Under the pieces are notes generated by a model. The model saw only the letters and a program-made list of their open reading frames with translations. It was not told where the DNA came from and did not search any database. Source: Comamonadaceae bacterium (GTDB taxonomy: Bacteria > Pseudomonadota > Gammaproteobacteria > Burkholderiales > Burkholderiaceae_C). From it: a stretch of 64,000 bases of DNA. Location of the stretch: positions 38,284-102,283 of the forward strand of contig JAIXPL010000049.1 of NCBI GenBank assembly GCA_027486255.1, read 5' to 3'. The position numbers were made by a program, and so were the translations under genes. Positions 1 to 64,000 of the stretch are shown here, one piece after another (within the stretch, counting starts at the first letter, position 1; each line of letters begins with the position of its first letter).

Positions 1-364
1 GGCCCCGGTAATGCAGTACCGGCAGATCAAAGCCGCCGCCATTCCAGCTCACCAGCTGGGGCACGTGCTTTTCCACGGTATTGAAAAAGGTCTGAATGAC
101 GCGCCCTTCCTGACTCTGGCCCTCCAGTTCGCGATCGACGAAAGAGTGCACGTGCAGGCCTTCGGCGTTGCGGAACACGCAGCTGATCACCAGCACCCGC
201 TGCAGGTACAAGGGCACGAAATCGCTCTTGCCCTCCTCGGCGCGCTGGGCCTGCCAGGCAGCGTAGGCCTGGGCGTCAGTCTGGCCCTCGGCCAGGCCGG
301 CAGCGCGCAGGCCGGCCAGGTCGGGAATGGTTTCGATGTCAAACACCAGCACGGGCCAGGCCAT
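1..364 (-). CDS. Predicted 3'-5' exonuclease (PolB-like DnaQ fold), truncated by the window edge
   Basis: Minus-strand translation MAWPVLVFDIETIPDLAGLRAAGL...VLVISCVFRN...QLVSWNGGGFDLPVLHYRG has DIET and WNGxxFDLP exonuclease motifs. Confidence 0.8.
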   Translation of the reverse strand, partial: MAWPVLVFDIETIPDLAGLRAAGLAEGQTDAQAYAAWQAQRAEEGKSDFVPLYLQRVLVISCVFRNAEGLHVHSFVDRELEGQSQEGRVIQTFFNTVEKHVPQLVSWNGGGFDLPVLHYRG

Positions 365-424
365 GGGAATCCTCCTTTGCCCTGCAAGGATAAGCCCGCT
401 GGCCGGCCGCGCCGGCGAGAGTGC

Positions 425-1666
425 TCAGCTGGCCGAAATCTGGCGGCCGTTGAGCGGCTGCACTGGGCGTGCGTTGCGTTTGAAGGGGAACTGTTCCACC
501 TGCTCGCGGGCAATGTTGACCGGGGTCTTCAAGATGAAGAACTTCACGCCCTCGGTGCACGGCGGCGTGGTCAGCGAGCCATCGTAGCTCCAGAACTCCA
601 ACTCGCGCGGCAGCAGGTTGGCCGGGTTGAAGTTCACGCCCTCCACAGCCACCTCGGGGCCCTCTTTCTTGGGCGCATGCTCCCACAGCTGCTTGAGGCC
701 GGGGTTCTCATTGCCCTCCCTGAACAGCACGGCCAGCACGGCCAGCTTGCCTTCCTTGTTCTTGTGCACGAAGTGCGCCACCATGGCCGAAGGTTTGCCG
801 TCCACGGTTTCTTCACTGGGGCGGTGGAAATGGAACTGCAGGAGGTCGTAAGGCATGCTGTCGATGCGCAGCTTGCTGCCCTCGGCCACATTCACCTGGA
901 TGGTGTGGCCGTTGTTGATGATGCGCAGCGGTCCATTCTGGTAGGCCGCCGTCACCACCGACTTGGTCTTCTCAAAGGGGCCGCGGATGTCCACCGGCGA
1001 CTGCGAGCGACCGCGGCCGCACATGGCGAATTCCTTGCCCCAGTTATCAGGGCCCATCTCGCCCTCGTAGCCCCAGTGGGTGTGCTTCTTGCCATCCTTG
1101 CCCTTGTCGCCTTGGCCCGCCTTGTCCGCGGACTTGTCCTTGGGCTCGGCCTCGGGCATCTTGCTCACGCCCTGGGGCAGGCACTCGGAGAGCACCTTGA
1201 CGTCCTGGCCCGCCGAGGCCAGGGCCTTCTGCGAGGCGCAGATCAGGTTGCGGCGGCTGCCCCAGTCGGCCGCATCCAGGGCCTTCTTGAAGGCCTCGAT
1301 CGTGGCCGGATCGTCGCCGCCCTTGGTGAGGAGCCGCAGCGCACCCAGGCCGGCATGGCGCTCGGGCGAGAGTGTCTTCTCCTTCTTGTAGGCAGCCTCC
1401 AGGTCGCGCAGGGTCTCACCATTGACCAGGGCCTCGCGCAGCGCCTCCAGCTGCAAGGCCTTGGCTTGCAGGGGCGGCGCATCCTTCTGGAGCTTTTCGA
1501 GTTCTTCGGAGGTCTCCTCCACCTTCTTCTCGGCCGCCTCGGCCTTCTCGGTCAACTCGGCCAGTTGGGCACCGCTCTCGGCCCCCTTCTTGTGGGCCAT
1601 GTAGCCAAAGGCACCCGCGCCACCCAGGCCCAGGACGAGGAGGATTTCAAGAATGAGTCTTTTCAT
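425..1666 (-). CDS. Alpha-type carbonic anhydrase with N-terminal membrane anchor and coiled-coil extension
   Basis: C-terminal half HWGYEGEMGPDNWG...QSPVDI...FHFHRPSEETVDG...AHFVH...SLTTPPCTEGV carries the alpha-CA zinc histidines; N-terminus has a TM segment and Glu/Lys-rich coiled coil. Confidence 0.88.
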   Translation of the reverse strand: MKRLILEILLVLGLGGAGAFGYMAHKKGAESGAQLAELTEKAEAAEKKVEETSEELEKLQKDAPPLQAKALQLEALREALVNGETLRDLEAAYKKEKTLSPERHAGLGALRLLTKGGDDPATIEAFKKALDAADWGSRRNLICASQKALASAGQDVKVLSECLPQGVSKMPEAEPKDKSADKAGQGDKGKDGKKHTHWGYEGEMGPDNWGKEFAMCGRGRSQSPVDIRGPFEKTKSVVTAAYQNGPLRIINNGHTIQVNVAEGSKLRIDSMPYDLLQFHFHRPSEETVDGKPSAMVAHFVHKNKEGKLAVLAVLFREGNENPGLKQLWEHAPKKEGPEVAVEGVNFNPANLLPRELEFWSYDGSLTTPPCTEGVKFFILKTPVNIAREQVEQFPFKRNARPVQPLNGRQISAS

Positions 1667-1732
1667 GGTGGAGTCCGTGCAGAGCGAAGGCTCTCAATGT
1701 TTATAAATATTAACTTTTGGCGTGGGACAGGC

Positions 1733-2179
1733 TCAGGCGCTGCTCCCCAGGTTGAACTGCAGCACGCCCAGGTCGTCCATCTGGCGCTGCTCGCGCTGCG
1801 CGGCGTTCTTGCGGGCCAGCGCCAGGTCTTGGTCCACCAGCGCCTGCATCTTCATGCGCTCCTTCTCGGCCTCGACCAAGCGCAGGCGCACACCGGCAAG
1901 CACGCGATCGAGCTGGGCGATGTCCTGCTCCACGCGCTGCAGCAGGGTCAGCAGCTGGGCGGCGAACTGCCGTCGGTTCATGGTCTCGTGCATGCCGGCG
2001 CTGGTGCTGCCGGCCTCGGCAGGTTGCTGGTAATCGGCGTACAGGCGCATCAGCCGAGTCCGGCTCTCCTGCAGGCTCTGCCCGCGCAGACGAAGCTGCT
2101 GCAGCTCGCCCTGGATGCGGCTCAGCTCGTCCTGGGCCTTGTTCAGAAGGACGGACCAACAGGCTCTGGCTTGGCTCAT
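1733..2179 (-). CDS. fliJ: Flagellar export protein FliJ
   Basis: 148 aa coiled-coil protein directly downstream of fliI. Confidence 0.8.
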   Translation of the reverse strand: MSQARACWSVLLNKAQDELSRIQGELQQLRLRGQSLQESRTRLMRLYADYQQPAEAGSTSAGMHETMNRRQFAAQLLTLLQRVEQDIAQLDRVLAGVRLRLVEAEKERMKMQALVDQDLALARKNAAQREQRQMDDLGVLQFNLGSSA

Positions 2180-2212
2180 GACCGGGCTCGCTCCCTGAAA
2201 GATTCAGTTGGT

Positions 2213-3538
2213 TTAGTTCGCATGCAGCAGCTGCCGCAGATCCTCACGGGTCTGGGCGACCGACTGCCCCAGGTGCATGTCCTGGCGCAAAAAGGCCTCC
2301 AGGGCTTGGCGCAGGCGGATGGCCTCGTCCAGCTCTGGGTTGGTGCCGCTTTCGTAAGCGCCCACCTGGATCAGGTCCGAGTTCTGCTGGTAGAGCGACC
2401 ACAGCCGCCTGAAGCGGTTGGCGGTCTTCAAGTCGTCCGGGCTGAGCAGGCTCTGCATCAGCCGCGAGATCGAGCCATTGAGGTCGATGGCCGGGTAATG
2501 CGCGGCATCGGCCAGCTTGCGCGAGAGCATCACCTGCCCGTCCAGCGACGCACGGGCAATGTCCACGATGGGGTCGTTGGCATCATCCCCTTCGGCCAGC
2601 ACGGTGTAGATGGCGGTAATGGAGCCGTGGCCGTGGCGGCCAGTGCCGGCGCGCTCAATCAGGTTGGGCAGCAGCGCGAACACGGAAGGCGGGTAGCCCT
2701 TGGCGGTGGGCGGCTCGCCCACGGCCAGGCCGATCTCCCGCTGGGCATGGGCCACGCGGGTGAGGCTGTCTACCAGCATCAGCACGTCTTTGCCCTGGTC
2801 GCGGAAGTACTCGGCCACCAGGTGCGTCATCTGCGCGGCTTTGAGGCGCAGCACGGGGGACACGTTGGCGGGCGCGGCAATCACCACCGACTTGGCCAGC
2901 CCCTCCTCGCCCAGGGTTTCGTTGATGAAGGCCTGCACCTCGCGGCCCCGCTCGCCGACCAGGCCAATCACCACCACGTCGGCCTCTGTGAATCGGGTGA
3001 GCATGCCCAAGAGCACGCTCTTGCCCACGCCGGAGCCAGCCACCAGGCCGATGCGCTGGCCGCGGCCGATTGTGAGCAGGCCGTTGATGGCCTTGACGCC
3101 CACGTCCAGCACCTTGTTGATGGGGCCGCGCTCCATGGGGTTGATGGGCAGGCCCCGCAGGGACAGCTGCGTGGGGCACTGCGGCGCAGGCTTGCCGTCG
3201 ATGGCATGGCCGCGGCCGTCAATGATCCGGCCCAGCAGCTGCGGGCCCAGGCCCACGGAGCCACTGTCGGGCATGATGCGCACCGACGAGCCGGGGCCAA
3301 TGCCGGCCGGCTCGGTGAAGGGCATCAAAAAAAGAGTCTTGTCCTGAAAGCCGACCACCTCGGCCTCCACGACCTGGCCGTCCTCGGCCAGGATTTCGCA
3401 GCAGGTGCCAATCGGCGCCATGATGCCGCGCGCCTCCAGGCGCAGGCCCACCAGGCGCACCAGGGTGCCGCAGCGCTGCGGCTCGGGCGCGCGCACGCTG
3501 GCCAGCGTGCGCTCAACCTCCAAGGCAAAGTCGCTCAT
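2213..3538 (-). CDS. fliI: Flagellum-specific ATPase FliI
   Basis: Walker A GSGVGKSVLLGM, GERGREVQAFI, DSLTRVAHAQREIGLAVGEPP. Confidence 0.97.
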   Translation of the reverse strand: MSDFALEVERTLASVRAPEPQRCGTLVRLVGLRLEARGIMAPIGTCCEILAEDGQVVEAEVVGFQDKTLFLMPFTEPAGIGPGSSVRIMPDSGSVGLGPQLLGRIIDGRGHAIDGKPAPQCPTQLSLRGLPINPMERGPINKVLDVGVKAINGLLTIGRGQRIGLVAGSGVGKSVLLGMLTRFTEADVVVIGLVGERGREVQAFINETLGEEGLAKSVVIAAPANVSPVLRLKAAQMTHLVAEYFRDQGKDVLMLVDSLTRVAHAQREIGLAVGEPPTAKGYPPSVFALLPNLIERAGTGRHGHGSITAIYTVLAEGDDANDPIVDIARASLDGQVMLSRKLADAAHYPAIDLNGSISRLMQSLLSPDDLKTANRFRRLWSLYQQNSDLIQVGAYESGTNPELDEAIRLRQALEAFLRQDMHLGQSVAQTREDLRQLLHAN

Positions 3539-4617
3539 GGGGCGGGCTCCTGCGGCGGGGATGGGGCGTCATCGGCCGGCACGCTTTCAGCAGCCGGGGG
3601 GTTATCCACCGCTTGAGCAGGCTCGGGGGCAAGCACGGCTTCGGCCTCCACCACCGGGGCAAAGCGGTTGCTGCGCGCGGCCTCGGCCATGCGCGGCTGG
3701 GCATCGAGCACCGTGTTGGCTTGCGAACGCCGCGCAGCCAGCCGGTCAGGCTGGAAGGCCGATTGCCGTGCCGAGCGTTGGGGGTCCAGCAGCAGCTGGC
3801 GCGCCAGCGCATCCAGGCGGTGTTCAATCAGGTCGCTCACCACGGCATCGTCGGCGCTGGCGCGCACGCTGCCGGGCTTGAGTTGTTCGTTGGGCACCAG
3901 CTGCCAGGGCTTGGCCGGCTCGGCAGGGCTGGCCTCGCCTTCGGCGCTGCTCTCGGCCGCCGGGCGTTCCAGCCAGGGCTGCAGCAGGGCCAGGTCATCC
4001 GGGTGAAGTTCCACTTGCACACGGGCCTGTCGGCTGCCCAATTCCTCTACGCAGCGCTGCACCAGGCGTTCGATGGCCTGCGGCGACTGGCTGAGCTCAC
4101 CCAGCACCAGCTGTTCAGCCAGGTGCAGAGCCAGGCGCTTGAGGGGTTCGTGAAGGCGCTCAGGGCTCTGGCCCAGGGCGGCGACTTGCTCTTCCAGCGA
4201 GGCGATGCGCTCGCGCAACTGCCGCTGGCCCTCGTCGCCGGCCTGCAAAAGTTCCTGCTGCGCCTCCAGCCGGCCGTGTTCCTGGCCCTTGGCATAGGCT
4301 TCCAGGCGCGCCTCTTCCAGGGCCTCCTGGCTTACGCCGCCTTCGCTGCTCGCTGGGCTGTCTTCAAGTGCAGGCAAGGCCTCCAGGGCCATCTCGGCGG
4401 GTTCGTCCCAGACCTCGTCGGACCAGGGGTCCTCCTCGGGAGGCGCCGTCTGCACCAAGGGCGGGGGCGGGGCGGCTTCAAAGTTCTTGAGGCTGCGCTC
4501 GCTCCATTGAACCAGGCGAAAACTCTCGCCCGGCCCATCAGGGTGCAGGAAGTCGACACTCGCCCAGACCCGGGCCGTGCGCTCGGCTTCGCTGCGGGCG
4601 CTGCGTGGATCAGACAA
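3535..4617 (-). CDS. fliH: Flagellar assembly protein FliH
   Basis: Between fliG and fliI; C-terminal FliH-like region LALHLAEQLVLGELSQSPQAIERLVQRCVEEL; likely TTG start at 4617 overlapping the fliG stop (start uncertain). Confidence 0.85.
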   Translation of the reverse strand: MSDPRSARSEAERTARVWASVDFLHPDGPGESFRLVQWSERSLKNFEAAPPPPLVQTAPPEEDPWSDEVWDEPAEMALEALPALEDSPASSEGGVSQEALEEARLEAYAKGQEHGRLEAQQELLQAGDEGQRQLRERIASLEEQVAALGQSPERLHEPLKRLALHLAEQLVLGELSQSPQAIERLVQRCVEELGSRQARVQVELHPDDLALLQPWLERPAAESSAEGEASPAEPAKPWQLVPNEQLKPGSVRASADDAVVSDLIEHRLDALARQLLLDPQRSARQSAFQPDRLAARRSQANTVLDAQPRMAEAARSNRFAPVVEAEAVLAPEPAQAVDNPPAAESVPADDAPSPPQEPAP

Positions 4618-5659
4618 AGTCCTCGCCTCCGCCCAGCACCAGATCGCCCGCGTCCGAGAGCTTGCGCGCAATGCGCATGATCTTCTTCTGCGCTTCTTCC
4701 ACGTCGGCAATGCGCAGCGGGCCCTTGGCTTCCATATCGTCCTTGAACATGCCGCGCGCACGTTCGGACATGTTGCCGAAGAACTTGTCCTTGACCCCAT
4801 CGCTGGCGCCCTTGAGCGCGATCATCAGCTGATCGGGTTCGACATTGCGCATGAGCACCTGGATACCGCGGTTGTCCACCCCGGTCAGATTCTCGAAGGT
4901 GAACATGTTGTCCTGGATCTTCTGCATCAGATCGGGGTCCAGCTCGGTCAAGCCCATCATGACCGAAGCTTCCAGCTCGGTCTTGGTGAAGTTCATGATC
5001 TTGGCCGCAGCCTTGACGCCACCAAAACTCGAGGACTTGGCCGAAGAGTTGTTGGAGAACTGCTTCTTCATGATGGCTTCCAGCTCCTCCATGGCGGAGG
5101 GCTGCACCACATCAAGATTGGCCACGCGCTGGATGATCTCGGCGCGGGAATCCATGGGCAGGTAGTTCAGCACGTCGGCCGCCACCTGGTTTTCCAGCAC
5201 CGACAAGATGATGGCGGTGACCTGCGGATGCTCGCCCCGGATCATCTCGGCAATCGAGCGGGCGTCCATCCAGGCCAGGATGTCCAGCCCCTTGCTGCCC
5301 TGCCCCGGCATGATTCGGTTGATCACCGAGGCGGCCTTGTCATCGCCCAAGGCGCGCTTGAGCACCTTCTCCACGTAGTCGGTGGTGCCCAGGCCCAGGC
5401 TGGTCTGCTTTTTAATGGTGGCCACAAAATCGTCCAGGGTGGCGTTCACCGCCTCCTGCGAGAGGTCAGCCACCGACACCATGGCAGCCCCCAGGGACTG
5501 CACTTCTTTGGGGTTCAGGTAGCGGATGATCTCCGCGGCCTGCTGCTCACCCAAAAGCAGCATCAACACGGCCGCCCGCTGGGTGCCCGTGAGCTCGGCC
5601 ATCTCGCGTTCGAGATTGGCCGCCATCTCCAGGGCTTTTGCATCTTTTTCGTCTGCCAT
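4610..5659 (-). CDS. fliG: Flagellar motor switch protein FliG
   Basis: 349 aa, ELTGTQRAAVLMLLLGEQQAAEIIRYLNPKEVQ and EHPQVTAIILSVL. Confidence 0.96.
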   Translation of the reverse strand: MADEKDAKALEMAANLEREMAELTGTQRAAVLMLLLGEQQAAEIIRYLNPKEVQSLGAAMVSVADLSQEAVNATLDDFVATIKKQTSLGLGTTDYVEKVLKRALGDDKAASVINRIMPGQGSKGLDILAWMDARSIAEMIRGEHPQVTAIILSVLENQVAADVLNYLPMDSRAEIIQRVANLDVVQPSAMEELEAIMKKQFSNNSSAKSSSFGGVKAAAKIMNFTKTELEASVMMGLTELDPDLMQKIQDNMFTFENLTGVDNRGIQVLMRNVEPDQLMIALKGASDGVKDKFFGNMSERARGMFKDDMEAKGPLRIADVEEAQKKIMRIARKLSDAGDLVLGGGEDFV

Positions 5660-5698
5660 CGCAAGCTCCGTCGTGAGGTTTGAGTCAGCGGTACGGCC

Positions 5699-7528
5699 TC
5701 AGCCGGACTTGATCATGTTCTTGAGCACGCTGGCCACCCGTGCCGAGTCTTCGGCCACGATCATGCGCACCAGGGCCACCTTGTCGTCATAGGAGTTGGC
5801 AGTGTCCAACATCTCCAGGGAGATGGTCGATTTCTTCGGCTTGAGCTTGGCCTTGAGCTGCTCCAGGGTTTCGCCCTCGCCCAGCTGGATGGCATTGAGC
5901 TCCTCCGGCGTGAGTTCGCCATCGGGCAGAGGCTTGTCGCCCTGGGCCAGGGCCAGCGCAGCGGCTTCCTTGGCCTTCTCGTCGCCATGGAGCATGTGCA
6001 TCACGGCCGGGCGCACCACCAGCATCAGGAATGCCACGAACACCAGGCCCAGCATACCGGTCTTGATGTGGCTGAGGATGGCCTCATCCTTGTACCAAGG
6101 CACGCTCATGTCGAACACGCTTTCCGGCTCGAACTTGGCGGCCACCACCGTGACCACGTCACCACGGGCCTCGTCGTAGCCGACCACGCTGCGCACCAGG
6201 TTCTGCAGGCGATCGAGTTCCTCGGGCTTGTAGGGATTGGGTTCCGGCGGGGGCGCCTCGCCCTTGTCGTTCTTGGGGCCCACGGTGGGCGCACGCTCGT
6301 TGATCACCACGGCCACAGTCAGGCGCTCCACGGTACCGGTGGCGCTCTTGATGTGGCGCACCGAGCGGTCCATTTCGTAGTTGCGCGTGGTGCGCTGCGA
6401 CTTCACGTCATTGGCACCGGCCGGGCCGTTGGCGTTGGCACTGGGGGCTGTCGGCGGCGTGTTGGACAGCGCGCCAGGCACACCGGCGGCCTCGCGGGTG
6501 GCGTTGCGCTCTTCGCTCAGCACCTCCGAGCGGGTCTTGGGGCCCTTGTCGCGGTTGTCAAAGTTTTCCGTGGTGGTCTCAGACGTGCTGAAGTCCAGGC
6601 TCAGGTTCACCTGCGAGCGCACATTGTTCTCGCCGGCAATGGGCATGAGGATTTCGTTAACGCGCTGGCGCAGCGTCTCTTCCATCTTCTGCTTGTGCTG
6701 CTGCTGCGCGCCGGTCAGGCCCAGGGCGGATTCAGCGGCCGACTCGGTGACCAGACGGCCGTTGTTGTCGACCACCGACACGTTTTCAGGGGTCAGCATG
6801 GGCACGCTCGAGGCCACCAGGTTGACGATGGCCTGCACCTGCGTGGGCGAGAGCATGCGCCCCGGATGCGGCGTGACCACCACCGAGGCCTTGGGCGGCG
6901 TGCGGTCGCGCACAAAGGCCGACTGCTTGGGCATGGCCAGGTGTACGCGGGCGGCCTGGATAGCCTGAATATGCATCCCGCTGCGCGCCAGCTCTTGCTC
7001 CATGGCGGCCACGTAGCGCACCTGCTCCATGAACTGGCTGGTGGTCATGGACGACTGCTCCTTGAGCGTGTCCAGGCCCACGGGCGCCTGCTTCGGGATG
7101 CCTTTGGAGGCCAGGAAGATACGGGCCTCGTGGTAGCGGTTGGTCGGCACCGTGACCTGGCCGTTGCCCGGGTCGAGCTGCGGCTTGAACTCCGCGCCCT
7201 TGAGCGCCTCCATGGCGGCCTGGGTGTCAGATTCGCTCATGCCGGCCGAGATGGTGCGGTACGTGGGTGCGTTGATGGCGTTGTAGACCGCGGCAAACAG
7301 CAGCATGGCCACGGCCACGATCATGAAGGGCAAGGCCTTCTTGACGGCAGGCTGGTCCAGCAGCTGGCGCAGCGGCCCAAAGGGGCCGGTGGGCGATACC
7401 AGGGTGGTGAGCATGCCGCCCGAAGGCTGCGCTGCGGGCGCATTGGCGCCCGTGGTGGCCAGGGGGCCGCCGGTGGCGGCAGCGGAGGCGGTCATGCCCG
7501 GCAGGGGGGCAGTAGCAGTGGTGGCCAT
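5699..7528 (-). CDS. fliF: Flagellar MS-ring protein FliF
   Basis: 609 aa, YRTISAGMSESDTQAAMEAL, conserved context upstream of fliG. Confidence 0.96.
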   Translation of the reverse strand: MATTATAPLPGMTASAAATGGPLATTGANAPAAQPSGGMLTTLVSPTGPFGPLRQLLDQPAVKKALPFMIVAVAMLLFAAVYNAINAPTYRTISAGMSESDTQAAMEALKGAEFKPQLDPGNGQVTVPTNRYHEARIFLASKGIPKQAPVGLDTLKEQSSMTTSQFMEQVRYVAAMEQELARSGMHIQAIQAARVHLAMPKQSAFVRDRTPPKASVVVTPHPGRMLSPTQVQAIVNLVASSVPMLTPENVSVVDNNGRLVTESAAESALGLTGAQQQHKQKMEETLRQRVNEILMPIAGENNVRSQVNLSLDFSTSETTTENFDNRDKGPKTRSEVLSEERNATREAAGVPGALSNTPPTAPSANANGPAGANDVKSQRTTRNYEMDRSVRHIKSATGTVERLTVAVVINERAPTVGPKNDKGEAPPPEPNPYKPEELDRLQNLVRSVVGYDEARGDVVTVVAAKFEPESVFDMSVPWYKDEAILSHIKTGMLGLVFVAFLMLVVRPAVMHMLHGDEKAKEAAALALAQGDKPLPDGELTPEELNAIQLGEGETLEQLKAKLKPKKSTISLEMLDTANSYDDKVALVRMIVAEDSARVASVLKNMIKSG

Positions 7529-7560
7529 GTTGGTCAGTCGCTTTCAGGGCTCAGCGGCGC

Positions 7561-7896
7561 TCACACCGGCATGTTGAGAATGTCTTCATAGGCCTTGAGC
7601 ACCTTGTTGCGCACCTGCAAGGTGGCTTCAAAGCTCAGGGACGACTTTTGCGTGGCCAGTACCACGTCGGTGAGGGGCACGTCTTCACCGCGCTCGTAGG
7701 CCTCGACCATCTTGCGCGAGTTCATCTGCGCGTCATTGACCTGGTTCAGCAAGGACTTCACGGCATCGCCAAAGCCTGGCTTGTCGACGCCCTGGCTCTC
7801 CAGGGCAGACGCGCCGCCGGCGGCTTGCGTCTGGTGGGCGCGCAGCGTGGCCAGCATGGACTGGATGTTGGTGTTGGAGGTGACTTTGTCGATCAT
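7561..7896 (-). CDS. fliE: Flagellar hook-basal body protein FliE
   Basis: 111 aa, LLNQVNDAQMNSRKMVEAYERGEDVPLTDVVLATQKSSLSFEATLQVRNKVLKAYEDILNMPV. Confidence 0.95.
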   Translation of the reverse strand: MIDKVTSNTNIQSMLATLRAHQTQAAGGASALESQGVDKPGFGDAVKSLLNQVNDAQMNSRKMVEAYERGEDVPLTDVVLATQKSSLSFEATLQVRNKVLKAYEDILNMPV

Positions 7897-7924
7897 GGTC
7901 AGGTTCTCGGTGCGTCAGCAAAGA

Positions 7925-9397
7925 TCAAGCGCCCACGGCGACGCCGCCGCCCTTGAGTTTGGCGAGCTTGTAGCGCAGGGTGCGTGGGCTGATACCCAAC
8001 TTGCGAGCCGCATCCATGCGGCTGTAGGTGCTCTGGATGGCAGCCATGATCAGCTGCTGCTCGCTCATCTGCACAGCCAGCTGCAAGCTCGCTGGCTCCT
8101 CGATGGCGTGTGGTGCGGCAGCTGGTGTGGCGGCCTCGGCCCATTCAGCCTGGGCGGGCTGGCTGGGCTGATAAAGCTGGTTCAGTGCAACAGGCTCAGC
8201 CAGCATGGGCTGGGCCTGTACCGGCTGGGGCGCAGCCTCTGTGGCCAGGCCAGGCAGGGGCTCATCGAACATCAGGTGCTCGGGCGTGATCACATCACCC
8301 GAACAGAGCACCAGGGCGCGCATGACCACGTTCTCCAGCTCACGCACATTGCCCGGCCAGGCATGGCTCTTCAGGCGGGCCTGCGCCTCGGCACTGACGG
8401 ACAGCACCTGGCCGCCAACAGCATGGCGCATGAGCAAGCGCAGCACCAGGGGCAGGATGTCGCCCGGGCGCTCGCGCAGTGGCGGCACCCGCATCTTGAA
8501 GGTAGACAGGCGGAAATACAGGTCTTCACGGAATTCACGACGCTGGGTGCTGGCGCGCAGGTCGCGGTTGGTGGCGGCGACCACGCGCACGTCCAGATCG
8601 AGCGGGCGCTCGCCGCCCAGGCGCATGAGCTGGCGCTCCTGCAGCACGCGCAGCAGCTTGGCCTGCAGGTGCAGGGGCATCTCGGCAATCTCGTCGAGGA
8701 AGAGCGTGCCGCCCTGGGCCTGCTCAAACATGCCGCGGTGCTCTTTGATGGCGCCCGTAAAGGCGCCCTTCTCATGGCCAAAGAGCATGTCTTCGATCAG
8801 GTGGTCCGGCAGCGCCGCGCAATTGAGGGCCACAAAAGGCCCCTGAGCACGCGCAGAAGATTCGTGCAGGACGCGGGCCAGCACTTCCTTGCCGGCGCCG
8901 GTGGGGCCTTCAATGAGCACACTCACGGGCGCACGGGCCACGCGCTGGGCCAGAGCCAACAGGTGGCGGCTGGCCGGGTCGACGTACACCACGGTGCGCG
9001 GCGCGCGCGGTGCGCTCACCGGTGCAGGTGCGGCCGGGGCCGGGCGCTGGCTGGCGGCTTGCCAAGCCTGGGCAGAAAAATCGTCGGCGGCCAGCACATG
9101 CTGGGCACCCAGGCGCATGGCCGCCACGGCCAATTCAAGCTCGCGGCGTTCCACCCGGCAAAGAATGGGGCGCGACGGACCCTCTTGCAGGGCCAGCACA
9201 TCGCTCAAGAGTTGGGGGCTGCCTTCCAGGCGCAAGGCGAGCAGGTCGGCCTGCGGCAGGCGCGCTTGCAGTTCCTCCAGCGTGGCCACTGGATGAACCG
9301 CCAAGCCGGCTGCGGCCAGCTGGGCCCGCTCCGCATCGTTCAACGCGCGGAAGGGATCCAGCCAGAGAAGCTGCTGCGTGGTGGCGGGGTTGTTCAT
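7925..9397 (-). CDS. Sigma-54-dependent flagellar transcriptional activator (FleQ/FleR-like)
   Basis: Degenerate N-terminal receiver-like domain, Walker [17 protein letters not shown] loop, C-terminal Fis-type HTH; start chosen at MNNPATTQQ. Confidence 0.88.
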
Positions 9398-9520
9398 GGC
9401 ATGGGCCTTAAAGTCGACAGTTCGACCAAGGAAAGCAAAGCTTATGCCATGATAAAAAACACTTTTAAAGTGTCTTTTCAGTCGATAAAACACACCAAAT
9501 GTATTGTTTTACGGGGTATT

Positions 9521-9880
9521 TCATCCAGGCCGACGAAAAGTCGACAGGCGCCGCAGGTCAGCGCGTTCGAGCACAGGCTCTTCCAACTCGGGAGCCTGGC
9601 GACCAGGGTGGGGAATGAAGGCGTCCGATGAGGAGGCGCTCACATGGGGCGCAGGGGAGGCATGCACGGCACGGCCCGACAGGGCGGAAGTACCTTCTTT
9701 GGCCGAGAAACCGGCGCAAAACAGGCCATCGGCGCGCAGCACCTCAATGGCAGGCAAATTCCTGGACTTGAAGCCCATCAGGCGGCAGGTGTAGGGCAGC
9801 TGCGGATCCCAGCTCACGGCCAAGTGCCGGCACTGGAAGCAGTTGGGCCCGGCCACGCGTGCGGGAGCCGATTCAGGCAT
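9521..9880 (-). CDS. Small four-cysteine conserved hypothetical protein
   Basis: NCFQCRHLAVSWDPQLPYTCRLMGFKSRNLPAIEVLRADGLFCAGF. Confidence 0.65.
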   Translation of the reverse strand: MPESAPARVAGPNCFQCRHLAVSWDPQLPYTCRLMGFKSRNLPAIEVLRADGLFCAGFSAKEGTSALSGRAVHASPAPHVSASSSDAFIPHPGRQAPELEEPVLERADLRRLSTFRRPG

Positions 9881-9939
9881 GGCAACCAGGGCCAGGCGAG
9901 AAATTGAAGCCGTTCAGGCGAGAGAAGGCGCTGCCTGCA

Positions 9940-10755
9940 TCACTGCAGGAGCTTCATCACCGTCTGCTGCGAGGTGTTGGCCTGGGCCAAGATCGCCGTG
10001 GCCGCCTGCTGAATGATCTGCGTGCGGGCCAGCTCGCTCGAGGCCTTGGCATAGTCCACATCCAAGATGCGGCTGCGGGAGGCCGAGGTGTTGACGGAAA
10101 TGTTGTTCAGGTTGTCCGCGGCGTAGGTCAGGCGGTTGATCTTGGCACCCAGGCCGCTGCGGAAGGTGTCCACGGCCGTCAGGGCCAGGTCGACCTGCGA
10201 GATGGCGTTGGCGGAGGTCACCGTGAGGGTGGCCGAGAGGGCTCCCGAGACGCCATCGAGCGTTTCAAGATCCCCAAAGGTGACAGTGATGGTCTGGCTC
10301 GCGTTGGCGCCAATCTGGTAGACGGCCGCCGTGGTGTCGCCATTCAGAATCTTGGTGCCGTTCCACTCGGTCATGTCGGTAATCCGGACCACCTCTGCCT
10401 GCAGTTCCTTGAACTCCAGCTGAAGGGCCGACTTGTCGGACGACACATAGGTGGCATTGGCCGCCTGCACCGAGAGCTCTCGCATGCGGTGCAGCATGTT
10501 GGTGATCTCGTTGGTGGCGCCCTCAGCCGTCTGAATCATGGAGATGGCGTCATTGGCATTGCGCACAGCTTGGTCGAGGCCGCGGATCTGCGCGGTCTGC
10601 CGGTTGCTAATCGCCAGGCCTGCGGCGTCGTCCTTGGCGGAATTGATCCGCTTGCCGGTCGACATCTGCTCCATGGTCTGGGTCAGCGTGCGGTTGTTCC
10701 GCGTCAGTGCGCTCTGGGCAACCAGGGAGTTCAGGTTGGTATTGATGACGGTCAT
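9940..10755 (-). CDS. fliC: Flagellin (copy 1)
   Basis: MTVINTNLNSLVAQSALTRNNRTL...[19 protein letters not shown]...[33 protein letters not shown]. Confidence 0.96.
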   Translation of the reverse strand: MTVINTNLNSLVAQSALTRNNRTLTQTMEQMSTGKRINSAKDDAAGLAISNRQTAQIRGLDQAVRNANDAISMIQTAEGATNEITNMLHRMRELSVQAANATYVSSDKSALQLEFKELQAEVVRITDMTEWNGTKILNGDTTAAVYQIGANASQTITVTFGDLETLDGVSGALSATLTVTSANAISQVDLALTAVDTFRSGLGAKINRLTYAADNLNNISVNTSASRSRILDVDYAKASSELARTQIIQQAATAILAQANTSQQTVMKLLQ

Positions 10756-10804
10756 GATTTCTCCAATTCAGTCTGGCGCGGCAAAGCCTTGCCGCTGGCA
10801 GGCG

Positions 10805-11299
10805 TCAGTTCGTGTGAGCCCGGGCCTCGGTTTCCACGGGAATGGATTCCAGCAATTCGGCCAATTCGGCAAATTCCTGGGCCAGGCCCACATGCTGGGG
10901 ATGCTTGTCCAGGCCACGCTGAGCGGTCCGGTAAGCGGCGTAAAAAGCTGAGCGGCAACGCATGACGCGCACCAGGTGGAAGAAGCTCTCCCCCGTGGCG
11001 GCCTTGCCCTGCAGTTCAATCAGGCGTTCCAGACACTCCTGAGCCTGCGCCCAGTCCTGGTTGATTTCAGCCAGCAGCGCACCGATGGCCAGAATGTCTT
11101 CACTGGTGGGGTACAGACCCATGCCAGCAGCCACCAGGGCATCGGCAATATCCAGCCGGTCGCGGCCCACCCAGTAGGCAATGGCTTCGCGGATCTGGGC
11201 GGCACTGTAGGCAGAAGCCTGCTCGGCCGAACACACCTGTTCGTACGGGCTGGCGGAAGCCATGGTTGGCGTGGCTTGTGACATCGACATACTCCTCAA
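10805..11299 (-). CDS. TPR-like protein upstream of flagellin 1
   Basis: 164 aa helical-repeat sequence, same orientation as flagellin 1, preceded by a sigma-54 motif; start uncertain (11284-11299). Confidence 0.65.
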   Translation of the reverse strand: MRSMSMSQATPTMASASPYEQVCSAEQASAYSAAQIREAIAYWVGRDRLDIADALVAAGMGLYPTSEDILAIGALLAEINQDWAQAQECLERLIELQGKAATGESFFHLVRVMRCRSAFYAAYRTAQRGLDKHPQHVGLAQEFAELAELLESIPVETEARAHTN

Positions 11300-11357
11300 A
11301 TGGTTCGGTCAAGTGGCTGGCAATTCGTTGCCGCCGGGTTACGGATGTTCGACATTA

Positions 11358-11372
11358 GCAACCTCCGTGCCA
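11358..11372 (-). promoter_or_regulatory. Sigma-54 (-24/-12) promoter upstream of the TPR protein/flagellin 1 unit
   Basis: Minus strand TGGCACG-GAGG-TTGC, exact consensus. Confidence 0.75.
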
Positions 11373-11603
11373 GGACGAGATGTCGGAAAAACATACGCCC
11401 TGTCTCCAACAAGGCAAAAAGCCTGCCAGAGGGCCTGACAGGGGCCCCATCGAGGGAAAAGATGAAGGTGCTTGCGTGGGAATGCCTCAAAGAGGCAGAG
11501 CACGCACCGCAAAACAAGGGAAAACCCTTTATTGCGCAGGCCATGAGGCCACCCCCCCGGCCCTCAAAGCAGGAGGGATGTACGCGTTAGCGCGTGTCGG
11601 GAA

Positions 11604-12362
11604 TCAACCAGCGGAGAAACCGCCATCGACCGGCAACACCGTGCCGGTAATCCATCGAGCGTCTTCGCTCAGTAGGAAGGCCACGGCAGCCGCCACGTCT
11701 TCTGGTCGGCCCAGCCCAAGAGGATGCTGGGCGCGCAGGGCCTCTGTCTGGGCCTCACCAAGCATGGCGAACTGCTCGCGGGCACGGCGGCCCTCCACCA
11801 CGGCCGGCGCCACAAAATTCACCCGGATGCCTTTGGGTGCGAGTTCCAGCGCCATGGATTGGGTCGCCGAGGCCAGGGCTGCCTTGGAGGCGGCATAAAG
11901 CGTGCGGCCCTTCAGGCCCATCAAGGCTGCCGTCGAACCGATGAACACCAGGCCGGCACCCGGCCGGGCCACCTTGGCATGGCTCATGGCCCGCCCCAGC
12001 ATCACGGCCGCAGCGAAATTCAGACCCATGTACTGATCGACCTGGCGCGCCGAAGCGGTCTTCAGAGGCGAATAGCCTTGAAAGCTGGCCGAATGAACCA
12101 CCCCATCAAACGGGGCGGCCTGAGCCAAGGCCTGGAGTTGGGGAACGATGTCGTCGGTCTGGTACAGATCAAACGGGGCCAGTTCATGCCCTTGCCCCGC
12201 CAGGGTCTGGCGCGTGGCCTCCAACATCTCTGGTCGGCGCCCCATGAGCACGAGCTGAGCCCCCTCCCCGGCCAGGCGCTGGCAAATTGCCAGGCCGATG
12301 TCGGAATCGTGGGAGGCCCCGGTGACGAGGTAGCGCCGCCCGGCAAGTCGGGGCGCCGTCAT
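11604..12362 (-). CDS. SDR-family oxidoreductase (3-oxoacyl-ACP reductase-like)
   Basis: YLVTGASHDSDIGLAI, YAASK, PVDGGFS; 4-nt overlap with the upstream KAS III. Confidence 0.85.
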   Translation of the reverse strand: MTAPRLAGRRYLVTGASHDSDIGLAICQRLAGEGAQLVLMGRRPEMLEATRQTLAGQGHELAPFDLYQTDDIVPQLQALAQAAPFDGVVHSASFQGYSPLKTASARQVDQYMGLNFAAAVMLGRAMSHAKVARPGAGLVFIGSTAALMGLKGRTLYAASKAALASATQSMALELAPKGIRVNFVAPAVVEGRRAREQFAMLGEAQTEALRAQHPLGLGRPEDVAAAVAFLLSEDARWITGTVLPVDGGFSAG

Positions 12363-13450
12363 TTGAGCTCCAAGGGGGCAAAGTCGTCAGCAATCTCGAC
12401 GATGCGCGGCGGCACGATGGGGCCCACGTCGGCCACCAGGGCACCCCAGGACCAGCCCACGCCAAAACCGGCCAAGAACATTTTGCGGGTTCCGGTGCTC
12501 AGTTCGCCGGACAGGCGGTGGCATATTGCCAGGGGCACCGAGGCCGAACTGGTGTTGCCAAAGTCGTGCATGTCGATCAGGTACTTCTCAGGCGGAATCG
12601 ACGCCTTCTTGCGCAGGTGCTCCAGGATGAACTTGTTGGCCTGGTGCATGACAAAGTGGTCCACCTGGTCCAGGGCCAGACCAGCCGTCTCCAGGGTCTC
12701 GCGCACCAGGCGCGGCACCACCTTCAGGGTGAAGGCAAAGACCGCTGCGCCATCGAGCTTGAGCCGGGCGTCCTTGAACAGCTGCTGGCGCTCTTCTTCA
12801 GGCCAGGGCTGGTCTTCGGGAATCGTGGGCACCCGGCGGCCGCCGGCCTTGACCAGGATGTGCGAGGCGCCGCTGCCATCGCTGCCCACATCGAACACCA
12901 TGGGGCCAGCACCCTCGGCCTTCTCAAAGGCCACGGCCACGCCGGCATCGCCGAACAGCGGCAGCGTGGAACGGTCACCCGGCACCAGGTGGCGGGTGCT
13001 GGTGTCGCCACACAGCACCAGGGCGCGGCGGCCATTGGAGGCGGCCAGCAGCGTGGACGCCAGCCAGGCCCCATAAATAAAGCCCGAACAACCCAGAGAA
13101 ACGTCAAATACAGCCGCCGTCTCGGCCATGCCCAGACGCCGCTGCAGCACGCAGGCGGTGGCAGGCAGGGGGTAGTCGGCGTCCTGTGAGACAAAAATCA
13201 GGATGTCCACGTCCGCGCCCTGCCAGCCCAAGTCGGACAACAGCGCCTCGGTGGCAGCCAGGCACATGTCCGAGGCGCAGAGGTGATGCGGCAAGACCCG
13301 TCGCGAATGAACGCCGGTGCCGTCCAGAAGCTTTTGCGCCTCCTCCGGCGTGAACATTCCCGGCTCCTCGATGAAGGAATGCCGGTGCGGAGGCACTGCG
13401 GCACACATGCCTGCGATCCGAACGCCCTGGATGGTGGATTTCATGCGCAA
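12359..13450 (-). CDS. 3-oxoacyl-ACP synthase III-like (KAS III) A
   Basis: SLGCSGFIYG (Cys), HFVMHQANKFI (His), FGNTSSASVPLA (Asn) triad. Confidence 0.88.
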   Translation of the reverse strand: MRMKSTIQGVRIAGMCAAVPPHRHSFIEEPGMFTPEEAQKLLDGTGVHSRRVLPHHLCASDMCLAATEALLSDLGWQGADVDILIFVSQDADYPLPATACVLQRRLGMAETAAVFDVSLGCSGFIYGAWLASTLLAASNGRRALVLCGDTSTRHLVPGDRSTLPLFGDAGVAVAFEKAEGAGPMVFDVGSDGSGASHILVKAGGRRVPTIPEDQPWPEEERQQLFKDARLKLDGAAVFAFTLKVVPRLVRETLETAGLALDQVDHFVMHQANKFILEHLRKKASIPPEKYLIDMHDFGNTSSASVPLAICHRLSGELSTGTRKMFLAGFGVGWSWGALVADVGPIVPPRIVEIADDFAPLELK

Positions 13451-13551
13451 ACTCCGAGTTGCATGTAAATAGAAGACTCAAAAACACATGCGGTATTCTT
13501 GCAGCGTCTCGGCCGGGCCCAGCCCCGCCCCACCCTCCACAAGTTGACCCC

Positions 13552-14598
13552 ATGAAATGCCAACCCCTTGCCATCCGAGGCGTGGTCTGTGCGGTGCCCC
13601 AGGCGCAGCAAGGCCTGCAGGATCTGGCACGCTGGATGGATGCGGCCGAAGCCGAAAAAATTGCCAAGGCTACCGGCATCCGGCAACGCCGCATCGCCCC
13701 TGAGGGGCAAACCGTGGCCGACTTGGCGGTGCTGGCCTGCCAGGAGCTGATGCAAGGCCTGGGCTGGCAGCCGCAGGACATCGGGCTGGTGCTCTTCGTC
13801 ACGCAAACGCCCGACTACCAACTGCCCTCCAACGCCCATGTGATGCACCGCGCGCTGGGCCTTGCAAGCGACTGCATCTGCCTGGAAACGGCCCTGGGCT
13901 GCTCGGGCTATGTGCATGGCCTGTGGCAAGCCGGGCAACTGATGGCCGGCCTGCCCCGCAAGCGGGCGCTGCTCATCGTGGGCGACACCACGTCCACCAC
14001 CTTTGAGCCGCAGGACCGCTCTGTGGCGCCGCTCTTTGGCGATGCCGCTGCGGCCACCGCCCTGGAATGGGACGAGTCCTTGCCTGCGCCGCATGCCGTG
14101 CTGGGCAACGATGGCACCGGTGCGCCCTACCTGATTCAAAAGCAGGGCGGCGCCCGCTCCCCCGGCTCCATGCGCAGCCTTTTCATGGACGGCACGCAGG
14201 TGTTTGCATTCACCTTGCGCGAGGTGCCCCGCAACGTGCGCGCCACCCTGGCCGAGGCCGGCTGGGGCATCGATGAGGTGGACCATGTCGTGCTGCACCA
14301 GGCCAATGCCATGATGATGACCCAGCTGGCCCGCAAGATGGAGATTCCGCTGGCCAAGCTTCCCCTGGCGCTGGAGCAGTTCGGCAACACCTCCTCGGCC
14401 AGCATCCCCCTGTGCATGACCGAGACGCTGGCCGCCGAGCTCACCCAGCGGCCGCTCAAGCTGCTGCTGTCGGGCTTTGGCGTGGGCTGGTCCTGGGGCA
14501 GCGTGGCGCTCCAAACCCGTCCCTTGGCGGTGTGCAAAACCATTGAGGCGGCATCGGACTTTCACGGTGCGCGCATCCCTGGGCTGACTAGCAGCTGA
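13552..14598 (+). CDS. 3-oxoacyl-ACP synthase III-like (KAS III) B
   Basis: ALGCSGYVHG, HVVLHQANAMM, FGNTSSASIPLC triad; start MKCQPLAIRG. Confidence 0.88.
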   Translation: MKCQPLAIRGVVCAVPQAQQGLQDLARWMDAAEAEKIAKATGIRQRRIAPEGQTVADLAVLACQELMQGLGWQPQDIGLVLFVTQTPDYQLPSNAHVMHRALGLASDCICLETALGCSGYVHGLWQAGQLMAGLPRKRALLIVGDTTSTTFEPQDRSVAPLFGDAAAATALEWDESLPAPHAVLGNDGTGAPYLIQKQGGARSPGSMRSLFMDGTQVFAFTLREVPRNVRATLAEAGWGIDEVDHVVLHQANAMMMTQLARKMEIPLAKLPLALEQFGNTSSASIPLCMTETLAAELTQRPLKLLLSGFGVGWSWGSVALQTRPLAVCKTIEAASDFHGARIPGLTSS

Positions 14599-15322
14599 TT
14601 CCGCCATCGACCAGCAAGGTCTGGCCGGTGATGAAGCTGCCGCCCTCCGAGAGGAGGAAGTTCAGCAGCGGCACCACATCGTCGATGCGACCCAGGCGGC
14701 CCATGGGCGTGCGGCGCACGATCTGACCGCGCTTGCCCTCGTCCAGGGTGGACGACATGTCCGTGTCCAGGTAGCCGGGCGCGATCGAGTTGACCGCAAT
14801 GTGCCGGCTACCCAGCTCACGGGCGAGTGAACGTGTCAGGCCGTCCAGCGCTGCCTTGGTCGCCGCATAGGCTGACAGCCCGTTGTAGCCGCGCGAGCCG
14901 ATGATCGAACTGATGTTGAGGATGCGGCCGCCCTGGTTCTGGCGCAAAAGCACCCGCGCCACCGCCCGGGCGGCCTCGATGGCCGAGACCAGGTTGACCG
15001 AGACGAGTTGCTCCACATCCACCATGGGAAAAGTGGCCAGCACCCCTTCCTGCGCCACGCCTGCGTTATTCACCAGGGCCCACAGCCGCGCCTGCGGCCA
15101 ATGGGCCAGCGCCTTGCGCACAAAAGTCTCAGCCGCACCCCGCTCGCCCAGGTCCAGCCCCTGCCAGTGCAGGTGCTCCGGATGGCGGGCCAGCAAGGCT
15201 TCGAGCTGCGGCGACATGCTGCGGCTGCAGGTGGCCACGGCATAGCCCTGGGCCAGGCAAGCCTCTACAAACCCCAGCCCCAGCCCTCGCGCACCGCCCG
15301 TGATCAGCACCAGTTGCATCAC
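14588..15322 (-). CDS. SDR-family 3-oxoacyl-ACP reductase-like
   Basis: LVLITGGARGLGLG, YAATK, VDGGIS; start either GTG 15322 or ATG 15319. Confidence 0.86.
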   Translation of the reverse strand: MMQLVLITGGARGLGLGFVEACLAQGYAVATCSRSMSPQLEALLARHPEHLHWQGLDLGERGAAETFVRKALAHWPQARLWALVNNAGVAQEGVLATFPMVDVEQLVSVNLVSAIEAARAVARVLLRQNQGGRILNISSIIGSRGYNGLSAYAATKAALDGLTRSLARELGSRHIAVNSIAPGYLDTDMSSTLDEGKRGQIVRRTPMGRLGRIDDVVPLLNFLLSEGGSFITGQTLLVDGGISC

Positions 15323-16467
15323 TGTCTCCTCTGTTTCTTGCCAGTGGCACCCAGGCTGAGCTGGTCCACATAATGAATTCGTCGCGGCCGCTCCACGGCC
15401 CGCAATTGCGCACCAAGCTCGGCCAACTGAAGCTGGGCGGCCGCCCGGTCCCGGGTCACCACCTCGGCTTCTACCAAGAAGCCCGTGACCGGGTTAGCCC
15501 GGCCGTACAGCCGGGCATCGGCCACCGCCGGCAGGGCCAGCACGCGGGCTTCGACCTGCTCCAGGTCCACCTTCTCACCGCCAATGTTCAAAAGCCCATC
15601 GGCCCGTCCCATGAAATGAACGCGCTCGCCTCGCATGTCCACCAAATCACCCGTGGCATGCCAGGGCGACACACCAGCCGCCGCGCGGGGCGAGCGCACG
15701 TGGAGCATGCCGTCCACGATCCGCAGGCCCACACCGCTGGTGCCCTGAGTCAGCCAAGCGGCCGGGAAACCGGCCAGGCCGTCTTTCACGCAAAACACGC
15801 TACCCGCCTCAGACGAGGCGTAAATGTGGCGAAGCTGGGCCTTGGGCCAGCGTTCTTGCAAGCGGCTGAGCAGGGCCTGGTCCACGGCCTCACCGCCCAG
15901 CACGATGTCCGTGAGGGACCAGTCGGCTTCCACGGGCAGCGCCATGAGGAACAAACGCCAGAACGACGGGGTGGCGCTGATGGCCTGCGGCTGCGTGCGC
16001 GCCGCCAGTTGCACCAAGCCGGACGCATCAAGGCACTGCCCTGCCACCAGTTCAGCGCCCGAAGCCATGGCATGCAGCAAGACCTGCAGGCCGGCGTAGG
16101 AATGGGGGGAATAGGTCAGCAGCCAGCGCTGCCCAGACCTTGGGCTGCCAGCGCGGGCCAGGAGCCGCTCCACGGTATGCCAGGTGCATTTGGGCGCCCC
16201 GGTGGTGCCCGAGGTGAGGATGCCGACGCGAAAGCCAGCCTCGGGCGCTGAAACGTCCAGGCCGGTGTGTCGGTCCAGCAGCACGGGCTGGCCATCACGG
16301 GCGCCGGCCAGCAAAGCTTGGATCACCTGAGCGGCATCCGTGCCGGGCCGCAGCATGGCCGCCTGGGGGGCAGGTGTCAGATCGGCCAACTCGGCAGCGT
16401 CTTGCCGCTTGCCCTCGTGAAGAACAAAGGCAGGATGCAGGGCCAGTTCGCCGGGGGTAGAAGGCAT
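15319..16467 (-). CDS. AMP-dependent acyl-CoA/ACP synthetase-like adenylating enzyme
   Basis: GILTSGTTGAPKC, ATGDLVDMRGERVHFMGRADGLLNIGGEKV, LGATGKKQRR. Confidence 0.82.
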   Translation of the reverse strand: MPSTPGELALHPAFVLHEGKRQDAAELADLTPAPQAAMLRPGTDAAQVIQALLAGARDGQPVLLDRHTGLDVSAPEAGFRVGILTSGTTGAPKCTWHTVERLLARAGSPRSGQRWLLTYSPHSYAGLQVLLHAMASGAELVAGQCLDASGLVQLAARTQPQAISATPSFWRLFLMALPVEADWSLTDIVLGGEAVDQALLSRLQERWPKAQLRHIYASSEAGSVFCVKDGLAGFPAAWLTQGTSGVGLRIVDGMLHVRSPRAAAGVSPWHATGDLVDMRGERVHFMGRADGLLNIGGEKVDLEQVEARVLALPAVADARLYGRANPVTGFLVEAEVVTRDRAAAQLQLAELGAQLRAVERPRRIHYVDQLSLGATGKKQRRQ

Positions 16468-16489
16468 AGGGCGGCTCAGGCGGGCACCT

Positions 16490-16729
16490 TCAGGCCGCAA
16501 ACAGGCGGGCCAATTCACCCACGGTGCGGAACTCGCGAAAACCTTCGCGGAAGGGTTGTTTGCCGGTGAGCTCTTCCAGGGTCACCACCAGGGTGGCCAG
16601 GTCCAGGGAGTCGATGTCCAGCTCGCCCCCCAGGAAGAGGGTATGGTCATTCAGGGCAGGCAGCGCTGCGCCCTTGCCCGCCAGGAGCGCGTGAACTTGC
16701 GCATGAATCAAAGCTGTGGTGTCTTGCAT
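16490..16729 (-). CDS. Acyl carrier protein A
   Basis: 79 aa, GGELDIDSLDLATLVV phosphopantetheine Ser motif. Confidence 0.82.
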   Translation of the reverse strand: MQDTTALIHAQVHALLAGKGAALPALNDHTLFLGGELDIDSLDLATLVVTLEELTGKQPFREGFREFRTVGELARLFAA

Positions 16730-16741
16730 GGTGAAAAGGCT

Positions 16742-17335
16742 TTATTCCATCGGCCAGTCTTCGAAGGCGGCACGGGTCTGCTCAAGCGAAAAAAGGCGTC
16801 GATGCCCGGCCCATTCGGAGGCGAGCAATTCAAAAACATGCACGTCGTAGAAATGACCGTGCTTGAACACATGGTCCTGGTAGGTGCCGACCTGGCGAAA
16901 GCGCAGGACCTGCTGGATTTTGACGTTGCGCTCGTTGCCAGCCATGAAGCTGTTGACCACTTTGTGGCAGCCAAGCCGGTGAAAGCAGTAATCCATGATG
17001 AAGGTGTGCAGCAGCCCCGAATAGGCGCGCCTGTCCTCCGGGGCATAGATGTAGTTGCCCGTGCTGCAGCGCAGGTGCCGACGGTCGATGTCGGCAAAGC
17101 TGAGGTAGCCCACTTCACGGTCACGGGCCATGATGATGTAGTGGCAAAAGTCCTCGCGCGTGGCGCAGCGCTCGATCCACGCGCGCTGCTCCTCCACGCC
17201 GTGCGACACATCGGTGTACATGTAGCGCGTGATGTCATCGTCCTGGCGCCAGCGCAAGGTGAGCGCCGCGTCTTCAGGCCGCACGCAGCGAAACCACACA
17301 GGGGTGTTCACGTGCTCGGGCTGCTCAACGGGCAA
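16742..17335 (-). CDS. GNAT-family N-acyltransferase, PseH-like
   Basis: RPEDAALTLRWRQDDDITRYMYTD, GYLSFADID, NERNVKIQQVLRF; typical PseH-type context next to pseI/pseG. Confidence 0.7.
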   Translation of the reverse strand: MPVEQPEHVNTPVWFRCVRPEDAALTLRWRQDDDITRYMYTDVSHGVEEQRAWIERCATREDFCHYIIMARDREVGYLSFADIDRRHLRCSTGNYIYAPEDRRAYSGLLHTFIMDYCFHRLGCHKVVNSFMAGNERNVKIQQVLRFRQVGTYQDHVFKHGHFYDVHVFELLASEWAGHRRLFSLEQTRAAFEDWPME

Positions 17336-18098
17336 GGTAGCCTCCCTCCACGGGCAGGGTCACGGCATTGATCCAGCGGCTGGCATCGGAGAGAAGAAAA
17401 GCTATCGGGTGGGCCACATCCAGCGGCTGGCCGATGCCCATGGGGTGCTGATCGAGCATGTACTGGTACTGCTCGGCCGTCATGGTGGCGCGGGAGCGTG
17501 CCGCCATCTCGGTCTCCACCAGGGCCGGCGCCACCGCGTTCACACGGATGCCGTCGCGCAGGAATTCCATGGCCAAGGCACGCACGGCCGACATGAGGCC
17601 GCCCTTGCTGGCGGCATAGACCACGTTGCCTGGCTGGCCGATCATGCCGGCAATCGAGGAGACAAACACCATGGCCGCCGGTTCGCCCTTGCAGCCCTTT
17701 TGCCGCATGCCGCGTGCCAGTGCCAGGGCGCTGCCCAGGTTGACCTGCATGGTCTGGTCAAAAAAGGCCTGATCGACCTGGCGCACCGCCCGGGTGAGCT
17801 GGATGCCGGCGCAATGGGCCAGGCCATTGAGCGGACCGTGGCGGGTGCACAGCTCCTTGACCCATGACGGAATGTCATCCATGCCCGACAGATCGAAGGC
17901 TTCGGCCTGATGACCCTCGCCGGGGAGTGTGTCCACCACCGCCTGGAGCCTGGCTGCGTCTCGCCCGTTGGCGATGACGCGCGCGCCCAGGCTGGCCAGC
18001 AACTCGGCCGTGGCCCGGCCGATACCGGTGGAGGCCCCCGTGACGAGCACGGTGCGTCCGGTCATCTGCATGGGTAGGGCAAGAGGCGGCAGGGTCAT
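17325..18098 (-). CDS. SDR-family oxidoreductase
   Basis: VLVTGASTGIGRATAELL, YAASK, PVEGGYLA. Confidence 0.86.
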   Translation of the reverse strand: MTLPPLALPMQMTGRTVLVTGASTGIGRATAELLASLGARVIANGRDAARLQAVVDTLPGEGHQAEAFDLSGMDDIPSWVKELCTRHGPLNGLAHCAGIQLTRAVRQVDQAFFDQTMQVNLGSALALARGMRQKGCKGEPAAMVFVSSIAGMIGQPGNVVYAASKGGLMSAVRALAMEFLRDGIRVNAVAPALVETEMAARSRATMTAEQYQYMLDQHPMGIGQPLDVAHPIAFLLSDASRWINAVTLPVEGGYLAR

Positions 18099-18112
18099 GG
18101 TGAATCGGGGTT

Positions 18113-18346
18113 TTAGGCAGTCACCTGCTCGGACACCAGGTCCAACAGGTCGCGCACCGTCTGGGCACTGGAGAGCTTTTCAGCGTCGACGATCACGCCC
18201 AGCGCCTCATCGGCCAGGGCAATGAAACTGATCACGGCCAGGGAGTCCCAATTGTCGAGGCTGTCCAGGGCTTCGTCGCCCTTGAGAGAACCGGCCTCGA
18301 GTTCGAGGACATCGCAAATTTTGTCGAGAAACTGCTGCACGTTCAT
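18113..18346 (-). CDS. Acyl carrier protein B
   Basis: 77 aa, DSLDNWDSLAVISFI. Confidence 0.78.
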   Translation of the reverse strand: MNVQQFLDKICDVLELEAGSLKGDEALDSLDNWDSLAVISFIALADEALGVIVDAEKLSSAQTVRDLLDLVSEQVTA

Positions 18347-18390
18347 GGAATGCTCCTTGGGGTGGGTGGGGTAACTAAAGAAACGGGGGT

Positions 18391-19464
18391 TCAGGCGGGC
18401 ACAGCCGCCAGGCGCTCGACCAGGGGCCAGGCCAGGGGGGTGCCGCGGGCAATGGGAGCGCGGGCACGGCAGTCGCCCGCCACCAGTTCGGGAAGGTGGC
18501 GCGGATGCAGGCCCAGGCCGGGGCGGATGGAGCGCACGTTGTGCGCCGTCAGCAATTCACCGGCGGCAATGTCGCGCACGGCGTACAGCGAGCGACGGAA
18601 CTCACGACCGCCCTGCTCGCTGGGTTTGAGGTCGTAGCGCACGCGGCCCAGGGCCTGATGGGCATGGCGGCAGCCTTCAACCAGGCGCGAGAACTCCTCG
18701 GGCTCCAGCGAAAAGGCGCTGTCCACACCGCCATCGGCGCGGCGCAGGGTGAAATGTTTTTCTACGATGGCTGCGCCCAGGGCCACAGCGGCCACCGGCA
18801 CGTCGGTGCCGGGGGTGTGGTCCGAAATGCCCACGGGCACGCGCCAGCGGCGGGCCATGTCGACCATGGTCATGAGGTTCACCTCCTCGATGGGGGTGGG
18901 GTAGCCGCTGATGCAGTACAGCAAGGCCGCACCACCTCGGGCACCGGCCACCGCATCCAGGGCTTCCTCGATCTCGGCCTCATCGGCCAGACCCGTGGAG
19001 ATGATCAGCGGTTTACCGGTGGCGGCGGCGCGTCGGATGAGGTTGACGTCAATCATCTCGAAGGAGGCAATCTTGTAGGCCGGGCAGCCCAGGTCTTCCA
19101 GCAGGTCGATGGCGGTCTCGTCAAAGGGCGAGCTGAACAGGGTCACGCTCCGTTCGCGGGCCTTGTCGAACATGGCGCGGTGCCATTCCCAGGGCGTGTG
19201 CGCTTCTTCGTACAGGTTGTAGAGCGTGCGGCCGGACCACAGGCCTCCGCCGATGCGGAACTCCGGCCCGTCGTGGTCAATGGTGATGGTGTCGGCCCGG
19301 TAGGTCTGCAGCTTGATGGCCTGCACGCCACAGTCGGCGGCAGCGTCAATCATTTCGAGCGCGCGTTCCAGACGCCCCTGGTGGTTGCCGGACAACTCGG
19401 CAATCACATAGGGGGCATGGCCCTGCCCGATGGCGATGCCGTTGATGTGGAAGGTGTGGTTCAT
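18391..19464 (-). CDS. pseI: Pseudaminic acid synthase
   Basis: NeuB-fold: PYVIAELSGNHQGRLERALEMIDAAADCGVQAIKLQTYRADTIT; GISDHTPGTDVPVAAVALGAAIVEKHFTL; C-terminal SAF-like region. Confidence 0.9.
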   Translation of the reverse strand: MNHTFHINGIAIGQGHAPYVIAELSGNHQGRLERALEMIDAAADCGVQAIKLQTYRADTITIDHDGPEFRIGGGLWSGRTLYNLYEEAHTPWEWHRAMFDKARERSVTLFSSPFDETAIDLLEDLGCPAYKIASFEMIDVNLIRRAAATGKPLIISTGLADEAEIEEALDAVAGARGGAALLYCISGYPTPIEEVNLMTMVDMARRWRVPVGISDHTPGTDVPVAAVALGAAIVEKHFTLRRADGGVDSAFSLEPEEFSRLVEGCRHAHQALGRVRYDLKPSEQGGREFRRSLYAVRDIAAGELLTAHNVRSIRPGLGLHPRHLPELVAGDCRARAPIARGTPLAWPLVERLAAVPA

Positions 19465-20579
19465 ACGAACTCCTTGTGGCTGAAATCGCGCTCCAGCGCC
19501 TGGTGAAACACCTGGATGCGCCCTTCGCACACGCCGATCACCGCCGGGGTGTCCACGTGCGCCATGTTCTGCTGGCACTGCTCGGAAACCACGCGGTCTT
19601 CGTCCAGCACCTGGTCATTGAAATCGACCACCGAATCCAAAATGGCCTGCTGCTGGGCAGGGCTGATGGCCACCGCCGCTCCGGTACCAGCTACCCATAG
19701 GCGGTAGTTCAGCTCGCAGTGACCGGCATCTACCGGGTCATAGGTCTGCACCGACATCAGGGTGCCATTGGTCACGCCAATGGCCAGGTTGGGATAGATG
19801 AAGTAATGGTTGTACTCGTCCAGTTGTTCACTCTGCACAAGGCCTAGCAGACCTCGCACGCGCTTCCACCACTTCTTGGCCTCGGGCGACAAATCGGAGT
19901 GGCCAGTGGAATGCAGGGCGTCGGCCTCGCAGTCCCAGCGGGCGAGCGTGAATTTCTTGAAGGTGTCTGGATGAACCTGGGCCACGTGGTAGATCTCCAG
20001 CACGCTTTCCACCCCGATCTTCCAGTTGGTCTTCCAGGGCATCTTGCGACTGGCCAGGGGCTGGGTCATGAGCTGTGACAGGTGTTCCAGCACATCCCAC
20101 TGAGCGCCCAGGAACTCCCTGAGACTGGGACCTTCCGAGGCTACACGCACGAACAGGAAATTGCCGCAAGCCTCCAGCGCATAGCGCTTGAGGCGGTGCG
20201 GCCCCGCACTCTCGGCATGGATCTGAAAGGACCGGGCGTTGTCCGGAATGCCGGCCGGGGCACCCGAGGCGTCGTAGGTCCAGCCGTGGTAAGGGCAGAT
20301 CAGCTTTCGGTTGCCGCACTCTTGAGTCTGCAGGGTGGCGCGGCGGTGGGCACAGACATTCAAGAAGGCCCCCAACTCGCCAGCAAAGTTCTGTACCACC
20401 ACGGGCAGGCCGCCCACGCTGAGGGTCACAAAGTCATTGGGCTGGGCCAAGGCTGATTTAAAGCCTGCAAACACCCAGTGCCGGCGAAAGACCTCACGCA
20501 TCTCTTGCTCAAAATGAGCCTGGCTGGTGTAGGCGCTGGGCGCCAGACCGTCGCGTCGAGAAGGGGTGATGCCCATCAT
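19461..20579 (-). CDS. Rieske [2Fe-2S] aromatic-ring-hydroxylating-type oxygenase, alpha subunit family
   Basis: Rieske CAHRRATLQTQECGNRKLICPYHGWTYD; mononuclear Fe region NWKIGVESVLEIYHVAQVHP; start MMGITPSRRD with 4-nt overlap to pseG stop. Confidence 0.9.
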   Translation of the reverse strand: MMGITPSRRDGLAPSAYTSQAHFEQEMREVFRRHWVFAGFKSALAQPNDFVTLSVGGLPVVVQNFAGELGAFLNVCAHRRATLQTQECGNRKLICPYHGWTYDASGAPAGIPDNARSFQIHAESAGPHRLKRYALEACGNFLFVRVASEGPSLREFLGAQWDVLEHLSQLMTQPLASRKMPWKTNWKIGVESVLEIYHVAQVHPDTFKKFTLARWDCEADALHSTGHSDLSPEAKKWWKRVRGLLGLVQSEQLDEYNHYFIYPNLAIGVTNGTLMSVQTYDPVDAGHCELNYRLWVAGTGAAVAISPAQQQAILDSVVDFNDQVLDEDRVVSEQCQQNMAHVDTPAVIGVCEGRIQVFHQALERDFSHKEFV

Positions 20580-21628
20580 GACGCCTGTCCTTCCAGCACG
20601 GGGGCGGCGAGGACGCGAGCCTGGAGCTCGCCGGCCACGCGCTGAGCTCCCAGGCCGTCGACCGTGGCTCTGGCCAGCTGAGACAAAGCCTGCAACTGCA
20701 CCGGAGACTGCCACAGGTCCTGGGCAGCCTCCGCCAGGCGCTGGGCCAGGGCAGAAGCCGTGCCTGTCGCTGGGCGACCATCCACCCTGCGGCACCAAGC
20801 CAGCTGAGGATGAGGCAGCAACCAGGCGCCCTGCTCCGCCCCGGTGACGGCAGCCACCGCCGGCGTGGCACTGGCGGCCAACTCGCCCAGGATGCCGCCC
20901 ACCTGCGTGAGGGCCAGGCGCGCGCGGAGCATGAGGCCGGCCAGATGGGGCAGGCGGTGGTGAAGATAGACGCGGGGATGCGCGGGTACATGCGCCTCGC
21001 GCTGGGTGGGCAAGACCACATCCAGTTCTACACCGGCGGGCAGGCATGCCAGCAAGGCTTGTGTGGTGGGCTCGGTCAAGCCCAGGGGGTCGGCGCCGCC
21101 AAAACTCAGCAGCACCCGCTCGTCGCGCTGGTGCCAGGCCAGAGGGGGGGCGACAAAGGTCGGGCCCACCAGGGCATAGGCGGGCCCCAGCAGGGCCTGC
21201 GCATGGGGAGCGCGCAAGGCATAAGTGGCAGCTTGCGCCAAGGGAGAAGGATTGATGACGACATCGGCCCCGTCCAGCCACTGGCCGCGCTCATCGTCCA
21301 GGAACACGAGATCCTGGCCCGGGCGCCGCAGCGCACGGCGCCAGTGCTCGGGAAAGAGATAGCTGTCGATCACCAGCACATCGGCGCGCTCCAGCGGCTC
21401 CCAGGACAGCAAATCGGCCAGTTCGGGAGGATGGACCAGCAACTCGCACCCCTCAGGGGCCAGAAACCTGGGCAACTCCTGCGTGGCCAGGGCCACCTGC
21501 ATCCCTTGCGCCGCAAGCGCATGCGCCAGCGACAGGCAGCGAGCCACATGGCCCAGGCCTGTGCCGACGGCATGGTCCGCCAGGATCAGGACCCTGGTGG
21601 CCGGCGCGAGTGCGGGAGCGAAATACAT
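20576..21628 (-). CDS. pseG: PseG-like UDP-sugar hydrolase
   Basis: RVLILADHAVGTGLGHVARCLSLAHAL, VFLDDERGQWLDGADVVINPSP, LLSFGGADP, GGILGELAAS; alternative start 21664. Confidence 0.85.
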   Translation of the reverse strand: MYFAPALAPATRVLILADHAVGTGLGHVARCLSLAHALAAQGMQVALATQELPRFLAPEGCELLVHPPELADLLSWEPLERADVLVIDSYLFPEHWRRALRRPGQDLVFLDDERGQWLDGADVVINPSPLAQAATYALRAPHAQALLGPAYALVGPTFVAPPLAWHQRDERVLLSFGGADPLGLTEPTTQALLACLPAGVELDVVLPTQREAHVPAHPRVYLHHRLPHLAGLMLRARLALTQVGGILGELAASATPAVAAVTGAEQGAWLLPHPQLAWCRRVDGRPATGTASALAQRLAEAAQDLWQSPVQLQALSQLARATVDGLGAQRVAGELQARVLAAPVLEGQAS

Positions 21629-21775
21629 GAGAAATGTCCGGAATTCGACAGGTTCAGAGCGCAATGGAAGTGGTCTTAAGCAGGACTTATGCCACCCAGC
21701 TATTTAAGGAGTGCCTGGAGGATGGCTTGGGGATCCAAGCCTCTTTCAGCCCTGGGGGGAGAGGAACAAGGGGTC

Positions 21776-21790
21776 TGGCACGCATTCTGC
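21776..21790 (+). promoter_or_regulatory. Sigma-54-like motif upstream of truncated pseB copy
   Basis: TGGCACG-CATT-CTGC, parallel to the motif at 30237-30251. Confidence 0.55.
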
Positions 21791-21820
21791 GCACAAGCCA
21801 ACACGGGCCATTGCGAGCTG

Positions 21821-21992
21821 TCGAAAAATGGACATGCGCGTCAAACCCCACACAGATATCTGCGACCAATCCATCCTGATCACGGGAGGGACAGGCTCGT
21901 TCGGACGAGCCTTCGTTCGCAACGTGCTGGACAACTGCCCCCGCATCAAGCGACTGGTGGTCTTCAGCTGGGAAGAGCTTAAGCAGTATGAA
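21821..21992 (+). pseudogene. Truncated 5' fragment of pseB (first ~55 codons)
   Basis: About 172 nt aligning to 30281-30452 (about 12 mismatches by hand, first 63 nt identical); open frame then diverges from pseB. Confidence 0.88.
21821..21992 (+). repeat. Direct repeat copy A (pseB 5' end)
   Basis: Aligned by hand with 30281-30452, offset 8460 nt. Confidence 0.9.
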
Positions 21993-22428
21993 GTGGTTCC
22001 TTGGCGCGCGCCTGGTGATCTGCGGCCGTAACCAGGAAAGGCTACAGGCCGTGCACGCCGAACTACGCGGTGCGGACCATGTGATGCAGGAGTGCGACTT
22101 CGCGCAATCCGAAGGCATAGCCCCCTGGCTAAAGGCGGTATGCAAGGAAGTAAGTGCGCTCAAAGGCCCAACGTACTGCGCGGCCGTGCAGGCAACACGA
22201 CCCATCCAGGCCATCAACACGCAGCTAGTCGACCCGGCGCCCTTACAAAACCTGCGTGCTGCCGTCGAATTGGCGCGGCCGTTGAGGCTCTAGCCTGCCA
22301 TGGGCCCGGTGCCTCGCGGGTACATGCATCTTCATCGGCGGCCCCTAAATACTGCCCCCGACAGCGTGGTCTGCACGGCCAGCAAGAGGGGCATCGTCTC
22401 GGCTGTCTAAAGCCTGGGCAGAGGTCGC
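21988..22428 (+). pseudogene. Decayed SDR-family oxidoreductase fragment
   Basis: GARLVICGRNQERLQAVHAELRG...YCAAVQATRPIQ resembles the 17325-18098 SDR (GARVIANGRDAARLQAV...HCAGIQLTRAVRQ); continues after frameshift/stop as DSVVCTASKRGIVSAV* vs GNVVYAASKGGLMSAV. Confidence 0.7.
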
Positions 22429-22639
22429 CCAGCGTTTGCTTTGTCAGTTTTGGATAACGGAAGACCTAATTGCAGGTATTGCAACACCACAGTTTCCCCC
22501 GGACGAAACCGCTCCAGTTGGCAGTCTTCGAACGAATTAATCCCGAGAATCAGACGGGGAGCCCGTGAATCACCGTTGCAGCTCTAGAAAGCGCATCGCT
22601 ACGAATTGCTGAGTCTGATCTTGGTACGCTCATGACTGA

Positions 22640-23359
22640 TCATGAGGTGTGGTAGCTTAAAAGGTCTTCTGCTGAATCGACCTCCCCCCATTCGCTCGTA
22701 GAAGGCACTGCAGCAATTGGGACTTGCCCCGCATCGATAATCTTTTGCAGAGTGCCAGTCATGTGCATCTTGTCGCATTGATCGGATGTCAGCTCCGAGC
22801 GAATTCGCAGCACCTCCCTCCATCCTTCAGGGGTAAAGCGCAACAAGCCCATGTATTGTCCCTGCACCTCATCCACGGAAGTTGGTTTATTGCCAATCTC
22901 GGCCAAGGTGTGTTCAGGCGTGAGACGGAAGGTTTCAGCATCCAGGAGCGGATCGCCAAAGCGCCGTGTCCACAATTCCAGCCAGTTTGGATCGTAGGTC
23001 ACCGCCAGGGATGCCGCGGAAGTCATGAGCGACTGAACGGCCATCGGACTGTAGAAAATATCTGAGTAGCTAACGATGCAGGGCTCCGCTTGCAGCCAAT
23101 CTTGGGCACAGACCAGCGACGAGACCATATTGGTTTCAGCCCAGCGCGCGTTATGGAATTCGACTAGCCCGCGACTGGCCAACAGTTCTCGCTTATAGCC
23201 GGTAACAATGGCAATGTCCGCAATACCGGCTGCACGCAGCGCTTCCAGTTGCCGATCGAGCAGCGCCTTGCCGCGAAGTTCAACGAGACACTTGGGTTGC
23301 TCATCGGTCAGGTTTTTCATTCGACTGCCGCGTCCGGCGGCAAGAATGATGGCTTTCAT
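22640..23359 (-). CDS. Nucleotidyltransferase; candidate CTP:phosphoglutamine cytidylyltransferase (Cj1416-like)
   Basis: MKAIILAAGRGSRMKNLTDEQPKCLVEL; operon context with glutamine kinase-like and GATase-like genes. Confidence 0.75.
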   Translation of the reverse strand: MKAIILAAGRGSRMKNLTDEQPKCLVELRGKALLDRQLEALRAAGIADIAIVTGYKRELLASRGLVEFHNARWAETNMVSSLVCAQDWLQAEPCIVSYSDIFYSPMAVQSLMTSAASLAVTYDPNWLELWTRRFGDPLLDAETFRLTPEHTLAEIGNKPTSVDEVQGQYMGLLRFTPEGWREVLRIRSELTSDQCDKMHMTGTLQKIIDAGQVPIAAVPSTSEWGEVDSAEDLLSYHTS

Positions 23360-24141
23360 AACAACTCGCTCTCGTACTCTAGCAATTTGAATTCTTCTCG
23401 GCGATAGGGGGCGCGCAAAGCCAGCAGTCGGGGGTTCCGGCGCCTTGGCTTACCGTACGTCAAAGCCTCGCCTGAGTGCCAATCTAGCACTCGGCCACCA
23501 GCAGCTTCTAGCACAGCCTGCCCAGCCGCTGTATCCCACTCGGAGCTACCCACCAGACGCGGGAACACATCCACCTCTCCAGCAGCCAGCAAGCCGTATT
23601 TCAGCGCCGAGCCAACCGCTACACGCTCGGTGATTCCGTTCCGGTTAGCAAAAACGTCCACATCCGGGTGATCATGAAATCGGCTGGCCGCCATCCGGAG
23701 CGAATCAGATCGCTCATACGCAGACAGCGCCGTCTCACCCCCCTCACGAATTCGCCAAGCACCCATGCCCCTAGCTCCCCAGTAGAGCGAATCTATCGCG
23801 GGGGCAAACACCACGCCGAGCACAGGGCGACCTTGATCCACCAGTGCAATATTCACGGTGAATTCTCCATTTCCAGCCAGAAAGTCCTTTGTGCCATCCA
23901 GCGGATCAACCAGCCAGTAGCGCTCGGCAGCAAGGCATAGATCTTCGCCTTCTTCGGAGACAACGACCAGTCCGCTGCTTGTCAAACGGTCAGTAATCAC
24001 TCGATGTGCCGCCTGATCGGCGAGAGTCAAGGGTGAGCCGTCCTGCTTGAACTGCACAGACAACGTCTGCGGGTAATAGCTCATGATGGCAAGACCAGCC
24101 ACACGCGCTGCCTCAAGGGCGAGTTCTAGCCTCTTATCCAC
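23356..24141 (-). CDS. CysQ/inositol-monophosphatase-family 3'-phosphatase-like
   Basis: WLVDPLDGTKDFLAGNGEFTVNIALVDQGRPVLGVVFAP; SSEWDTAAGQAVLEAAGG; probable GTG start overlapping the upstream stop. Confidence 0.85.
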   Translation of the reverse strand: MDKRLELALEAARVAGLAIMSYYPQTLSVQFKQDGSPLTLADQAAHRVITDRLTSSGLVVVSEEGEDLCLAAERYWLVDPLDGTKDFLAGNGEFTVNIALVDQGRPVLGVVFAPAIDSLYWGARGMGAWRIREGGETALSAYERSDSLRMAASRFHDHPDVDVFANRNGITERVAVGSALKYGLLAAGEVDVFPRLVGSSEWDTAAGQAVLEAAGGRVLDWHSGEALTYGKPRRRNPRLLALRAPYRREEFKLLEYESELL

Positions 24142-24751
24142 CGAACAGCGCTTTAATTCTTCGTAGATCGCGAGAGACAAAGTTTTCTTCGCGCTCCGGG
24201 TGCCACATCCACCCTTCCCAGGGCAGAGACTGATGGCGAATAGCTTCAATCTCGCCATCCTCACTTCTGGCAACTACTTCAAAGCCTACCGGGCAATTGA
24301 CTAAAGAGAAGCCGTGATAGCTGTTGACCTCGCCGGTAATTTCTCCATTGAGACGATGCCGAGTTCTGACATGCCCTTGAACGGAACATAGGTCTACCCC
24401 CACCCTGTGAGCCATCATCTGCATCCCACGGCAGATACCCAGAAGGGGCCTCTCATAATGGCTGGCATGGTCAAGCAGACGTTCCTCGGTCAAATCCCTC
24501 TCGCGAAACTGCCCAATGTCATTTCCACCCGAAAGTACAAAGGCCTGTGGTTTAACGGCAGCAAGCCAAGCGTCCAACATTTCTAGATCGGACCGGCCAT
24601 CAGGCAAGTCCTTGCACAGCCCGTTGGGTACTGGCACAGGGACAAATCCAGCTACCAGCAATAAGGTGATCAAGCGCTGATCCAAAGCATCCCGGGTTTC
24701 ATTGCGTTCAGCAAAAGTATCCACCCGCTGACTAACGGCAACCACCTTCAT
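24134..24751 (-). CDS. Class I glutamine amidotransferase-like; candidate gamma-glutamyl-CDP-amidate hydrolase (Cj1417-like)
   Basis: SGGNDIG, PLLGICRGMQMMAH nucleophile elbow, WMWHPERE His-x-Glu. Confidence 0.8.
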   Translation of the reverse strand: MKVVAVSQRVDTFAERNETRDALDQRLITLLLVAGFVPVPVPNGLCKDLPDGRSDLEMLDAWLAAVKPQAFVLSGGNDIGQFRERDLTEERLLDHASHYERPLLGICRGMQMMAHRVGVDLCSVQGHVRTRHRLNGEITGEVNSYHGFSLVNCPVGFEVVARSEDGEIEAIRHQSLPWEGWMWHPEREENFVSRDLRRIKALFGG

Positions 24752-27072
24752 GCCAGTAACTCCACCCGTCGCCCAACACAATCCAAATGTAGGCGTTCTG
24801 CCGTAGACCATCGCCGATAGAGCACCTCACCGGCCCCAATTACGGCAGGTAAGCCCAGCTCCCCAGCACGGATTGCCATGTGCGAATTGGCGCCACCCCA
24901 AGCAGTGATAAGGCCGGCAATCGGGTAGGCAAACAGCCAATCAAATCCGGGGTCAGCATTTGGAATACAAACAATCGCGCCTGCCAATAATTCGCGCGCA
25001 TCACACCCCACCACCGGCGCCGTCACATGCTTCTGCGTAATGAAATTAGGTGCAGTCTCCGGCCATTCAAAAGCCCAGACATCCTCGGGTTTGGCGATCA
25101 GCGGCGGCAGTGAAATCTTCAAAGTTTCGGCATAGCGTGCTTTACCTTGTTCAATAGAGCGCAAGAGCACATCTTTCGGATCAGTCGCCGCGACGTGCAG
25201 TTCCTTAAACGCCGCAATATCGCAATAAGCAAGATCCTCGCGGCTGAACCCGTATTGGCCGCCGACTTCGGCGATCAGTGCTAGCGCGTCCGATAGATTG
25301 CGTGTGAAATGGAACTTCGCTAGTTCACGCAGTTCGATGCCCGCCTGCATGAAGTCGAACAGCCCCACCGGATCGGGTTGTAGGCCATGAGCCTCTAGCA
25401 GCTTCACAATTTCACGCATCTGCGGAAGGGTTAGCGCGAACGGTTTGACGGGCTCAGGAACCGGTGGCCGCCGGTTCCAGTCGAAATAAAGCTCAGGTGC
25501 TTCATCGTAGCGAGGAGAGAGAATGTCGTAGGTGCCAGGGCGCAGGTGGCCGTAACGCGCAAAGAAAGTCGCCTTATCCAGCGTAGCGCGATCTCGCGCC
25601 AGTTGGCCGCTTACGGTCGAAACACCACCCATGAAAGCGTCGTAATCAGCCTGCGAGAAAACACCCACGGCCACCAGAGATTTGAGCATCTGCACGGCCA
25701 CAAATCCGGCCCGAGCCAAACCTGCAAACGGCAAGGTGCCATAGCGCTTGGCGTCCTCCAGCAACCAATAGATACGCTCAAGCGGATCGGCACTCGATGC
25801 CAGCAATTCTTCGCGCCGAGCGTTGAGGGTATCGATCTTGGCTGCATCACCTCGCCATAAGCCTTCCCTGGGGTGCACGATTCGGTTGGTCAGTTTTCTC
25901 AAGCTGTGGGCAATCGCCTCGCGCTCGTCCTTCGAGAAGCCGGCCTCCGCCAAGCGCTCCAGCCGCTGCGGCAAATCCAGCGTGTAGCACGAGAAGACAA
26001 TCTCGAACTCCACTTTGTCGTGCAAGGTCGGCTCGGCCAGCAGCCGATCAATGTAGTGATCGACCAGCCGCCCGGCAAGACCCTCATCCAGATCGGCAGG
26101 GATGAAAGAGTTGAATGACAACCGCACATCGATATAAGGTAGCCCGAAGAAATGTGGCATCAACGGGAAGCTGCGCAGATTACGGTAGCCGTAATTGTGG
26201 CGCTGGTAGGCCCAGATGGCGTCGGTGATCAATTCCCGATAGAGCGAGAGTGCCAGCGGCTTCGGGCGGATGCCGACAATCTCTGCCGGGTTCCAATCCG
26301 GCATCACGCCATACACAGTACGCCGCCCCATGAGGAAGGGGTGCGGCTGCATGCCCCGCGCCACCTTGCGCTGGATACTCTCTAGGCGGGCAGCCTGAAC
26401 TGCCTCAGACTCTGGCGATCTAGGCAAGACGAGTGGTCGGACTTGCAGCAACCAAAGCACCTCTTCGTCAGCTTCACGCGTCACCGCGAATTCGCAATCC
26501 AGAGGCACTTGGCCAAACAAGGCCAGCAATTCATCAAGCAGTGCAACAACAGGGGCCAAAGTAGATGCTGGCGGAACAGCGGTATTTGCGGCTTGCTGCC
26601 ACACTCGGCCACCCAGGCCACCCGTGACTGCGGCTGTATCAGAGCCATCCGACCAGTTCACCACCCGGTAGGGCGCACATGTATTGGGGTCGTGCGAAAA
26701 CGCCACGCCGGAGCGCACAACCTGGGTAAGCATCGGCTGGATCAACACCTCATCAGTGAGTTGTACGTCTCCATAGGCTGCAACGACTTTTTCCACCGCC
26801 GGGTCAAGCCCAGCCACCTCCACATTGAGGATGGACAAAAACGCTCCCGCGTTGGATTGCGCTTCCCCATCTTCCTGACCGCAACTTGAGCGCACGATCC
26901 AGGGACCTGCACCCAGACAACCGACGATCCCGGACAGGCACAACGAACGATCCGCCTTCCACTGCGCAACGGTAAAGACACGCAACGGGGCAATGCGTGC
27001 AGTCTTTAGCACACCTTGCAAGGCGGCCAGCGTGCCTGCCTTGGTGGAGAACGCCAGCGCCATGCCAATCAC
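24748..27072 (-). CDS. PEP-synthase/dikinase-like protein; candidate L-glutamine kinase (Cj1418-like)
   Basis: ATP-grasp-like N-terminus (WIVRSSCGQED), C-terminal phosphohistidine domain GLITAWGGANSHMAIRAGELGLPAVIGAGE; GTG 27072 or ATG 27063 start. Confidence 0.78.
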   Translation of the reverse strand: MIGMALAFSTKAGTLAALQGVLKTARIAPLRVFTVAQWKADRSLCLSGIVGCLGAGPWIVRSSCGQEDGEAQSNAGAFLSILNVEVAGLDPAVEKVVAAYGDVQLTDEVLIQPMLTQVVRSGVAFSHDPNTCAPYRVVNWSDGSDTAAVTGGLGGRVWQQAANTAVPPASTLAPVVALLDELLALFGQVPLDCEFAVTREADEEVLWLLQVRPLVLPRSPESEAVQAARLESIQRKVARGMQPHPFLMGRRTVYGVMPDWNPAEIVGIRPKPLALSLYRELITDAIWAYQRHNYGYRNLRSFPLMPHFFGLPYIDVRLSFNSFIPADLDEGLAGRLVDHYIDRLLAEPTLHDKVEFEIVFSCYTLDLPQRLERLAEAGFSKDEREAIAHSLRKLTNRIVHPREGLWRGDAAKIDTLNARREELLASSADPLERIYWLLEDAKRYGTLPFAGLARAGFVAVQMLKSLVAVGVFSQADYDAFMGGVSTVSGQLARDRATLDKATFFARYGHLRPGTYDILSPRYDEAPELYFDWNRRPPVPEPVKPFALTLPQMREIVKLLEAHGLQPDPVGLFDFMQAGIELRELAKFHFTRNLSDALALIAEVGGQYGFSREDLAYCDIAAFKELHVAATDPKDVLLRSIEQGKARYAETLKISLPPLIAKPEDVWAFEWPETAPNFITQKHVTAPVVGCDARELLAGAIVCIPNADPGFDWLFAYPIAGLITAWGGANSHMAIRAGELGLPAVIGAGEVLYRRWSTAERLHLDCVGRRVELLA

Positions 27073-27857
27073 CCCTTGCGGCGTGCCGACCAGGCGCGGG
27101 TGAGATAAGTGGCCTCGATAACCTTCAAATCCGCGATCCGTTGCTCAACGAATACAAGGAAGGCATCGAACTTTTGGGGGCCAAGTTGTACGCGCAAGTC
27201 ATTGACGGAGCGCCATGCACCCAAATAACGCTCTGGCGTCATTTCGATCACATGACGTCCTTCCAGATACACAACATCTTCAAAATGAGGCGAAGCCCAC
27301 AATTGCTCGGTCAAGGTTTCGGTGATGCCTGAACGGCCAGAAGAAACGCGCTTGATATTCGGGCGCAGGGTATCAAGGTGAGCCTCGATTTCAACCAACA
27401 AGGGATTCGCCTCGATAAGCCGAGGATTCCACAATGCAGTGAAACGCCCCCCAGCACGTAAGACCCGGCGAAACTCCTTGGTCGCGGTATTGAAGTTGGC
27501 CCAGTGAAAACTTGAGGCCATCGTCAACCAGTCAGCAGAAGCATCCGCAAGGCCAGTAGCCTCGGCACTGGCGGCCAGCCAACGAATGTGGGTGTTCTGG
27601 CTATCGGCCATGCCGTTTTGCCGCATATCGTCATTCGGCTCAACGGCGGTCACAGAGCTAACCCCCGCAGCGTGGACCATTCTTGTCCATATGCCCGTAC
27701 CCGCGCCTACATCTACAAATTCGACTTCTGCAACAGGTTTATTCAAGAGCCCGAGCAGCGCCTTTAGAACGGAAGGGCAATAGTCCGGGCGATTTTGTGA
27801 GTAGTCTTTAGCCAAACCTGTGAAATCACCAGCCTTTAGTGTTTGCATAATCTTCAT
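27069..27857 (-). CDS. Class I SAM-dependent methyltransferase
   Basis: FVDVGAGTGIWTRMV, AVEPNDDMR, ASSFHWAN, FRRVLRAGGRF. Confidence 0.88.
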   Translation of the reverse strand: MKIMQTLKAGDFTGLAKDYSQNRPDYCPSVLKALLGLLNKPVAEVEFVDVGAGTGIWTRMVHAAGVSSVTAVEPNDDMRQNGMADSQNTHIRWLAASAEATGLADASADWLTMASSFHWANFNTATKEFRRVLRAGGRFTALWNPRLIEANPLLVEIEAHLDTLRPNIKRVSSGRSGITETLTEQLWASPHFEDVVYLEGRHVIEMTPERYLGAWRSVNDLRVQLGPQKFDAFLVFVEQRIADLKVIEATYLTRAWSARRKG

Positions 27858-28417
27858 TTCCTTAAACTTAAAATCTGACTTAAATCTGCCGCTAGTGCAG
27901 TGACCGTGCGCTCCGAATCAAACTCCACAATCCAATCGGCCGCTTCCGGCTCGTCGATGGGTAGATCCAACCCGGCCACATGGGTCAATTCGCCGGCATC
28001 AAAGCGGCGATAGATTCCCTTTGGATCACGACGACGCAGTTCTTCCAATGGCACCTTGATGTATACCTCGAAATAGCCAGGAAGGTTTGCGCGATTCCAA
28101 GTGTGCACTTCGCGGAAGAGCGAAATGGTGGCAATAACTACGATTAGCCCCTGCTCGGCGAGCATCTGACACAATTGGGCATAACGCATAGCCAGTGCCA
28201 GGCGAAGGTCACGGCCATGGTTGTGGACGTTCGCATCGGCAACACCCATCAACTCCCGCAAAACATCACCATCTAGCATCACCACGGGCTGTCCCTGCAT
28301 GCGAAGTCGGCGCACCAGCTCGCAAGCAATGGTGGTTTTACCTGCACCCGACAAGCCAGTGATCCACACCACAGAGCCCGAGGGCTGCCCCGAAGGATTG
28401 ATTTCGTACGAACTCAT
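27854..28417 (-). CDS. Adenylylsulfate-kinase-like protein; candidate cytidine diphosphoramidate kinase (Cj1415-like)
   Basis: WITGLSGAGKTTIACEL, MLDGDVLREL, ATISLFREVHTWNR, YFEVYIKVPLEELRRRDPKGIY. Confidence 0.82.
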   Translation of the reverse strand: MSSYEINPSGQPSGSVVWITGLSGAGKTTIACELVRRLRMQGQPVVMLDGDVLRELMGVADANVHNHGRDLRLALAMRYAQLCQMLAEQGLIVVIATISLFREVHTWNRANLPGYFEVYIKVPLEELRRRDPKGIYRRFDAGELTHVAGLDLPIDEPEAADWIVEFDSERTVTALAADLSQILSLRK

Positions 28418-29466
28418 ATGCAGTAGCCTAGACGAGCCAGCTTGTCGGAAGTCTCTTTTCCGATCCCAGCACATACTAGTGATTGAATATCTGGATGCCC
28501 TCTGAATATCTGCCGGTAGTTAAAGGCCGTAGACAGCGGCGATTCAAGGACCAGCGATCCCCATCGACGGCGGGATAGGAGACTGGTGATAGTTTCAGAA
28601 ACCGTATCCAAGTTCTCGTGAATTTCTTCAAATCGAATGGACACCACCCCAGGAATTTTCATCCAGGCCAAAGATTCATCTAGAATCTGCTCAAAAGACA
28701 GAAAACTGCAGTGCTCGGCAGGACCGCCAAGTTTGGATGGGATACTGCCTTCAGCCATGAAACTCAAAAAAGCCGGGATATTGGATCGAATATCGTCAAT
28801 CAATCCCATGTTGCCGCCGAACACCTCTTTAACAGCGCCATTGTGAGGCGTCCCGGTCTCACAGTAACGGCGCCACCAGGCCCAATTCGAGAATAAGGAA
28901 TCAACAGGATGACGGAGTACAAACAAGATGCGATGGAATCCATCGTGCAAAGGGCGAAGTAGCAAGGCTTCTGTCTGGTCAGGCTCCATTTGAAAACTCG
29001 ACTGGTGCCTCAAGGTTGCATGGCCCGAGCAGATCAGAGAATGGTTTGCATACATACCGCATGAGGCCAGACCATCTTGAAAAAGGGGAGCCAAGGTTGA
29101 ATGGCTGAGAAAGGCATTTGAAAAGTAGTTTCTTCCTGTCCCAAAGAGTCCGATGACCACCAGAGGGTGAATGTCTTCAGAAGCGTTCACCGCCTCAATA
29201 TAATTCTCCCAAGCCCAGCCTGCATCTTGCCAATAATGGTTTGGATAAGTGTTGTTTGGATGCTGGGCCATGAAATGCAAAAAATCACTTCCAGAGGCTT
29301 CCGGATAAGTTCGTGAAAACCAACCAGGCGAAAAATGCGGACTGGGGGAACGATTCTCTTTGCAACCGGTCTCCACATAATGCCGATAGGCCTCTTCGTT
29401 AGAACCGGCAAAACCGTAGCGATGCCGGTAGAAAGAGGCATCGAAAAACCTGTGCAATCCAGTCAT
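28414..29466 (-). CDS. Sulfotransferase-fold P-loop protein; candidate (methyl)phosphoramidate transferase
   Basis: VVIGLFGTGRNYFSNAFL (5'-phosphosulfate-binding-like loop) and ILFVLRHPVDSLFSNWAWWRR (3'-phosphate-binding-like motif). Confidence 0.65.
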   Translation of the reverse strand: MTGLHRFFDASFYRHRYGFAGSNEEAYRHYVETGCKENRSPSPHFSPGWFSRTYPEASGSDFLHFMAQHPNNTYPNHYWQDAGWAWENYIEAVNASEDIHPLVVIGLFGTGRNYFSNAFLSHSTLAPLFQDGLASCGMYANHSLICSGHATLRHQSSFQMEPDQTEALLLRPLHDGFHRILFVLRHPVDSLFSNWAWWRRYCETGTPHNGAVKEVFGGNMGLIDDIRSNIPAFLSFMAEGSIPSKLGGPAEHCSFLSFEQILDESLAWMKIPGVVSIRFEEIHENLDTVSETITSLLSRRRWGSLVLESPLSTAFNYRQIFRGHPDIQSLVCAGIGKETSDKLARLGYCI

Positions 29467-30131
29467 ACGGTGTCCATTGCGTAGACGCTTGCCCATGACG
29501 GGGCGAGGTACAAGCGGTTTACATACCGAATAAACGAAAACTCATCTCTGATTTGCAGCGGAGAATACAAGGGCCGATGCGAACTTAGCATTACATTGTA
29601 TTGCGCACTCAACACCAGCAGGGCACGTGTTGAAGGTAGTTGGCCTCTTTGGATACCGAAGGTCTCGGCAATGAAACTGGTGGTTGCCGACCCAGTAATC
29701 ATCTGCATGCGGGCCGGGTCATGGTATTGCACCGATTCCTCTTCCGGGATGCCGGCGGCCCTAAAACGGGACTGCAACGTTCCCAGACGCAGCCGCCAGG
29801 GTTTGCGGCATGGCAGGGCCTTTAAGTAGTTATGGAAAACTTTCGATGGATCGGAAACGAAGGTTGGCATGTCGGCAAGTACAAATTGCTGCTGCTTGGC
29901 CATTTGCCTGAGCCCGCCCTCCCCTAAGTTGGCCAGCGAAGTCCAGGACTTGAACCAGACCAAGGCACGCCGTTGCCCAGGGTCCTTTACCAGGTGTAGC
30001 CGCTTGTAGGCTGCCCGGCGACCGTCTTGGCGGACGAAGCACAAGTAATCATGCTGCGATGCATTACGGACATGCCATTTCTGGCGCAAGGTCAAGGTGC
30101 TCAATCCGGCTCTCCTGGAATCACGGCCCAC
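29463..30131 (-). CDS. Hypothetical protein, first gene of the overlapping operon
   Basis: 222 aa ORF with 4-nt ATGA overlap to the sulfotransferase-like gene; no family recognised; start uncertain. Confidence 0.55.
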   Translation of the reverse strand: MGRDSRRAGLSTLTLRQKWHVRNASQHDYLCFVRQDGRRAAYKRLHLVKDPGQRRALVWFKSWTSLANLGEGGLRQMAKQQQFVLADMPTFVSDPSKVFHNYLKALPCRKPWRLRLGTLQSRFRAAGIPEEESVQYHDPARMQMITGSATTSFIAETFGIQRGQLPSTRALLVLSAQYNVMLSSHRPLYSPLQIRDEFSFIRYVNRLYLAPSWASVYAMDTV

Positions 30132-30236
30132 GCCGCATGAACGACAGGTCGAAGCAATCTATATGCCAGGTATCTATTGCATCCCGGAGGCCCCCAACAC
30201 ACCCAGTCGGGTCAGTTGGCCAGGGCTGAACGGGTG

Positions 30237-30251
30237 TGGCACGCAATCTGC
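30237..30251 (+). promoter_or_regulatory. Sigma-54-like promoter of pseB
   Basis: TGGCACG-CAAT-CTGC, 36 nt before the pseB ATG. Confidence 0.65.
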
Positions 30252-30280
30252 AATACACCCCCAACAGACCATCAAAGGTG

Positions 30281-30452
30281 TCGAAAAATGGACATGCGCG
30301 TCAAACCCCACACAGATATCTGCGACCAATCCATCCTGATCACAGGCGGAACAGGTTCGTTCGGCCGCGCCTTCGTGCGCAACGTGCTGGACAACTGCCC
30401 CCGCATCAAGCGCCTGGTGGTCTTCAGCCGGGACGAGCTCAAGCAATATGAA
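30281..30452 (+). repeat. Direct repeat copy B (5' end of intact pseB)
   Basis: Aligned by hand with 21821-21992. Confidence 0.9.
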
Positions 30453-31334
30453 ATGGCTCAGGAGTTCCCGGAGGAAAAATACCCGGCCCTGCGCTTTTTC
30501 CTGGGCGATGTGCGGGACCAGAACCGCCTGCGCCGTGCCCTTCAGGGCATCGACACCGTGGTCCACGCCGCCGCCCTCAAACAAGTGCCTGCGGCCGAAT
30601 ACAACCCCTTTGAGTTCATCCAGACCAACATCATGGGGGCGCAGAACCTCATCGAGGCCTGCCTGGACACCGAGGTCAAGCGCGTGGTGGCCCTGTCCAC
30701 CGACAAAGCGGCGGCCCCCATCAACCTGTACGGCGCCACCAAACTGTGCAGCGACAAGCTGTTCATCGCCGCCAACAACTTCCGCGGCGCGCGCGACCTG
30801 CGGTTTTCCGTGGTGCGCTATGGCAACGTCATGGGCTCGCGCGGCTCGGTCATCCCCTTCTTCATGAACCAGGCCAAGACCGGGCGCCTGTCCATCACCG
30901 ACCCGGGTATGACCCGCTTCAACATTTCGCTCGACGAAGGCGTCGAGATGGTCTGCTGGGCCTTGCAGCATGCCCTGGGCAGTGAGATTTTTGTGCCCAA
31001 GATTCCCTCCTACCGCATCAGCGACGTGGCCGAGGCCATCGGGCCGAGCTGCACGCACGAGGTGGTGGGCTCCCGCCCTGGCGAGAAGATCCATGAGGAA
31101 ATGATCACCCCCAGCGACAGCCCGCACACGGTGGACCTGGGCGATTACTACGCGATCCTGCCCGCAGGCCAGGGCAGCAGCATGAGCGTGGCCCGTTACC
31201 TGGGTATGCGGCAGGCCCAGCAACTCGATGCGGACTTCTCCTACAACTCGGGCACCAACCCCGACTTCCTGACCGTGCCTCAAATCCGGCATCTGATCAG
31301 GGCGCATATCCAGCCTGAATTCGAGCCCGTATGA
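30288..31334 (+). CDS. pseB: UDP-GlcNAc 4,6-dehydratase (inverting)
   Basis: ILITGGTGSFGRAFVRNVL, DVRDQNRLRRALQGIDTVVHAAALKQVPAAEYNPFE, STDKAAAPINLYGATK. Confidence 0.96.
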   Translation: MDMRVKPHTDICDQSILITGGTGSFGRAFVRNVLDNCPRIKRLVVFSRDELKQYEMAQEFPEEKYPALRFFLGDVRDQNRLRRALQGIDTVVHAAALKQVPAAEYNPFEFIQTNIMGAQNLIEACLDTEVKRVVALSTDKAAAPINLYGATKLCSDKLFIAANNFRGARDLRFSVVRYGNVMGSRGSVIPFFMNQAKTGRLSITDPGMTRFNISLDEGVEMVCWALQHALGSEIFVPKIPSYRISDVAEAIGPSCTHEVVGSRPGEKIHEEMITPSDSPHTVDLGDYYAILPAGQGSSMSVARYLGMRQAQQLDADFSYNSGTNPDFLTVPQIRHLIRAHIQPEFEPV

Positions 31335-32530
31335 GCCCACCGGCGCCGATTCCCTACGGCCGTCAGTCAATCAGCGAAGACGATATCGCCGCTGTGGAGC
31401 GCGTGCTGCGCAGCGACTGGCTGACCCAGGGGCCTGCCGTTCCCGCCTTTGAAGCAGCGCTGGCGCGCCATGTGGGCGCCGCTCATGCCGTGGCCGTGAA
31501 CAGCGCCACCAGCGCCCTGCACCTGGCCTGCCTGGCGCTGGACGTGGGCCCGGGCGATGTGGTGTGGACTTCGCCCATCAGCTTCGTGGCCAGCAGCAAC
31601 TGCGCGCTCTACTGCGGGGCTGAGGTGGACTTTGTCGACATTGATGCGCGCAGCTACAACCTGAGCATCGAGGCCCTGCGCGCCAAGCTGGAGCTCGCCC
31701 GCACCCAGGGCCAAGTGCCCAAGGTCGTGATCCCGGTTCACCTGGCCGGCCAGTCTTGCGACATGGCGGCCCTGCACGCACTCTCCCAGACCTACGGCTT
31801 TCGCATCATCGAGGACGCCTCGCACGCCGTCGGCGCGCACTACCTGGGCCAGCCCGTGGGCAATGGCCGCTACAGCGACATCACGGTCTTTAGCTTCCAC
31901 CCCGTCAAGATCATCACCAGTGCCGAAGGCGGCATGGCACTGACCAATGACGCGGCCCTGGCCCAGCGCATGGCGCGCCTGCGTAGCCACGGCATCACCC
32001 GCGAAGCCGATGAAATGACCGAGCCCAGCCACGGCCCCTGGTACTACCAGCAGCTGGAACTGGGCTGGAACTACCGCATGACCGAGCTCCAGGCCGCCCT
32101 GGGCCTGAGCCAGCTCAGCCGGCTGGACGCCTTTGTGGCGCGCCGCCGCGCCCTGGCCGCGCGCTACAACACCCTGCTGGCCGGCCTGCCCTGCCAGCGG
32201 CCTTGGCAGCACCCGGACACCGCCTCCAGCTGGCATCTGTATGTGATTCGCTTGCAGGAACCCCTGGCACCCGGCCGCCACCGGCAGGTGTTTGAAGCCC
32301 TGCGTGCGCAAGGTATCGGCGTGAACCTGCACTACATCCCCATTCACCTGCAGCCCTATTACCAGGCCCGCTACGACCAGGCCCGCTACGGCCAGCGCCA
32401 CCTGCCCGAGGCAGAGCAGTACTACCGGCAGGCCATCAGCCTGCCCTTGCACGCCGAACTCAGCGATGCAGAGCAAGACCGTGTGGTCGCGGCCCTGCAC
32501 CAAGCACTGCATACACGCCATGCCGGATAA
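31331..32530 (+). CDS. pseC: UDP-4-amino-4,6-dideoxy-N-acetyl-beta-L-altrosamine transaminase
   Basis: IPYGRQSISEDDIAAVERVLRSDWLTQGP, VFSFHPVKIITSAEGG; overlaps pseB stop. Confidence 0.95.
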   Translation: MSPPAPIPYGRQSISEDDIAAVERVLRSDWLTQGPAVPAFEAALARHVGAAHAVAVNSATSALHLACLALDVGPGDVVWTSPISFVASSNCALYCGAEVDFVDIDARSYNLSIEALRAKLELARTQGQVPKVVIPVHLAGQSCDMAALHALSQTYGFRIIEDASHAVGAHYLGQPVGNGRYSDITVFSFHPVKIITSAEGGMALTNDAALAQRMARLRSHGITREADEMTEPSHGPWYYQQLELGWNYRMTELQAALGLSQLSRLDAFVARRRALAARYNTLLAGLPCQRPWQHPDTASSWHLYVIRLQEPLAPGRHRQVFEALRAQGIGVNLHYIPIHLQPYYQARYDQARYGQRHLPEAEQYYRQAISLPLHAELSDAEQDRVVAALHQALHTRHAG

Positions 32531-33403
32531 AGCCTCTCTGCTCCAGCGCGTGGCCCTGGGTAGCGCGCAGTTTGGCCTACCCTACGGCGTGGCCCACAGC
32601 GGCCCTCGCGTAAGCCAAGCCGAGGCGCATGCCATCGTGGACGAGGCAGCACGCCTGGGCGTGCGCGTGCTCGACACCGCCATGGCCTACGGCAACAGCG
32701 AAGAGGTGCTGGGACGGCACGGCCTGAAGGGCTGGCAAGTGGTCAGCAAGCTGCCCGCCCTGCCCTCCGACTGCCCTGACGTTCTCGCCTGGGTGCAGCA
32801 ATCGGTGGCGCAGTCGCTTGAGCGGCTGCAAGTGCCCCGCCTGCATGGCCTGCTGCTGCACCGCCCCGGGCAATTGCTGGAAACTCAGGGCCCTGCCTTG
32901 CTCGCCGCATTGCGCGCCGTGCAGGCGGAAGGGCTGGTGCACAAAATCGGCCCCTCCATTTACAGCCCTGACGAGCTGGCGCCCCTCATGGCGCTGCACC
33001 CGTTTGAGATGGTCCAGGCGCCCGCCAGCATCCTGGACCAGCGCCTGCACCACAGCGGCTGGGCCCAGCGCCTGCATGCCGCCGGGGTGGAAGTGCACAC
33101 CCGCTCGGCCAATTTGCAAGGGCTGCTGCTCTCCCCCCAGGTGCAGGCCCAGCGCTTTGCTGCCTGGCAGCCACTTTGGACCTACTGGCACGGCTGGCTG
33201 GCCTCGCAGGGCCTCACGGCCTTGCAGGCCTGCATTCGTTATACGCTGGCGCAGCCGCATGTCAGCCAGGTCGTCCTGGGCTTTGACAGCGTGGCGCAGC
33301 TGCGCGACATGGCCGCAGCCGCAGCCGGCCCGGCCTTGAACAGCCTGCCCGACTGGCCGGCGTTTGATGAGCGCCTGCTCAACCCCTCGCTATGGACTCC
33401 CGC

Positions 33404-33407
<4 letters not shown>
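32520..33407 (+). CDS. Aldo/keto reductase family protein
   Basis: ALGSAQFGLPYGVAH, VLDTAMAYGNSEEVLG, AKR-like repeats. Confidence 0.87.
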
Positions 33408-35434
<2,027 letters not shown>

Positions 35435-35444
35435 AAGACAAGCC

Positions 35445-37265
35445 ATGAAACGCGACAACAACGCCGTGCGGCCCGACCTCAGCACCCAGGCCTGGACGCT
35501 GGGCCAAGACCATACGGCCGACCTGAGCTGGGCTTATCCAGGAGAGGCCACGCAGGCGCTTGAGGCCACTGACCTCGATGCCTTGGCCCTGCCTGCGGAG
35601 TGGGACAAGAAACGCATCATCTGGTTGCTGCTGGGTCAGCCCGAGCCCGCCACCCTGCAAGCACTGCTGGAACGCATCACGCCGTGCTCGAAGCTGGTGG
35701 TGGTCGATTCCGCGCCCCCGCAGAGCACGGCCATCACGCCCTTGCAGCAGGCTCAACTGTCCGCTTGGCTGGCAGACGAGCGGGTGCAGCTGGTGATGGG
35801 CGGCAGCGTGGCGCAGCAAGCCGAGGCCGCCGCCACTCTGATGGACATTGACCTGCACGATGGCTGGAAACCCGTGATCGGGGCAGATCGCATGCAGGCC
35901 GATCCGCTGGGTGTCACCCAGCTTGTTCGGGGGGTGAGCACGGCCCTGAACACCCGGGTGCTGATGAAGTCCACCAAGCTCAAGATGAGCGCCATGTTCC
36001 TGCGCAACACCTTGCTCAATGCGCCGTGGACCAGTGTGGCCCAACCCTTGGGCAAACTCGCCAACACCCAGACCAACCGCCCGGCGCTCATCGTGTCGGC
36101 TGGGCCGTCGCTGAACAAGCAACTGCCCTTGCTCCAGGCCCACCAGGACCTCTTCACCATCATTGCCGTGGACACGGTGTGGCCTATCCTGACGCAGCAC
36201 GGCATCGTGCCCGACTACCTCGCGGCCCTGGATCCTGTGACGCCCGCCTCCTGGCCCCTGAACGGCATCCATCCCCAAACCCGCCTCGTGACCGATGTGA
36301 TGGCCTCACCCGCCATGGTGTGGTCGCATGAGCGCAGCCATCTGTTCACCTATTCCTTCAAGCCGGCCGGCACGCTCATGAACTTCCTGCAAGGGCACGC
36401 CGACCCCCTGGATGTGGGCGGCTCGGTGGCCACGCAGGCCTTCAACCTGGCAGTGGAATTGGGTGCCAACCCGATTTTCTTCATCGGCCAGGACCTGGCC
36501 CTGACCGGCGGCAAGGACCACGCCGACGGCTACCTTTACACCTACGCAGAAAAAACCCTGACCGACCGCACCGAGTCGGGCTACGACGTGGAGGCCTACC
36601 ACGGCGGCCGCATCCGGACCGAGCGCCAGTTGCTCTCGTACAAGCACTGGTTTGAAGACCGCATCCGCAGCCTGCCCGATCGCATGGTCATCAATGCCAC
36701 CGAAGGCGGCGCGCGCATTGCCGGCACCCTGCAGATTCCCTTTGCACAAATCTGTGCCGAAATTGCTGCCACCAGCCTGCGCAAGCCCGTCAACGAACCC
36801 GAACCCACCCATGAGCTGGATATCGAGCACATGCAGCGCCTGCTCGCCGGCATGGACAAGTTAATCGACAGCGTGGAGGACTATCGGCAGTTGGCCGTGA
36901 AAGCTGAAGCCATCACCCAGCGCAAGGTGAGCGCCAAAAACGACAGGCAGCTCAAAGACATCGACCGCATCAACCGTCAGATCAAGGGTTTTGAGGCCCA
37001 CGCCAAGATGCTGATCGACGCCTTCGGCGCGAACATGCTTGAAAAAGTGCGCCTGAACACACATATCCAGTCGCAATCGGAGGATCTTGGTCCCCGGCAA
37101 CAGCACATGGAATCCACACTGACGCGCTACCGCGAGGTTTACCAGGGCATCCAGGCCTCTGCCGAAGCCTGCGACAAGCTGCTCCGGCGCATCCGAGGGC
37201 TGTACCAGCGCATCTTGGCCGAAGGACGTCTGGACCTGAGCCAGCTCCATGAGGCGATGAAATGA
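35445..37265 (+). CDS. Motility-associated factor (Maf) glycosyltransferase, DUF115 family
   Basis: NRPALIVSAGPSLNKQLPLLQAHQDLFTIIAVDTVWPILTQHGIVPDYLAALDP; adjacent to flagellin genes. Confidence 0.9.
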   Translation: MKRDNNAVRPDLSTQAWTLGQDHTADLSWAYPGEATQALEATDLDALALPAEWDKKRIIWLLLGQPEPATLQALLERITPCSKLVVVDSAPPQSTAITPLQQAQLSAWLADERVQLVMGGSVAQQAEAAATLMDIDLHDGWKPVIGADRMQADPLGVTQLVRGVSTALNTRVLMKSTKLKMSAMFLRNTLLNAPWTSVAQPLGKLANTQTNRPALIVSAGPSLNKQLPLLQAHQDLFTIIAVDTVWPILTQHGIVPDYLAALDPVTPASWPLNGIHPQTRLVTDVMASPAMVWSHERSHLFTYSFKPAGTLMNFLQGHADPLDVGGSVATQAFNLAVELGANPIFFIGQDLALTGGKDHADGYLYTYAEKTLTDRTESGYDVEAYHGGRIRTERQLLSYKHWFEDRIRSLPDRMVINATEGGARIAGTLQIPFAQICAEIAATSLRKPVNEPEPTHELDIEHMQRLLAGMDKLIDSVEDYRQLAVKAEAITQRKVSAKNDRQLKDIDRINRQIKGFEAHAKMLIDAFGANMLEKVRLNTHIQSQSEDLGPRQQHMESTLTRYREVYQGIQASAEACDKLLRRIRGLYQRILAEGRLDLSQLHEAMK

Positions 37266-37291
37266 GCCTTTTGTAAAGCCCCATGCCCATG

Positions 37292-37317
37292 AAAAAAGCG
37301 CCCGAGGGCGCTTTTTT
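37292..37317. terminator. Bidirectional rho-independent terminator between maf and flagellin 2
   Basis: AAAAAAGCGCCC-GA-GGGCGCTTTTTT perfect inverted repeat. Confidence 0.9.
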
Positions 37318-37348
37318 CTGTGGGGCGCTCAGGCCCCGTCTGTGCAGA

Positions 37349-38173
37349 TTACTGCAGCAGGGACAGCACCGACTGGGGCTGCTGGTTGGCCTGGGCCAGG
37401 ATGGCGGTGGCTGCCTGCTGGATGATCTGCGAGCGAGCCAGCTCGGTCGTGGCCTTGGCGTAATCCGTGTCCAGGATCCGGCTGCGTGAAGCGGCCATGT
37501 TGGTGGACACGTTCGTCAGGTTGTCGGCTGCATAGGTCAGGCGGTTGATCTTGGCGCCGAGGTCGCCTCGATAAGTGTCCACAACGGTCAGAGCAGAGTC
37601 GACGGCTGTGATGGCGTCGGTGGCGTTACTCAGGTTGTCAATCTTGGAGGTCGTGGCCACCACTGCGCTCATACTCGACATGGCTTCAATGTCCTTGAAG
37701 GTCACGTCAATCGACTGGCTGGCATCGGCGCCCACCTGGAACTTGTAAACCGTGGAGGCGTTCGTCACAGCCGTACCGTTCCACTCGGTGTTGTCGGAGA
37801 TGCGCTTGATTTCCAACTGCAGCTCAGCGTACTCAGCCTGCAGAGCGTTGCGGTCGTCGGTGAAGTTGGTGCCGTTGGCAGACTGCACAGCCAGTTCACG
37901 CATGCGCTGCAGCATGTTGGTGACTTCGTTGGTGGCGCCTTCCACCGTCTGGACCATGGAGATGGCGTCGTTGGCGTTGCGCACAGCCTGGTTCAGGCCA
38001 CGGATCTGGGCCGTCATCTTGTTGCTGATGGCCAAACCGGCAGCGTCATCGGCGGCGCTGTTGATGCGCTTGCCGGTGGACAGCTGTTCCATGGATTTGC
38101 TCAGGGAGCGGTTGTTCACGGTCAGGGCCTGCTGGGCAATCAGCGACTTGGTGTTCGTGTTGATCACAGTCAT
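37349..38173 (-). CDS. Flagellin (copy 2)
   Basis: MTVINTNTKSLIAQQALTVNNRSL...[44 protein letters not shown]. Confidence 0.96.
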   Translation of the reverse strand: MTVINTNTKSLIAQQALTVNNRSLSKSMEQLSTGKRINSAADDAAGLAISNKMTAQIRGLNQAVRNANDAISMVQTVEGATNEVTNMLQRMRELAVQSANGTNFTDDRNALQAEYAELQLEIKRISDNTEWNGTAVTNASTVYKFQVGADASQSIDVTFKDIEAMSSMSAVVATTSKIDNLSNATDAITAVDSALTVVDTYRGDLGAKINRLTYAADNLTNVSTNMAASRSRILDTDYAKATTELARSQIIQQAATAILAQANQQPQSVLSLLQ

Positions 38174-38252
38174 GGTCATACTCCTTAAAGGATTGATTAA
38201 AAGGGAGACCCGGATTCACCGGAACTTCCGTCTGGCTTGGAATGCCATCCGG

Positions 38253-38585
38253 TCACTCCACAGCAGATGAATCGGCGGGCCTGGCCGGAACTTGAGAACT
38301 GTTTGCAGAATTTTTTTCGACCAGGGGAATGGACAGCAGGCCTTGACCGGCACACGCCAGCAGTTGGGCCTTGGCCATGAGGGCCGTGTCCTGGGCATAA
38401 GTGAGGTCCATCACCCGGGCTGCCACACCCACAGGCTTGCGCGGAGGAACCATCTGACGCAACCATCCTTTGACCGGGCTGAGCTCCGCCGGCTCCGCCG
38501 GCAGGCTGGCGAGGGCGAGCGCCACCCGCTGCGACAGCTGGGACAGCGCATCGGCATCAAAAGCGGGCGACCTATTGGAATGCAT
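38253..38585 (-). CDS. Small hypothetical protein between two flagellin genes, with flagellin C-terminal-like helix
   Basis: 110 aa; ARVMDLTYAQDTALMAKAQLL resembles flagellin [21 protein letters not shown]. Confidence 0.6.
   Translation of the reverse strand: MHSNRSPAFDADALSQLSQRVALALASLPAEPAELSPVKGWLRQMVPPRKPVGVAARVMDLTYAQDTALMAKAQLLACAGQGLLSIPLVEKNSANSSQVPARPADSSAVE
38269..38295 (-). promoter_or_regulatory. Sigma-28 promoter for flagellin 2
   Basis: Minus strand TCAAGTTC-N11-GCCGATTC. Confidence 0.75.
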
Positions 38586-38662
38586 GGGGCAGCTGGGCAC
38601 TTCAGAACATGGAAAAAGCAGGCGGCGCCGCTGGGACACCGCCTGCCTGGACAGGGGCGAAC

Positions 38663-39487
38663 TCAGCGCAGCAGGGACAGCACCGTCTGCGGCTGCTGGT
38701 TGGCCTGCGCCAGCATGGCCGTGGCCGCTTGCTGGATGATCTGCGTGCGGGCCAGCTCCGTGGTGGCCTTGCCGTAGTCCGTGTCCTGAATGCGGCTGCG
38801 CGAAGCGGCCATGTTGGTGGCTGTGCTGGTCAGGCTGTCAGCCGCATAGGTGATGCGGTTGATCTTGGCACCCAGGTCACCGCGGTAGGTGTCGATGGTG
38901 GTCAAGGCCGTGTCGACGGCCGCGATGGCGTCGGTGGCATTGCTCACGGTATCGACCTTGCTCGTCGAGCCCACGGCGGTGCTCACACCCGTCATGCCGT
39001 CGAGGTCCTTGAAGGTCACATCAATGGTCTGGCTAGCGTCGGCGCCCACCTGGAACTTGTAAACAGTCGAGGCATTCGTCACAGCCGTGCCGTTCCACTC
39101 GGTGTTGGTGGCAATGCGGGTGATCTCTTCCTGCAGTTGCAGGTACTCAGCCTGCAAGGCATTGCGGTCGTCGGTGAAGTTGGTGCCGTTGGCCGACTGC
39201 ACGGCCAGTTCACGCATCCGCTGGAGCATGTTGCTCACCTCGCTGGTGGCGCCTTCGACGGTCTGGACCATCGAGATCGCGTCATTGGCGTTGCGCACGG
39301 CCTGGTTCAGGCCGCGGATCTGCGCCGTCATCTTGTTGCTGATGGCCAGGCCCGCAGCATCATCGGCGGCGCTGTTGATGCGCTTACCGGTGGATAACTG
39401 CTCCATGGCCTTGGTCAGCGAGCGACCATTCACGGCCAAGGCCTGCTGGGCGACCAGTGACCTGGTGTTGGTGTTGATAACACTCAT
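38663..39487 (-). CDS. Flagellin (copy 3)
   Basis: [24 protein letters not shown]...[27 protein letters not shown]. Confidence 0.96.
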
Positions 39488-39536
39488 GAGGGACTCCTAA
39501 AACTGAGTGGCACGTCGAGGTTGACGAGTGCTTGAT

Positions 39537-39563
39537 GAATCGACACTGGAACTTAAAACTGAA
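39537..39563 (-). promoter_or_regulatory. Sigma-28 promoter for flagellin 3
   Basis: Minus strand TTCAGTTT-N11-GTCGATTC, about 50 nt upstream of the ATG. Confidence 0.65.
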
Positions 39564-39580
39564 GGGCTAGCGCGTGAGAT

Positions 39581-39949
39581 TCAAATGAATTCGTTGTGCA
39601 GCAGACCCTTGAAATCTTCAATGGAGTGGGCCACGCGGAGCATGGTTTCGTCTGGAATCTGGCGCACCACTTCGCCCGTGTGCGTGTTCTTGACCGTGAT
39701 GACGGTGCGATTGGCTTTTTCATCCATGTCAAAGGACAGGTTGCGCCCCTGCTTCTTCATGTGGTCGTTCAGGCGGGCAATGGCCTCACGCAACTCCTCA
39801 AGCATGCGGGAGGGATCGGCTGCCTTGGGTGCAGCCACCTCGGCAGCCGCTGGCGCCTTGGCGTACGGCTCGGCCACGACCCGGCCTGCCGTGGGCTCAA
39901 CCGGGCGCTGGACCCGCGACGGGTCTGAAGGTGTGATGGAAAGGCTCAT
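39581..39949 (-). CDS. flaG: Flagellar protein FlaG
   Basis: ELREAIARLNDHMKKQGRNLSFDMDEKANRTVITVKNTHTGEVVRQIPDETMLRVAHSIEDFKGLLHNEFI. Confidence 0.9.
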   Translation of the reverse strand: MSLSITPSDPSRVQRPVEPTAGRVVAEPYAKAPAAAEVAAPKAADPSRMLEELREAIARLNDHMKKQGRNLSFDMDEKANRTVITVKNTHTGEVVRQIPDETMLRVAHSIEDFKGLLHNEFI

Positions 39950-40039
39950 GGTCGTTCCTTGCGAAAAGACGGCTTTCTGCGGTGCAAAAGGCACAGGTCC
40001 ACCTGGAAGGCAGACTGCAGAAAGACTCGGTCATCCACA

Positions 40040-40066
40040 GGATCGACGCGATCTGACGGAACTTGA
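40040..40066 (-). promoter_or_regulatory. Sigma-28 promoter upstream of flaG
   Basis: Minus strand TCAAGTTC-N11-GTCGATCC. Confidence 0.65.
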
Positions 40067-40127
40067 GGGCCGACTCAAAAAAGTTTTGTGGGGGCGGGCT
40101 AAACCGCCCAGCCGGATGCCGGTGCGA

Positions 40128-41591
40128 TCAGCGTGTATAGGCGGCCATCATGCCTTCAAAGGTACTGGTGAGGCTGGATCTGAGGCTGTTCGAATTACCC
40201 ACCACCGACTCCATGAGAGAAAACTGATTCGTATAACGCTCCAGCAACTTCTCCAGGCGGGCATCCAGATCCTTGAGCCGGGACTTGTACTTGGCCAGAT
40301 CCTTGTTGGCCGACTCAGTTTGCTGGGCCAGCTGACCTGTCGAGCGCAGCATCTTGTCGATCTTGACCACGGCATCACCCGCAATACCTGCCGCCTGGTT
40401 GCTAAACAGGCTCTTGTTGTTGGTGCCCGCGCTGAAAAACTTGCTGATGTCCTCGAAATTTCCCGCAAGCGCTGTGTTCAGCTTGGACTCGTCCAGGGTG
40501 AGGCGACCATTGCGATCAAAGGAGATGCCGATGTCCCGTGCCGCCGTCAGCCTGGTGCCAGGCGTGCTGGAGTCGCTCACCATCAAGTTGCGCATCTGGC
40601 TGCGAATGCTGCGCACCAGGCTGTCACCGGCGAGGGACCCACCCAGGGTTTCCACCTCGCTCTTGCGATCCTCGAGGATCTTGAGCGACTGGTCGAAGTC
40701 GTTGTAGGCCTGTACCAGGGACTTGATGTTGTCTTTGGTGGATTGCGTATCACGGCTGAAATTGAGCTGAGCCGGCGAGCTGGTTACAGCCGCCAGTTCC
40801 AGGGTCACACCAGGAATGGCGCCTGTGATCGAGTTACTGGACTGACTGAAGAGCTGCCCATTGACCTGCACCTTGGCATTGGCTGCCTCTTGCAAAAACT
40901 TGTCCTGCAACAGGGGGGCCGCATTCAGATCGCCGTGGTAGCTGGTGGGGTCGATACCGAGAACAAAGGCCTTGTTCTCACCGACGCCACCCTTGAGCTC
41001 CATGGCAAAGTAGTTGATCCCTCGGCTGTTGTATCGAACCAGCTCTGCACTGATACCGGCAGACTGAGCGCTGGAATGGCCATTGATCGTTTGGATGATC
41101 TTGTCCAGGCTGGCAGGCTGGGCGACCGTGATCTCGGTGGGTGTGACTGACCCGGGCAGACTGAGCTGAAGCTTGAGATCTTGTCCGTTGTTGATGTCAG
41201 CGCTGGAATTGGTGAAACCCGCACTCAATGAGCGCTGGGCAGCGGACATTTGCAGAACATTGACCTGATGTGTACCCGCTACGGCGCTGGAGCCCAGCGT
41301 TGCGCTAAAGGCCGAAGCCTGGGTGTTCTTGGTGACCAGGCTCCCAAAATCACTGGCGTCATTGAGCTTCTCGAAGGCTGCCTTGAGCTGCGACAGGGTG
41401 TAGCTGAGCGCGCCATAGCCGGAAATGCGGGCCTCGGTCTTGGTGATGCTGCTGCTGATGCGGTCCTTCTGGGGCGCCACCTCAGACTCGGCCAGGCTCT
41501 GGGCCAGCGACTTGACATCGATGCCCGAGCCAGCGCCCAAGGCCTGGATGGCGTTGGTCGAGGCGCTGCTGGTGCTGCTGGTGGTGGCCAT
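40128..41591 (-). CDS. fliD: Flagellar hook-associated protein 2 (filament cap)
   Basis: GAGSGIDVKSLAQSLAESEVAPQKDRI..., C-terminal FliD region RLKDLDARLEKLLERYTNQFSLMESVV. Confidence 0.94.
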   Translation of the reverse strand: MATTSSTSSASTNAIQALGAGSGIDVKSLAQSLAESEVAPQKDRISSSITKTEARISGYGALSYTLSQLKAAFEKLNDASDFGSLVTKNTQASAFSATLGSSAVAGTHQVNVLQMSAAQRSLSAGFTNSSADINNGQDLKLQLSLPGSVTPTEITVAQPASLDKIIQTINGHSSAQSAGISAELVRYNSRGINYFAMELKGGVGENKAFVLGIDPTSYHGDLNAAPLLQDKFLQEAANAKVQVNGQLFSQSSNSITGAIPGVTLELAAVTSSPAQLNFSRDTQSTKDNIKSLVQAYNDFDQSLKILEDRKSEVETLGGSLAGDSLVRSIRSQMRNLMVSDSSTPGTRLTAARDIGISFDRNGRLTLDESKLNTALAGNFEDISKFFSAGTNNKSLFSNQAAGIAGDAVVKIDKMLRSTGQLAQQTESANKDLAKYKSRLKDLDARLEKLLERYTNQFSLMESVVGNSNSLRSSLTSTFEGMMAAYTR

Positions 41592-41628
41592 GCGGAATGG
41601 ACTTCCTGAAGAAATTCAGAAGATTAAA

Positions 41629-41655
41629 GAATCGACCGGACGGGCGAGAACTTGA
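41629..41655 (-). promoter_or_regulatory. Sigma-28-like promoter upstream of fliD
   Basis: Minus strand TCAAGTTC-N11-GTCGATTC. Confidence 0.65.
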
Positions 41656-41665
41656 GGAGTCAGCT

Positions 41666-42598
41666 TCAGCGCAGGTAATTGAACAGGCTGAGCTGCGAAA
41701 TCTTGGCAAAACTGCTTTGGGCAGCTTCCAGCGAAAGCATCTGTTTGTTCATCAGGGTGATGGCCTTGGAGTAATCCAGATCCTCCACCGCCGCCAGGTT
41801 GGCCTTGAAGGTGGCCAGGGTGTCTTCAAGGGTGAAGGTTTGCTGCTCCAGGATGCTCATATCCGTGCCCACGTCGGCCTGGGCCTGGAGCAGGCCGTCG
41901 AGCAAGCCGTCGAGTTCCTTGTTGCCGCGCTGCATGGCCGTCTGCGAGGAGTTCTTGACGCCCTGGATCATGTCGTCGAATGAGTCAAAGAACTCCACAC
42001 CCTGGCTGTTGCCCTGGCCGTCGGTGCGCACCACGCGGTTGAACACGTCGGCGACCGCCCGGTTGATGGGCAGCGAGCGCTGGTCACCAATCATCACGCC
42101 CATGCGGGTGCGGTCGCCCTGGTACACGGGCGAGGCCGTGGGGTCATCGGCCGGCACGGCAAAAGCCGGCTGGCCCACGCGGCTGCCGGAGAACAGGTAG
42201 TTGCCGTTGTTGTCCTGGCTGTTGGCCAGGCTGAGAATCTGCTCGCGCAGGCCTTGCAGCTCGGTGGCAATCGACTGCCGATCCGAGGCGGACACGCTGT
42301 CGTTGGAGGCCTGGACCACCAGTTCCTTGGCCCTGAACATGAGGTTGACCACGCTGTCGATGGCGCCGTTTTCCACATCCAGCCGGGCTTTGACCAGGCC
42401 CATGTTGCCGATGTAGTTCTCGTGGCGGGCCAGCAGCGACTTGTAGCGCTGGATCAGCGCGGCCTGCTCGGGCGCGTCGCTCGGGCGCTGCACCTGCTTG
42501 CCACTGGCCACATCGGCCTGGCTCTTGACCACGCGGGACTGCACATTGCTCATCTGCTGGGCAGCACGGTCAAACAAATAGCTGGTGGAAATGGTCAT
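41666..42598 (-). CDS. flgL: Flagellar hook-associated protein 3
   Basis: MTISTSYLFDRAAQQMSNVQSRVVKSQADVASGKQVQRPSDAPEQAALIQ. Confidence 0.93.
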   Translation of the reverse strand: MTISTSYLFDRAAQQMSNVQSRVVKSQADVASGKQVQRPSDAPEQAALIQRYKSLLARHENYIGNMGLVKARLDVENGAIDSVVNLMFRAKELVVQASNDSVSASDRQSIATELQGLREQILSLANSQDNNGNYLFSGSRVGQPAFAVPADDPTASPVYQGDRTRMGVMIGDQRSLPINRAVADVFNRVVRTDGQGNSQGVEFFDSFDDMIQGVKNSSQTAMQRGNKELDGLLDGLLQAQADVGTDMSILEQQTFTLEDTLATFKANLAAVEDLDYSKAITLMNKQMLSLEAAQSSFAKISQLSLFNYLR

Positions 42599-42644
42599 GG
42601 CAAGTTCCGGGGTGAAAGAGGTCTAGGCTGCTCAGGAACCGGAC

Positions 42645-45422
42645 TCAGCGCAGCTGGATGATGGAGTCGAACAACTGGGAAGCCACCTGCATGACCTTGG
42701 CCGAGGCCTGGTAGGCCTGCTGGTAGCGGATCAGGCTGGCGGCCTCTTCGTCCAGGTTCACGCCGACCACCTGGTCGCGCTTTTCCTGGGCCTGGTCGCG
42801 CACCACGGTGAGCGCATCCTTGGCAATCGAGGCCTGGCGGGCCAGGTTGCCCATCTGGTTGACATGGTCGGTGTAGCCACCGGCCAGGGTCTTGGCGCCG
42901 CGGAGCAACTGGGCGCTTTGCAGCGCAGAAATCGCGCGAATGTTGTCGTTGTTACCCGCACCGTCGGGGTTGCCGTCCAGCATGAATCGGTCACCGCGCT
43001 GCGGCATGCTGGAAAAAGCAATCTTCAGGCCCCGGTAGCGAATACCGTCGTCCAAGGCCGCAGGGTCCAGGTCACGCTCGGCCAGCACCGAGCCGGTGGC
43101 TGTGTCGGTGATGCGGTAGCGCAGCGGGCTGGCACCGGTTGGCGTGACAAAGGTAATCTGCATCGGGTTGGCGCGCAGATCGCTGGCCACCGGCGCCGGC
43201 GAGCCGGCGTAGGTGGCTGACACCCGGGCGTTGTTGCCCGTGGCGGTGTCCGTCACGCACACCAGCAGGTCATCGGGCACGGTGCCCTTGATGTAGGCGG
43301 CGGTGCGAAAACCCAAAGCCGCCAGGTCGCTGGGTTTGCCGGCGGCGCCAAAACTCAGCTCAATAGGGGTGTCGGTGCCACTGACCAGGGCCCGCGAGAG
43401 TTCGAGGCGGCCGCTGTAGATGCCCGGCGTGATGTTCAGCGCGTTGCCGCCGTTGGCCAGCAAGGGTTCGACCTTGATGTCCTTGCCCTCGTTACTCGGG
43501 GTGTTGGTCAGCACGAGCTCGCCCTGCGGGTTCAGCGAGGCCTGCACGCCGCTGGAGGCGCTTTGGGTGTTGATGGCATCAACCAGGCCCTGGGCCGAAC
43601 CGAAGCCCGAACCCACGGGCGTGATGGTCACGCCGTTGAGGATGAGCGAGCGGTCAAGCTTGAGCTGGCTGGCCGGCGCCCGCACCTCGTTGAGGGCGCG
43701 GGCCGTGATGCCCTGGGCCTGGCCGGCGGCGTTGAGCCAGGCCGCCACCTCGGGCGCGGTCAGGCCGCTGTTGGAACTGGCGTTCAGAGCCGGCAGCGAC
43801 ACACCATTGAGCTTGAGGGTGTTGGCAGCAATCTGGGTGAGGCCGCTGCGCAGGCGCCCGCCTTCAAGCAAGGCTGGAATCGCCGCGCCAGGGGTGGGCC
43901 GGTCCTTGCTGTCAAAGGCCTGCGCCTTGAGCACCTCGGCCCGGGCGCCGTAGAACACTTGCATGCCGCGGTAGCCATCGGCGCCGGAGAGGTTGCGCTT
44001 GCTGGCGTCATACGTGGCGCCAGGCTCCACCCCACCGCTGCTCAGCAGGCCCTGCTGCTGCGAGGGGTTCAGGGGCGAGCCCAGCACATGGCGACCATCG
44101 CGCGTGAAAAGCTGCAGCTGCTGTTCGCCCTGCGCCTCACTGAGGTAGATGGTGACGTCCTTCAGGCCCGAGGCAATGCTGCCCACGCTGGCCAAGGGCG
44201 GGGTTCCCGCCACCGGAAAGCTCAGACCGGCGGCTGCACTGGCGTTGTTGCTCAGAACCGCGTTCAGCGCTTTGGGCGCACCGTACTCCGGTGCAGAAAA
44301 CGTCACCGTGGCGTCGGCACGGCCGGTGTTGTTGGCTGCCTCGATCACCCGGAACTGGGCGGCGGCGGCAATGCGCATGGGATCATCAATGGCCAGCTTG
44401 ATGCCAGCGGCAAGGTGTGCCGCGCCGGCTTCCACCTTGAACATGTCGCCGCCGAGCTGGCCGTAGCCGTCCACGCCCGAGCTGTGCAGGTCATTGACCT
44501 CGGTCATGAGCACGCGGGCGATGTCATCGAGCGCGTTGCGGCTGCCGTCGAGCACCTGCTCGCGAAAACTCATGAGCCCGGCCAGTTTGCCGCTGCTCAC
44601 GCTCACCAAAGACTTGGGGGTTTCACCGTAGGGATCGAGCACCAGGCCGATGCGGTTGGGCTCTTTGGCGTCGGTGGTGGTGCCGATGCGCACGGCCACC
44701 ATGTCCTTGACGATCACATCCTTGGATGCGGAGCTGCTGCCCACGCTGACCTGCACGGCGCCATTGACCGTGTAGTCCACCCGAATGTTCACAAACTGCG
44801 ACAGCTCCCGCAGCAGGCGGTCGCGCTGGTCCATCAGCTCGGAAGGCTGGCTCTGCACATTGCCGTGCTTGGCCAGCTGGCCATTGACGGCCGCCAGCTG
44901 CTGGGCCAGGGTGTTGACCGAGGCCACCGTGCCTTCGACGGCGTCGCGGGTTTCGGTGTCCACCAGATCGAGCTGGCTGGAGATCAGGCCAAAGCGGGAG
45001 GTCAGGCCCTGGGCTGAACGAAAGAATGAGCCGCGCAACGCCGCCGACGCGGGGTCGGTGGTCAGGCCGCGGGCCGAGGAGAAGAATTCATCGAGGGCGC
45101 TGACCAGGCCGGCACCCTCGCTGCCCATGAGGTCGACCACGCGGTTGGTGTAGTCCACCATGGGCTCCTGGCTGGCCAATTCGCTGTTGCTGCCGCGCAG
45201 GTTCAGCTCGGCGAAGGCGTCGTACTGGCGCTTGACGCGGTCATAAATGACGCCGGTGCCGATATAGGCGCCGCCCAGTTGCCGGGGGGCCGCCTCGCGC
45301 AGGTCCACAGCCTGACGGGAATAGCCGTCTGTGGAGACGTTGGCAATGTTGTTGCTGACAGTGGCCAGCGCCAGCTGGTAGGCCGCCGCCGCATTGCCTG
45401 CTACGCCCAGAAGGTCACTCAC
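42645..45422 (-). CDS. flgK: Flagellar hook-associated protein 1
   Basis: AAYQLALATVSNNIANVSTDGYSRQAVDL; C-terminal EEAASLIRYQQAYQASAKVMQVASQLFDSIIQLR. Confidence 0.95.
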   Translation of the reverse strand: MSDLLGVAGNAAAAYQLALATVSNNIANVSTDGYSRQAVDLREAAPRQLGGAYIGTGVIYDRVKRQYDAFAELNLRGSNSELASQEPMVDYTNRVVDLMGSEGAGLVSALDEFFSSARGLTTDPASAALRGSFFRSAQGLTSRFGLISSQLDLVDTETRDAVEGTVASVNTLAQQLAAVNGQLAKHGNVQSQPSELMDQRDRLLRELSQFVNIRVDYTVNGAVQVSVGSSSASKDVIVKDMVAVRIGTTTDAKEPNRIGLVLDPYGETPKSLVSVSSGKLAGLMSFREQVLDGSRNALDDIARVLMTEVNDLHSSGVDGYGQLGGDMFKVEAGAAHLAAGIKLAIDDPMRIAAAAQFRVIEAANNTGRADATVTFSAPEYGAPKALNAVLSNNASAAAGLSFPVAGTPPLASVGSIASGLKDVTIYLSEAQGEQQLQLFTRDGRHVLGSPLNPSQQQGLLSSGGVEPGATYDASKRNLSGADGYRGMQVFYGARAEVLKAQAFDSKDRPTPGAAIPALLEGGRLRSGLTQIAANTLKLNGVSLPALNASSNSGLTAPEVAAWLNAAGQAQGITARALNEVRAPASQLKLDRSLILNGVTITPVGSGFGSAQGLVDAINTQSASSGVQASLNPQGELVLTNTPSNEGKDIKVEPLLANGGNALNITPGIYSGRLELSRALVSGTDTPIELSFGAAGKPSDLAALGFRTAAYIKGTVPDDLLVCVTDTATGNNARVSATYAGSPAPVASDLRANPMQITFVTPTGASPLRYRITDTATGSVLAERDLDPAALDDGIRYRGLKIAFSSMPQRGDRFMLDGNPDGAGNNDNIRAISALQSAQLLRGAKTLAGGYTDHVNQMGNLARQASIAKDALTVVRDQAQEKRDQVVGVNLDEEAASLIRYQQAYQASAKVMQVASQLFDSIIQLR

Positions 45423-45916
45423 GGCTGGCTCCTCGTGAGGGCATCAATCCGGCTCAGGGGCAAAGCGGTAGCGGGGCGCGGCAAAGGCGCCAGAGGCGTG
45501 GGCGCAGTCTGCAAGGACAGGCCGGGCTGGGGCGGGTTCAGCGGCATGGCCGTGGGCGCTGCCCCGGCCTCGCGGGCTGCCAAGGCATCGGCCGCCGGCG
45601 TGATGGCGTTCATCTGGCGGGTTTGAGCCTCCACCAGCATGTCGGCTAGGCCAATCGAATTGCGCTTGGCCATGGCCATGGAGACTTCCTTGTCGAACAT
45701 GGCCTCGAAGGTGTCCGCATGGGGCGAGCTCATGAGGTCGCTTTTCTCGATCGACTCGCGCATGGACTTCATCATCATCTGCAGGAACAGGGCCTCGAAC
45801 TGCTGGGCCGTTTCGCGCAGGGCCGCCTTGCCATCGCGGGCAGCTTGCCCGCGCAGCTCGCCCAGGCCCTGAAAGTCCAGGTAGCTGCGGGCGGTGGCGT
45901 TGTTGATGGGTTCCAT
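45419..45916 (-). CDS. flgJ: FlgJ rod-cap-like protein lacking the muramidase domain
   Basis: AAQQFEALFLQMMMKSMRESI...FEAMFDKEVSMAMAKRNSIGLADMLV; only 165 aa. Confidence 0.9.
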   Translation of the reverse strand: MEPINNATARSYLDFQGLGELRGQAARDGKAALRETAQQFEALFLQMMMKSMRESIEKSDLMSSPHADTFEAMFDKEVSMAMAKRNSIGLADMLVEAQTRQMNAITPAADALAAREAGAAPTAMPLNPPQPGLSLQTAPTPLAPLPRPATALPLSRIDALTRSQP

Positions 45917-45952
45917 GGTGTGCAGGTCTCGAGCGGTTCAGATATTCAGGGC

Positions 45953-47092
45953 TTAGATCACCACCAGCTCGGCGCGCAGGCTGCCCGAGCTCTTGAGCGC
46001 CTCCAGGATGGCGATCAGGGCCGAGGGCGAGGCGCCCACCTGGTTCACGGCATCCACGATCTGGCGCAGGTCCACACCGGGCTGGAACAGGAACATGGGG
46101 TTCTTGGGTTCGTTGACGGCCACCTCGGCGTTCTGCACGCCCGCGGTCTGGCCGCCGCTCAGGGCATTGGGCTGCGACACCTCGTTGGTGGACGAAATGG
46201 CCACCGAGATGGTGCCGTGCGAGACGGCCGCCGCCGTCACACGCACATTGCGGCTGATCACCACGGTGCCCGTGCGCGAATTGACCACCACACGGGCCGG
46301 CGGCTCGCCAGGCACCACGTCGATGTTCTCCACCATGCTCATGAAGGCCACCCGCTGGCTGATGTCCTGCGGGGCGCGCACGGCCACCGACACGCTGTCG
46401 AAGGCCTTGGCCACGCCATCGCCAAAGCGGCTGTTGATGGCGTTGACGATGGCCGTGGTGGTGGTGAAGTCACCCTCGCGCACATTCAGGATCAGGTGCT
46501 CGGCGGTGGTAAATGGGGTGTCGACCGCGCGCTCCACGGTGGCGCCGCCCGGCACGCGGGCCGAGGTGGGTACACCAATAGCGACCCTGGAGCCCGCGGC
46601 ATTGGCATCGATGCCAGTGGCGGTGACCGAGCCCTGCGCCAGCGCATAGACCTCGCCGTCCACACCGCGCAAGCTGGTCAGCAGCAAGTTGCCGCCGCGC
46701 AGGTTGCTGGCCCGGCCAATGGCTGAGACGTTGATGTCGATCTTCTGGCCAGGCTTGGAAAAGCCAGGTAATTCAGCCGTGACCATGACGGCCGCCACGT
46801 TGCGGATGTCCATCTTGCCCACGGTGGTGGCGGTCTCAAAGTCCGCCAACACACCCTCCCGGGCAATGCCCATGCGCGCCAGCATGGTCTTCATGCTTTG
46901 GGTGGTGAAGGACACGTCGGCGCCGTCACCCGTGCCTTGCAAACCCACCACCAGGCCGTAGCCAATCAGCTGATTGGTGCGCTTGGCCGCCACATTGGCC
47001 AGGTCCTTGATGCGGTCGGCATGGGCCGCCGTGGGCAGGAGCGCGGCGGCCGACAGGGCCAGGCTCAGGAACAGGGAGGCGATGCGGTACAT
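45953..47092 (-). CDS. flgI: Flagellar P-ring protein
   Basis: DRIKDLANVAAKRTNQLIGYGLVVGLQGTGDG, signal peptide. Confidence 0.96.
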   Translation of the reverse strand: MYRIASLFLSLALSAAALLPTAAHADRIKDLANVAAKRTNQLIGYGLVVGLQGTGDGADVSFTTQSMKTMLARMGIAREGVLADFETATTVGKMDIRNVAAVMVTAELPGFSKPGQKIDINVSAIGRASNLRGGNLLLTSLRGVDGEVYALAQGSVTATGIDANAAGSRVAIGVPTSARVPGGATVERAVDTPFTTAEHLILNVREGDFTTTTAIVNAINSRFGDGVAKAFDSVSVAVRAPQDISQRVAFMSMVENIDVVPGEPPARVVVNSRTGTVVISRNVRVTAAAVSHGTISVAISSTNEVSQPNALSGGQTAGVQNAEVAVNEPKNPMFLFQPGVDLRQIVDAVNQVGASPSALIAILEALKSSGSLRAELVVI

Positions 47093-47137
47093 GGAAATCC
47101 TTGGAAGGGGGTCAGGCATGGCGCTTAGGAATGGCGC

Positions 47138-47815
47138 TTAAAAGGGCCAGAGCTTGAGCAGCGCGCTGGTGCCCCAGCCCGCACGGGTGGCAGCGGCCAG
47201 ATCGCCGGTGCCGCGGTAGGTGATCTGGGCATTGGCCAGCCGACGCGACTGCACGGTGTTGTTGGGCGCGATGTCCTCGGGGCGGATCATGCCGGCCACC
47301 TGAATCACCTCGGAGCCCTCGGTGAGTGCCAGCTGTTTTTCACCGCGCAGCACGAGGTTGCCATTGGGCAGCACGTTCACCACGGTGACCGCCACCGCCC
47401 CTTCCAGGGTGGCTTTCTGGTCGGCTGTGCCCACGCCATCGTTCTTGATGCTGCCGCCCAGCAGGTTGACGCCGGTGAGCAGTGCGCCCATGTTGGCGAC
47501 TTTATTTTGGGTACCGGTCGGTACAACAGCGTTGCTGGAGACCCGGCTGAGCGAGCTGTTTTGCTCGCGGGCAGCCTGGGTGGACTCGTTCAGGATCACG
47601 GTGATGACATCACCCACCTGGTAGCCCCGGCCACGGCCGAACAGGCTCTCGGCGATGCGGGGGTGGTAAATAGAGCCGGTGGCCAACTGCGGCCGCTCAG
47701 CGGGCTGGGGATAGACAGGGCCGAAATCGGCACTGTGCACCAGCGGCTGGGGCGGAATGATGGTGCAGCCTGACAGCAGGGCCAGCAGTGCGGCGGGAAC
47801 GAGAAGGTGTTTCAT
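47138..47815 (-). CDS. flgH: Flagellar L-ring lipoprotein
   Basis: LLALLSGC lipobox, QVGDVITVILNESTQAAREQNSSLSR. Confidence 0.95.
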   Translation of the reverse strand: MKHLLVPAALLALLSGCTIIPPQPLVHSADFGPVYPQPAERPQLATGSIYHPRIAESLFGRGRGYQVGDVITVILNESTQAAREQNSSLSRVSSNAVVPTGTQNKVANMGALLTGVNLLGGSIKNDGVGTADQKATLEGAVAVTVVNVLPNGNLVLRGEKQLALTEGSEVIQVAGMIRPEDIAPNNTVQSRRLANAQITYRGTGDLAAATRAGWGTSALLKLWPF

Positions 47816-47836
47816 GCCTGATCCGGTGAGGGCGCG

Positions 47837-48619
47837 TCAGAGACGCTCATTGATGAAGCGCAGCATGCTGTCGACCGCCGAGATGGCCTTGGAGTTGATC
47901 TCGTAGGCGCGCTGCGTCTCGATCATGCTGACCATCTCCTCGACCACGTTCACGTTCGAGGCCTCCAGGGAGCCCTGCACCAGCGAGCCGGCGCCGGCCT
48001 GGCCGGGCACCAGCACCTGCGGCGCTCCGCTGGCTGGGGTCTCGCGCATCAGGTTTTGGCCCAGCGACTGCAGGCCGCTCGGGTTGATGAAGCGGGCGAT
48101 CTGGATCTGGCCCAGCACCTGGTTGGCGCCGCCGGCCAGCTCCACCGAGACCGTGCCGTCGCGGCCGATGGTCATGCTCGAAGCATTGGGCGGGACGGTG
48201 ATGGCCGGCTGCACCAGGGCGCCGCCGGCGGTCACCAGCTGGCCAGTGGCCGAGAGTTTGAAGCTGCCGTCGCGGCTGTAGGCCAGGGTGCCATCGGGCT
48301 GGGCAATCTGGAAGTAGCCATTGCCGGTGATCGCCACGTCCAGGGGGTTCTGGGTGGTGATGGTGTTGCCCTGGGCGTGCAGCTTTTCGGTGGCGACCAC
48401 GCGCACACCGGTACCGAGCATCATGCCGGTGGGCGATTGCGCGCCGGCATCGACCTGGCTGCCAGCCTGGCGCACGTTCTGGTAGAGCATGTCCTCGAAC
48501 ACCGCGCGGTCGCGCTTGAAGCCCGTCGTATTGACGTTGGCCAGGTTGTTCGAGATCACATTCATTCGGGTCTGCTGGGCATCCAGACCCGTTTTCGCGA
48601 CCCACATGGAAGCATCCAT
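47837..48619 (-). CDS. flgG: Flagellar distal rod protein
   Basis: [47 protein letters not shown]. Confidence 0.96.
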
Positions 48620-48650
48620 CGTCGGCTCCTTGGTTATTTAAATCGGGGAC

Positions 48651-49412
48651 TCAGGCATTGAGCTTCATCATGGAGGAGCCGGCTTCATCGCCGCTCTTGA
48701 CCTCTTGGATGATGCGCACCTGTTGTTCAAAGGACCGGGACTGGTCCATCATCTTCACGAGAATCTGCATGGCGTTGACGTTGCTGCCCTCCAGGGCACG
48801 GGCCGTCACGGTGGTGGGCTTGGTGCCGTTGGTGATGTCTGCGTTCTCCTTGCCCTCGGGCTGGAACAGACCGTCTTCACGGCGCTCGAGCTTGGTCTGG
48901 GCGGCATCGCGCAGCATCAGACGCCCGACCAGCACGCCGGCCGGGTTGCCCTGGCCGGGCACCACGGCAAACACGGTGCCGTCGGCATTGATGTTGACAT
49001 CGGCATTGACTGGCACGGTCAGCGGCCCGCCGCCGTCGGCCCGCACGGCGTAGCCGGAGCCGTTTTCCAGCACACCGGTGGAACTGATGCGCAGGTCGCC
49101 GCGGCGGGTGAAGGCCAGCTTGCCATCAGCCGTGCTCACGCCAAGCACAGCCCGGTCGTTCATGGAAATATCGAGCGGTCGGCCCGTGGCCATGACGGGA
49201 CCCGGATTGAGCTGGATCACGTCGGTGGCCGTGGCCTGTGGCTGGATGCGGGTGGGCATACCTGGGCCCTCGGCCGTGACGGCCACCACAGCACTTTCAT
49301 AGCTGCGCTTGAAGCCGGGCGTGAGCACGTTGGCCAGCTCGTTCACCGCGACCTGGCGCGTCAGGCGCTGCTCGTTGATCGCGGCGGCGGCGTTAAAAGC
49401 TAGACGATCCAT
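48651..49412 (-). CDS. flgF: Flagellar proximal rod protein
   Basis: MDRLAFNAAAAINEQRLTRQVAVNELANVLTPGFKRS, C-terminal SNVNAMQILVKMMDQSRSFEQQVRIIQ. Confidence 0.93.
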   Translation of the reverse strand: MDRLAFNAAAAINEQRLTRQVAVNELANVLTPGFKRSYESAVVAVTAEGPGMPTRIQPQATATDVIQLNPGPVMATGRPLDISMNDRAVLGVSTADGKLAFTRRGDLRISSTGVLENGSGYAVRADGGGPLTVPVNADVNINADGTVFAVVPGQGNPAGVLVGRLMLRDAAQTKLERREDGLFQPEGKENADITNGTKPTTVTARALEGSNVNAMQILVKMMDQSRSFEQQVRIIQEVKSGDEAGSSMMKLNA

Positions 49413-49413
49413 C

Positions 49414-49440
49414 TCAAGTTTTCCTTCTCAGTGCCGATTC
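49414..49440 (+). promoter_or_regulatory. Plus-strand sigma-28 motif facing the 3' end of flgE (antisense)
   Basis: TCAAGTTT-N11-GCCGATTC, match to other sigma-28 sites in the window but opposite to the flg operon. Confidence 0.5.
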
Positions 49441-49457
49441 ATTCATTAACCGCGTCA

Positions 49458-52277
49458 TTAACCGCGGATGTTGATGATGGCCTGGGTCATGGTGGTGGAG
49501 GTCTCAATCGCTTTGGCGTTGGCCTGGAAGTTACGCTGAGCGGTGATCAGGTCAACGAGCTCCTGCGTCAAGTCCACGTTGGAACGCTCGGTGGCGCCGG
49601 CACGAATGGTGCCGAAGCCGGCCGTACCGGCAGTACCCAGAATCGGGTTGCCCGAAGCGGCCGAGGCCAGGAAACTGGAGTCACCGATCTGGCGCAGGCC
49701 GGTCGGGCTGGAGAAGTTCACCAGCAGAATCTTGGCCAGCGACTTCTGCGTGCCGTTGGAGTAAGAGGCACTCACCAGACCGTCGTTGCCAATGGTCACG
49801 CCCACCAGGTCACCCTCGGGGGCGCCATCCTGGGACTGCGAGAGCACCGCAAAAGGCGAGGAATACTGGGTCGAGGCCGAGTAGTCGATGTTGATGGTCA
49901 GCGCACCCTTACCGCCTGCGAGGTACACCGTCTCCAACTGCGTGCCGCCCTGCGGAGAGACCAGCTTACCGCCGGTGTCAAAGGTCAGCTCGCCCTTGTC
50001 GAGGTAAATCGGCGACCAGGCCGGCAGGCCCGTAAAGCCGTCGGCATTGGTGGTTTCCTTGCCGTCGCCGTCGATGTACTTGGGCACCAGCTGCCCGCCC
50101 ACCAGATCGCGGTGTTGCGTCGGCTTGATCCAGGTGGCCGTGTTGCCACGGCCGGCCTCCACCTGCTCGAGGCCCCAGCTGGAGCTGCCCGAAATCTTGA
50201 TGAAGGAATCCGAGGACGCCGTGCCCGTGCTGAACACGAAACAGTTTTTGGCGTAGTCGAAGTTCACGCGCACGCCGTTGACCGTCTCGGCCACGCCGTC
50301 GCTGTTGTTGCCCATGGAGTTGATGCCGCGCTGGAGCGCTGTGGCAAACGATTCCACGGAATAGTCGCTGCCGGTGGGAATGACCACCGTGCCCTTGATG
50401 CCATCGACGGTCACCACAAAGCGGTTGTTGGTGCTGTCCACGGCGAAGTTGTTGGTCACGTTCACCGTGGGCGTGGCGCCATAGGCCACGGCGGTGCTGG
50501 ACTTGATACCGCGCAAGGCCACGCTGGACTGCAGCACCTCTGCATCGCGGAAGCCAAAGAGGTTCTCGCCCAGGGAGGGCTTGCTGCTGACGGTCTGGTC
50601 TGCCACCAGATCGAGCTTGATGCTGGAGGTATCGCCCGTGGTGCCGGACTTGACGGAAAAGCTCTTGTTGCTGGCGTCGTAATTCACCTTGATGCCGTAA
50701 CGCTGCTCGGACTGCGCACGGATCACGTCACCATTGGCAATCACCTGGTAACCGTAGCTGCCGTGTTCATCCACTGTCTGGGTGTTTCCGCCCAGGCCGA
50801 ACAATTCATTTCGGCCACCGGTGCCTTGGGCAATCGTCACCTTGGCCGTGCCATCCACGAAATTGAAGGTGCGGGTGTTGAAGTCGTACTTGACTTTCAG
50901 GGTGTTGGTGGCACCGGCTTTCAAATCGACGTTGTTGTCCAACTTGTTCTGCAGCAGGGACACCACCTGCTCAACGGTGAGCTTCTTCTTGTCCAGGTTG
51001 GCCGCGGTGATGTCGCTGTCGAGGATCTGGATGCTCACTGACTTGGGCGTGAAGATGCCGGAGCCGGCAGACGTTTCCTGGGTCACACGCGAGGTACTCA
51101 GGGTGAAGCCCCGATTGGCTGGCGTCGTGAGGTCGAAGTAAGCCTCATCGCCGAAGGCTCGGTTGAGGTAATTGGTCATCTCTGCGGCGATCTGGGTGCC
51201 GGTGAGCTTTTTGTCAACATTGCGCAGGTAGCTCAGGTCCACCGTCACGGGCGAGCCCGAGTTGTCGATGTCGAGCTTGAAAACTTTCGACAGCAGGCTC
51301 AGGTTTGAAGGGGTCGCCGGCGTGGTGACCGGAGGCACGATCGCGGCCCACTCCTTGAAGTTGACGCCGTTGGTCAGGTCAAATTCCGTGGACACGGGGC
51401 GCGAGCTGGAGACGGCCGAGGGCACGGAGGCGCGCACATCGGTCAACTCATCGAGCGACACCAGCTGGGTCTTGGCCGTGGTGATCTCGTCCTTGACCTC
51501 GTTGAAGGGCTTGATCTGGCCATACTGGTTCACATAAAGCTTCTCACCAGCGACATTGCTGGCCTGCACCAGAGAGGCATTGACCTGGTCATCGCCCACG
51601 AACACGTAGGTTTGCCACTTGTTGGTCGGGCTGCTCTGGTTGGCGTTGGCGGTCTTGACGTAGTAAATGGTGGCCAGGTAACCGTTGCCGCCGTCGTCGT
51701 ACACGGTCATGGCCGTGCTCTTGTTGTAGGTGGCGGGGTTGGCGCGGTTAAAGGGCTCGCTGATCACCTGTGCATCGGCCGGGAAGTTCAGGCCCAACTG
51801 CACCAGGGAGGTGCGCTTGGCCTCGCCCGAGGTTTTCTGGGGAATAGTGAGCACCACGCGCTCGTTCACGTTGGCGCTGCCGGTCGAGTCAACGGTGGCT
51901 GCCATCAATCGCTGGCCGGCCGAGTTCACCACGTTGAACTGCTCATTGAGCATGAAGGAGCCGTTGCGGGTGAAGATGTCCTGCAAGCCATCAGGTGACT
52001 TGAGCGGGAAGAAGCCGTCACCCGTGATGGCCAGGTCCAGCGCATTGGAGGAGAAAGACACATTGCCCTGGCTGAATTCCTGGCTCACCTGCTTGAGCGC
52101 CACACCCTGACCGACGGTGGACGAGGCTTTTTGCAGAGGCGAGGTGGCAAAGATGTCACCGAAGTCCGCACGCGATCGCTTGAAGCCGGTGGTGCCCACG
52201 TTGGCGATGTTGTTGCTGGTCACGCCGAGCTGCGCGGTGGCCGAGTTCAAGCCGGTGAGGGACGTATAGAAAGACAT
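49458..52277 (-). CDS. flgE: Flagellar hook protein (long form)
   Basis: MSFYTSLTGLNSATAQLGVTSNNIANVGTTGFKRSRADFGDIF; 939 aa. Confidence 0.95.
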   Translation of the reverse strand: MSFYTSLTGLNSATAQLGVTSNNIANVGTTGFKRSRADFGDIFATSPLQKASSTVGQGVALKQVSQEFSQGNVSFSSNALDLAITGDGFFPLKSPDGLQDIFTRNGSFMLNEQFNVVNSAGQRLMAATVDSTGSANVNERVVLTIPQKTSGEAKRTSLVQLGLNFPADAQVISEPFNRANPATYNKSTAMTVYDDGGNGYLATIYYVKTANANQSSPTNKWQTYVFVGDDQVNASLVQASNVAGEKLYVNQYGQIKPFNEVKDEITTAKTQLVSLDELTDVRASVPSAVSSSRPVSTEFDLTNGVNFKEWAAIVPPVTTPATPSNLSLLSKVFKLDIDNSGSPVTVDLSYLRNVDKKLTGTQIAAEMTNYLNRAFGDEAYFDLTTPANRGFTLSTSRVTQETSAGSGIFTPKSVSIQILDSDITAANLDKKKLTVEQVVSLLQNKLDNNVDLKAGATNTLKVKYDFNTRTFNFVDGTAKVTIAQGTGGRNELFGLGGNTQTVDEHGSYGYQVIANGDVIRAQSEQRYGIKVNYDASNKSFSVKSGTTGDTSSIKLDLVADQTVSSKPSLGENLFGFRDAEVLQSSVALRGIKSSTAVAYGATPTVNVTNNFAVDSTNNRFVVTVDGIKGTVVIPTGSDYSVESFATALQRGINSMGNNSDGVAETVNGVRVNFDYAKNCFVFSTGTASSDSFIKISGSSSWGLEQVEAGRGNTATWIKPTQHRDLVGGQLVPKYIDGDGKETTNADGFTGLPAWSPIYLDKGELTFDTGGKLVSPQGGTQLETVYLAGGKGALTINIDYSASTQYSSPFAVLSQSQDGAPEGDLVGVTIGNDGLVSASYSNGTQKSLAKILLVNFSSPTGLRQIGDSSFLASAASGNPILGTAGTAGFGTIRAGATERSNVDLTQELVDLITAQRNFQANAKAIETSTTMTQAIINIRG

Positions 52278-52316
52278 GAAAGACTCCTGGAAACCGTGTT
52301 CTGGGGGTGGCGGGGA

Positions 52317-53048
52317 TCAGCTGCCGATGCGTTTGACGTCGGCCAACTTCATGGTCGTGCCGCCCTGGATCTCGATCAGTGTTTCGCCGCTCTTGGCGTC
52401 CTGGCTGACGCCCTGGATGGCCTTGCGGGTGCTCACATCGGGGGTGATGTTGGTGCCGCCACTGGTGCCGGTGACGCGGAAGCGGTAAACCCCATCGGCC
52501 ACCTGCTTGCCCTTGCCGTCGCGGCCATCCCACGAGAAATACATATTGCCCGGCACTTGCTGGCCCAGGGTGTTGCGGCTGACCAGTTCATTGGCGCTAT
52601 TGAGAATGTCCACCTGCACACCCTCGGCGCCCTTGGGCAGATCGATCACGCCCTGGACGGTGGCGCCGCTCTTGAAGTCGAAGCTGCTGCCCTGGGTGAT
52701 CACGCTTTTGCCAATGAGCGCGGCGCCCGACATCATGCGGTCGCCATTCAGGGCCGTGGCAATGGTGGACAGCTGGCTGGCCATGTTGGTGGTGGCCTCG
52801 AGCTGCGAAAACTGCGCCAGCTGCGCCACAAAGGCTTCGTTCTTGGTCGGGTCCAGCGGGTTCTGGTTCTGCAACTGGGTGGTGAAGAGCTTCAGAAAAT
52901 CCTGCTGCGTGGTCGCCGTGCCCGTGTTCTTGGGTTTGGCGAGCTCCTGCTCGTAGCTCTTGATCCCTGCAGGCAGGTTGGTCTTGCTGGTGCTGTTCTG
53001 GGCGTTGACCGAGGCAGCATTGGTATAGAGGGCGGTACTGGCAACCAT
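52317..53048 (-). CDS. flgD: Flagellar hook assembly scaffold protein
   Basis: QQDFLKLFTTQLQNQNPLDPTKNEAFVAQLAQFSQLE. Confidence 0.94.
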   Translation of the reverse strand: MVASTALYTNAASVNAQNSTSKTNLPAGIKSYEQELAKPKNTGTATTQQDFLKLFTTQLQNQNPLDPTKNEAFVAQLAQFSQLEATTNMASQLSTIATALNGDRMMSGAALIGKSVITQGSSFDFKSGATVQGVIDLPKGAEGVQVDILNSANELVSRNTLGQQVPGNMYFSWDGRDGKGKQVADGVYRFRVTGTSGGTNITPDVSTRKAIQGVSQDAKSGETLIEIQGGTTMKLADVKRIGS

Positions 53049-53065
53049 GATTCAGGCCTTGGGTT

Positions 53066-53494
53066 TTAGCTGCGGGTGAGGTCCAGGGTGCGCAGCATGA
53101 GCTGGCGCGCGGTGTTCACCACCTCGACGTTGTTCTGGTAGGAGCGGGAGGCGGCCATCATCTCCACCATCTCGGTCATCTCGTTGACGTTGGAGAGGTA
53201 GACATAGCCATCCTTGTCAGCCAGCGGGTTGCCAGGGTCGGACATGCGGCGCACGGAAGTGGGGTCGTCCTGGATGGAATCGACCTTGACGCCGCCCTTG
53301 AAATTGACGTCGCGCGGGTTGCTCACATCCTCCAGCACGGCACGAAAGACCGTGCGCTTGCCACGGAAGGCGTCCTTCTCTGTACCGGCCACTGTGCTGG
53401 CGTTGGCCAGGTTGGAGGCCACGGCGTTCATGCGGGTGGTCTGGGCATTGAGGGCCGAGCCAGCGATGCCAAAGATGTTGTCCAGGGCCATGGT
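53066..53494 (-). CDS. flgC: Flagellar rod protein FlgC
   Basis: IFGIAGSALNAQTTRMNAVASNLANAST; YVYLSNVNEMTEMVEMMAASRSYQNNVEVVNTARQLMLRTL. Confidence 0.95.
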   Translation of the reverse strand, partial: TMALDNIFGIAGSALNAQTTRMNAVASNLANASTVAGTEKDAFRGKRTVFRAVLEDVSNPRDVNFKGGVKVDSIQDDPTSVRRMSDPGNPLADKDGYVYLSNVNEMTEMVEMMAASRSYQNNVEVVNTARQLMLRTLDLTRS

Positions 53495-53496
53495 GC

Positions 53497-53880
53497 TCAC
53501 TCTCCTTTAAGGGCCTTGCGCATGCCGCTGATGCGCTGCTCGAGGAAATTCAGGGTGGCCTGGTAGTCGGCCGCGGCTTTACCGTACTGGGCATGCTCGA
53601 CGTTCAATTCAACGGTGTTGCCGTCGAAGGCCACGTTAAAAGGGTTGCGGAACATGACCTTGTCCGAGTTGTGCGCATCGGCCTGGTCCAGGTGCTTGGG
53701 ATGGGTGGCCGCAAGACCGCTGGTCGAGGCCCGGCTGAGGGCGGCGCGGAAGTCCACGTCGCGCGCCTTGTAGTTCGGCGTGTCGGCATTGGCGATGTTT
53801 TGCGCCAGCACTTCCATGCGGCGGCTGCGCACGGCCAATGCCTGCGAATGCACGCCCAAAGCTTTGTCGATCATGTTCAT
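53497..53880 (-). CDS. flgB: Flagellar rod protein FlgB
   Basis: LAVRSRRMEVLAQNIANADTPNYKARDVDF. Confidence 0.95.
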   Translation of the reverse strand: MNMIDKALGVHSQALAVRSRRMEVLAQNIANADTPNYKARDVDFRAALSRASTSGLAATHPKHLDQADAHNSDKVMFRNPFNVAFDGNTVELNVEHAQYGKAAADYQATLNFLEQRISGMRKALKGE

Positions 53881-53963
53881 GGCTCGTCACCTCGTCAGGG
53901 TTTGCGGTCCTGCCGGTTTCCCGACAACCCAGCCGGTAGACACCCGGCTTCGTGATCGATTCC

Positions 53964-53978
53964 GCAAAACCCGTGCCA
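53964..53978 (-). promoter_or_regulatory. Sigma-54 promoter of the flgB operon
   Basis: Minus strand TGGCACG-GGTT-TTGC, exact consensus. Confidence 0.8.
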
Positions 53979-54078
53979 TCGGATTTACGGCATCTCACAG
54001 GGCCAGAGCGGCAAGGCGGAGTGGCAAAACCGTCGATGCAGCGGCAAGCCGGCGGCAAAGGCGGCAACACTTTGCCGC

Positions 54079-55299
54079 TCAGCGCGTGAGCGTGCCGGGT
54101 GCGGCGCCCGGCAGGCTGTCGTCGCGCATGGCCTGAGCGCGCAGGCGCTGGGCAAAGTTAGACAGCCGCTCGTTGGCGTTGTGCTGCAGACCCTCGAGGA
54201 TGGACTGGCGCGTGATGGGGCTGCTGCGGTCGCGCCCCACATGCAGCACCTGGGCCTGAGAGCCTGGAATGTTCAATGGTGCCCGGACCTCAGCGTTGCT
54301 CCTGGCCGAGGGCATGAGCACGGCCAGGTACAGCTCGTCCAAGCTCGCCGGGCCTGAGCCCGAGCCGGGGGTCTTGGCCCCCACCTCGGAGAAGTACTTG
54401 TCCACCAGGTGCAGCTGCTGGTAGACGCTGAAGCCCAGGATGGCCCGGGGATTGTTCGAGAAGCCGACGGTGGCTGCGCCTCGGTCGTTGCCGTCGCAGA
54501 ACTGGATGATGCCGTGGCAGCGCTCGTTGGTGGCCTTGGGGTTCATGCCATCGCTTTCCATGAGCGTGAGCCGGGCAAAGTCGTCGGGCCTGAATTTGTG
54601 GCGGGAGGCCAGCTGCAGGATCTTGTCGTACACGTCGCCCCGCTCAATGGCAGGAATGAAGCCGCGGGCCACGGCGCGGTCCAGGGTCTGCTCCAGCACG
54701 GGGTGCGGTCCGGCCAGGAAATTGCGCGAGGACGCCACGGGCTCGGCCTTGCGGCTGGCCTGCAGGCCGGCAACTGGCTGGGCGGCGGGGGAGCCGTAGG
54801 CCGCTGCCACCTGGCGCTGCTGCAGCACGGGCCGGGCCTGGGCCTGGGCCTGGGTGGGTGCGGCCTGCGACGTGGCGGCGGCAGCGCGTGCCAGCACCTG
54901 GGCGGCGGGCGCCGCGGCGGTGGCTGAGGATGCGGATGAGCCTGGGGATGTGGCCGGGGCCATGCTGGCCAGGCGATTAGCAAGACCTTCTAGAGAGAGC
55001 TTCTGGCCGGGAAAGATACGACCGGCATCGGCAATGCCACTGTCACTGGCCAGTTGCTGGGCCTGTTTGAGGGCTTCGCTGCCGCTGAGCTGCACGCCCC
55101 GCTGCGCCGCCTGCTCGCGCACGATGCCCACCAGGGTGTCGCCGCTGACCACCGTGCGTACGGGCGGGGCCTGGCGCGCTTGAGCCAACACTTCACCGAA
55201 GGGCCGGGCCTGCAGGGACGAGCGCATGGCGACCACATCCCGTGGGCGCGGGGCGGCCGAGTAAAGGACGGGCGTGCGGTTGGGGTCGTCGAGTCTCAT
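54079..55299 (-). CDS. LysM plus lytic-transglycosylase-like peptidoglycan enzyme
   Basis: VVSGDTLVGIVREQAAQRGVQ...IFPGQKLSL (LysM-like); C-terminal KFRPDDFARLTLMESDGMNPKATNERCHGIIQFCD SLT-like. Confidence 0.72.
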   Translation of the reverse strand: MRLDDPNRTPVLYSAAPRPRDVVAMRSSLQARPFGEVLAQARQAPPVRTVVSGDTLVGIVREQAAQRGVQLSGSEALKQAQQLASDSGIADAGRIFPGQKLSLEGLANRLASMAPATSPGSSASSATAAAPAAQVLARAAAATSQAAPTQAQAQARPVLQQRQVAAAYGSPAAQPVAGLQASRKAEPVASSRNFLAGPHPVLEQTLDRAVARGFIPAIERGDVYDKILQLASRHKFRPDDFARLTLMESDGMNPKATNERCHGIIQFCDGNDRGAATVGFSNNPRAILGFSVYQQLHLVDKYFSEVGAKTPGSGSGPASLDELYLAVLMPSARSNAEVRAPLNIPGSQAQVLHVGRDRSSPITRQSILEGLQHNANERLSNFAQRLRAQAMRDDSLPGAAPGTLTR

Positions 55300-55362
55300 G
55301 AGAAATCGCCTGAAACGTCAGGATGCAGGACCCCCAGGCAAGCTGAGCGCTGCGGCAGGAAC

Positions 55363-55377
55363 TGGCCTTGTTTTTGC
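55363..55377 (+). promoter_or_regulatory. Sigma-54-like promoter of flgA
   Basis: TGGCCTT-GTTT-TTGC upstream of flgA. Confidence 0.5.
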
Positions 55378-55437
55378 ATTGAGAGAGTCCTGTTCAATCT
55401 GGTGTCGACTTCCCAACACCCTGACCTGGATTTGCAA

Positions 55438-56379
55438 ATGCTGTGCCCACCTTTGATGCCCACCCTCACCGCCTTGCTTGAACGCTGCCGGCGCGCCGGC
55501 CGCTGGCTGGCGCCCGCCCTGGTCGGGCTGGCCCTGGGCTGGGCGCTCAAGGCCCCGCCGGCCATGGCGCAAGCTCCGGCCATGGCGCAAGCTCCGGCCA
55601 TGGCGCAAGCTCCAGCCACGGCGCAGGCTCCAGCCACGGCGCAGGCTCCGGCCATGGCGCCAGCACCAGCCAACGGCCAGGACAAACTCATGGAGCAGGT
55701 GCGCCAATGGGTGGCGCAATCGCAGCAAATAGCACCGGGCCAGGTACGGATTGCCCCGCTGGACCCCCGGGTGCAGGTGCAGCCTTGCAGCGCCGCACTG
55801 CAACTGGACTACGCTTTCACCCCGTCCCGCGAAACGGTGCGCGTGCGCTGCACCAGCACCCCGACCTGGCAACTGTTCCTGAGGCTGCTGCCGCCGACGA
55901 CCGCCGGCCCGGGCACCAGCCCCGGTTCCAGTTCCGGCGCCAACCCCAGCGCTGGCGGAGCAGCCACGCCCGCCTCCCCTGCCCAGGCCAGCCGCACCGT
56001 GGTGATGACGCGGCGCCTGATTCAACGCGGCACCCTGCTCGACGCGAGCATGCTGGAGGTGGTGGAACGCCCTGCCCAGGGCCTGGACCCCATGGCGGTG
56101 AGTTCCCTCAAAGACGTGGAGCGGGCCGAAACCCTGCGGGACATCCCGGCCGGTACCGCCCTGCGCAGCTACGACATTAAGCGGGCCCTGATGGTCCGCA
56201 AGGGCCAGGCCGCCATGCTCACGGTCAGTCCGGGCTCGGGTTTCCAGATCACGGTCAGCGTGGAAGCTCTACAGGATGGCTACATGGGCGAGCAAATCCG
56301 CTTGAAAAATACCGAGTCGGGTCGATTACTATCTGGGGTGGTCAGTGGACCCAACACCCTGCGGGGGCTGCAAAATTAA
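55438..56379 (+). CDS. flgA: Flagellar P-ring assembly chaperone FlgA
   Basis: C-terminal SAF-like: TRRLIQRGTLLDASMLEVVERPAQGLDPMAVSSLKDVERAETLRDIPAGTALRSYDIKRALMVRKGQ. Confidence 0.92.
   Translation: MLCPPLMPTLTALLERCRRAGRWLAPALVGLALGWALKAPPAMAQAPAMAQAPAMAQAPATAQAPATAQAPAMAPAPANGQDKLMEQVRQWVAQSQQIAPGQVRIAPLDPRVQVQPCSAALQLDYAFTPSRETVRVRCTSTPTWQLFLRLLPPTTAGPGTSPGSSSGANPSAGGAATPASPAQASRTVVMTRRLIQRGTLLDASMLEVVERPAQGLDPMAVSSLKDVERAETLRDIPAGTALRSYDIKRALMVRKGQAAMLTVSPGSGFQITVSVEALQDGYMGEQIRLKNTESGRLLSGVVSGPNTLRGLQN
55561..55671 (+). repeat. 18-bp tandem repeat (about 6 units) encoding (AQAPAM/T)n in FlgA
   Basis: GCCATGGCGCAAGCTCCG units with few substitutions. Confidence 0.92.
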
Positions 56380-56394
56380 TTTTCAGCAAGTCCC

Positions 56395-56421
56395 TCAAGT
56401 TTTATCCGGTGCCGCCGATTA
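56395..56421 (+). promoter_or_regulatory. Sigma-28 promoter of flgM
   Basis: TCAAGTTT-N11-GCCGATTA. Confidence 0.8.
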
Positions 56422-56474
56422 CCTTTCGGTAAAGGACCAGACCCTGGTCAAAAAGCCGAGAAAGTGAGCCCCTC

Positions 56475-56780
56475 ATGACTGACGCAATTTCACAATACGG
56501 AAGACTCTCCCAGTCGGATCCGTCCCTGCGCAGCGCGCTGGACAAGCTGGGCAAGAAATCGGGCGAGACCGCTGCGGACCGCCCGGCCGAAAGCGCCCCG
56601 CCCGCCCGCGCCGACACCCTGCAGCTGAGCAAGGTGGCCGAAAAAGCCATGACCGAGCCGGATTTCGACCGCCAGAAGGTCGAGTCCATCAAGCAGGCCA
56701 TTGCCGAGGGCCAGTACCCGCTGGATGCCAAGCGCATTGCCGAGAGCTTTGTGGCCATCGAACGCATGATCCGTGACTGA
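56475..56780 (+). CDS. flgM: Anti-sigma-28 factor FlgM
   Basis: ARADTLQLSKVAEKAMTEPDFDRQKVESIKQAIAEGQYPLDAKRIAESFVAIERMI. Confidence 0.92.
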   Translation: MTDAISQYGRLSQSDPSLRSALDKLGKKSGETAADRPAESAPPARADTLQLSKVAEKAMTEPDFDRQKVESIKQAIAEGQYPLDAKRIAESFVAIERMIRD

Positions 56781-57168
56781 CCTGTCGAACGCGCCTCGGC
56801 TGGACCTGCTGGCCCAGGAACTCGAACGCCTTCTGGAGCTCGAATTCCAGGCGCTGCAGGCGCAGGACCTGGACCGCTTTGAACAAATGCAGCCCGGCAA
56901 GGCCGAATTGCTGGCCGAGCTCAGCCGCCTGTGCCCGCCTTCCGAGGAACTGCAGTCCGAGCCCGCCTGGGCCGGCCTGCGCGAGCGCCTCACCCGCAGC
57001 CGTGACCACCACCGCCGCAACAGCATCCTGATTTCCCGCAAGCTCGAAGCCATCCGAGGCGCCCTCTCCAGCCTGGAGGCTGAGCAGCCTGGCAGCTCGG
57101 TCGAGGTTTACAACCGCCTGGGGCAGATGTCGCGCTTTAGCCGCGGCCGCGGCCACCAGGACGTTTGA
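56773..57168 (+). CDS. flgN: Flagellar export chaperone FlgN
   Basis: 131 aa helical protein overlapping flgM; VYNRLGQMSRFSRGRGHQDV C-terminus. Confidence 0.82.
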   Translation: MTDLSNAPRLDLLAQELERLLELEFQALQAQDLDRFEQMQPGKAELLAELSRLCPPSEELQSEPAWAGLRERLTRSRDHHRRNSILISRKLEAIRGALSSLEAEQPGSSVEVYNRLGQMSRFSRGRGHQDV

Positions 57169-57216
57169 GCCGCCCCCTTCCCCCTCTCCTTCCCGCTCCC
57201 GCGCCCTGCACGCCGC

Positions 57217-57516
57217 TCAGGCCACCTGATCCGGCGCGGGCGCCTTTTTCTCATCGCCAGGGCGCATGCCCTTGAGCCAGTACACCCAGGACAGGATCAC
57301 CGCCACGGCGGTGTAGAGCTCGGGCGGGATCTCCTGGTCCACATTCAAGCGGCTGAGCAAGGCCACGAGCTGGGGATCCTCGGTCACGTACACGCCCTGC
57401 CGGCGGGCCTCCTCGATGAGCTGCTCGGCCAGTTCGGCCTCGGCCTTGGCCGTGACCACCGGCGTGGTGTTGGCACCGTATTCGAGGGCAATGGCCTGCT
57501 TGCGGTAGGTGGTCAT
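57217..57516 (-). CDS. FlhB C-terminal-domain homolog (EscU/YscU/HrcU family)
   Basis: AIALEYGANTTPVVTAKAEAELAEQLIEEARRQGVYVTEDPQLVALLSRLNVDQEIPPELYTAVAVILSWVYWL. Confidence 0.9.
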   Translation of the reverse strand: MTTYRKQAIALEYGANTTPVVTAKAEAELAEQLIEEARRQGVYVTEDPQLVALLSRLNVDQEIPPELYTAVAVILSWVYWLKGMRPGDEKKAPAPDQVA

Positions 57517-57546
57517 GAAGGCTCTGGCACGGGAAAAGGCACTGAA

Positions 57547-58650
57547 TCAGGCACTGATGTCCACCACCATGCCACGGCCACTGGGCTTCCAGTCGGGCTG
57601 CTGGTCGAGCCGCGGGCCATGGACCACCTGGAAGGACTGCATGGCCAGCCCCGCCTCGGCCAGCTGCGCGCCCAGCTCGGCGCTGCGCAGGCGGGCCTGG
57701 CTGGCCACGTCCTCCTTGAGGGCCCACATGGTCAGGTCCACCCGGTCGAGGCCATGCAGCTGGGTCTTGAGCCAGACCTCGCCGAGCTCGCGGTTGCGCG
57801 AATGCACATTCACGGTCAGCGGTGGCGACTCGCCGCCCTGGCGAGGCGCGCGGCGGAACTGCAGCTCCACCGGCTCAGCGTCGACAAAGGGCAGCACGCA
57901 AGAAAACAGCAGCTCCCGCTGGGCCTGAGCCTGGACGGCCTGCACCTGCGCGGCCTCCAAGTCGTCCACGGCGCGGCGCAAGGCGCCCAGGCCCTCCAGG
58001 GCGCCCTCCCCCTCCTCGCCTTCGGCCGCATCGCCCCGGGACAGCGCGGCAATCAATTTGCGCAGCAGTTGCTTGGGGTCTTCCACGGGCGGCAGCTGGC
58101 CCCGGGCCAGCCACACCTCCGAGCCCAGAGCGGCCGACATGGCCTGGCCCAGGGCCTGCGGGTTGAGCTGCGCCATGGACAGCTGCATGCCGCGCCACTG
58201 CGCCTGCAGGTCGGTGCGGCCGGCGGTCTGCAGCAATTTGTCGAGCTGGCCGGGCTGCAGCACCTGGGCCAACTCCGCCAGGCCCGGCGGGCGAAACAGC
58301 AGGTTGCCGATGCGGGAAAAGAAGTTGGGCAGGGACTGAGCCGGGGCGGCCGGGGCATCATCGGCCAGGGGCACCAGGGCCAGAGCCCCCGAGGCGCTGG
58401 CGCGTACCCGCAGGGACACCGACTGGCCAGGCAGCCAGTTCAAAGGCAGGTTGGGCAGGGGCATGGCGCGGCCCCTGAGCAAGAGCTCCAGGTCACCCAT
58501 ACCGCCTTGGCGCACCAGGGCCTGGATGACCTCGCTGTCCTTGAGCTGGAGCACCCGGGCCTGCTCCGCGGACACGGGCAGGACCTTGCCCTCAAGATAG
58601 ATCGGATTGGCCCGGCCCGGCAGCTGGCTCAGATCGGTGGTGCCAATCAT
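57547..58650 (-). CDS. fliK: FliK-like flagellar hook-length control protein
   Basis: C-terminal LGEVWLKTQLHGLDRVDLTMWALKEDVASQARLRSAELGAQLAEAGL; adjacent to FlhB-like gene. Confidence 0.78.
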   Translation of the reverse strand: MIGTTDLSQLPGRANPIYLEGKVLPVSAEQARVLQLKDSEVIQALVRQGGMGDLELLLRGRAMPLPNLPLNWLPGQSVSLRVRASASGALALVPLADDAPAAPAQSLPNFFSRIGNLLFRPPGLAELAQVLQPGQLDKLLQTAGRTDLQAQWRGMQLSMAQLNPQALGQAMSAALGSEVWLARGQLPPVEDPKQLLRKLIAALSRGDAAEGEEGEGALEGLGALRRAVDDLEAAQVQAVQAQAQRELLFSCVLPFVDAEPVELQFRRAPRQGGESPPLTVNVHSRNRELGEVWLKTQLHGLDRVDLTMWALKEDVASQARLRSAELGAQLAEAGLAMQSFQVVHGPRLDQQPDWKPSGRGMVVDISA

Positions 58651-58719
58651 CCGGGGCTCCGTGGCAGGTGCACTAGCAGGTGCGTTGGCCGGGCGGGCGC
58701 CAGCGCGCCGCCCTGGCGC

Positions 58720-59211
58720 TCAGGGATAACGAACCCAGCGCTTGCGGGCATCCGCCTCGGCGTTGACCGCCTGCTCGGGCGGTGGCAGCAGCGGCTGCAC
58801 CGTGCGGCGCAGCAAGGCCTCGTGGTCGGGCAGCTGCAAGACCGTGCCAGGCTTGAGACGGGGATTGCGCCCGGCCGTGATGGCCTGCGGGTTGGCGGCG
58901 ACCAGGGCCTCGCGCAGCAGCTCGGGCTTGAGCGGGCTGCTGGCCATGGTTTTATTCACGATGCGATCGAGCGTGTCGCCCTGCATGACCACGTACATGC
59001 GGGCTGTGTCGATGGCCGACCTGCTGGTACCCGGGGTGGCGGCGGGCTCGGCCGCGGCAGCCGGGCGCGCCACAGCGGCCAGGGCCACCCAGACGCAAGC
59101 CACAAGAACGGCCGAGCTCAGAGCAGCTGTGCTCAGGGCCCAGGGGCGCAGGGCATGGCCTGTCCCAGAACGAGGGCGCGCGGTGGTTTGGCGAACGGGA
59201 GACTGCAACAT
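58720..59211 (-). CDS. LysM/FimV-like single-pass protein
   Basis: MYVVMQGDTLDRIVNKTMASSPLKPELLREALVAANPQAITAGRNPRLKPGTVLQLP. Confidence 0.75.
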   Translation of the reverse strand: MLQSPVRQTTARPRSGTGHALRPWALSTAALSSAVLVACVWVALAAVARPAAAAEPAATPGTSRSAIDTARMYVVMQGDTLDRIVNKTMASSPLKPELLREALVAANPQAITAGRNPRLKPGTVLQLPDHEALLRRTVQPLLPPPEQAVNAEADARKRWVRYP

Positions 59212-59255
59212 GGGGAACTCCGAAAGAGACAGTATCGAGGGCTCAGGGTCCAGGC

Positions 59256-60458
59256 TTAAGGGTTGAGCATGGGCCAGGCCTGCCAGCGCGGCCGCACCTG
59301 CTCGGCGCCACCGGCCAGCACCTTGAGTTCGGCGCGGTGCGCATCGACCCGCTCAACCCGCGCCAGCACCAGACGAGAGGCAGCACCCGGCTCCAGCAGG
59401 CGCTGCGGCACCTGCTGGCGGTCCGACAGCAGCCACTCCTCGCCCACACGCAGCCCAGCCAGCGCGCCCTGGTCCACCTGCACCCGGTCGGCCTGGGACT
59501 GCAGCACCTGCACCCGCACCGGCTCGCAGGCCAGGCGTTCACCCAGCGTCTGCAGCCAGCCATCGAGCACCTGGGCCAGGGCTGCGCGGCCCTCGGCGCT
59601 GAGCCGGGGCGGCTGCCAGTTGCTGATCTGAGCCGACCAGGCCAGCACGCTGCTGGCCTGAAACAGCGGGGCCGCCGTGTCGGCGCGGCTGACCGTCAGG
59701 CTCAGGCGCAGGCCGGATGCGTTGTCCTGCCGAGACAAGCTCAGACCCACCTGCCGTGCCAGCTGGGGCACAGGCAGGGGCTCCAAGCTGAAGCTGGCCA
59801 CCCAGAGAGGCTGCACGGCCGAGGGGGCGGCCGTGAGCAGGCGCTCGTAAGCCGAGCCACTGCCTTGGGCAGCATGCACAGGGGAGAGTTCTTGAAGGCG
59901 CCAGGGACGGGCCGACTCGGCCGCACGCTGCCAGCCCTGGGCCAAGACCTGGGCGGCGTCCTGCGCCAGCGGGGCCTCATCGGGAGACCAACGGCCCTGC
60001 ATCGCCATGTGCCAGCCCAGCACATGCTGCAGCCGCCCCTCGGGTGCGCAGGACTTGGCGGAGGCCGGGGCCTTGCCAGGAACAAGCGGCACGGCCGGAG
60101 CTGCCGCTGCAGCCGCGCGGACCGCATCCTCGCGGCCCTGGAACTGCACCTGGGCTTGGGGCTGGCCGCTCTGGTCGCGCTGGTAGGCCAGCACGCGCAC
60201 ACCCCGCACCTGCATGCCGTGGCGAAAGCTGCTGGACTCGCGCAGGGCACCGGTGGAATCGATCCAGGCGGTGCTCTGCACCTGTGTGGCGCCCTGCAAG
60301 GCCGCCTTGACCAGCTCCTGGCGCACGGCCTCCAGGCGCTCTTGCGGGCTGAGCTCGACCGCCCAGGTGGCGGTGCCCAGCATCAGGCCGGCCGCCACGA
60401 GGGCCGGCCGACTGGCGCGCAAAAGCTCAAAGGAGGGCATGGATGGGGCTCTGGGCAA
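59256..60458 (-). CDS. flgT: FlgT-like flagellar H-ring assembly protein
   Basis: Signal peptide; C-terminal VRVQVLQSQADRVQVDQGALAGLRVGEEWLLSDRQ; next to flgP-like lipoprotein. Confidence 0.72.
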   Translation of the reverse strand: MPRAPSMPSFELLRASRPALVAAGLMLGTATWAVELSPQERLEAVRQELVKAALQGATQVQSTAWIDSTGALRESSSFRHGMQVRGVRVLAYQRDQSGQPQAQVQFQGREDAVRAAAAAAPAVPLVPGKAPASAKSCAPEGRLQHVLGWHMAMQGRWSPDEAPLAQDAAQVLAQGWQRAAESARPWRLQELSPVHAAQGSGSAYERLLTAAPSAVQPLWVASFSLEPLPVPQLARQVGLSLSRQDNASGLRLSLTVSRADTAAPLFQASSVLAWSAQISNWQPPRLSAEGRAALAQVLDGWLQTLGERLACEPVRVQVLQSQADRVQVDQGALAGLRVGEEWLLSDRQQVPQRLLEPGAASRLVLARVERVDAHRAELKVLAGGAEQVRPRWQAWPMLNP

Positions 60459-60460
60459 AC

Positions 60461-60982
60461 TCAGCGGCCCTTGGCCAGGACCTGGCCGAGGTAGAGGGCG
60501 CGCAGGTCCTGCACCACCGCCTTATCGAGGCTGAGGGTGGTTTCGTAGGTGTCGTCGCCGGCCGGCGTGATGCTGACCAGCACGGCGCCATAAATGACGC
60601 CTTCGACCTTGGTGCGGAAGGTGTCGCTTTGCACCGTCATGTCGGCCACGGTGGTGCTGGCATCGAGCTGCTGGCCATACACCTGCTCGGTGAGCGAGCG
60701 GTAGGCATCGAGCTTGGAGGCCCGGATGGCCATCAGTCGCTGCTGGGCCGGGTTGCGGTGGTTCTGCACGCTGATGACCGCATAGCCGGTGGCCGTGAGG
60801 GTTTCACGCTTTTCCACCAGGGGGGCCACCATGGCGGCAGATTCTTTGGGGGGAGCGGCCGGCTTCACCTCGGCCTGGGGCGGGGTGGACAGAGGCGTCA
60901 CAGTGCAGGCCGTCAGGCTGGCCAGCACCAGGCCGGCCAGGAGCCCGGTGGCAGAGGCGGGCAGGCGGAAAGATCGAGTCAT
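60461..60982 (-). CDS. flgP: FlgP-like LPP20-family lipoprotein
   Basis: Lipobox LASLTAC; ATGYAVISVQNHRNPAQQRLMAIRASKLDAYRSLTEQVYGQQLDASTTVADM. Confidence 0.8.
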   Translation of the reverse strand: MTRSFRLPASATGLLAGLVLASLTACTVTPLSTPPQAEVKPAAPPKESAAMVAPLVEKRETLTATGYAVISVQNHRNPAQQRLMAIRASKLDAYRSLTEQVYGQQLDASTTVADMTVQSDTFRTKVEGVIYGAVLVSITPAGDDTYETTLSLDKAVVQDLRALYLGQVLAKGR

Positions 60983-61034
60983 GCGGTGTCCTTTGGTCTC
61001 TAGTAGGCGCTTGAAGCTGTGCAGCCCCGCTGTT

Positions 61035-61061
61035 GAATCGGCAGCACATCGGCGAACTTGA
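61035..61061 (-). promoter_or_regulatory. Sigma-28 promoter of flgP-flgT
   Basis: Minus strand TCAAGTTC-N11-GCCGATTC. Confidence 0.75.
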
Positions 61062-61210
61062 GGTGTTCGCCGGGGCCACGGGAAAGGGATTCGCGGCATA
61101 AATGCCACAGACAGTTCTGGTATCGACACAGTTAGTAACATTTTTAATCGGCCTGAATGGCTTTGTGTCAAAGTGTTAACCTCTGTACTTTCTAATCCGC
61201 CCCGAGCAGG

Positions 61211-62308
61211 ATGCCCCCCATCAGTTACATCGGAAACAGCGCTCCGGCCCAGGCCGTGCGCGCCTTGATCGGCCGCGTCGCCGATTCGAGGGCGACCGTG
61301 CTGATCACCGGCGAAAGCGGGACGGGCAAGGAACTGGTGGCCCGGGCACTGCATGAGCAGTCGAGCCGGCACGGCGGCAACTTTGTGCCGATCAACTGCG
61401 CGGCCATTCCCAAAGACCTGATCGAGAGCGAACTGTTTGGCCACCGCAAGGGCGCTTTCACAGGCGCCTTGGCCGACCGCGTGGGGCGCTTTGAGCTGGC
61501 CCACGGCGGCACCCTCTTCCTGGATGAGATTGGCGACCTGCCGCTGGACATGCAGGTCAAGCTGCTGCGGGTGCTGCAGGAGCGCACCGTCGACCCGATT
61601 GGCGGCAGCAAGCCGGTGAGCGTGGATGTGCGTGTGGTGGCCGCCACCCACCGCGACCTGGAGGCTGAAATCATTGCAGGCCGTTTCCGCGAAGACCTCT
61701 ACTACCGCCTGAACGTGCTGCCGCTGCACACCTCGCCGCTGCGCGAGCGCTCGGACGACCTGCCGGAGCTGCTCGAGGCCTTCGCCCGCCGGTTTGCGCC
61801 CAAGGGCAGCGCGCCCATCCGCTTCAAACCGGATTTCATGTCGGCCCTGCAGGGCTACCGCTGGCCTGGCAATGTGCGCGAACTCTCGAACCTGGTGGAC
61901 CGTTTCAGCACCTTGTTCACCGGCCAGGAGCTGAGCCTGGACATGGTGCCCGCCACCCTGCTGCCCAAGGGCCTGGCGGCCCTGCAGGCCGAGCGCTGCA
62001 GCAACCCGGCCCTCACGCTGAACAGCGCCCCGGTGGCAGATGCTGTGCCCAGCACCCCCGTGCAGGAGGAGCCCAGCGATATCGAGAGCATCATCATGCT
62101 GGCCCAGGGCTCGGCCACCCCGGTGCTGCCGCCGGAGGGTCTGAGCCTGAAGGAGCGGCTGGCCGACATTGAGCGCGAGCTCATCCTGCAGGCCCTGCAG
62201 CGCACGGACGGCAATGTGTCGCAGACGGCGCGCCTCTTGAGCCTGCAGCGCACCACCTTGATTGAGAAAATCCAGAAATATTCCCTGCGGCCCCAGATGG
62301 CGGCCTGA
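61211..62308 (+). CDS. Sigma-54-dependent activator without receiver domain
   Basis: LITGESGTGKELVARALHEQS, KGAFTGA, C-terminal Fis HTH NVSQTARLLSLQRTTLIEKIQKY. Confidence 0.92.
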   Translation: MPPISYIGNSAPAQAVRALIGRVADSRATVLITGESGTGKELVARALHEQSSRHGGNFVPINCAAIPKDLIESELFGHRKGAFTGALADRVGRFELAHGGTLFLDEIGDLPLDMQVKLLRVLQERTVDPIGGSKPVSVDVRVVAATHRDLEAEIIAGRFREDLYYRLNVLPLHTSPLRERSDDLPELLEAFARRFAPKGSAPIRFKPDFMSALQGYRWPGNVRELSNLVDRFSTLFTGQELSLDMVPATLLPKGLAALQAERCSNPALTLNSAPVADAVPSTPVQEEPSDIESIIMLAQGSATPVLPPEGLSLKERLADIERELILQALQRTDGNVSQTARLLSLQRTTLIEKIQKYSLRPQMAA

Positions 62309-62332
62309 ACACGCCCCCCATCTTGACCCATG

Positions 62333-62359
62333 AAAAAAGCCCGGCATGCCGGGCTTTTT
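62333..62359. terminator. Bidirectional rho-independent terminator
   Basis: AAAAAAGCCCGGCATGCCGGGCTTTTT. Confidence 0.9.
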
Positions 62360-62394
62360 GCTGCGTGCCTGAGTCGCCTCAGGGCTTGTCGGCC

Positions 62395-63237
62395 TCAGGG
62401 CTTGTCGTTTTGCACCCGGGGGTACTGCACCAGACGCTCGCGGGCCTTGGCAGCGGCCTGCGCGGCCTGGCTGGCGTCCTGGGCCTGGCGCTCGCGCTGT
62501 TGGCGAGCCATGAGTTCGAGCTCGCGCTTCAAGGCGGCGTTCTCGCCCAGTGCCCCCTGCATGGTTTGCAGCTGCGTGGCCATGCGTGCCGATGAGGAGC
62601 CTTGCGTCTGCAGGCGCGCCTCCAGTGCCGCCACCTGCTTGCTAAGGGCCTGCATGCGCTGCTCCACCTGCTTGCCGGTGAGCTCGGGCATGTCCTTGGC
62701 GCTTTTGAGCACCTCATCCAGGCGTGCGTCCATCTTGGCTTGGCCGGCCACCATTTCGCCCTGCTTGGTGGCCACAGCCTGCAAGGACTCCTGAGCGCCG
62801 CCCACCAGTTCGAGGGTGGCATCCATCTCGGTGACACGCTTGCCCACCGCCACCAGCATCTCGTCGAGCATGGCCACACGGTCCTGCATGCGCAGGGTCA
62901 TGATGCCAAAGAGCGTCGCGGCGGCCACCATGAGGGTGCCGACCACGGCCATGAGGATCATGGTCCACAGGTTCTGCTTGCGGTTGACTTGGCCGAGGTC
63001 CTTGACGGCGGTGCGCAGGTTCAGGCTGACGTCGGCCGCCAGGGTGGCCGAGCGGGTGGCCAGCTCGGCGGAGTCCATCATCATGGTGAAATTCGAGTCG
63101 GTCCCCGAGGCGCCCTGGCCGGGCTCGGGCAGGCCCAGGGCGGCCGCGTCCTGGGCGGCTTTCTCCGCCGCCTTGTCCCGCACCGGAGGTGCCGCTGGAG
63201 CCGCCGGGGGCGGCGCGCTTGTCTTGTTCTCTGCCAT
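62395..63237 (-). CDS. Membrane-anchored coiled-coil protein of unknown function
   Basis: One TM (TMILMAVVGTLMVAAATLFGIM) followed by long heptad-rich region. Confidence 0.7.
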   Translation of the reverse strand: MAENKTSAPPPAAPAAPPVRDKAAEKAAQDAAALGLPEPGQGASGTDSNFTMMMDSAELATRSATLAADVSLNLRTAVKDLGQVNRKQNLWTMILMAVVGTLMVAAATLFGIMTLRMQDRVAMLDEMLVAVGKRVTEMDATLELVGGAQESLQAVATKQGEMVAGQAKMDARLDEVLKSAKDMPELTGKQVEQRMQALSKQVAALEARLQTQGSSSARMATQLQTMQGALGENAALKRELELMARQQRERQAQDASQAAQAAAKARERLVQYPRVQNDKP

Positions 63238-63258
63238 CTCGTTCTCCTAGGCTGCGGC

Positions 63259-64000
63259 TTAGCGCAGCGGCTGGCGCGCCAAAGCCTCGAGCTGTTCGAG
63301 CTTGGCGCGCACCTTGATGTTGTCCACCCTGAGCTTGATCAGCCGGGCCGGAAAATCCATATCCACCCACTCTTGATCGACAGCAAGCGGGGTTTCTTCA
63401 GCCGCCACCGGCTGCTTCTTCTGCGGCGCCACCCGCGCCGCGGCCGGTTGCACCGCTGAGGCCGGAGCCGCAGACGCCGGCTTGGCAGCCTGGGCAGGGG
63501 CGGGACCGGCCTCGGACGGGGGCAGTTTCTGCATGTTCGGCCCGGCCGGGGCATCGGTGGGCACCCGCTGCAGGTTGTCAGCCGCCGCTTGCTCGGGCGC
63601 CTGCAGAACCTCGTCGGAGACCTGGTCCTGGGGCAGGGAGTGGCCCCTGTCCGCCGCGGTGGCGTCGCTCACCGGCTGAAGGTTGTCCTCGGGCGCGTCT
63701 TCGGTGACTTGCTGGAAGTTCTCGTCCACACCCCCGTCAGGCAGCTGCTGGATGTTGTCTTGAGGCGCGTCTTCGCTGACTTGCTGGATGTTCTCGTCTA
63801 CACCCCCGTCAGGCAGCTGCTGAAGGTTGTCTTGAGGCGCGTCTTCGCTGACCTGCAGGATGTTCTCGTCCACCCCGCCGTCAGGCAGCTGCTGAATATT
63901 GTCTTGAGGTGCGTCTTCTGTGACCTGCTGGATGTTCTCGTCCACCCCGCCGTCAGGCAGCTGCTGAATATTGTCTTGAGGTGCGTCTTCTGTGACCTGC
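63259..64000 (-). CDS. Repeat protein with 24-aa tandem repeats, truncated by the window end
   Basis: DENIQQVSEDAPQDNIQQLPDGGV repeats continuing past 64000. Confidence 0.75.
   Translation of the reverse strand, partial: QVTEDAPQDNIQQLPDGGVDENIQQVTEDAPQDNIQQLPDGGVDENILQVSEDAPQDNLQQLPDGGVDENIQQVSEDAPQDNIQQLPDGGVDENFQQVTEDAPEDNLQPVSDATAADRGHSLPQDQVSDEVLQAPEQAAADNLQRVPTDAPAGPNMQKLPPSEAGPAPAQAAKPASAAPASAVQPAAARVAPQKKQPVAAEETPLAVDQEWVDMDFPARLIKLRVDNIKVRAKLEQLEALARQPLR
63737..64000. repeat. 72-bp coding tandem repeat array
   Basis: tcaggcagctgctg recurs at 63737, 63809, 63881, 63953 (72-nt spacing); continues off the window. Confidence 0.93.

Follow-up and report, generated by a model that had tools for sequence, protein, structure and literature searches.

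Described phosphoramidate and phosphorus-bearing glycan systems

Among surface modifications, O-methyl phosphoramidate (MeOPN) is a rare one. The enzymes for it have, to our knowledge, been described from the Campylobacter capsule only, and we know of no enzyme that has so far been assigned to its methylation step in that genus. Campylobacter obtains the 3'-phosphate of CDP-phosphoramidate through Cj1415-1418 (PMC11800397), and phosphoramidates have been reported on the LPS of Xanthomonas and Shewanella (PMC3907429). Phosphorus is also present in the type A flagellin glycan of Clostridioides difficile and the b-type flagellin glycan of Pseudomonas aeruginosa, for which a CDP-activated donor has been proposed, although in these it forms a phosphodiester to (di)methylthreonine and other enzymes are involved (PMC11833859). 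In Aeromonas piscicola AH-3, according to the part of the report that was available, an island with pseBC on one side and pseHFGI on the other (fgi-1 to fgi-12) builds a polar flagellin glycan carrying phosphorus and methyl groups; HexNAc bears additions of +80 and +14 Da, published as phosphate and methyl, and the island genes are not recognised there as a phosphoramidate pathway (PMC7874193).

In the window analysed here, a stretch of 64,000 nucleotides from a Comamonadaceae bacterium (contig JAIXPL010000049.1), an eight-gene operon resembles the C. jejuni MeOPN pathway (Cj1415-Cj1422) in that the four donor-forming enzyme types and a methyltransferase are encoded in one cluster, a likeness drawn from family models. 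It differs in its gene order, in not being a capsule locus and in its position between pse genes and close to flagellins, and it encodes two further proteins, a CysQ-like phosphatase and one with a sulfotransferase fold. The same locus is comparable to PAPS-dependent sulfation, in which APS kinase, sulfotransferase and CysQ types act on a 3'-phosphorylated nucleotide 5'-anhydride donor, but its predicted donor is CDP-amidate rather than APS, and its APS-kinase-like protein belongs to a distinct subfamily.

Organisation of the operon

Eight minus-strand open reading frames occur at 22640-30131, all present as given in an earlier, sequence-only reading of this DNA. All seven junctions abut or overlap (e.g. 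the kinase stop and GATase start, APS-kinase-like/methyltransferase, methyltransferase/kinase and CysQ-like/nucleotidyltransferase), so that the genes appear to be translationally coupled, as in one transcript. Families were assigned by HMM searches against Pfam and NCBIfam, and the genome is a draft that is 90% complete. The lengths of 205 and 187 aa previously given for the GATase and the APS-kinase-like protein correspond to internal starts of 225 and 206 aa open reading frames, and the likely starts lie at 24751 (205 aa) and at or near 28414 (187 aa), respectively. The first operon gene (29463..30131, minus strand) codes for a 222 aa protein with no Pfam or NCBIfam match and one weak, partial match among 399 Pseudomonadota genomes.

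Predicted synthesis of the phosphoramidate donor

The 774 aa PEP-synthase-like protein (24748..27072, minus strand) contains PPDK_N and PEP-utilizers domains and matches NF004508 with 1005 bits over residues 5-773 (cut-off 501), while PEP synthase and Rph models reach at most 43 bits, over short domains only. This rules out the PEP synthase and rifampicin phosphotransferase identities, against which the sequence-only reading had proposed that the protein be checked, and it groups with neither. Its phosphohistidine motif, GGANSH731M, is invariant (alignment A1, 14 homologues), and the protein is predicted to be an L-glutamine kinase of the Cj1418 type. The adjacent class I GATase (24134..24811, minus strand; Peptidase_C26/GATase in Pfam) has as its best NCBIfam model NF045546, that of the Campylobacter gamma-glutamyl-CDP-amidate hydrolase (Cj1417 type), with a score of 88.8 bits that is below the cut-off of 250. 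The PRK11366 gamma-Glu-GABA hydrolase model scores 28 bits, and a PuuD-type identity, the comparison set for this protein in the same reading, is likewise ruled out. All 47 GATase homologues searched match NF045546, and Cys127, His204 and Glu206 are invariant; the protein is a predicted gamma-glutamyl-CDP-amidate hydrolase. The 239 aa nucleotidyltransferase (22640..23359, minus strand) belongs to NTP_transf_3/NTP_transferase, its nearest solved structure is the CTP:phosphocholine cytidylyltransferase 1jyk, and no match was found in phage records; it is a predicted CTP:phosphoglutamine cytidylyltransferase (Cj1416 type).

The APS-kinase-like protein (27854..28474, minus strand; APS_kinase), a predicted CDP-amidate 3'-kinase of the Cj1415 type, scores 206 bits with NF004041, above the cut-off of 127, as opposed to 116.9 bits with the true apsK model TIGR00455, below its cut-off of 138.7. 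NF004041 is matched by all 40 of its operon homologues, and no other APS-kinase-like gene is encoded in the draft genome (90% complete). These scores bear on a different explanation, whereby the APS-kinase-like enzyme would supply PAPS, the 360 aa protein would be an ordinary sulfotransferase and the CysQ-like protein would clear PAP, with the kinase, GATase and nucleotidyltransferase serving separately. All three proteins are indeed of PAPS-pathway type, and CysN is encoded in the genome, such that APS is probably available. Given that the protein falls under the true apsK cut-off, that its subfamily is found both beside and fused to the kinase, and that its gene lies inside one translationally coupled operon with those for the kinase, GATase and nucleotidyltransferase, we consider such a sulfation module very unlikely.

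The operon would instead make a phosphoramidate donor. The 774 aa kinase would N-phosphorylate L-glutamine, the 239 aa enzyme would then add CMP from CTP, the GATase-type hydrolase would take off glutamate to leave CDP-amidate, and the APS-kinase-like enzyme would add a 3'-phosphate, yielding an analogue of PAPS. For each of these four steps, the model is a Campylobacter enzyme that has been characterised and is of the same family. The recurrent gene set described below, the fusions of the APS-kinase-like domain with the kinase, and the kinase and GATase model scores make it very probable that the product is 3'-phospho-CDP-amidate.

Candidate transfer, recycling and methylation functions

The 360 aa protein (28414..29496, minus strand) has no Pfam or NCBIfam match, and a search of the 399 Pseudomonadota genomes matched nothing of it beyond the N-terminal repeat, which is of the FDxxFY type. 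It does contain both a 5'-phosphosulfate loop, the P-loop-like GLFGTGR (116-122), and a 3'-phosphate motif, RHPVDSLFSNW (195-205), in which the Ser (S203, a Thr in homologues) lies eight residues past the Arg (R195). Homologues with the same invariant motifs adjoin the operons with fused APS-kinase-like and kinase domains at three Acidobacteriota loci (L100, L115 and L120). The four best Foldseek matches in the PDB are PAPS sulfotransferases (prob 0.77-0.98, E=0.003-0.012), obtained with a low-confidence model (pLDDT 57), and when this family was compared by hhalign with two neighbour families of sulfotransferase type, the probability was low, with the right register for one of them. A sulfotransferase fold is thus supported by the motifs, by the homologues that adjoin operons in another phylum and by a structural match, albeit a weak one, and the protein is a candidate phosphoramidate transferase, which may move the phosphoramidoyl group from the donor onto a sugar hydroxyl.

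The phosphatase (23356..24273, minus strand; Inositol_P) scores 220.5 bits with TIGR01331, slightly under the cut-off of 228.8, and is for this reason called CysQ-like only; it is predicted to clear the leftover 3'-phospho-CMP by 3'-dephosphorylation. The SAM-dependent methyltransferase (27069..27857, minus strand; Methyltransf_11) is predicted to form the O-methyl ester of the phosphoramidate. Two types of methyltransferase occur in these operons, at 25 and 45 loci, with both present at one locus (L046), and that of the window is one of the two. We infer the transfer, recycling and methylation steps, together with the flagellin target discussed below.

Recurrence of the gene set across bacteria

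Near the same kinase, the GATase is encoded at 91 of 96 loci, the cytidylyltransferase at 90, the APS-kinase-like protein at 77 and the methyltransferase at 72, in at least 11 phyla, and a CysQ-like gene is found in 11 of the 96 operons. As dozens of unrelated genomes have the same set next to the kinase, its occurrence in the window is not due to chance. The APS-kinase-like domain is fused to the kinase at six acidobacterial loci, and a fusion of sulfotransferase-like and APS-kinase-like domains adjoins the operon on an Azospirillum plasmid. Family assignment, operon conservation across phyla and gene fusions together lend strong support to the synthesis of an activated phosphoramidate, as proposed in the sequence-only reading, and all four types of Campylobacter donor enzyme that it had placed together are recovered by family models in the one cluster.

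Kinase homologues also stand alone, away from the pathway, as on a Cupriavidus taiwanensis plasmid, where the gene neighbours those for a thiamine-diphosphate enzyme and a HisC-type transaminase. Such cases would fit a kinase that, with its partners, makes a P-N small molecule (a secondary metabolite) and decorates no glycan. In the window, the donor pathway is complete and lies, together with a transferase-type protein, within an island of sugar and flagellin genes, which makes a secondary metabolite highly improbable and favours glycan decoration.

Sulfotransfer_3 is the commonest Pfam family of the 93 operon-adjacent proteins, with 13 members, and Sulfotransfer_1 accounts for eight. In a profile-based count, 28 of 30 sulfotransferase matches lie within 4 kb of the operon, a figure that is partly circular because the profiles were built from operon neighbours; the Pfam count is the independent one. 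New here is that the neighbours met most often beside such operons belong to the sulfotransferase superfamily and that a CysQ-like 3'-phosphatase is added in some operons, which suggests that the logic of PAPS is reused for phosphoramidate transfer. More tentatively, the scheme of PAPS sulfation may have been rebuilt for P-N chemistry in bacteria of at least 11 phyla, with 3'-phospho-CDP-amidate as donor and with CysQ-like 3'-phosphatases that recycle the by-product. The phosphoramidoyl transferases would then have a sulfotransferase fold, those for MeOPN in Campylobacter possibly among them, and the tag would be placed on the flagellin glycan here, in A. piscicola and in several Pseudomonas-type lineages. 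If the proposed function of the operon is right, the pathway would be widespread, the class of its transferases could be predicted and assayed, non-pathogenic species could serve for the study of transfer and methylation, and the phosphorus on some flagellin glycans may need to be re-examined as phosphoramidate.

Acquisition of the operon and its probable target

The GC content of the operon is 52-59%, against mostly 62-69%, and the operon is flanked by a 184-nt direct repeat with copies that are 92% identical. The left copy (21816..21999, plus strand) is a truncated 5' end of pseB, and the right copy (30276..30459, plus strand) lies inside the intact pseB. GC content and repeat show recent horizontal acquisition, and the operon is absent from all 36 congeners searched. 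Horizontal acquisition, the manner of tag transfer and by-product recycling (through a 3'-phospho donor, sulfotransferase-fold enzyme and CysQ-like phosphatase) had no place in the sequence-only reading.

The insertion site is precisely between pse genes. On one side, pseB, pseC, an aldo/keto reductase gene, pseF fused to a class III aminotransferase gene and an MptE-like maf gene (30177..37265, plus strand) were identified with Pfam and give the operon its flagellin-glycosylation setting; on the other lie pseI, a Rieske-like oxygenase gene and pseG (18391..21664, minus strand), where the assignments of pseI and pseG come from reading and from homology to the pse loci of relatives. A flagellin (37349-38179; Flagellin_N/C), a second one found by tblastn (38663-39487; 84% identical) and a flagellin-family protein that is probably FlgL (41666-42598; Flagellin_N/C) are encoded beyond, all on the minus strand.

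A similar arrangement is found in A. piscicola LMG 24783, where the core operon, in the order APS-kinase-like, methyltransferase, kinase, GATase and nucleotidyltransferase, lies between pseGI and pseBC, the position of the AH-3 island; no CysQ-like gene was found at the LMG 24783 locus. In AH-3, the published mass of an oxonium ion, m/z 284.1, fits HexNAc-phosphate (284.05) and not HexNAc-phosphoramidate (283.07) (PMC7874193). This mass would be compatible with phosphoramidate only if the labile P-N bond had been lost; the masses are those of AH-3 and the operon is that of LMG 24783.

The proposal of the sequence-only reading is thus strongly supported for phosphoramidate synthesis, and for the flagellin glycan as target it is backed by context only: the pse/maf and flagellin genes flanking the operon, the recurrent flagellin linkage elsewhere and the A. 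piscicola island, all of which are circumstantial. The pathway could also be correctly assigned and the acceptor be LPS, exopolysaccharide or capsule, the pse and flagellin neighbourhood being a mere insertion site. The horizontal acquisition of the operon is consistent with this, as are the phosphoramidates on Xanthomonas and Shewanella LPS (PMC3907429) and the scarcity of flagellin-family genes, which occur near the operon at only 12 of 80 loci within the stretch seen per locus, most operons being without one there. We regard another acceptor as rather unlikely, in view of the exact insertion between pse genes and the occurrence of the same core operon by pseBC in A. piscicola and by flagellin-family genes in several lineages. 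The operon probably makes an activated phosphoramidate that ends up on a glycan of the cell surface, with the flagellin glycan as the likeliest acceptor; in six Pseudomonas-type loci, the kinase gene lies 0-209 bp from a flagellin-family gene.

Operon content and predicted donor synthesis

The eight minus-strand ORFs proposed in the sequence-only reading were borne out when the coordinates were re-read (22640-30131), and the starts and stops of neighbouring ORFs overlap or abut, so that the operon reads as one transcript. In order of transcription from the (-) strand, profile searches assigned the proteins of 222 aa (first; unknown), 360 aa (second; no family matched), 206 aa (third; APS_kinase), 262 aa (fourth; Methyltransf_11), 774 aa (fifth; PPDK_N and PEP-utilizers), 225 aa (sixth; GATase), 305 aa (seventh; Inositol_P/CysQ-like) and 239 aa (eighth; NTP_transf_3). 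In Campylobacter jejuni, glutamine, ATP and CTP are the starting materials for the 3'-phosphate of CDP-phosphoramidate, whose formation needs Cj1415-Cj1418, and placement of the phosphoramidate group requires Cj1421/Cj1422 (PMC11800397; PMC3546167). Likened by family models, the operon has exactly the same enzyme types as the Cj1415-Cj1418 pathway; the four donor-forming types claimed earlier (kinase, nucleotidyltransferase, GATase and APS-kinase-like) are all present by family assignment. The operon very likely makes an activated phosphoramidate. This kind of pathway is already known; new against the open literature searched are its setting, the probable transferase class, the phosphatase and its breadth.

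NF004508 (cut-off 501 bits) spans the whole of the 774 aa protein, the predicted L-glutamine kinase, with a score of 1005 bits. Models of PEP synthase and of rifamycin phosphotransferase align with no more than short domains and reach at most 43 bits, and on these scores both identities were rejected. The top NCBIfam model for the GATase is the Campylobacter-pathway gamma-glutamyl-CDP-amidate hydrolase (88.8 bits, below the equivalog cut-off of 250), followed by GMP synthase (52.6 bits); the hydrolase model was matched by 47/47 operon GATases tested. The APS-kinase-like protein clears the NF004041 cut-off but falls short of the one for true apsK, and NF004041 was also matched by each of its 40 operon homologues. 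For the nucleotidyltransferase, CTP:phosphocholine cytidylyltransferase is the closest solved structure.

Proposed transfer, recycling and methylation

The predicted donor would be a PAPS analogue, with a nucleotide 5'-anhydride and a 3'-phosphate. Among 93 operon-adjacent proteins, Sulfotransfer_3 is the commonest Pfam family (13; Sulfotransfer_1, 8), and sulfotransferase-family genes adjoin the operons of Dechloromonas (L044), a Rhodocyclales genome (L071), Methylobacter (L070) and an Azospirillum plasmid. Beside the operon on the A. lipoferum 4B plasmid (L131:5644-8184) is encoded an 846 aa protein with a C-terminal APS-kinase-like domain and an N-terminus assigned by eye as sulfotransferase-like. 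The 360 aa protein (28414-29496, -) has no Pfam match. The motifs GLFGTGR and RHPxDSLxxNWxxWR are invariant between it and neighbours of the Acidobacteriota fused APS kinase-kinase operons, its Arg195-Ser203 spacing is that of the sulfotransferase 3'-phosphate site, and the top four PDB matches to its poor model (pLDDT 57) are all PAPS sulfotransferases. The 360 aa protein probably transfers the phosphoramidoyl group, and the CysQ-like enzyme would strip the 3'-phosphate from the transfer by-product. In its own draft genome (about 90% complete) no second APS kinase or other close CysQ was found; CysN is present. CDP-glycerol glycerophosphotransferase-family proteins, encoded near several operons (L051, L056, L067, L133), are a possible alternative transferase class. 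Transfer by a sulfotransferase-fold protein is considered probable; in the open literature searched no relevant paper was found joining a Campylobacter phosphoramidate transferase with a sulfotransferase.

The operon methyltransferases form two groups by score against that of the window (window type, 25 loci; other type, 45), which co-occur in L046. The CysQ-like gene of this MAG locus is split into two ORFs (L046:7549-8246), through a frameshift or assembly error. Knockouts of C. jejuni Cj1419 and Cj1420 gave no change, leaving their roles unassigned (PMC11800397); redundancy between two such methyltransferases is possibly one reason for this silence.

Distribution of the operon

When each GTDB species was represented by one genome, at least 537 loci with kinase relatives were found; by record title, the best 80 of these include Pseudomonadota, Verrucomicrobiota, Bacteroidota, Kapaibacteria, Balneolota, Cyanobacteriota, Nitrospinota, Acidobacteriota, Planctomycetota, Bacillota and Fibrobacterota. 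With 15 loci from a 399-genome Pseudomonadota sample, at least two of which duplicate loci among the best 80, and the window, 96 kinase loci were compared, several of them stopping at contig edges. Near the kinase are encoded a GATase of this type (91/96), a nucleotidyltransferase (90/96), an APS-kinase-like protein (77/96), a methyltransferase (72/96) and a CysQ-like protein (11/96). The commonest order, APS kinase-methyltransferase-kinase-GATase-(CysQ)-nucleotidyltransferase, is also that of the window. In six Acidobacteriota-type loci (L100, L101, L104, L107, L115, L120) the APS-kinase-like domain is fused to the kinase N-terminus, joining two donor-forming steps within one protein. A 777 aa radical-SAM/B12-binding protein is encoded immediately downstream of one operon (L071:13647-15980). 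A Cupriavidus taiwanensis plasmid also carrying nifK encodes a stand-alone kinase homologue without other pathway genes (L132:8947-11310), adjoining a thiamine-diphosphate enzyme and a HisC-type transaminase, and possibly serving a different phosphorus-nitrogen product.

Probable recent acquisition of the operon

The operon was probably acquired recently, as suggested by its GC content (52-59%; surroundings mostly 62-69%), a flanking 184-nt direct repeat (copies 92% identical), absence of an above-cut-off kinase from all 36 congeners searched, and the 91% identity of its kinase to that of Dechloromonas, the nearest among the matches listed. In two congeners pseB is directly contiguous with pseC and the operon is absent. 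The left repeat copy consists of the truncated 5' end of pseB, and after it comes the remnant of a short-chain dehydrogenase (SDR); these pseudogene remains (21687-22500, +) adjoin the left end of the operon, and the dehydrogenase fragment shares 31% identity with the SDR at 17325-18098. In this draft of 85 contigs, a join error at the repeat could conceivably have placed the operon here, but this is unlikely because the two copies differ.

Flagellin glycan as proposed target

The operon is flanked by pseI/pseG on one side and pseB/pseC/pseF/maf on the other, followed by flagellin and FlgK-type genes. Flagellin-family genes occur within 12 of the 80 best of at least 537 loci, against a rough expectation of about 0.5% for any 22 kb taken at random from a genome of 4 Mb. 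The kinase lies 0-209 bp from such a gene in six Pseudomonas-type loci; other flagellin-linked loci belong to Marinobacter, Zoogloea, Chitinibacter and a Bacillota genome. Flagellin may well be the target of the phosphoramidate. Aeromonas piscicola LMG 24783 encodes APS kinase-methyltransferase-kinase-GATase-nucleotidyltransferase within a pse island. In strain AH-3, deletion of the corresponding polar flagellin glycosylation island, fgi-1 to fgi-12, removes most of a heptasaccharide whose HexNAc residues bear +80 and +14 Da (PMC7874193). The operon genes would be positions 8-12 from fgi-1, as counted in the type strain LMG 24783. By mass calculation, the reported AH-3 ion of 284.1 fits phosphate (284.05), whereas phosphoramidate would give 283.07 and its methyl ester 297.08. 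The ion speaks against phosphoramidate on flagellin, although not decisively, because P-N bonds are acid-labile.

Elsewhere in the window, a pseF-type cytidylyltransferase is fused to a class III aminotransferase (33392-35434, +), and a protein read as Rieske-type oxygenase-like, encoded between pseI and pseG (19461-20567, -), might hydroxylate the nonulosonate. FabH-like, short-chain dehydrogenase and AMP-synthetase-like genes, also assigned by reading (11604-16518, -), are partly shared with L036 and resemble the fatty-acyl genes of the Aeromonas group II flagellin islands.
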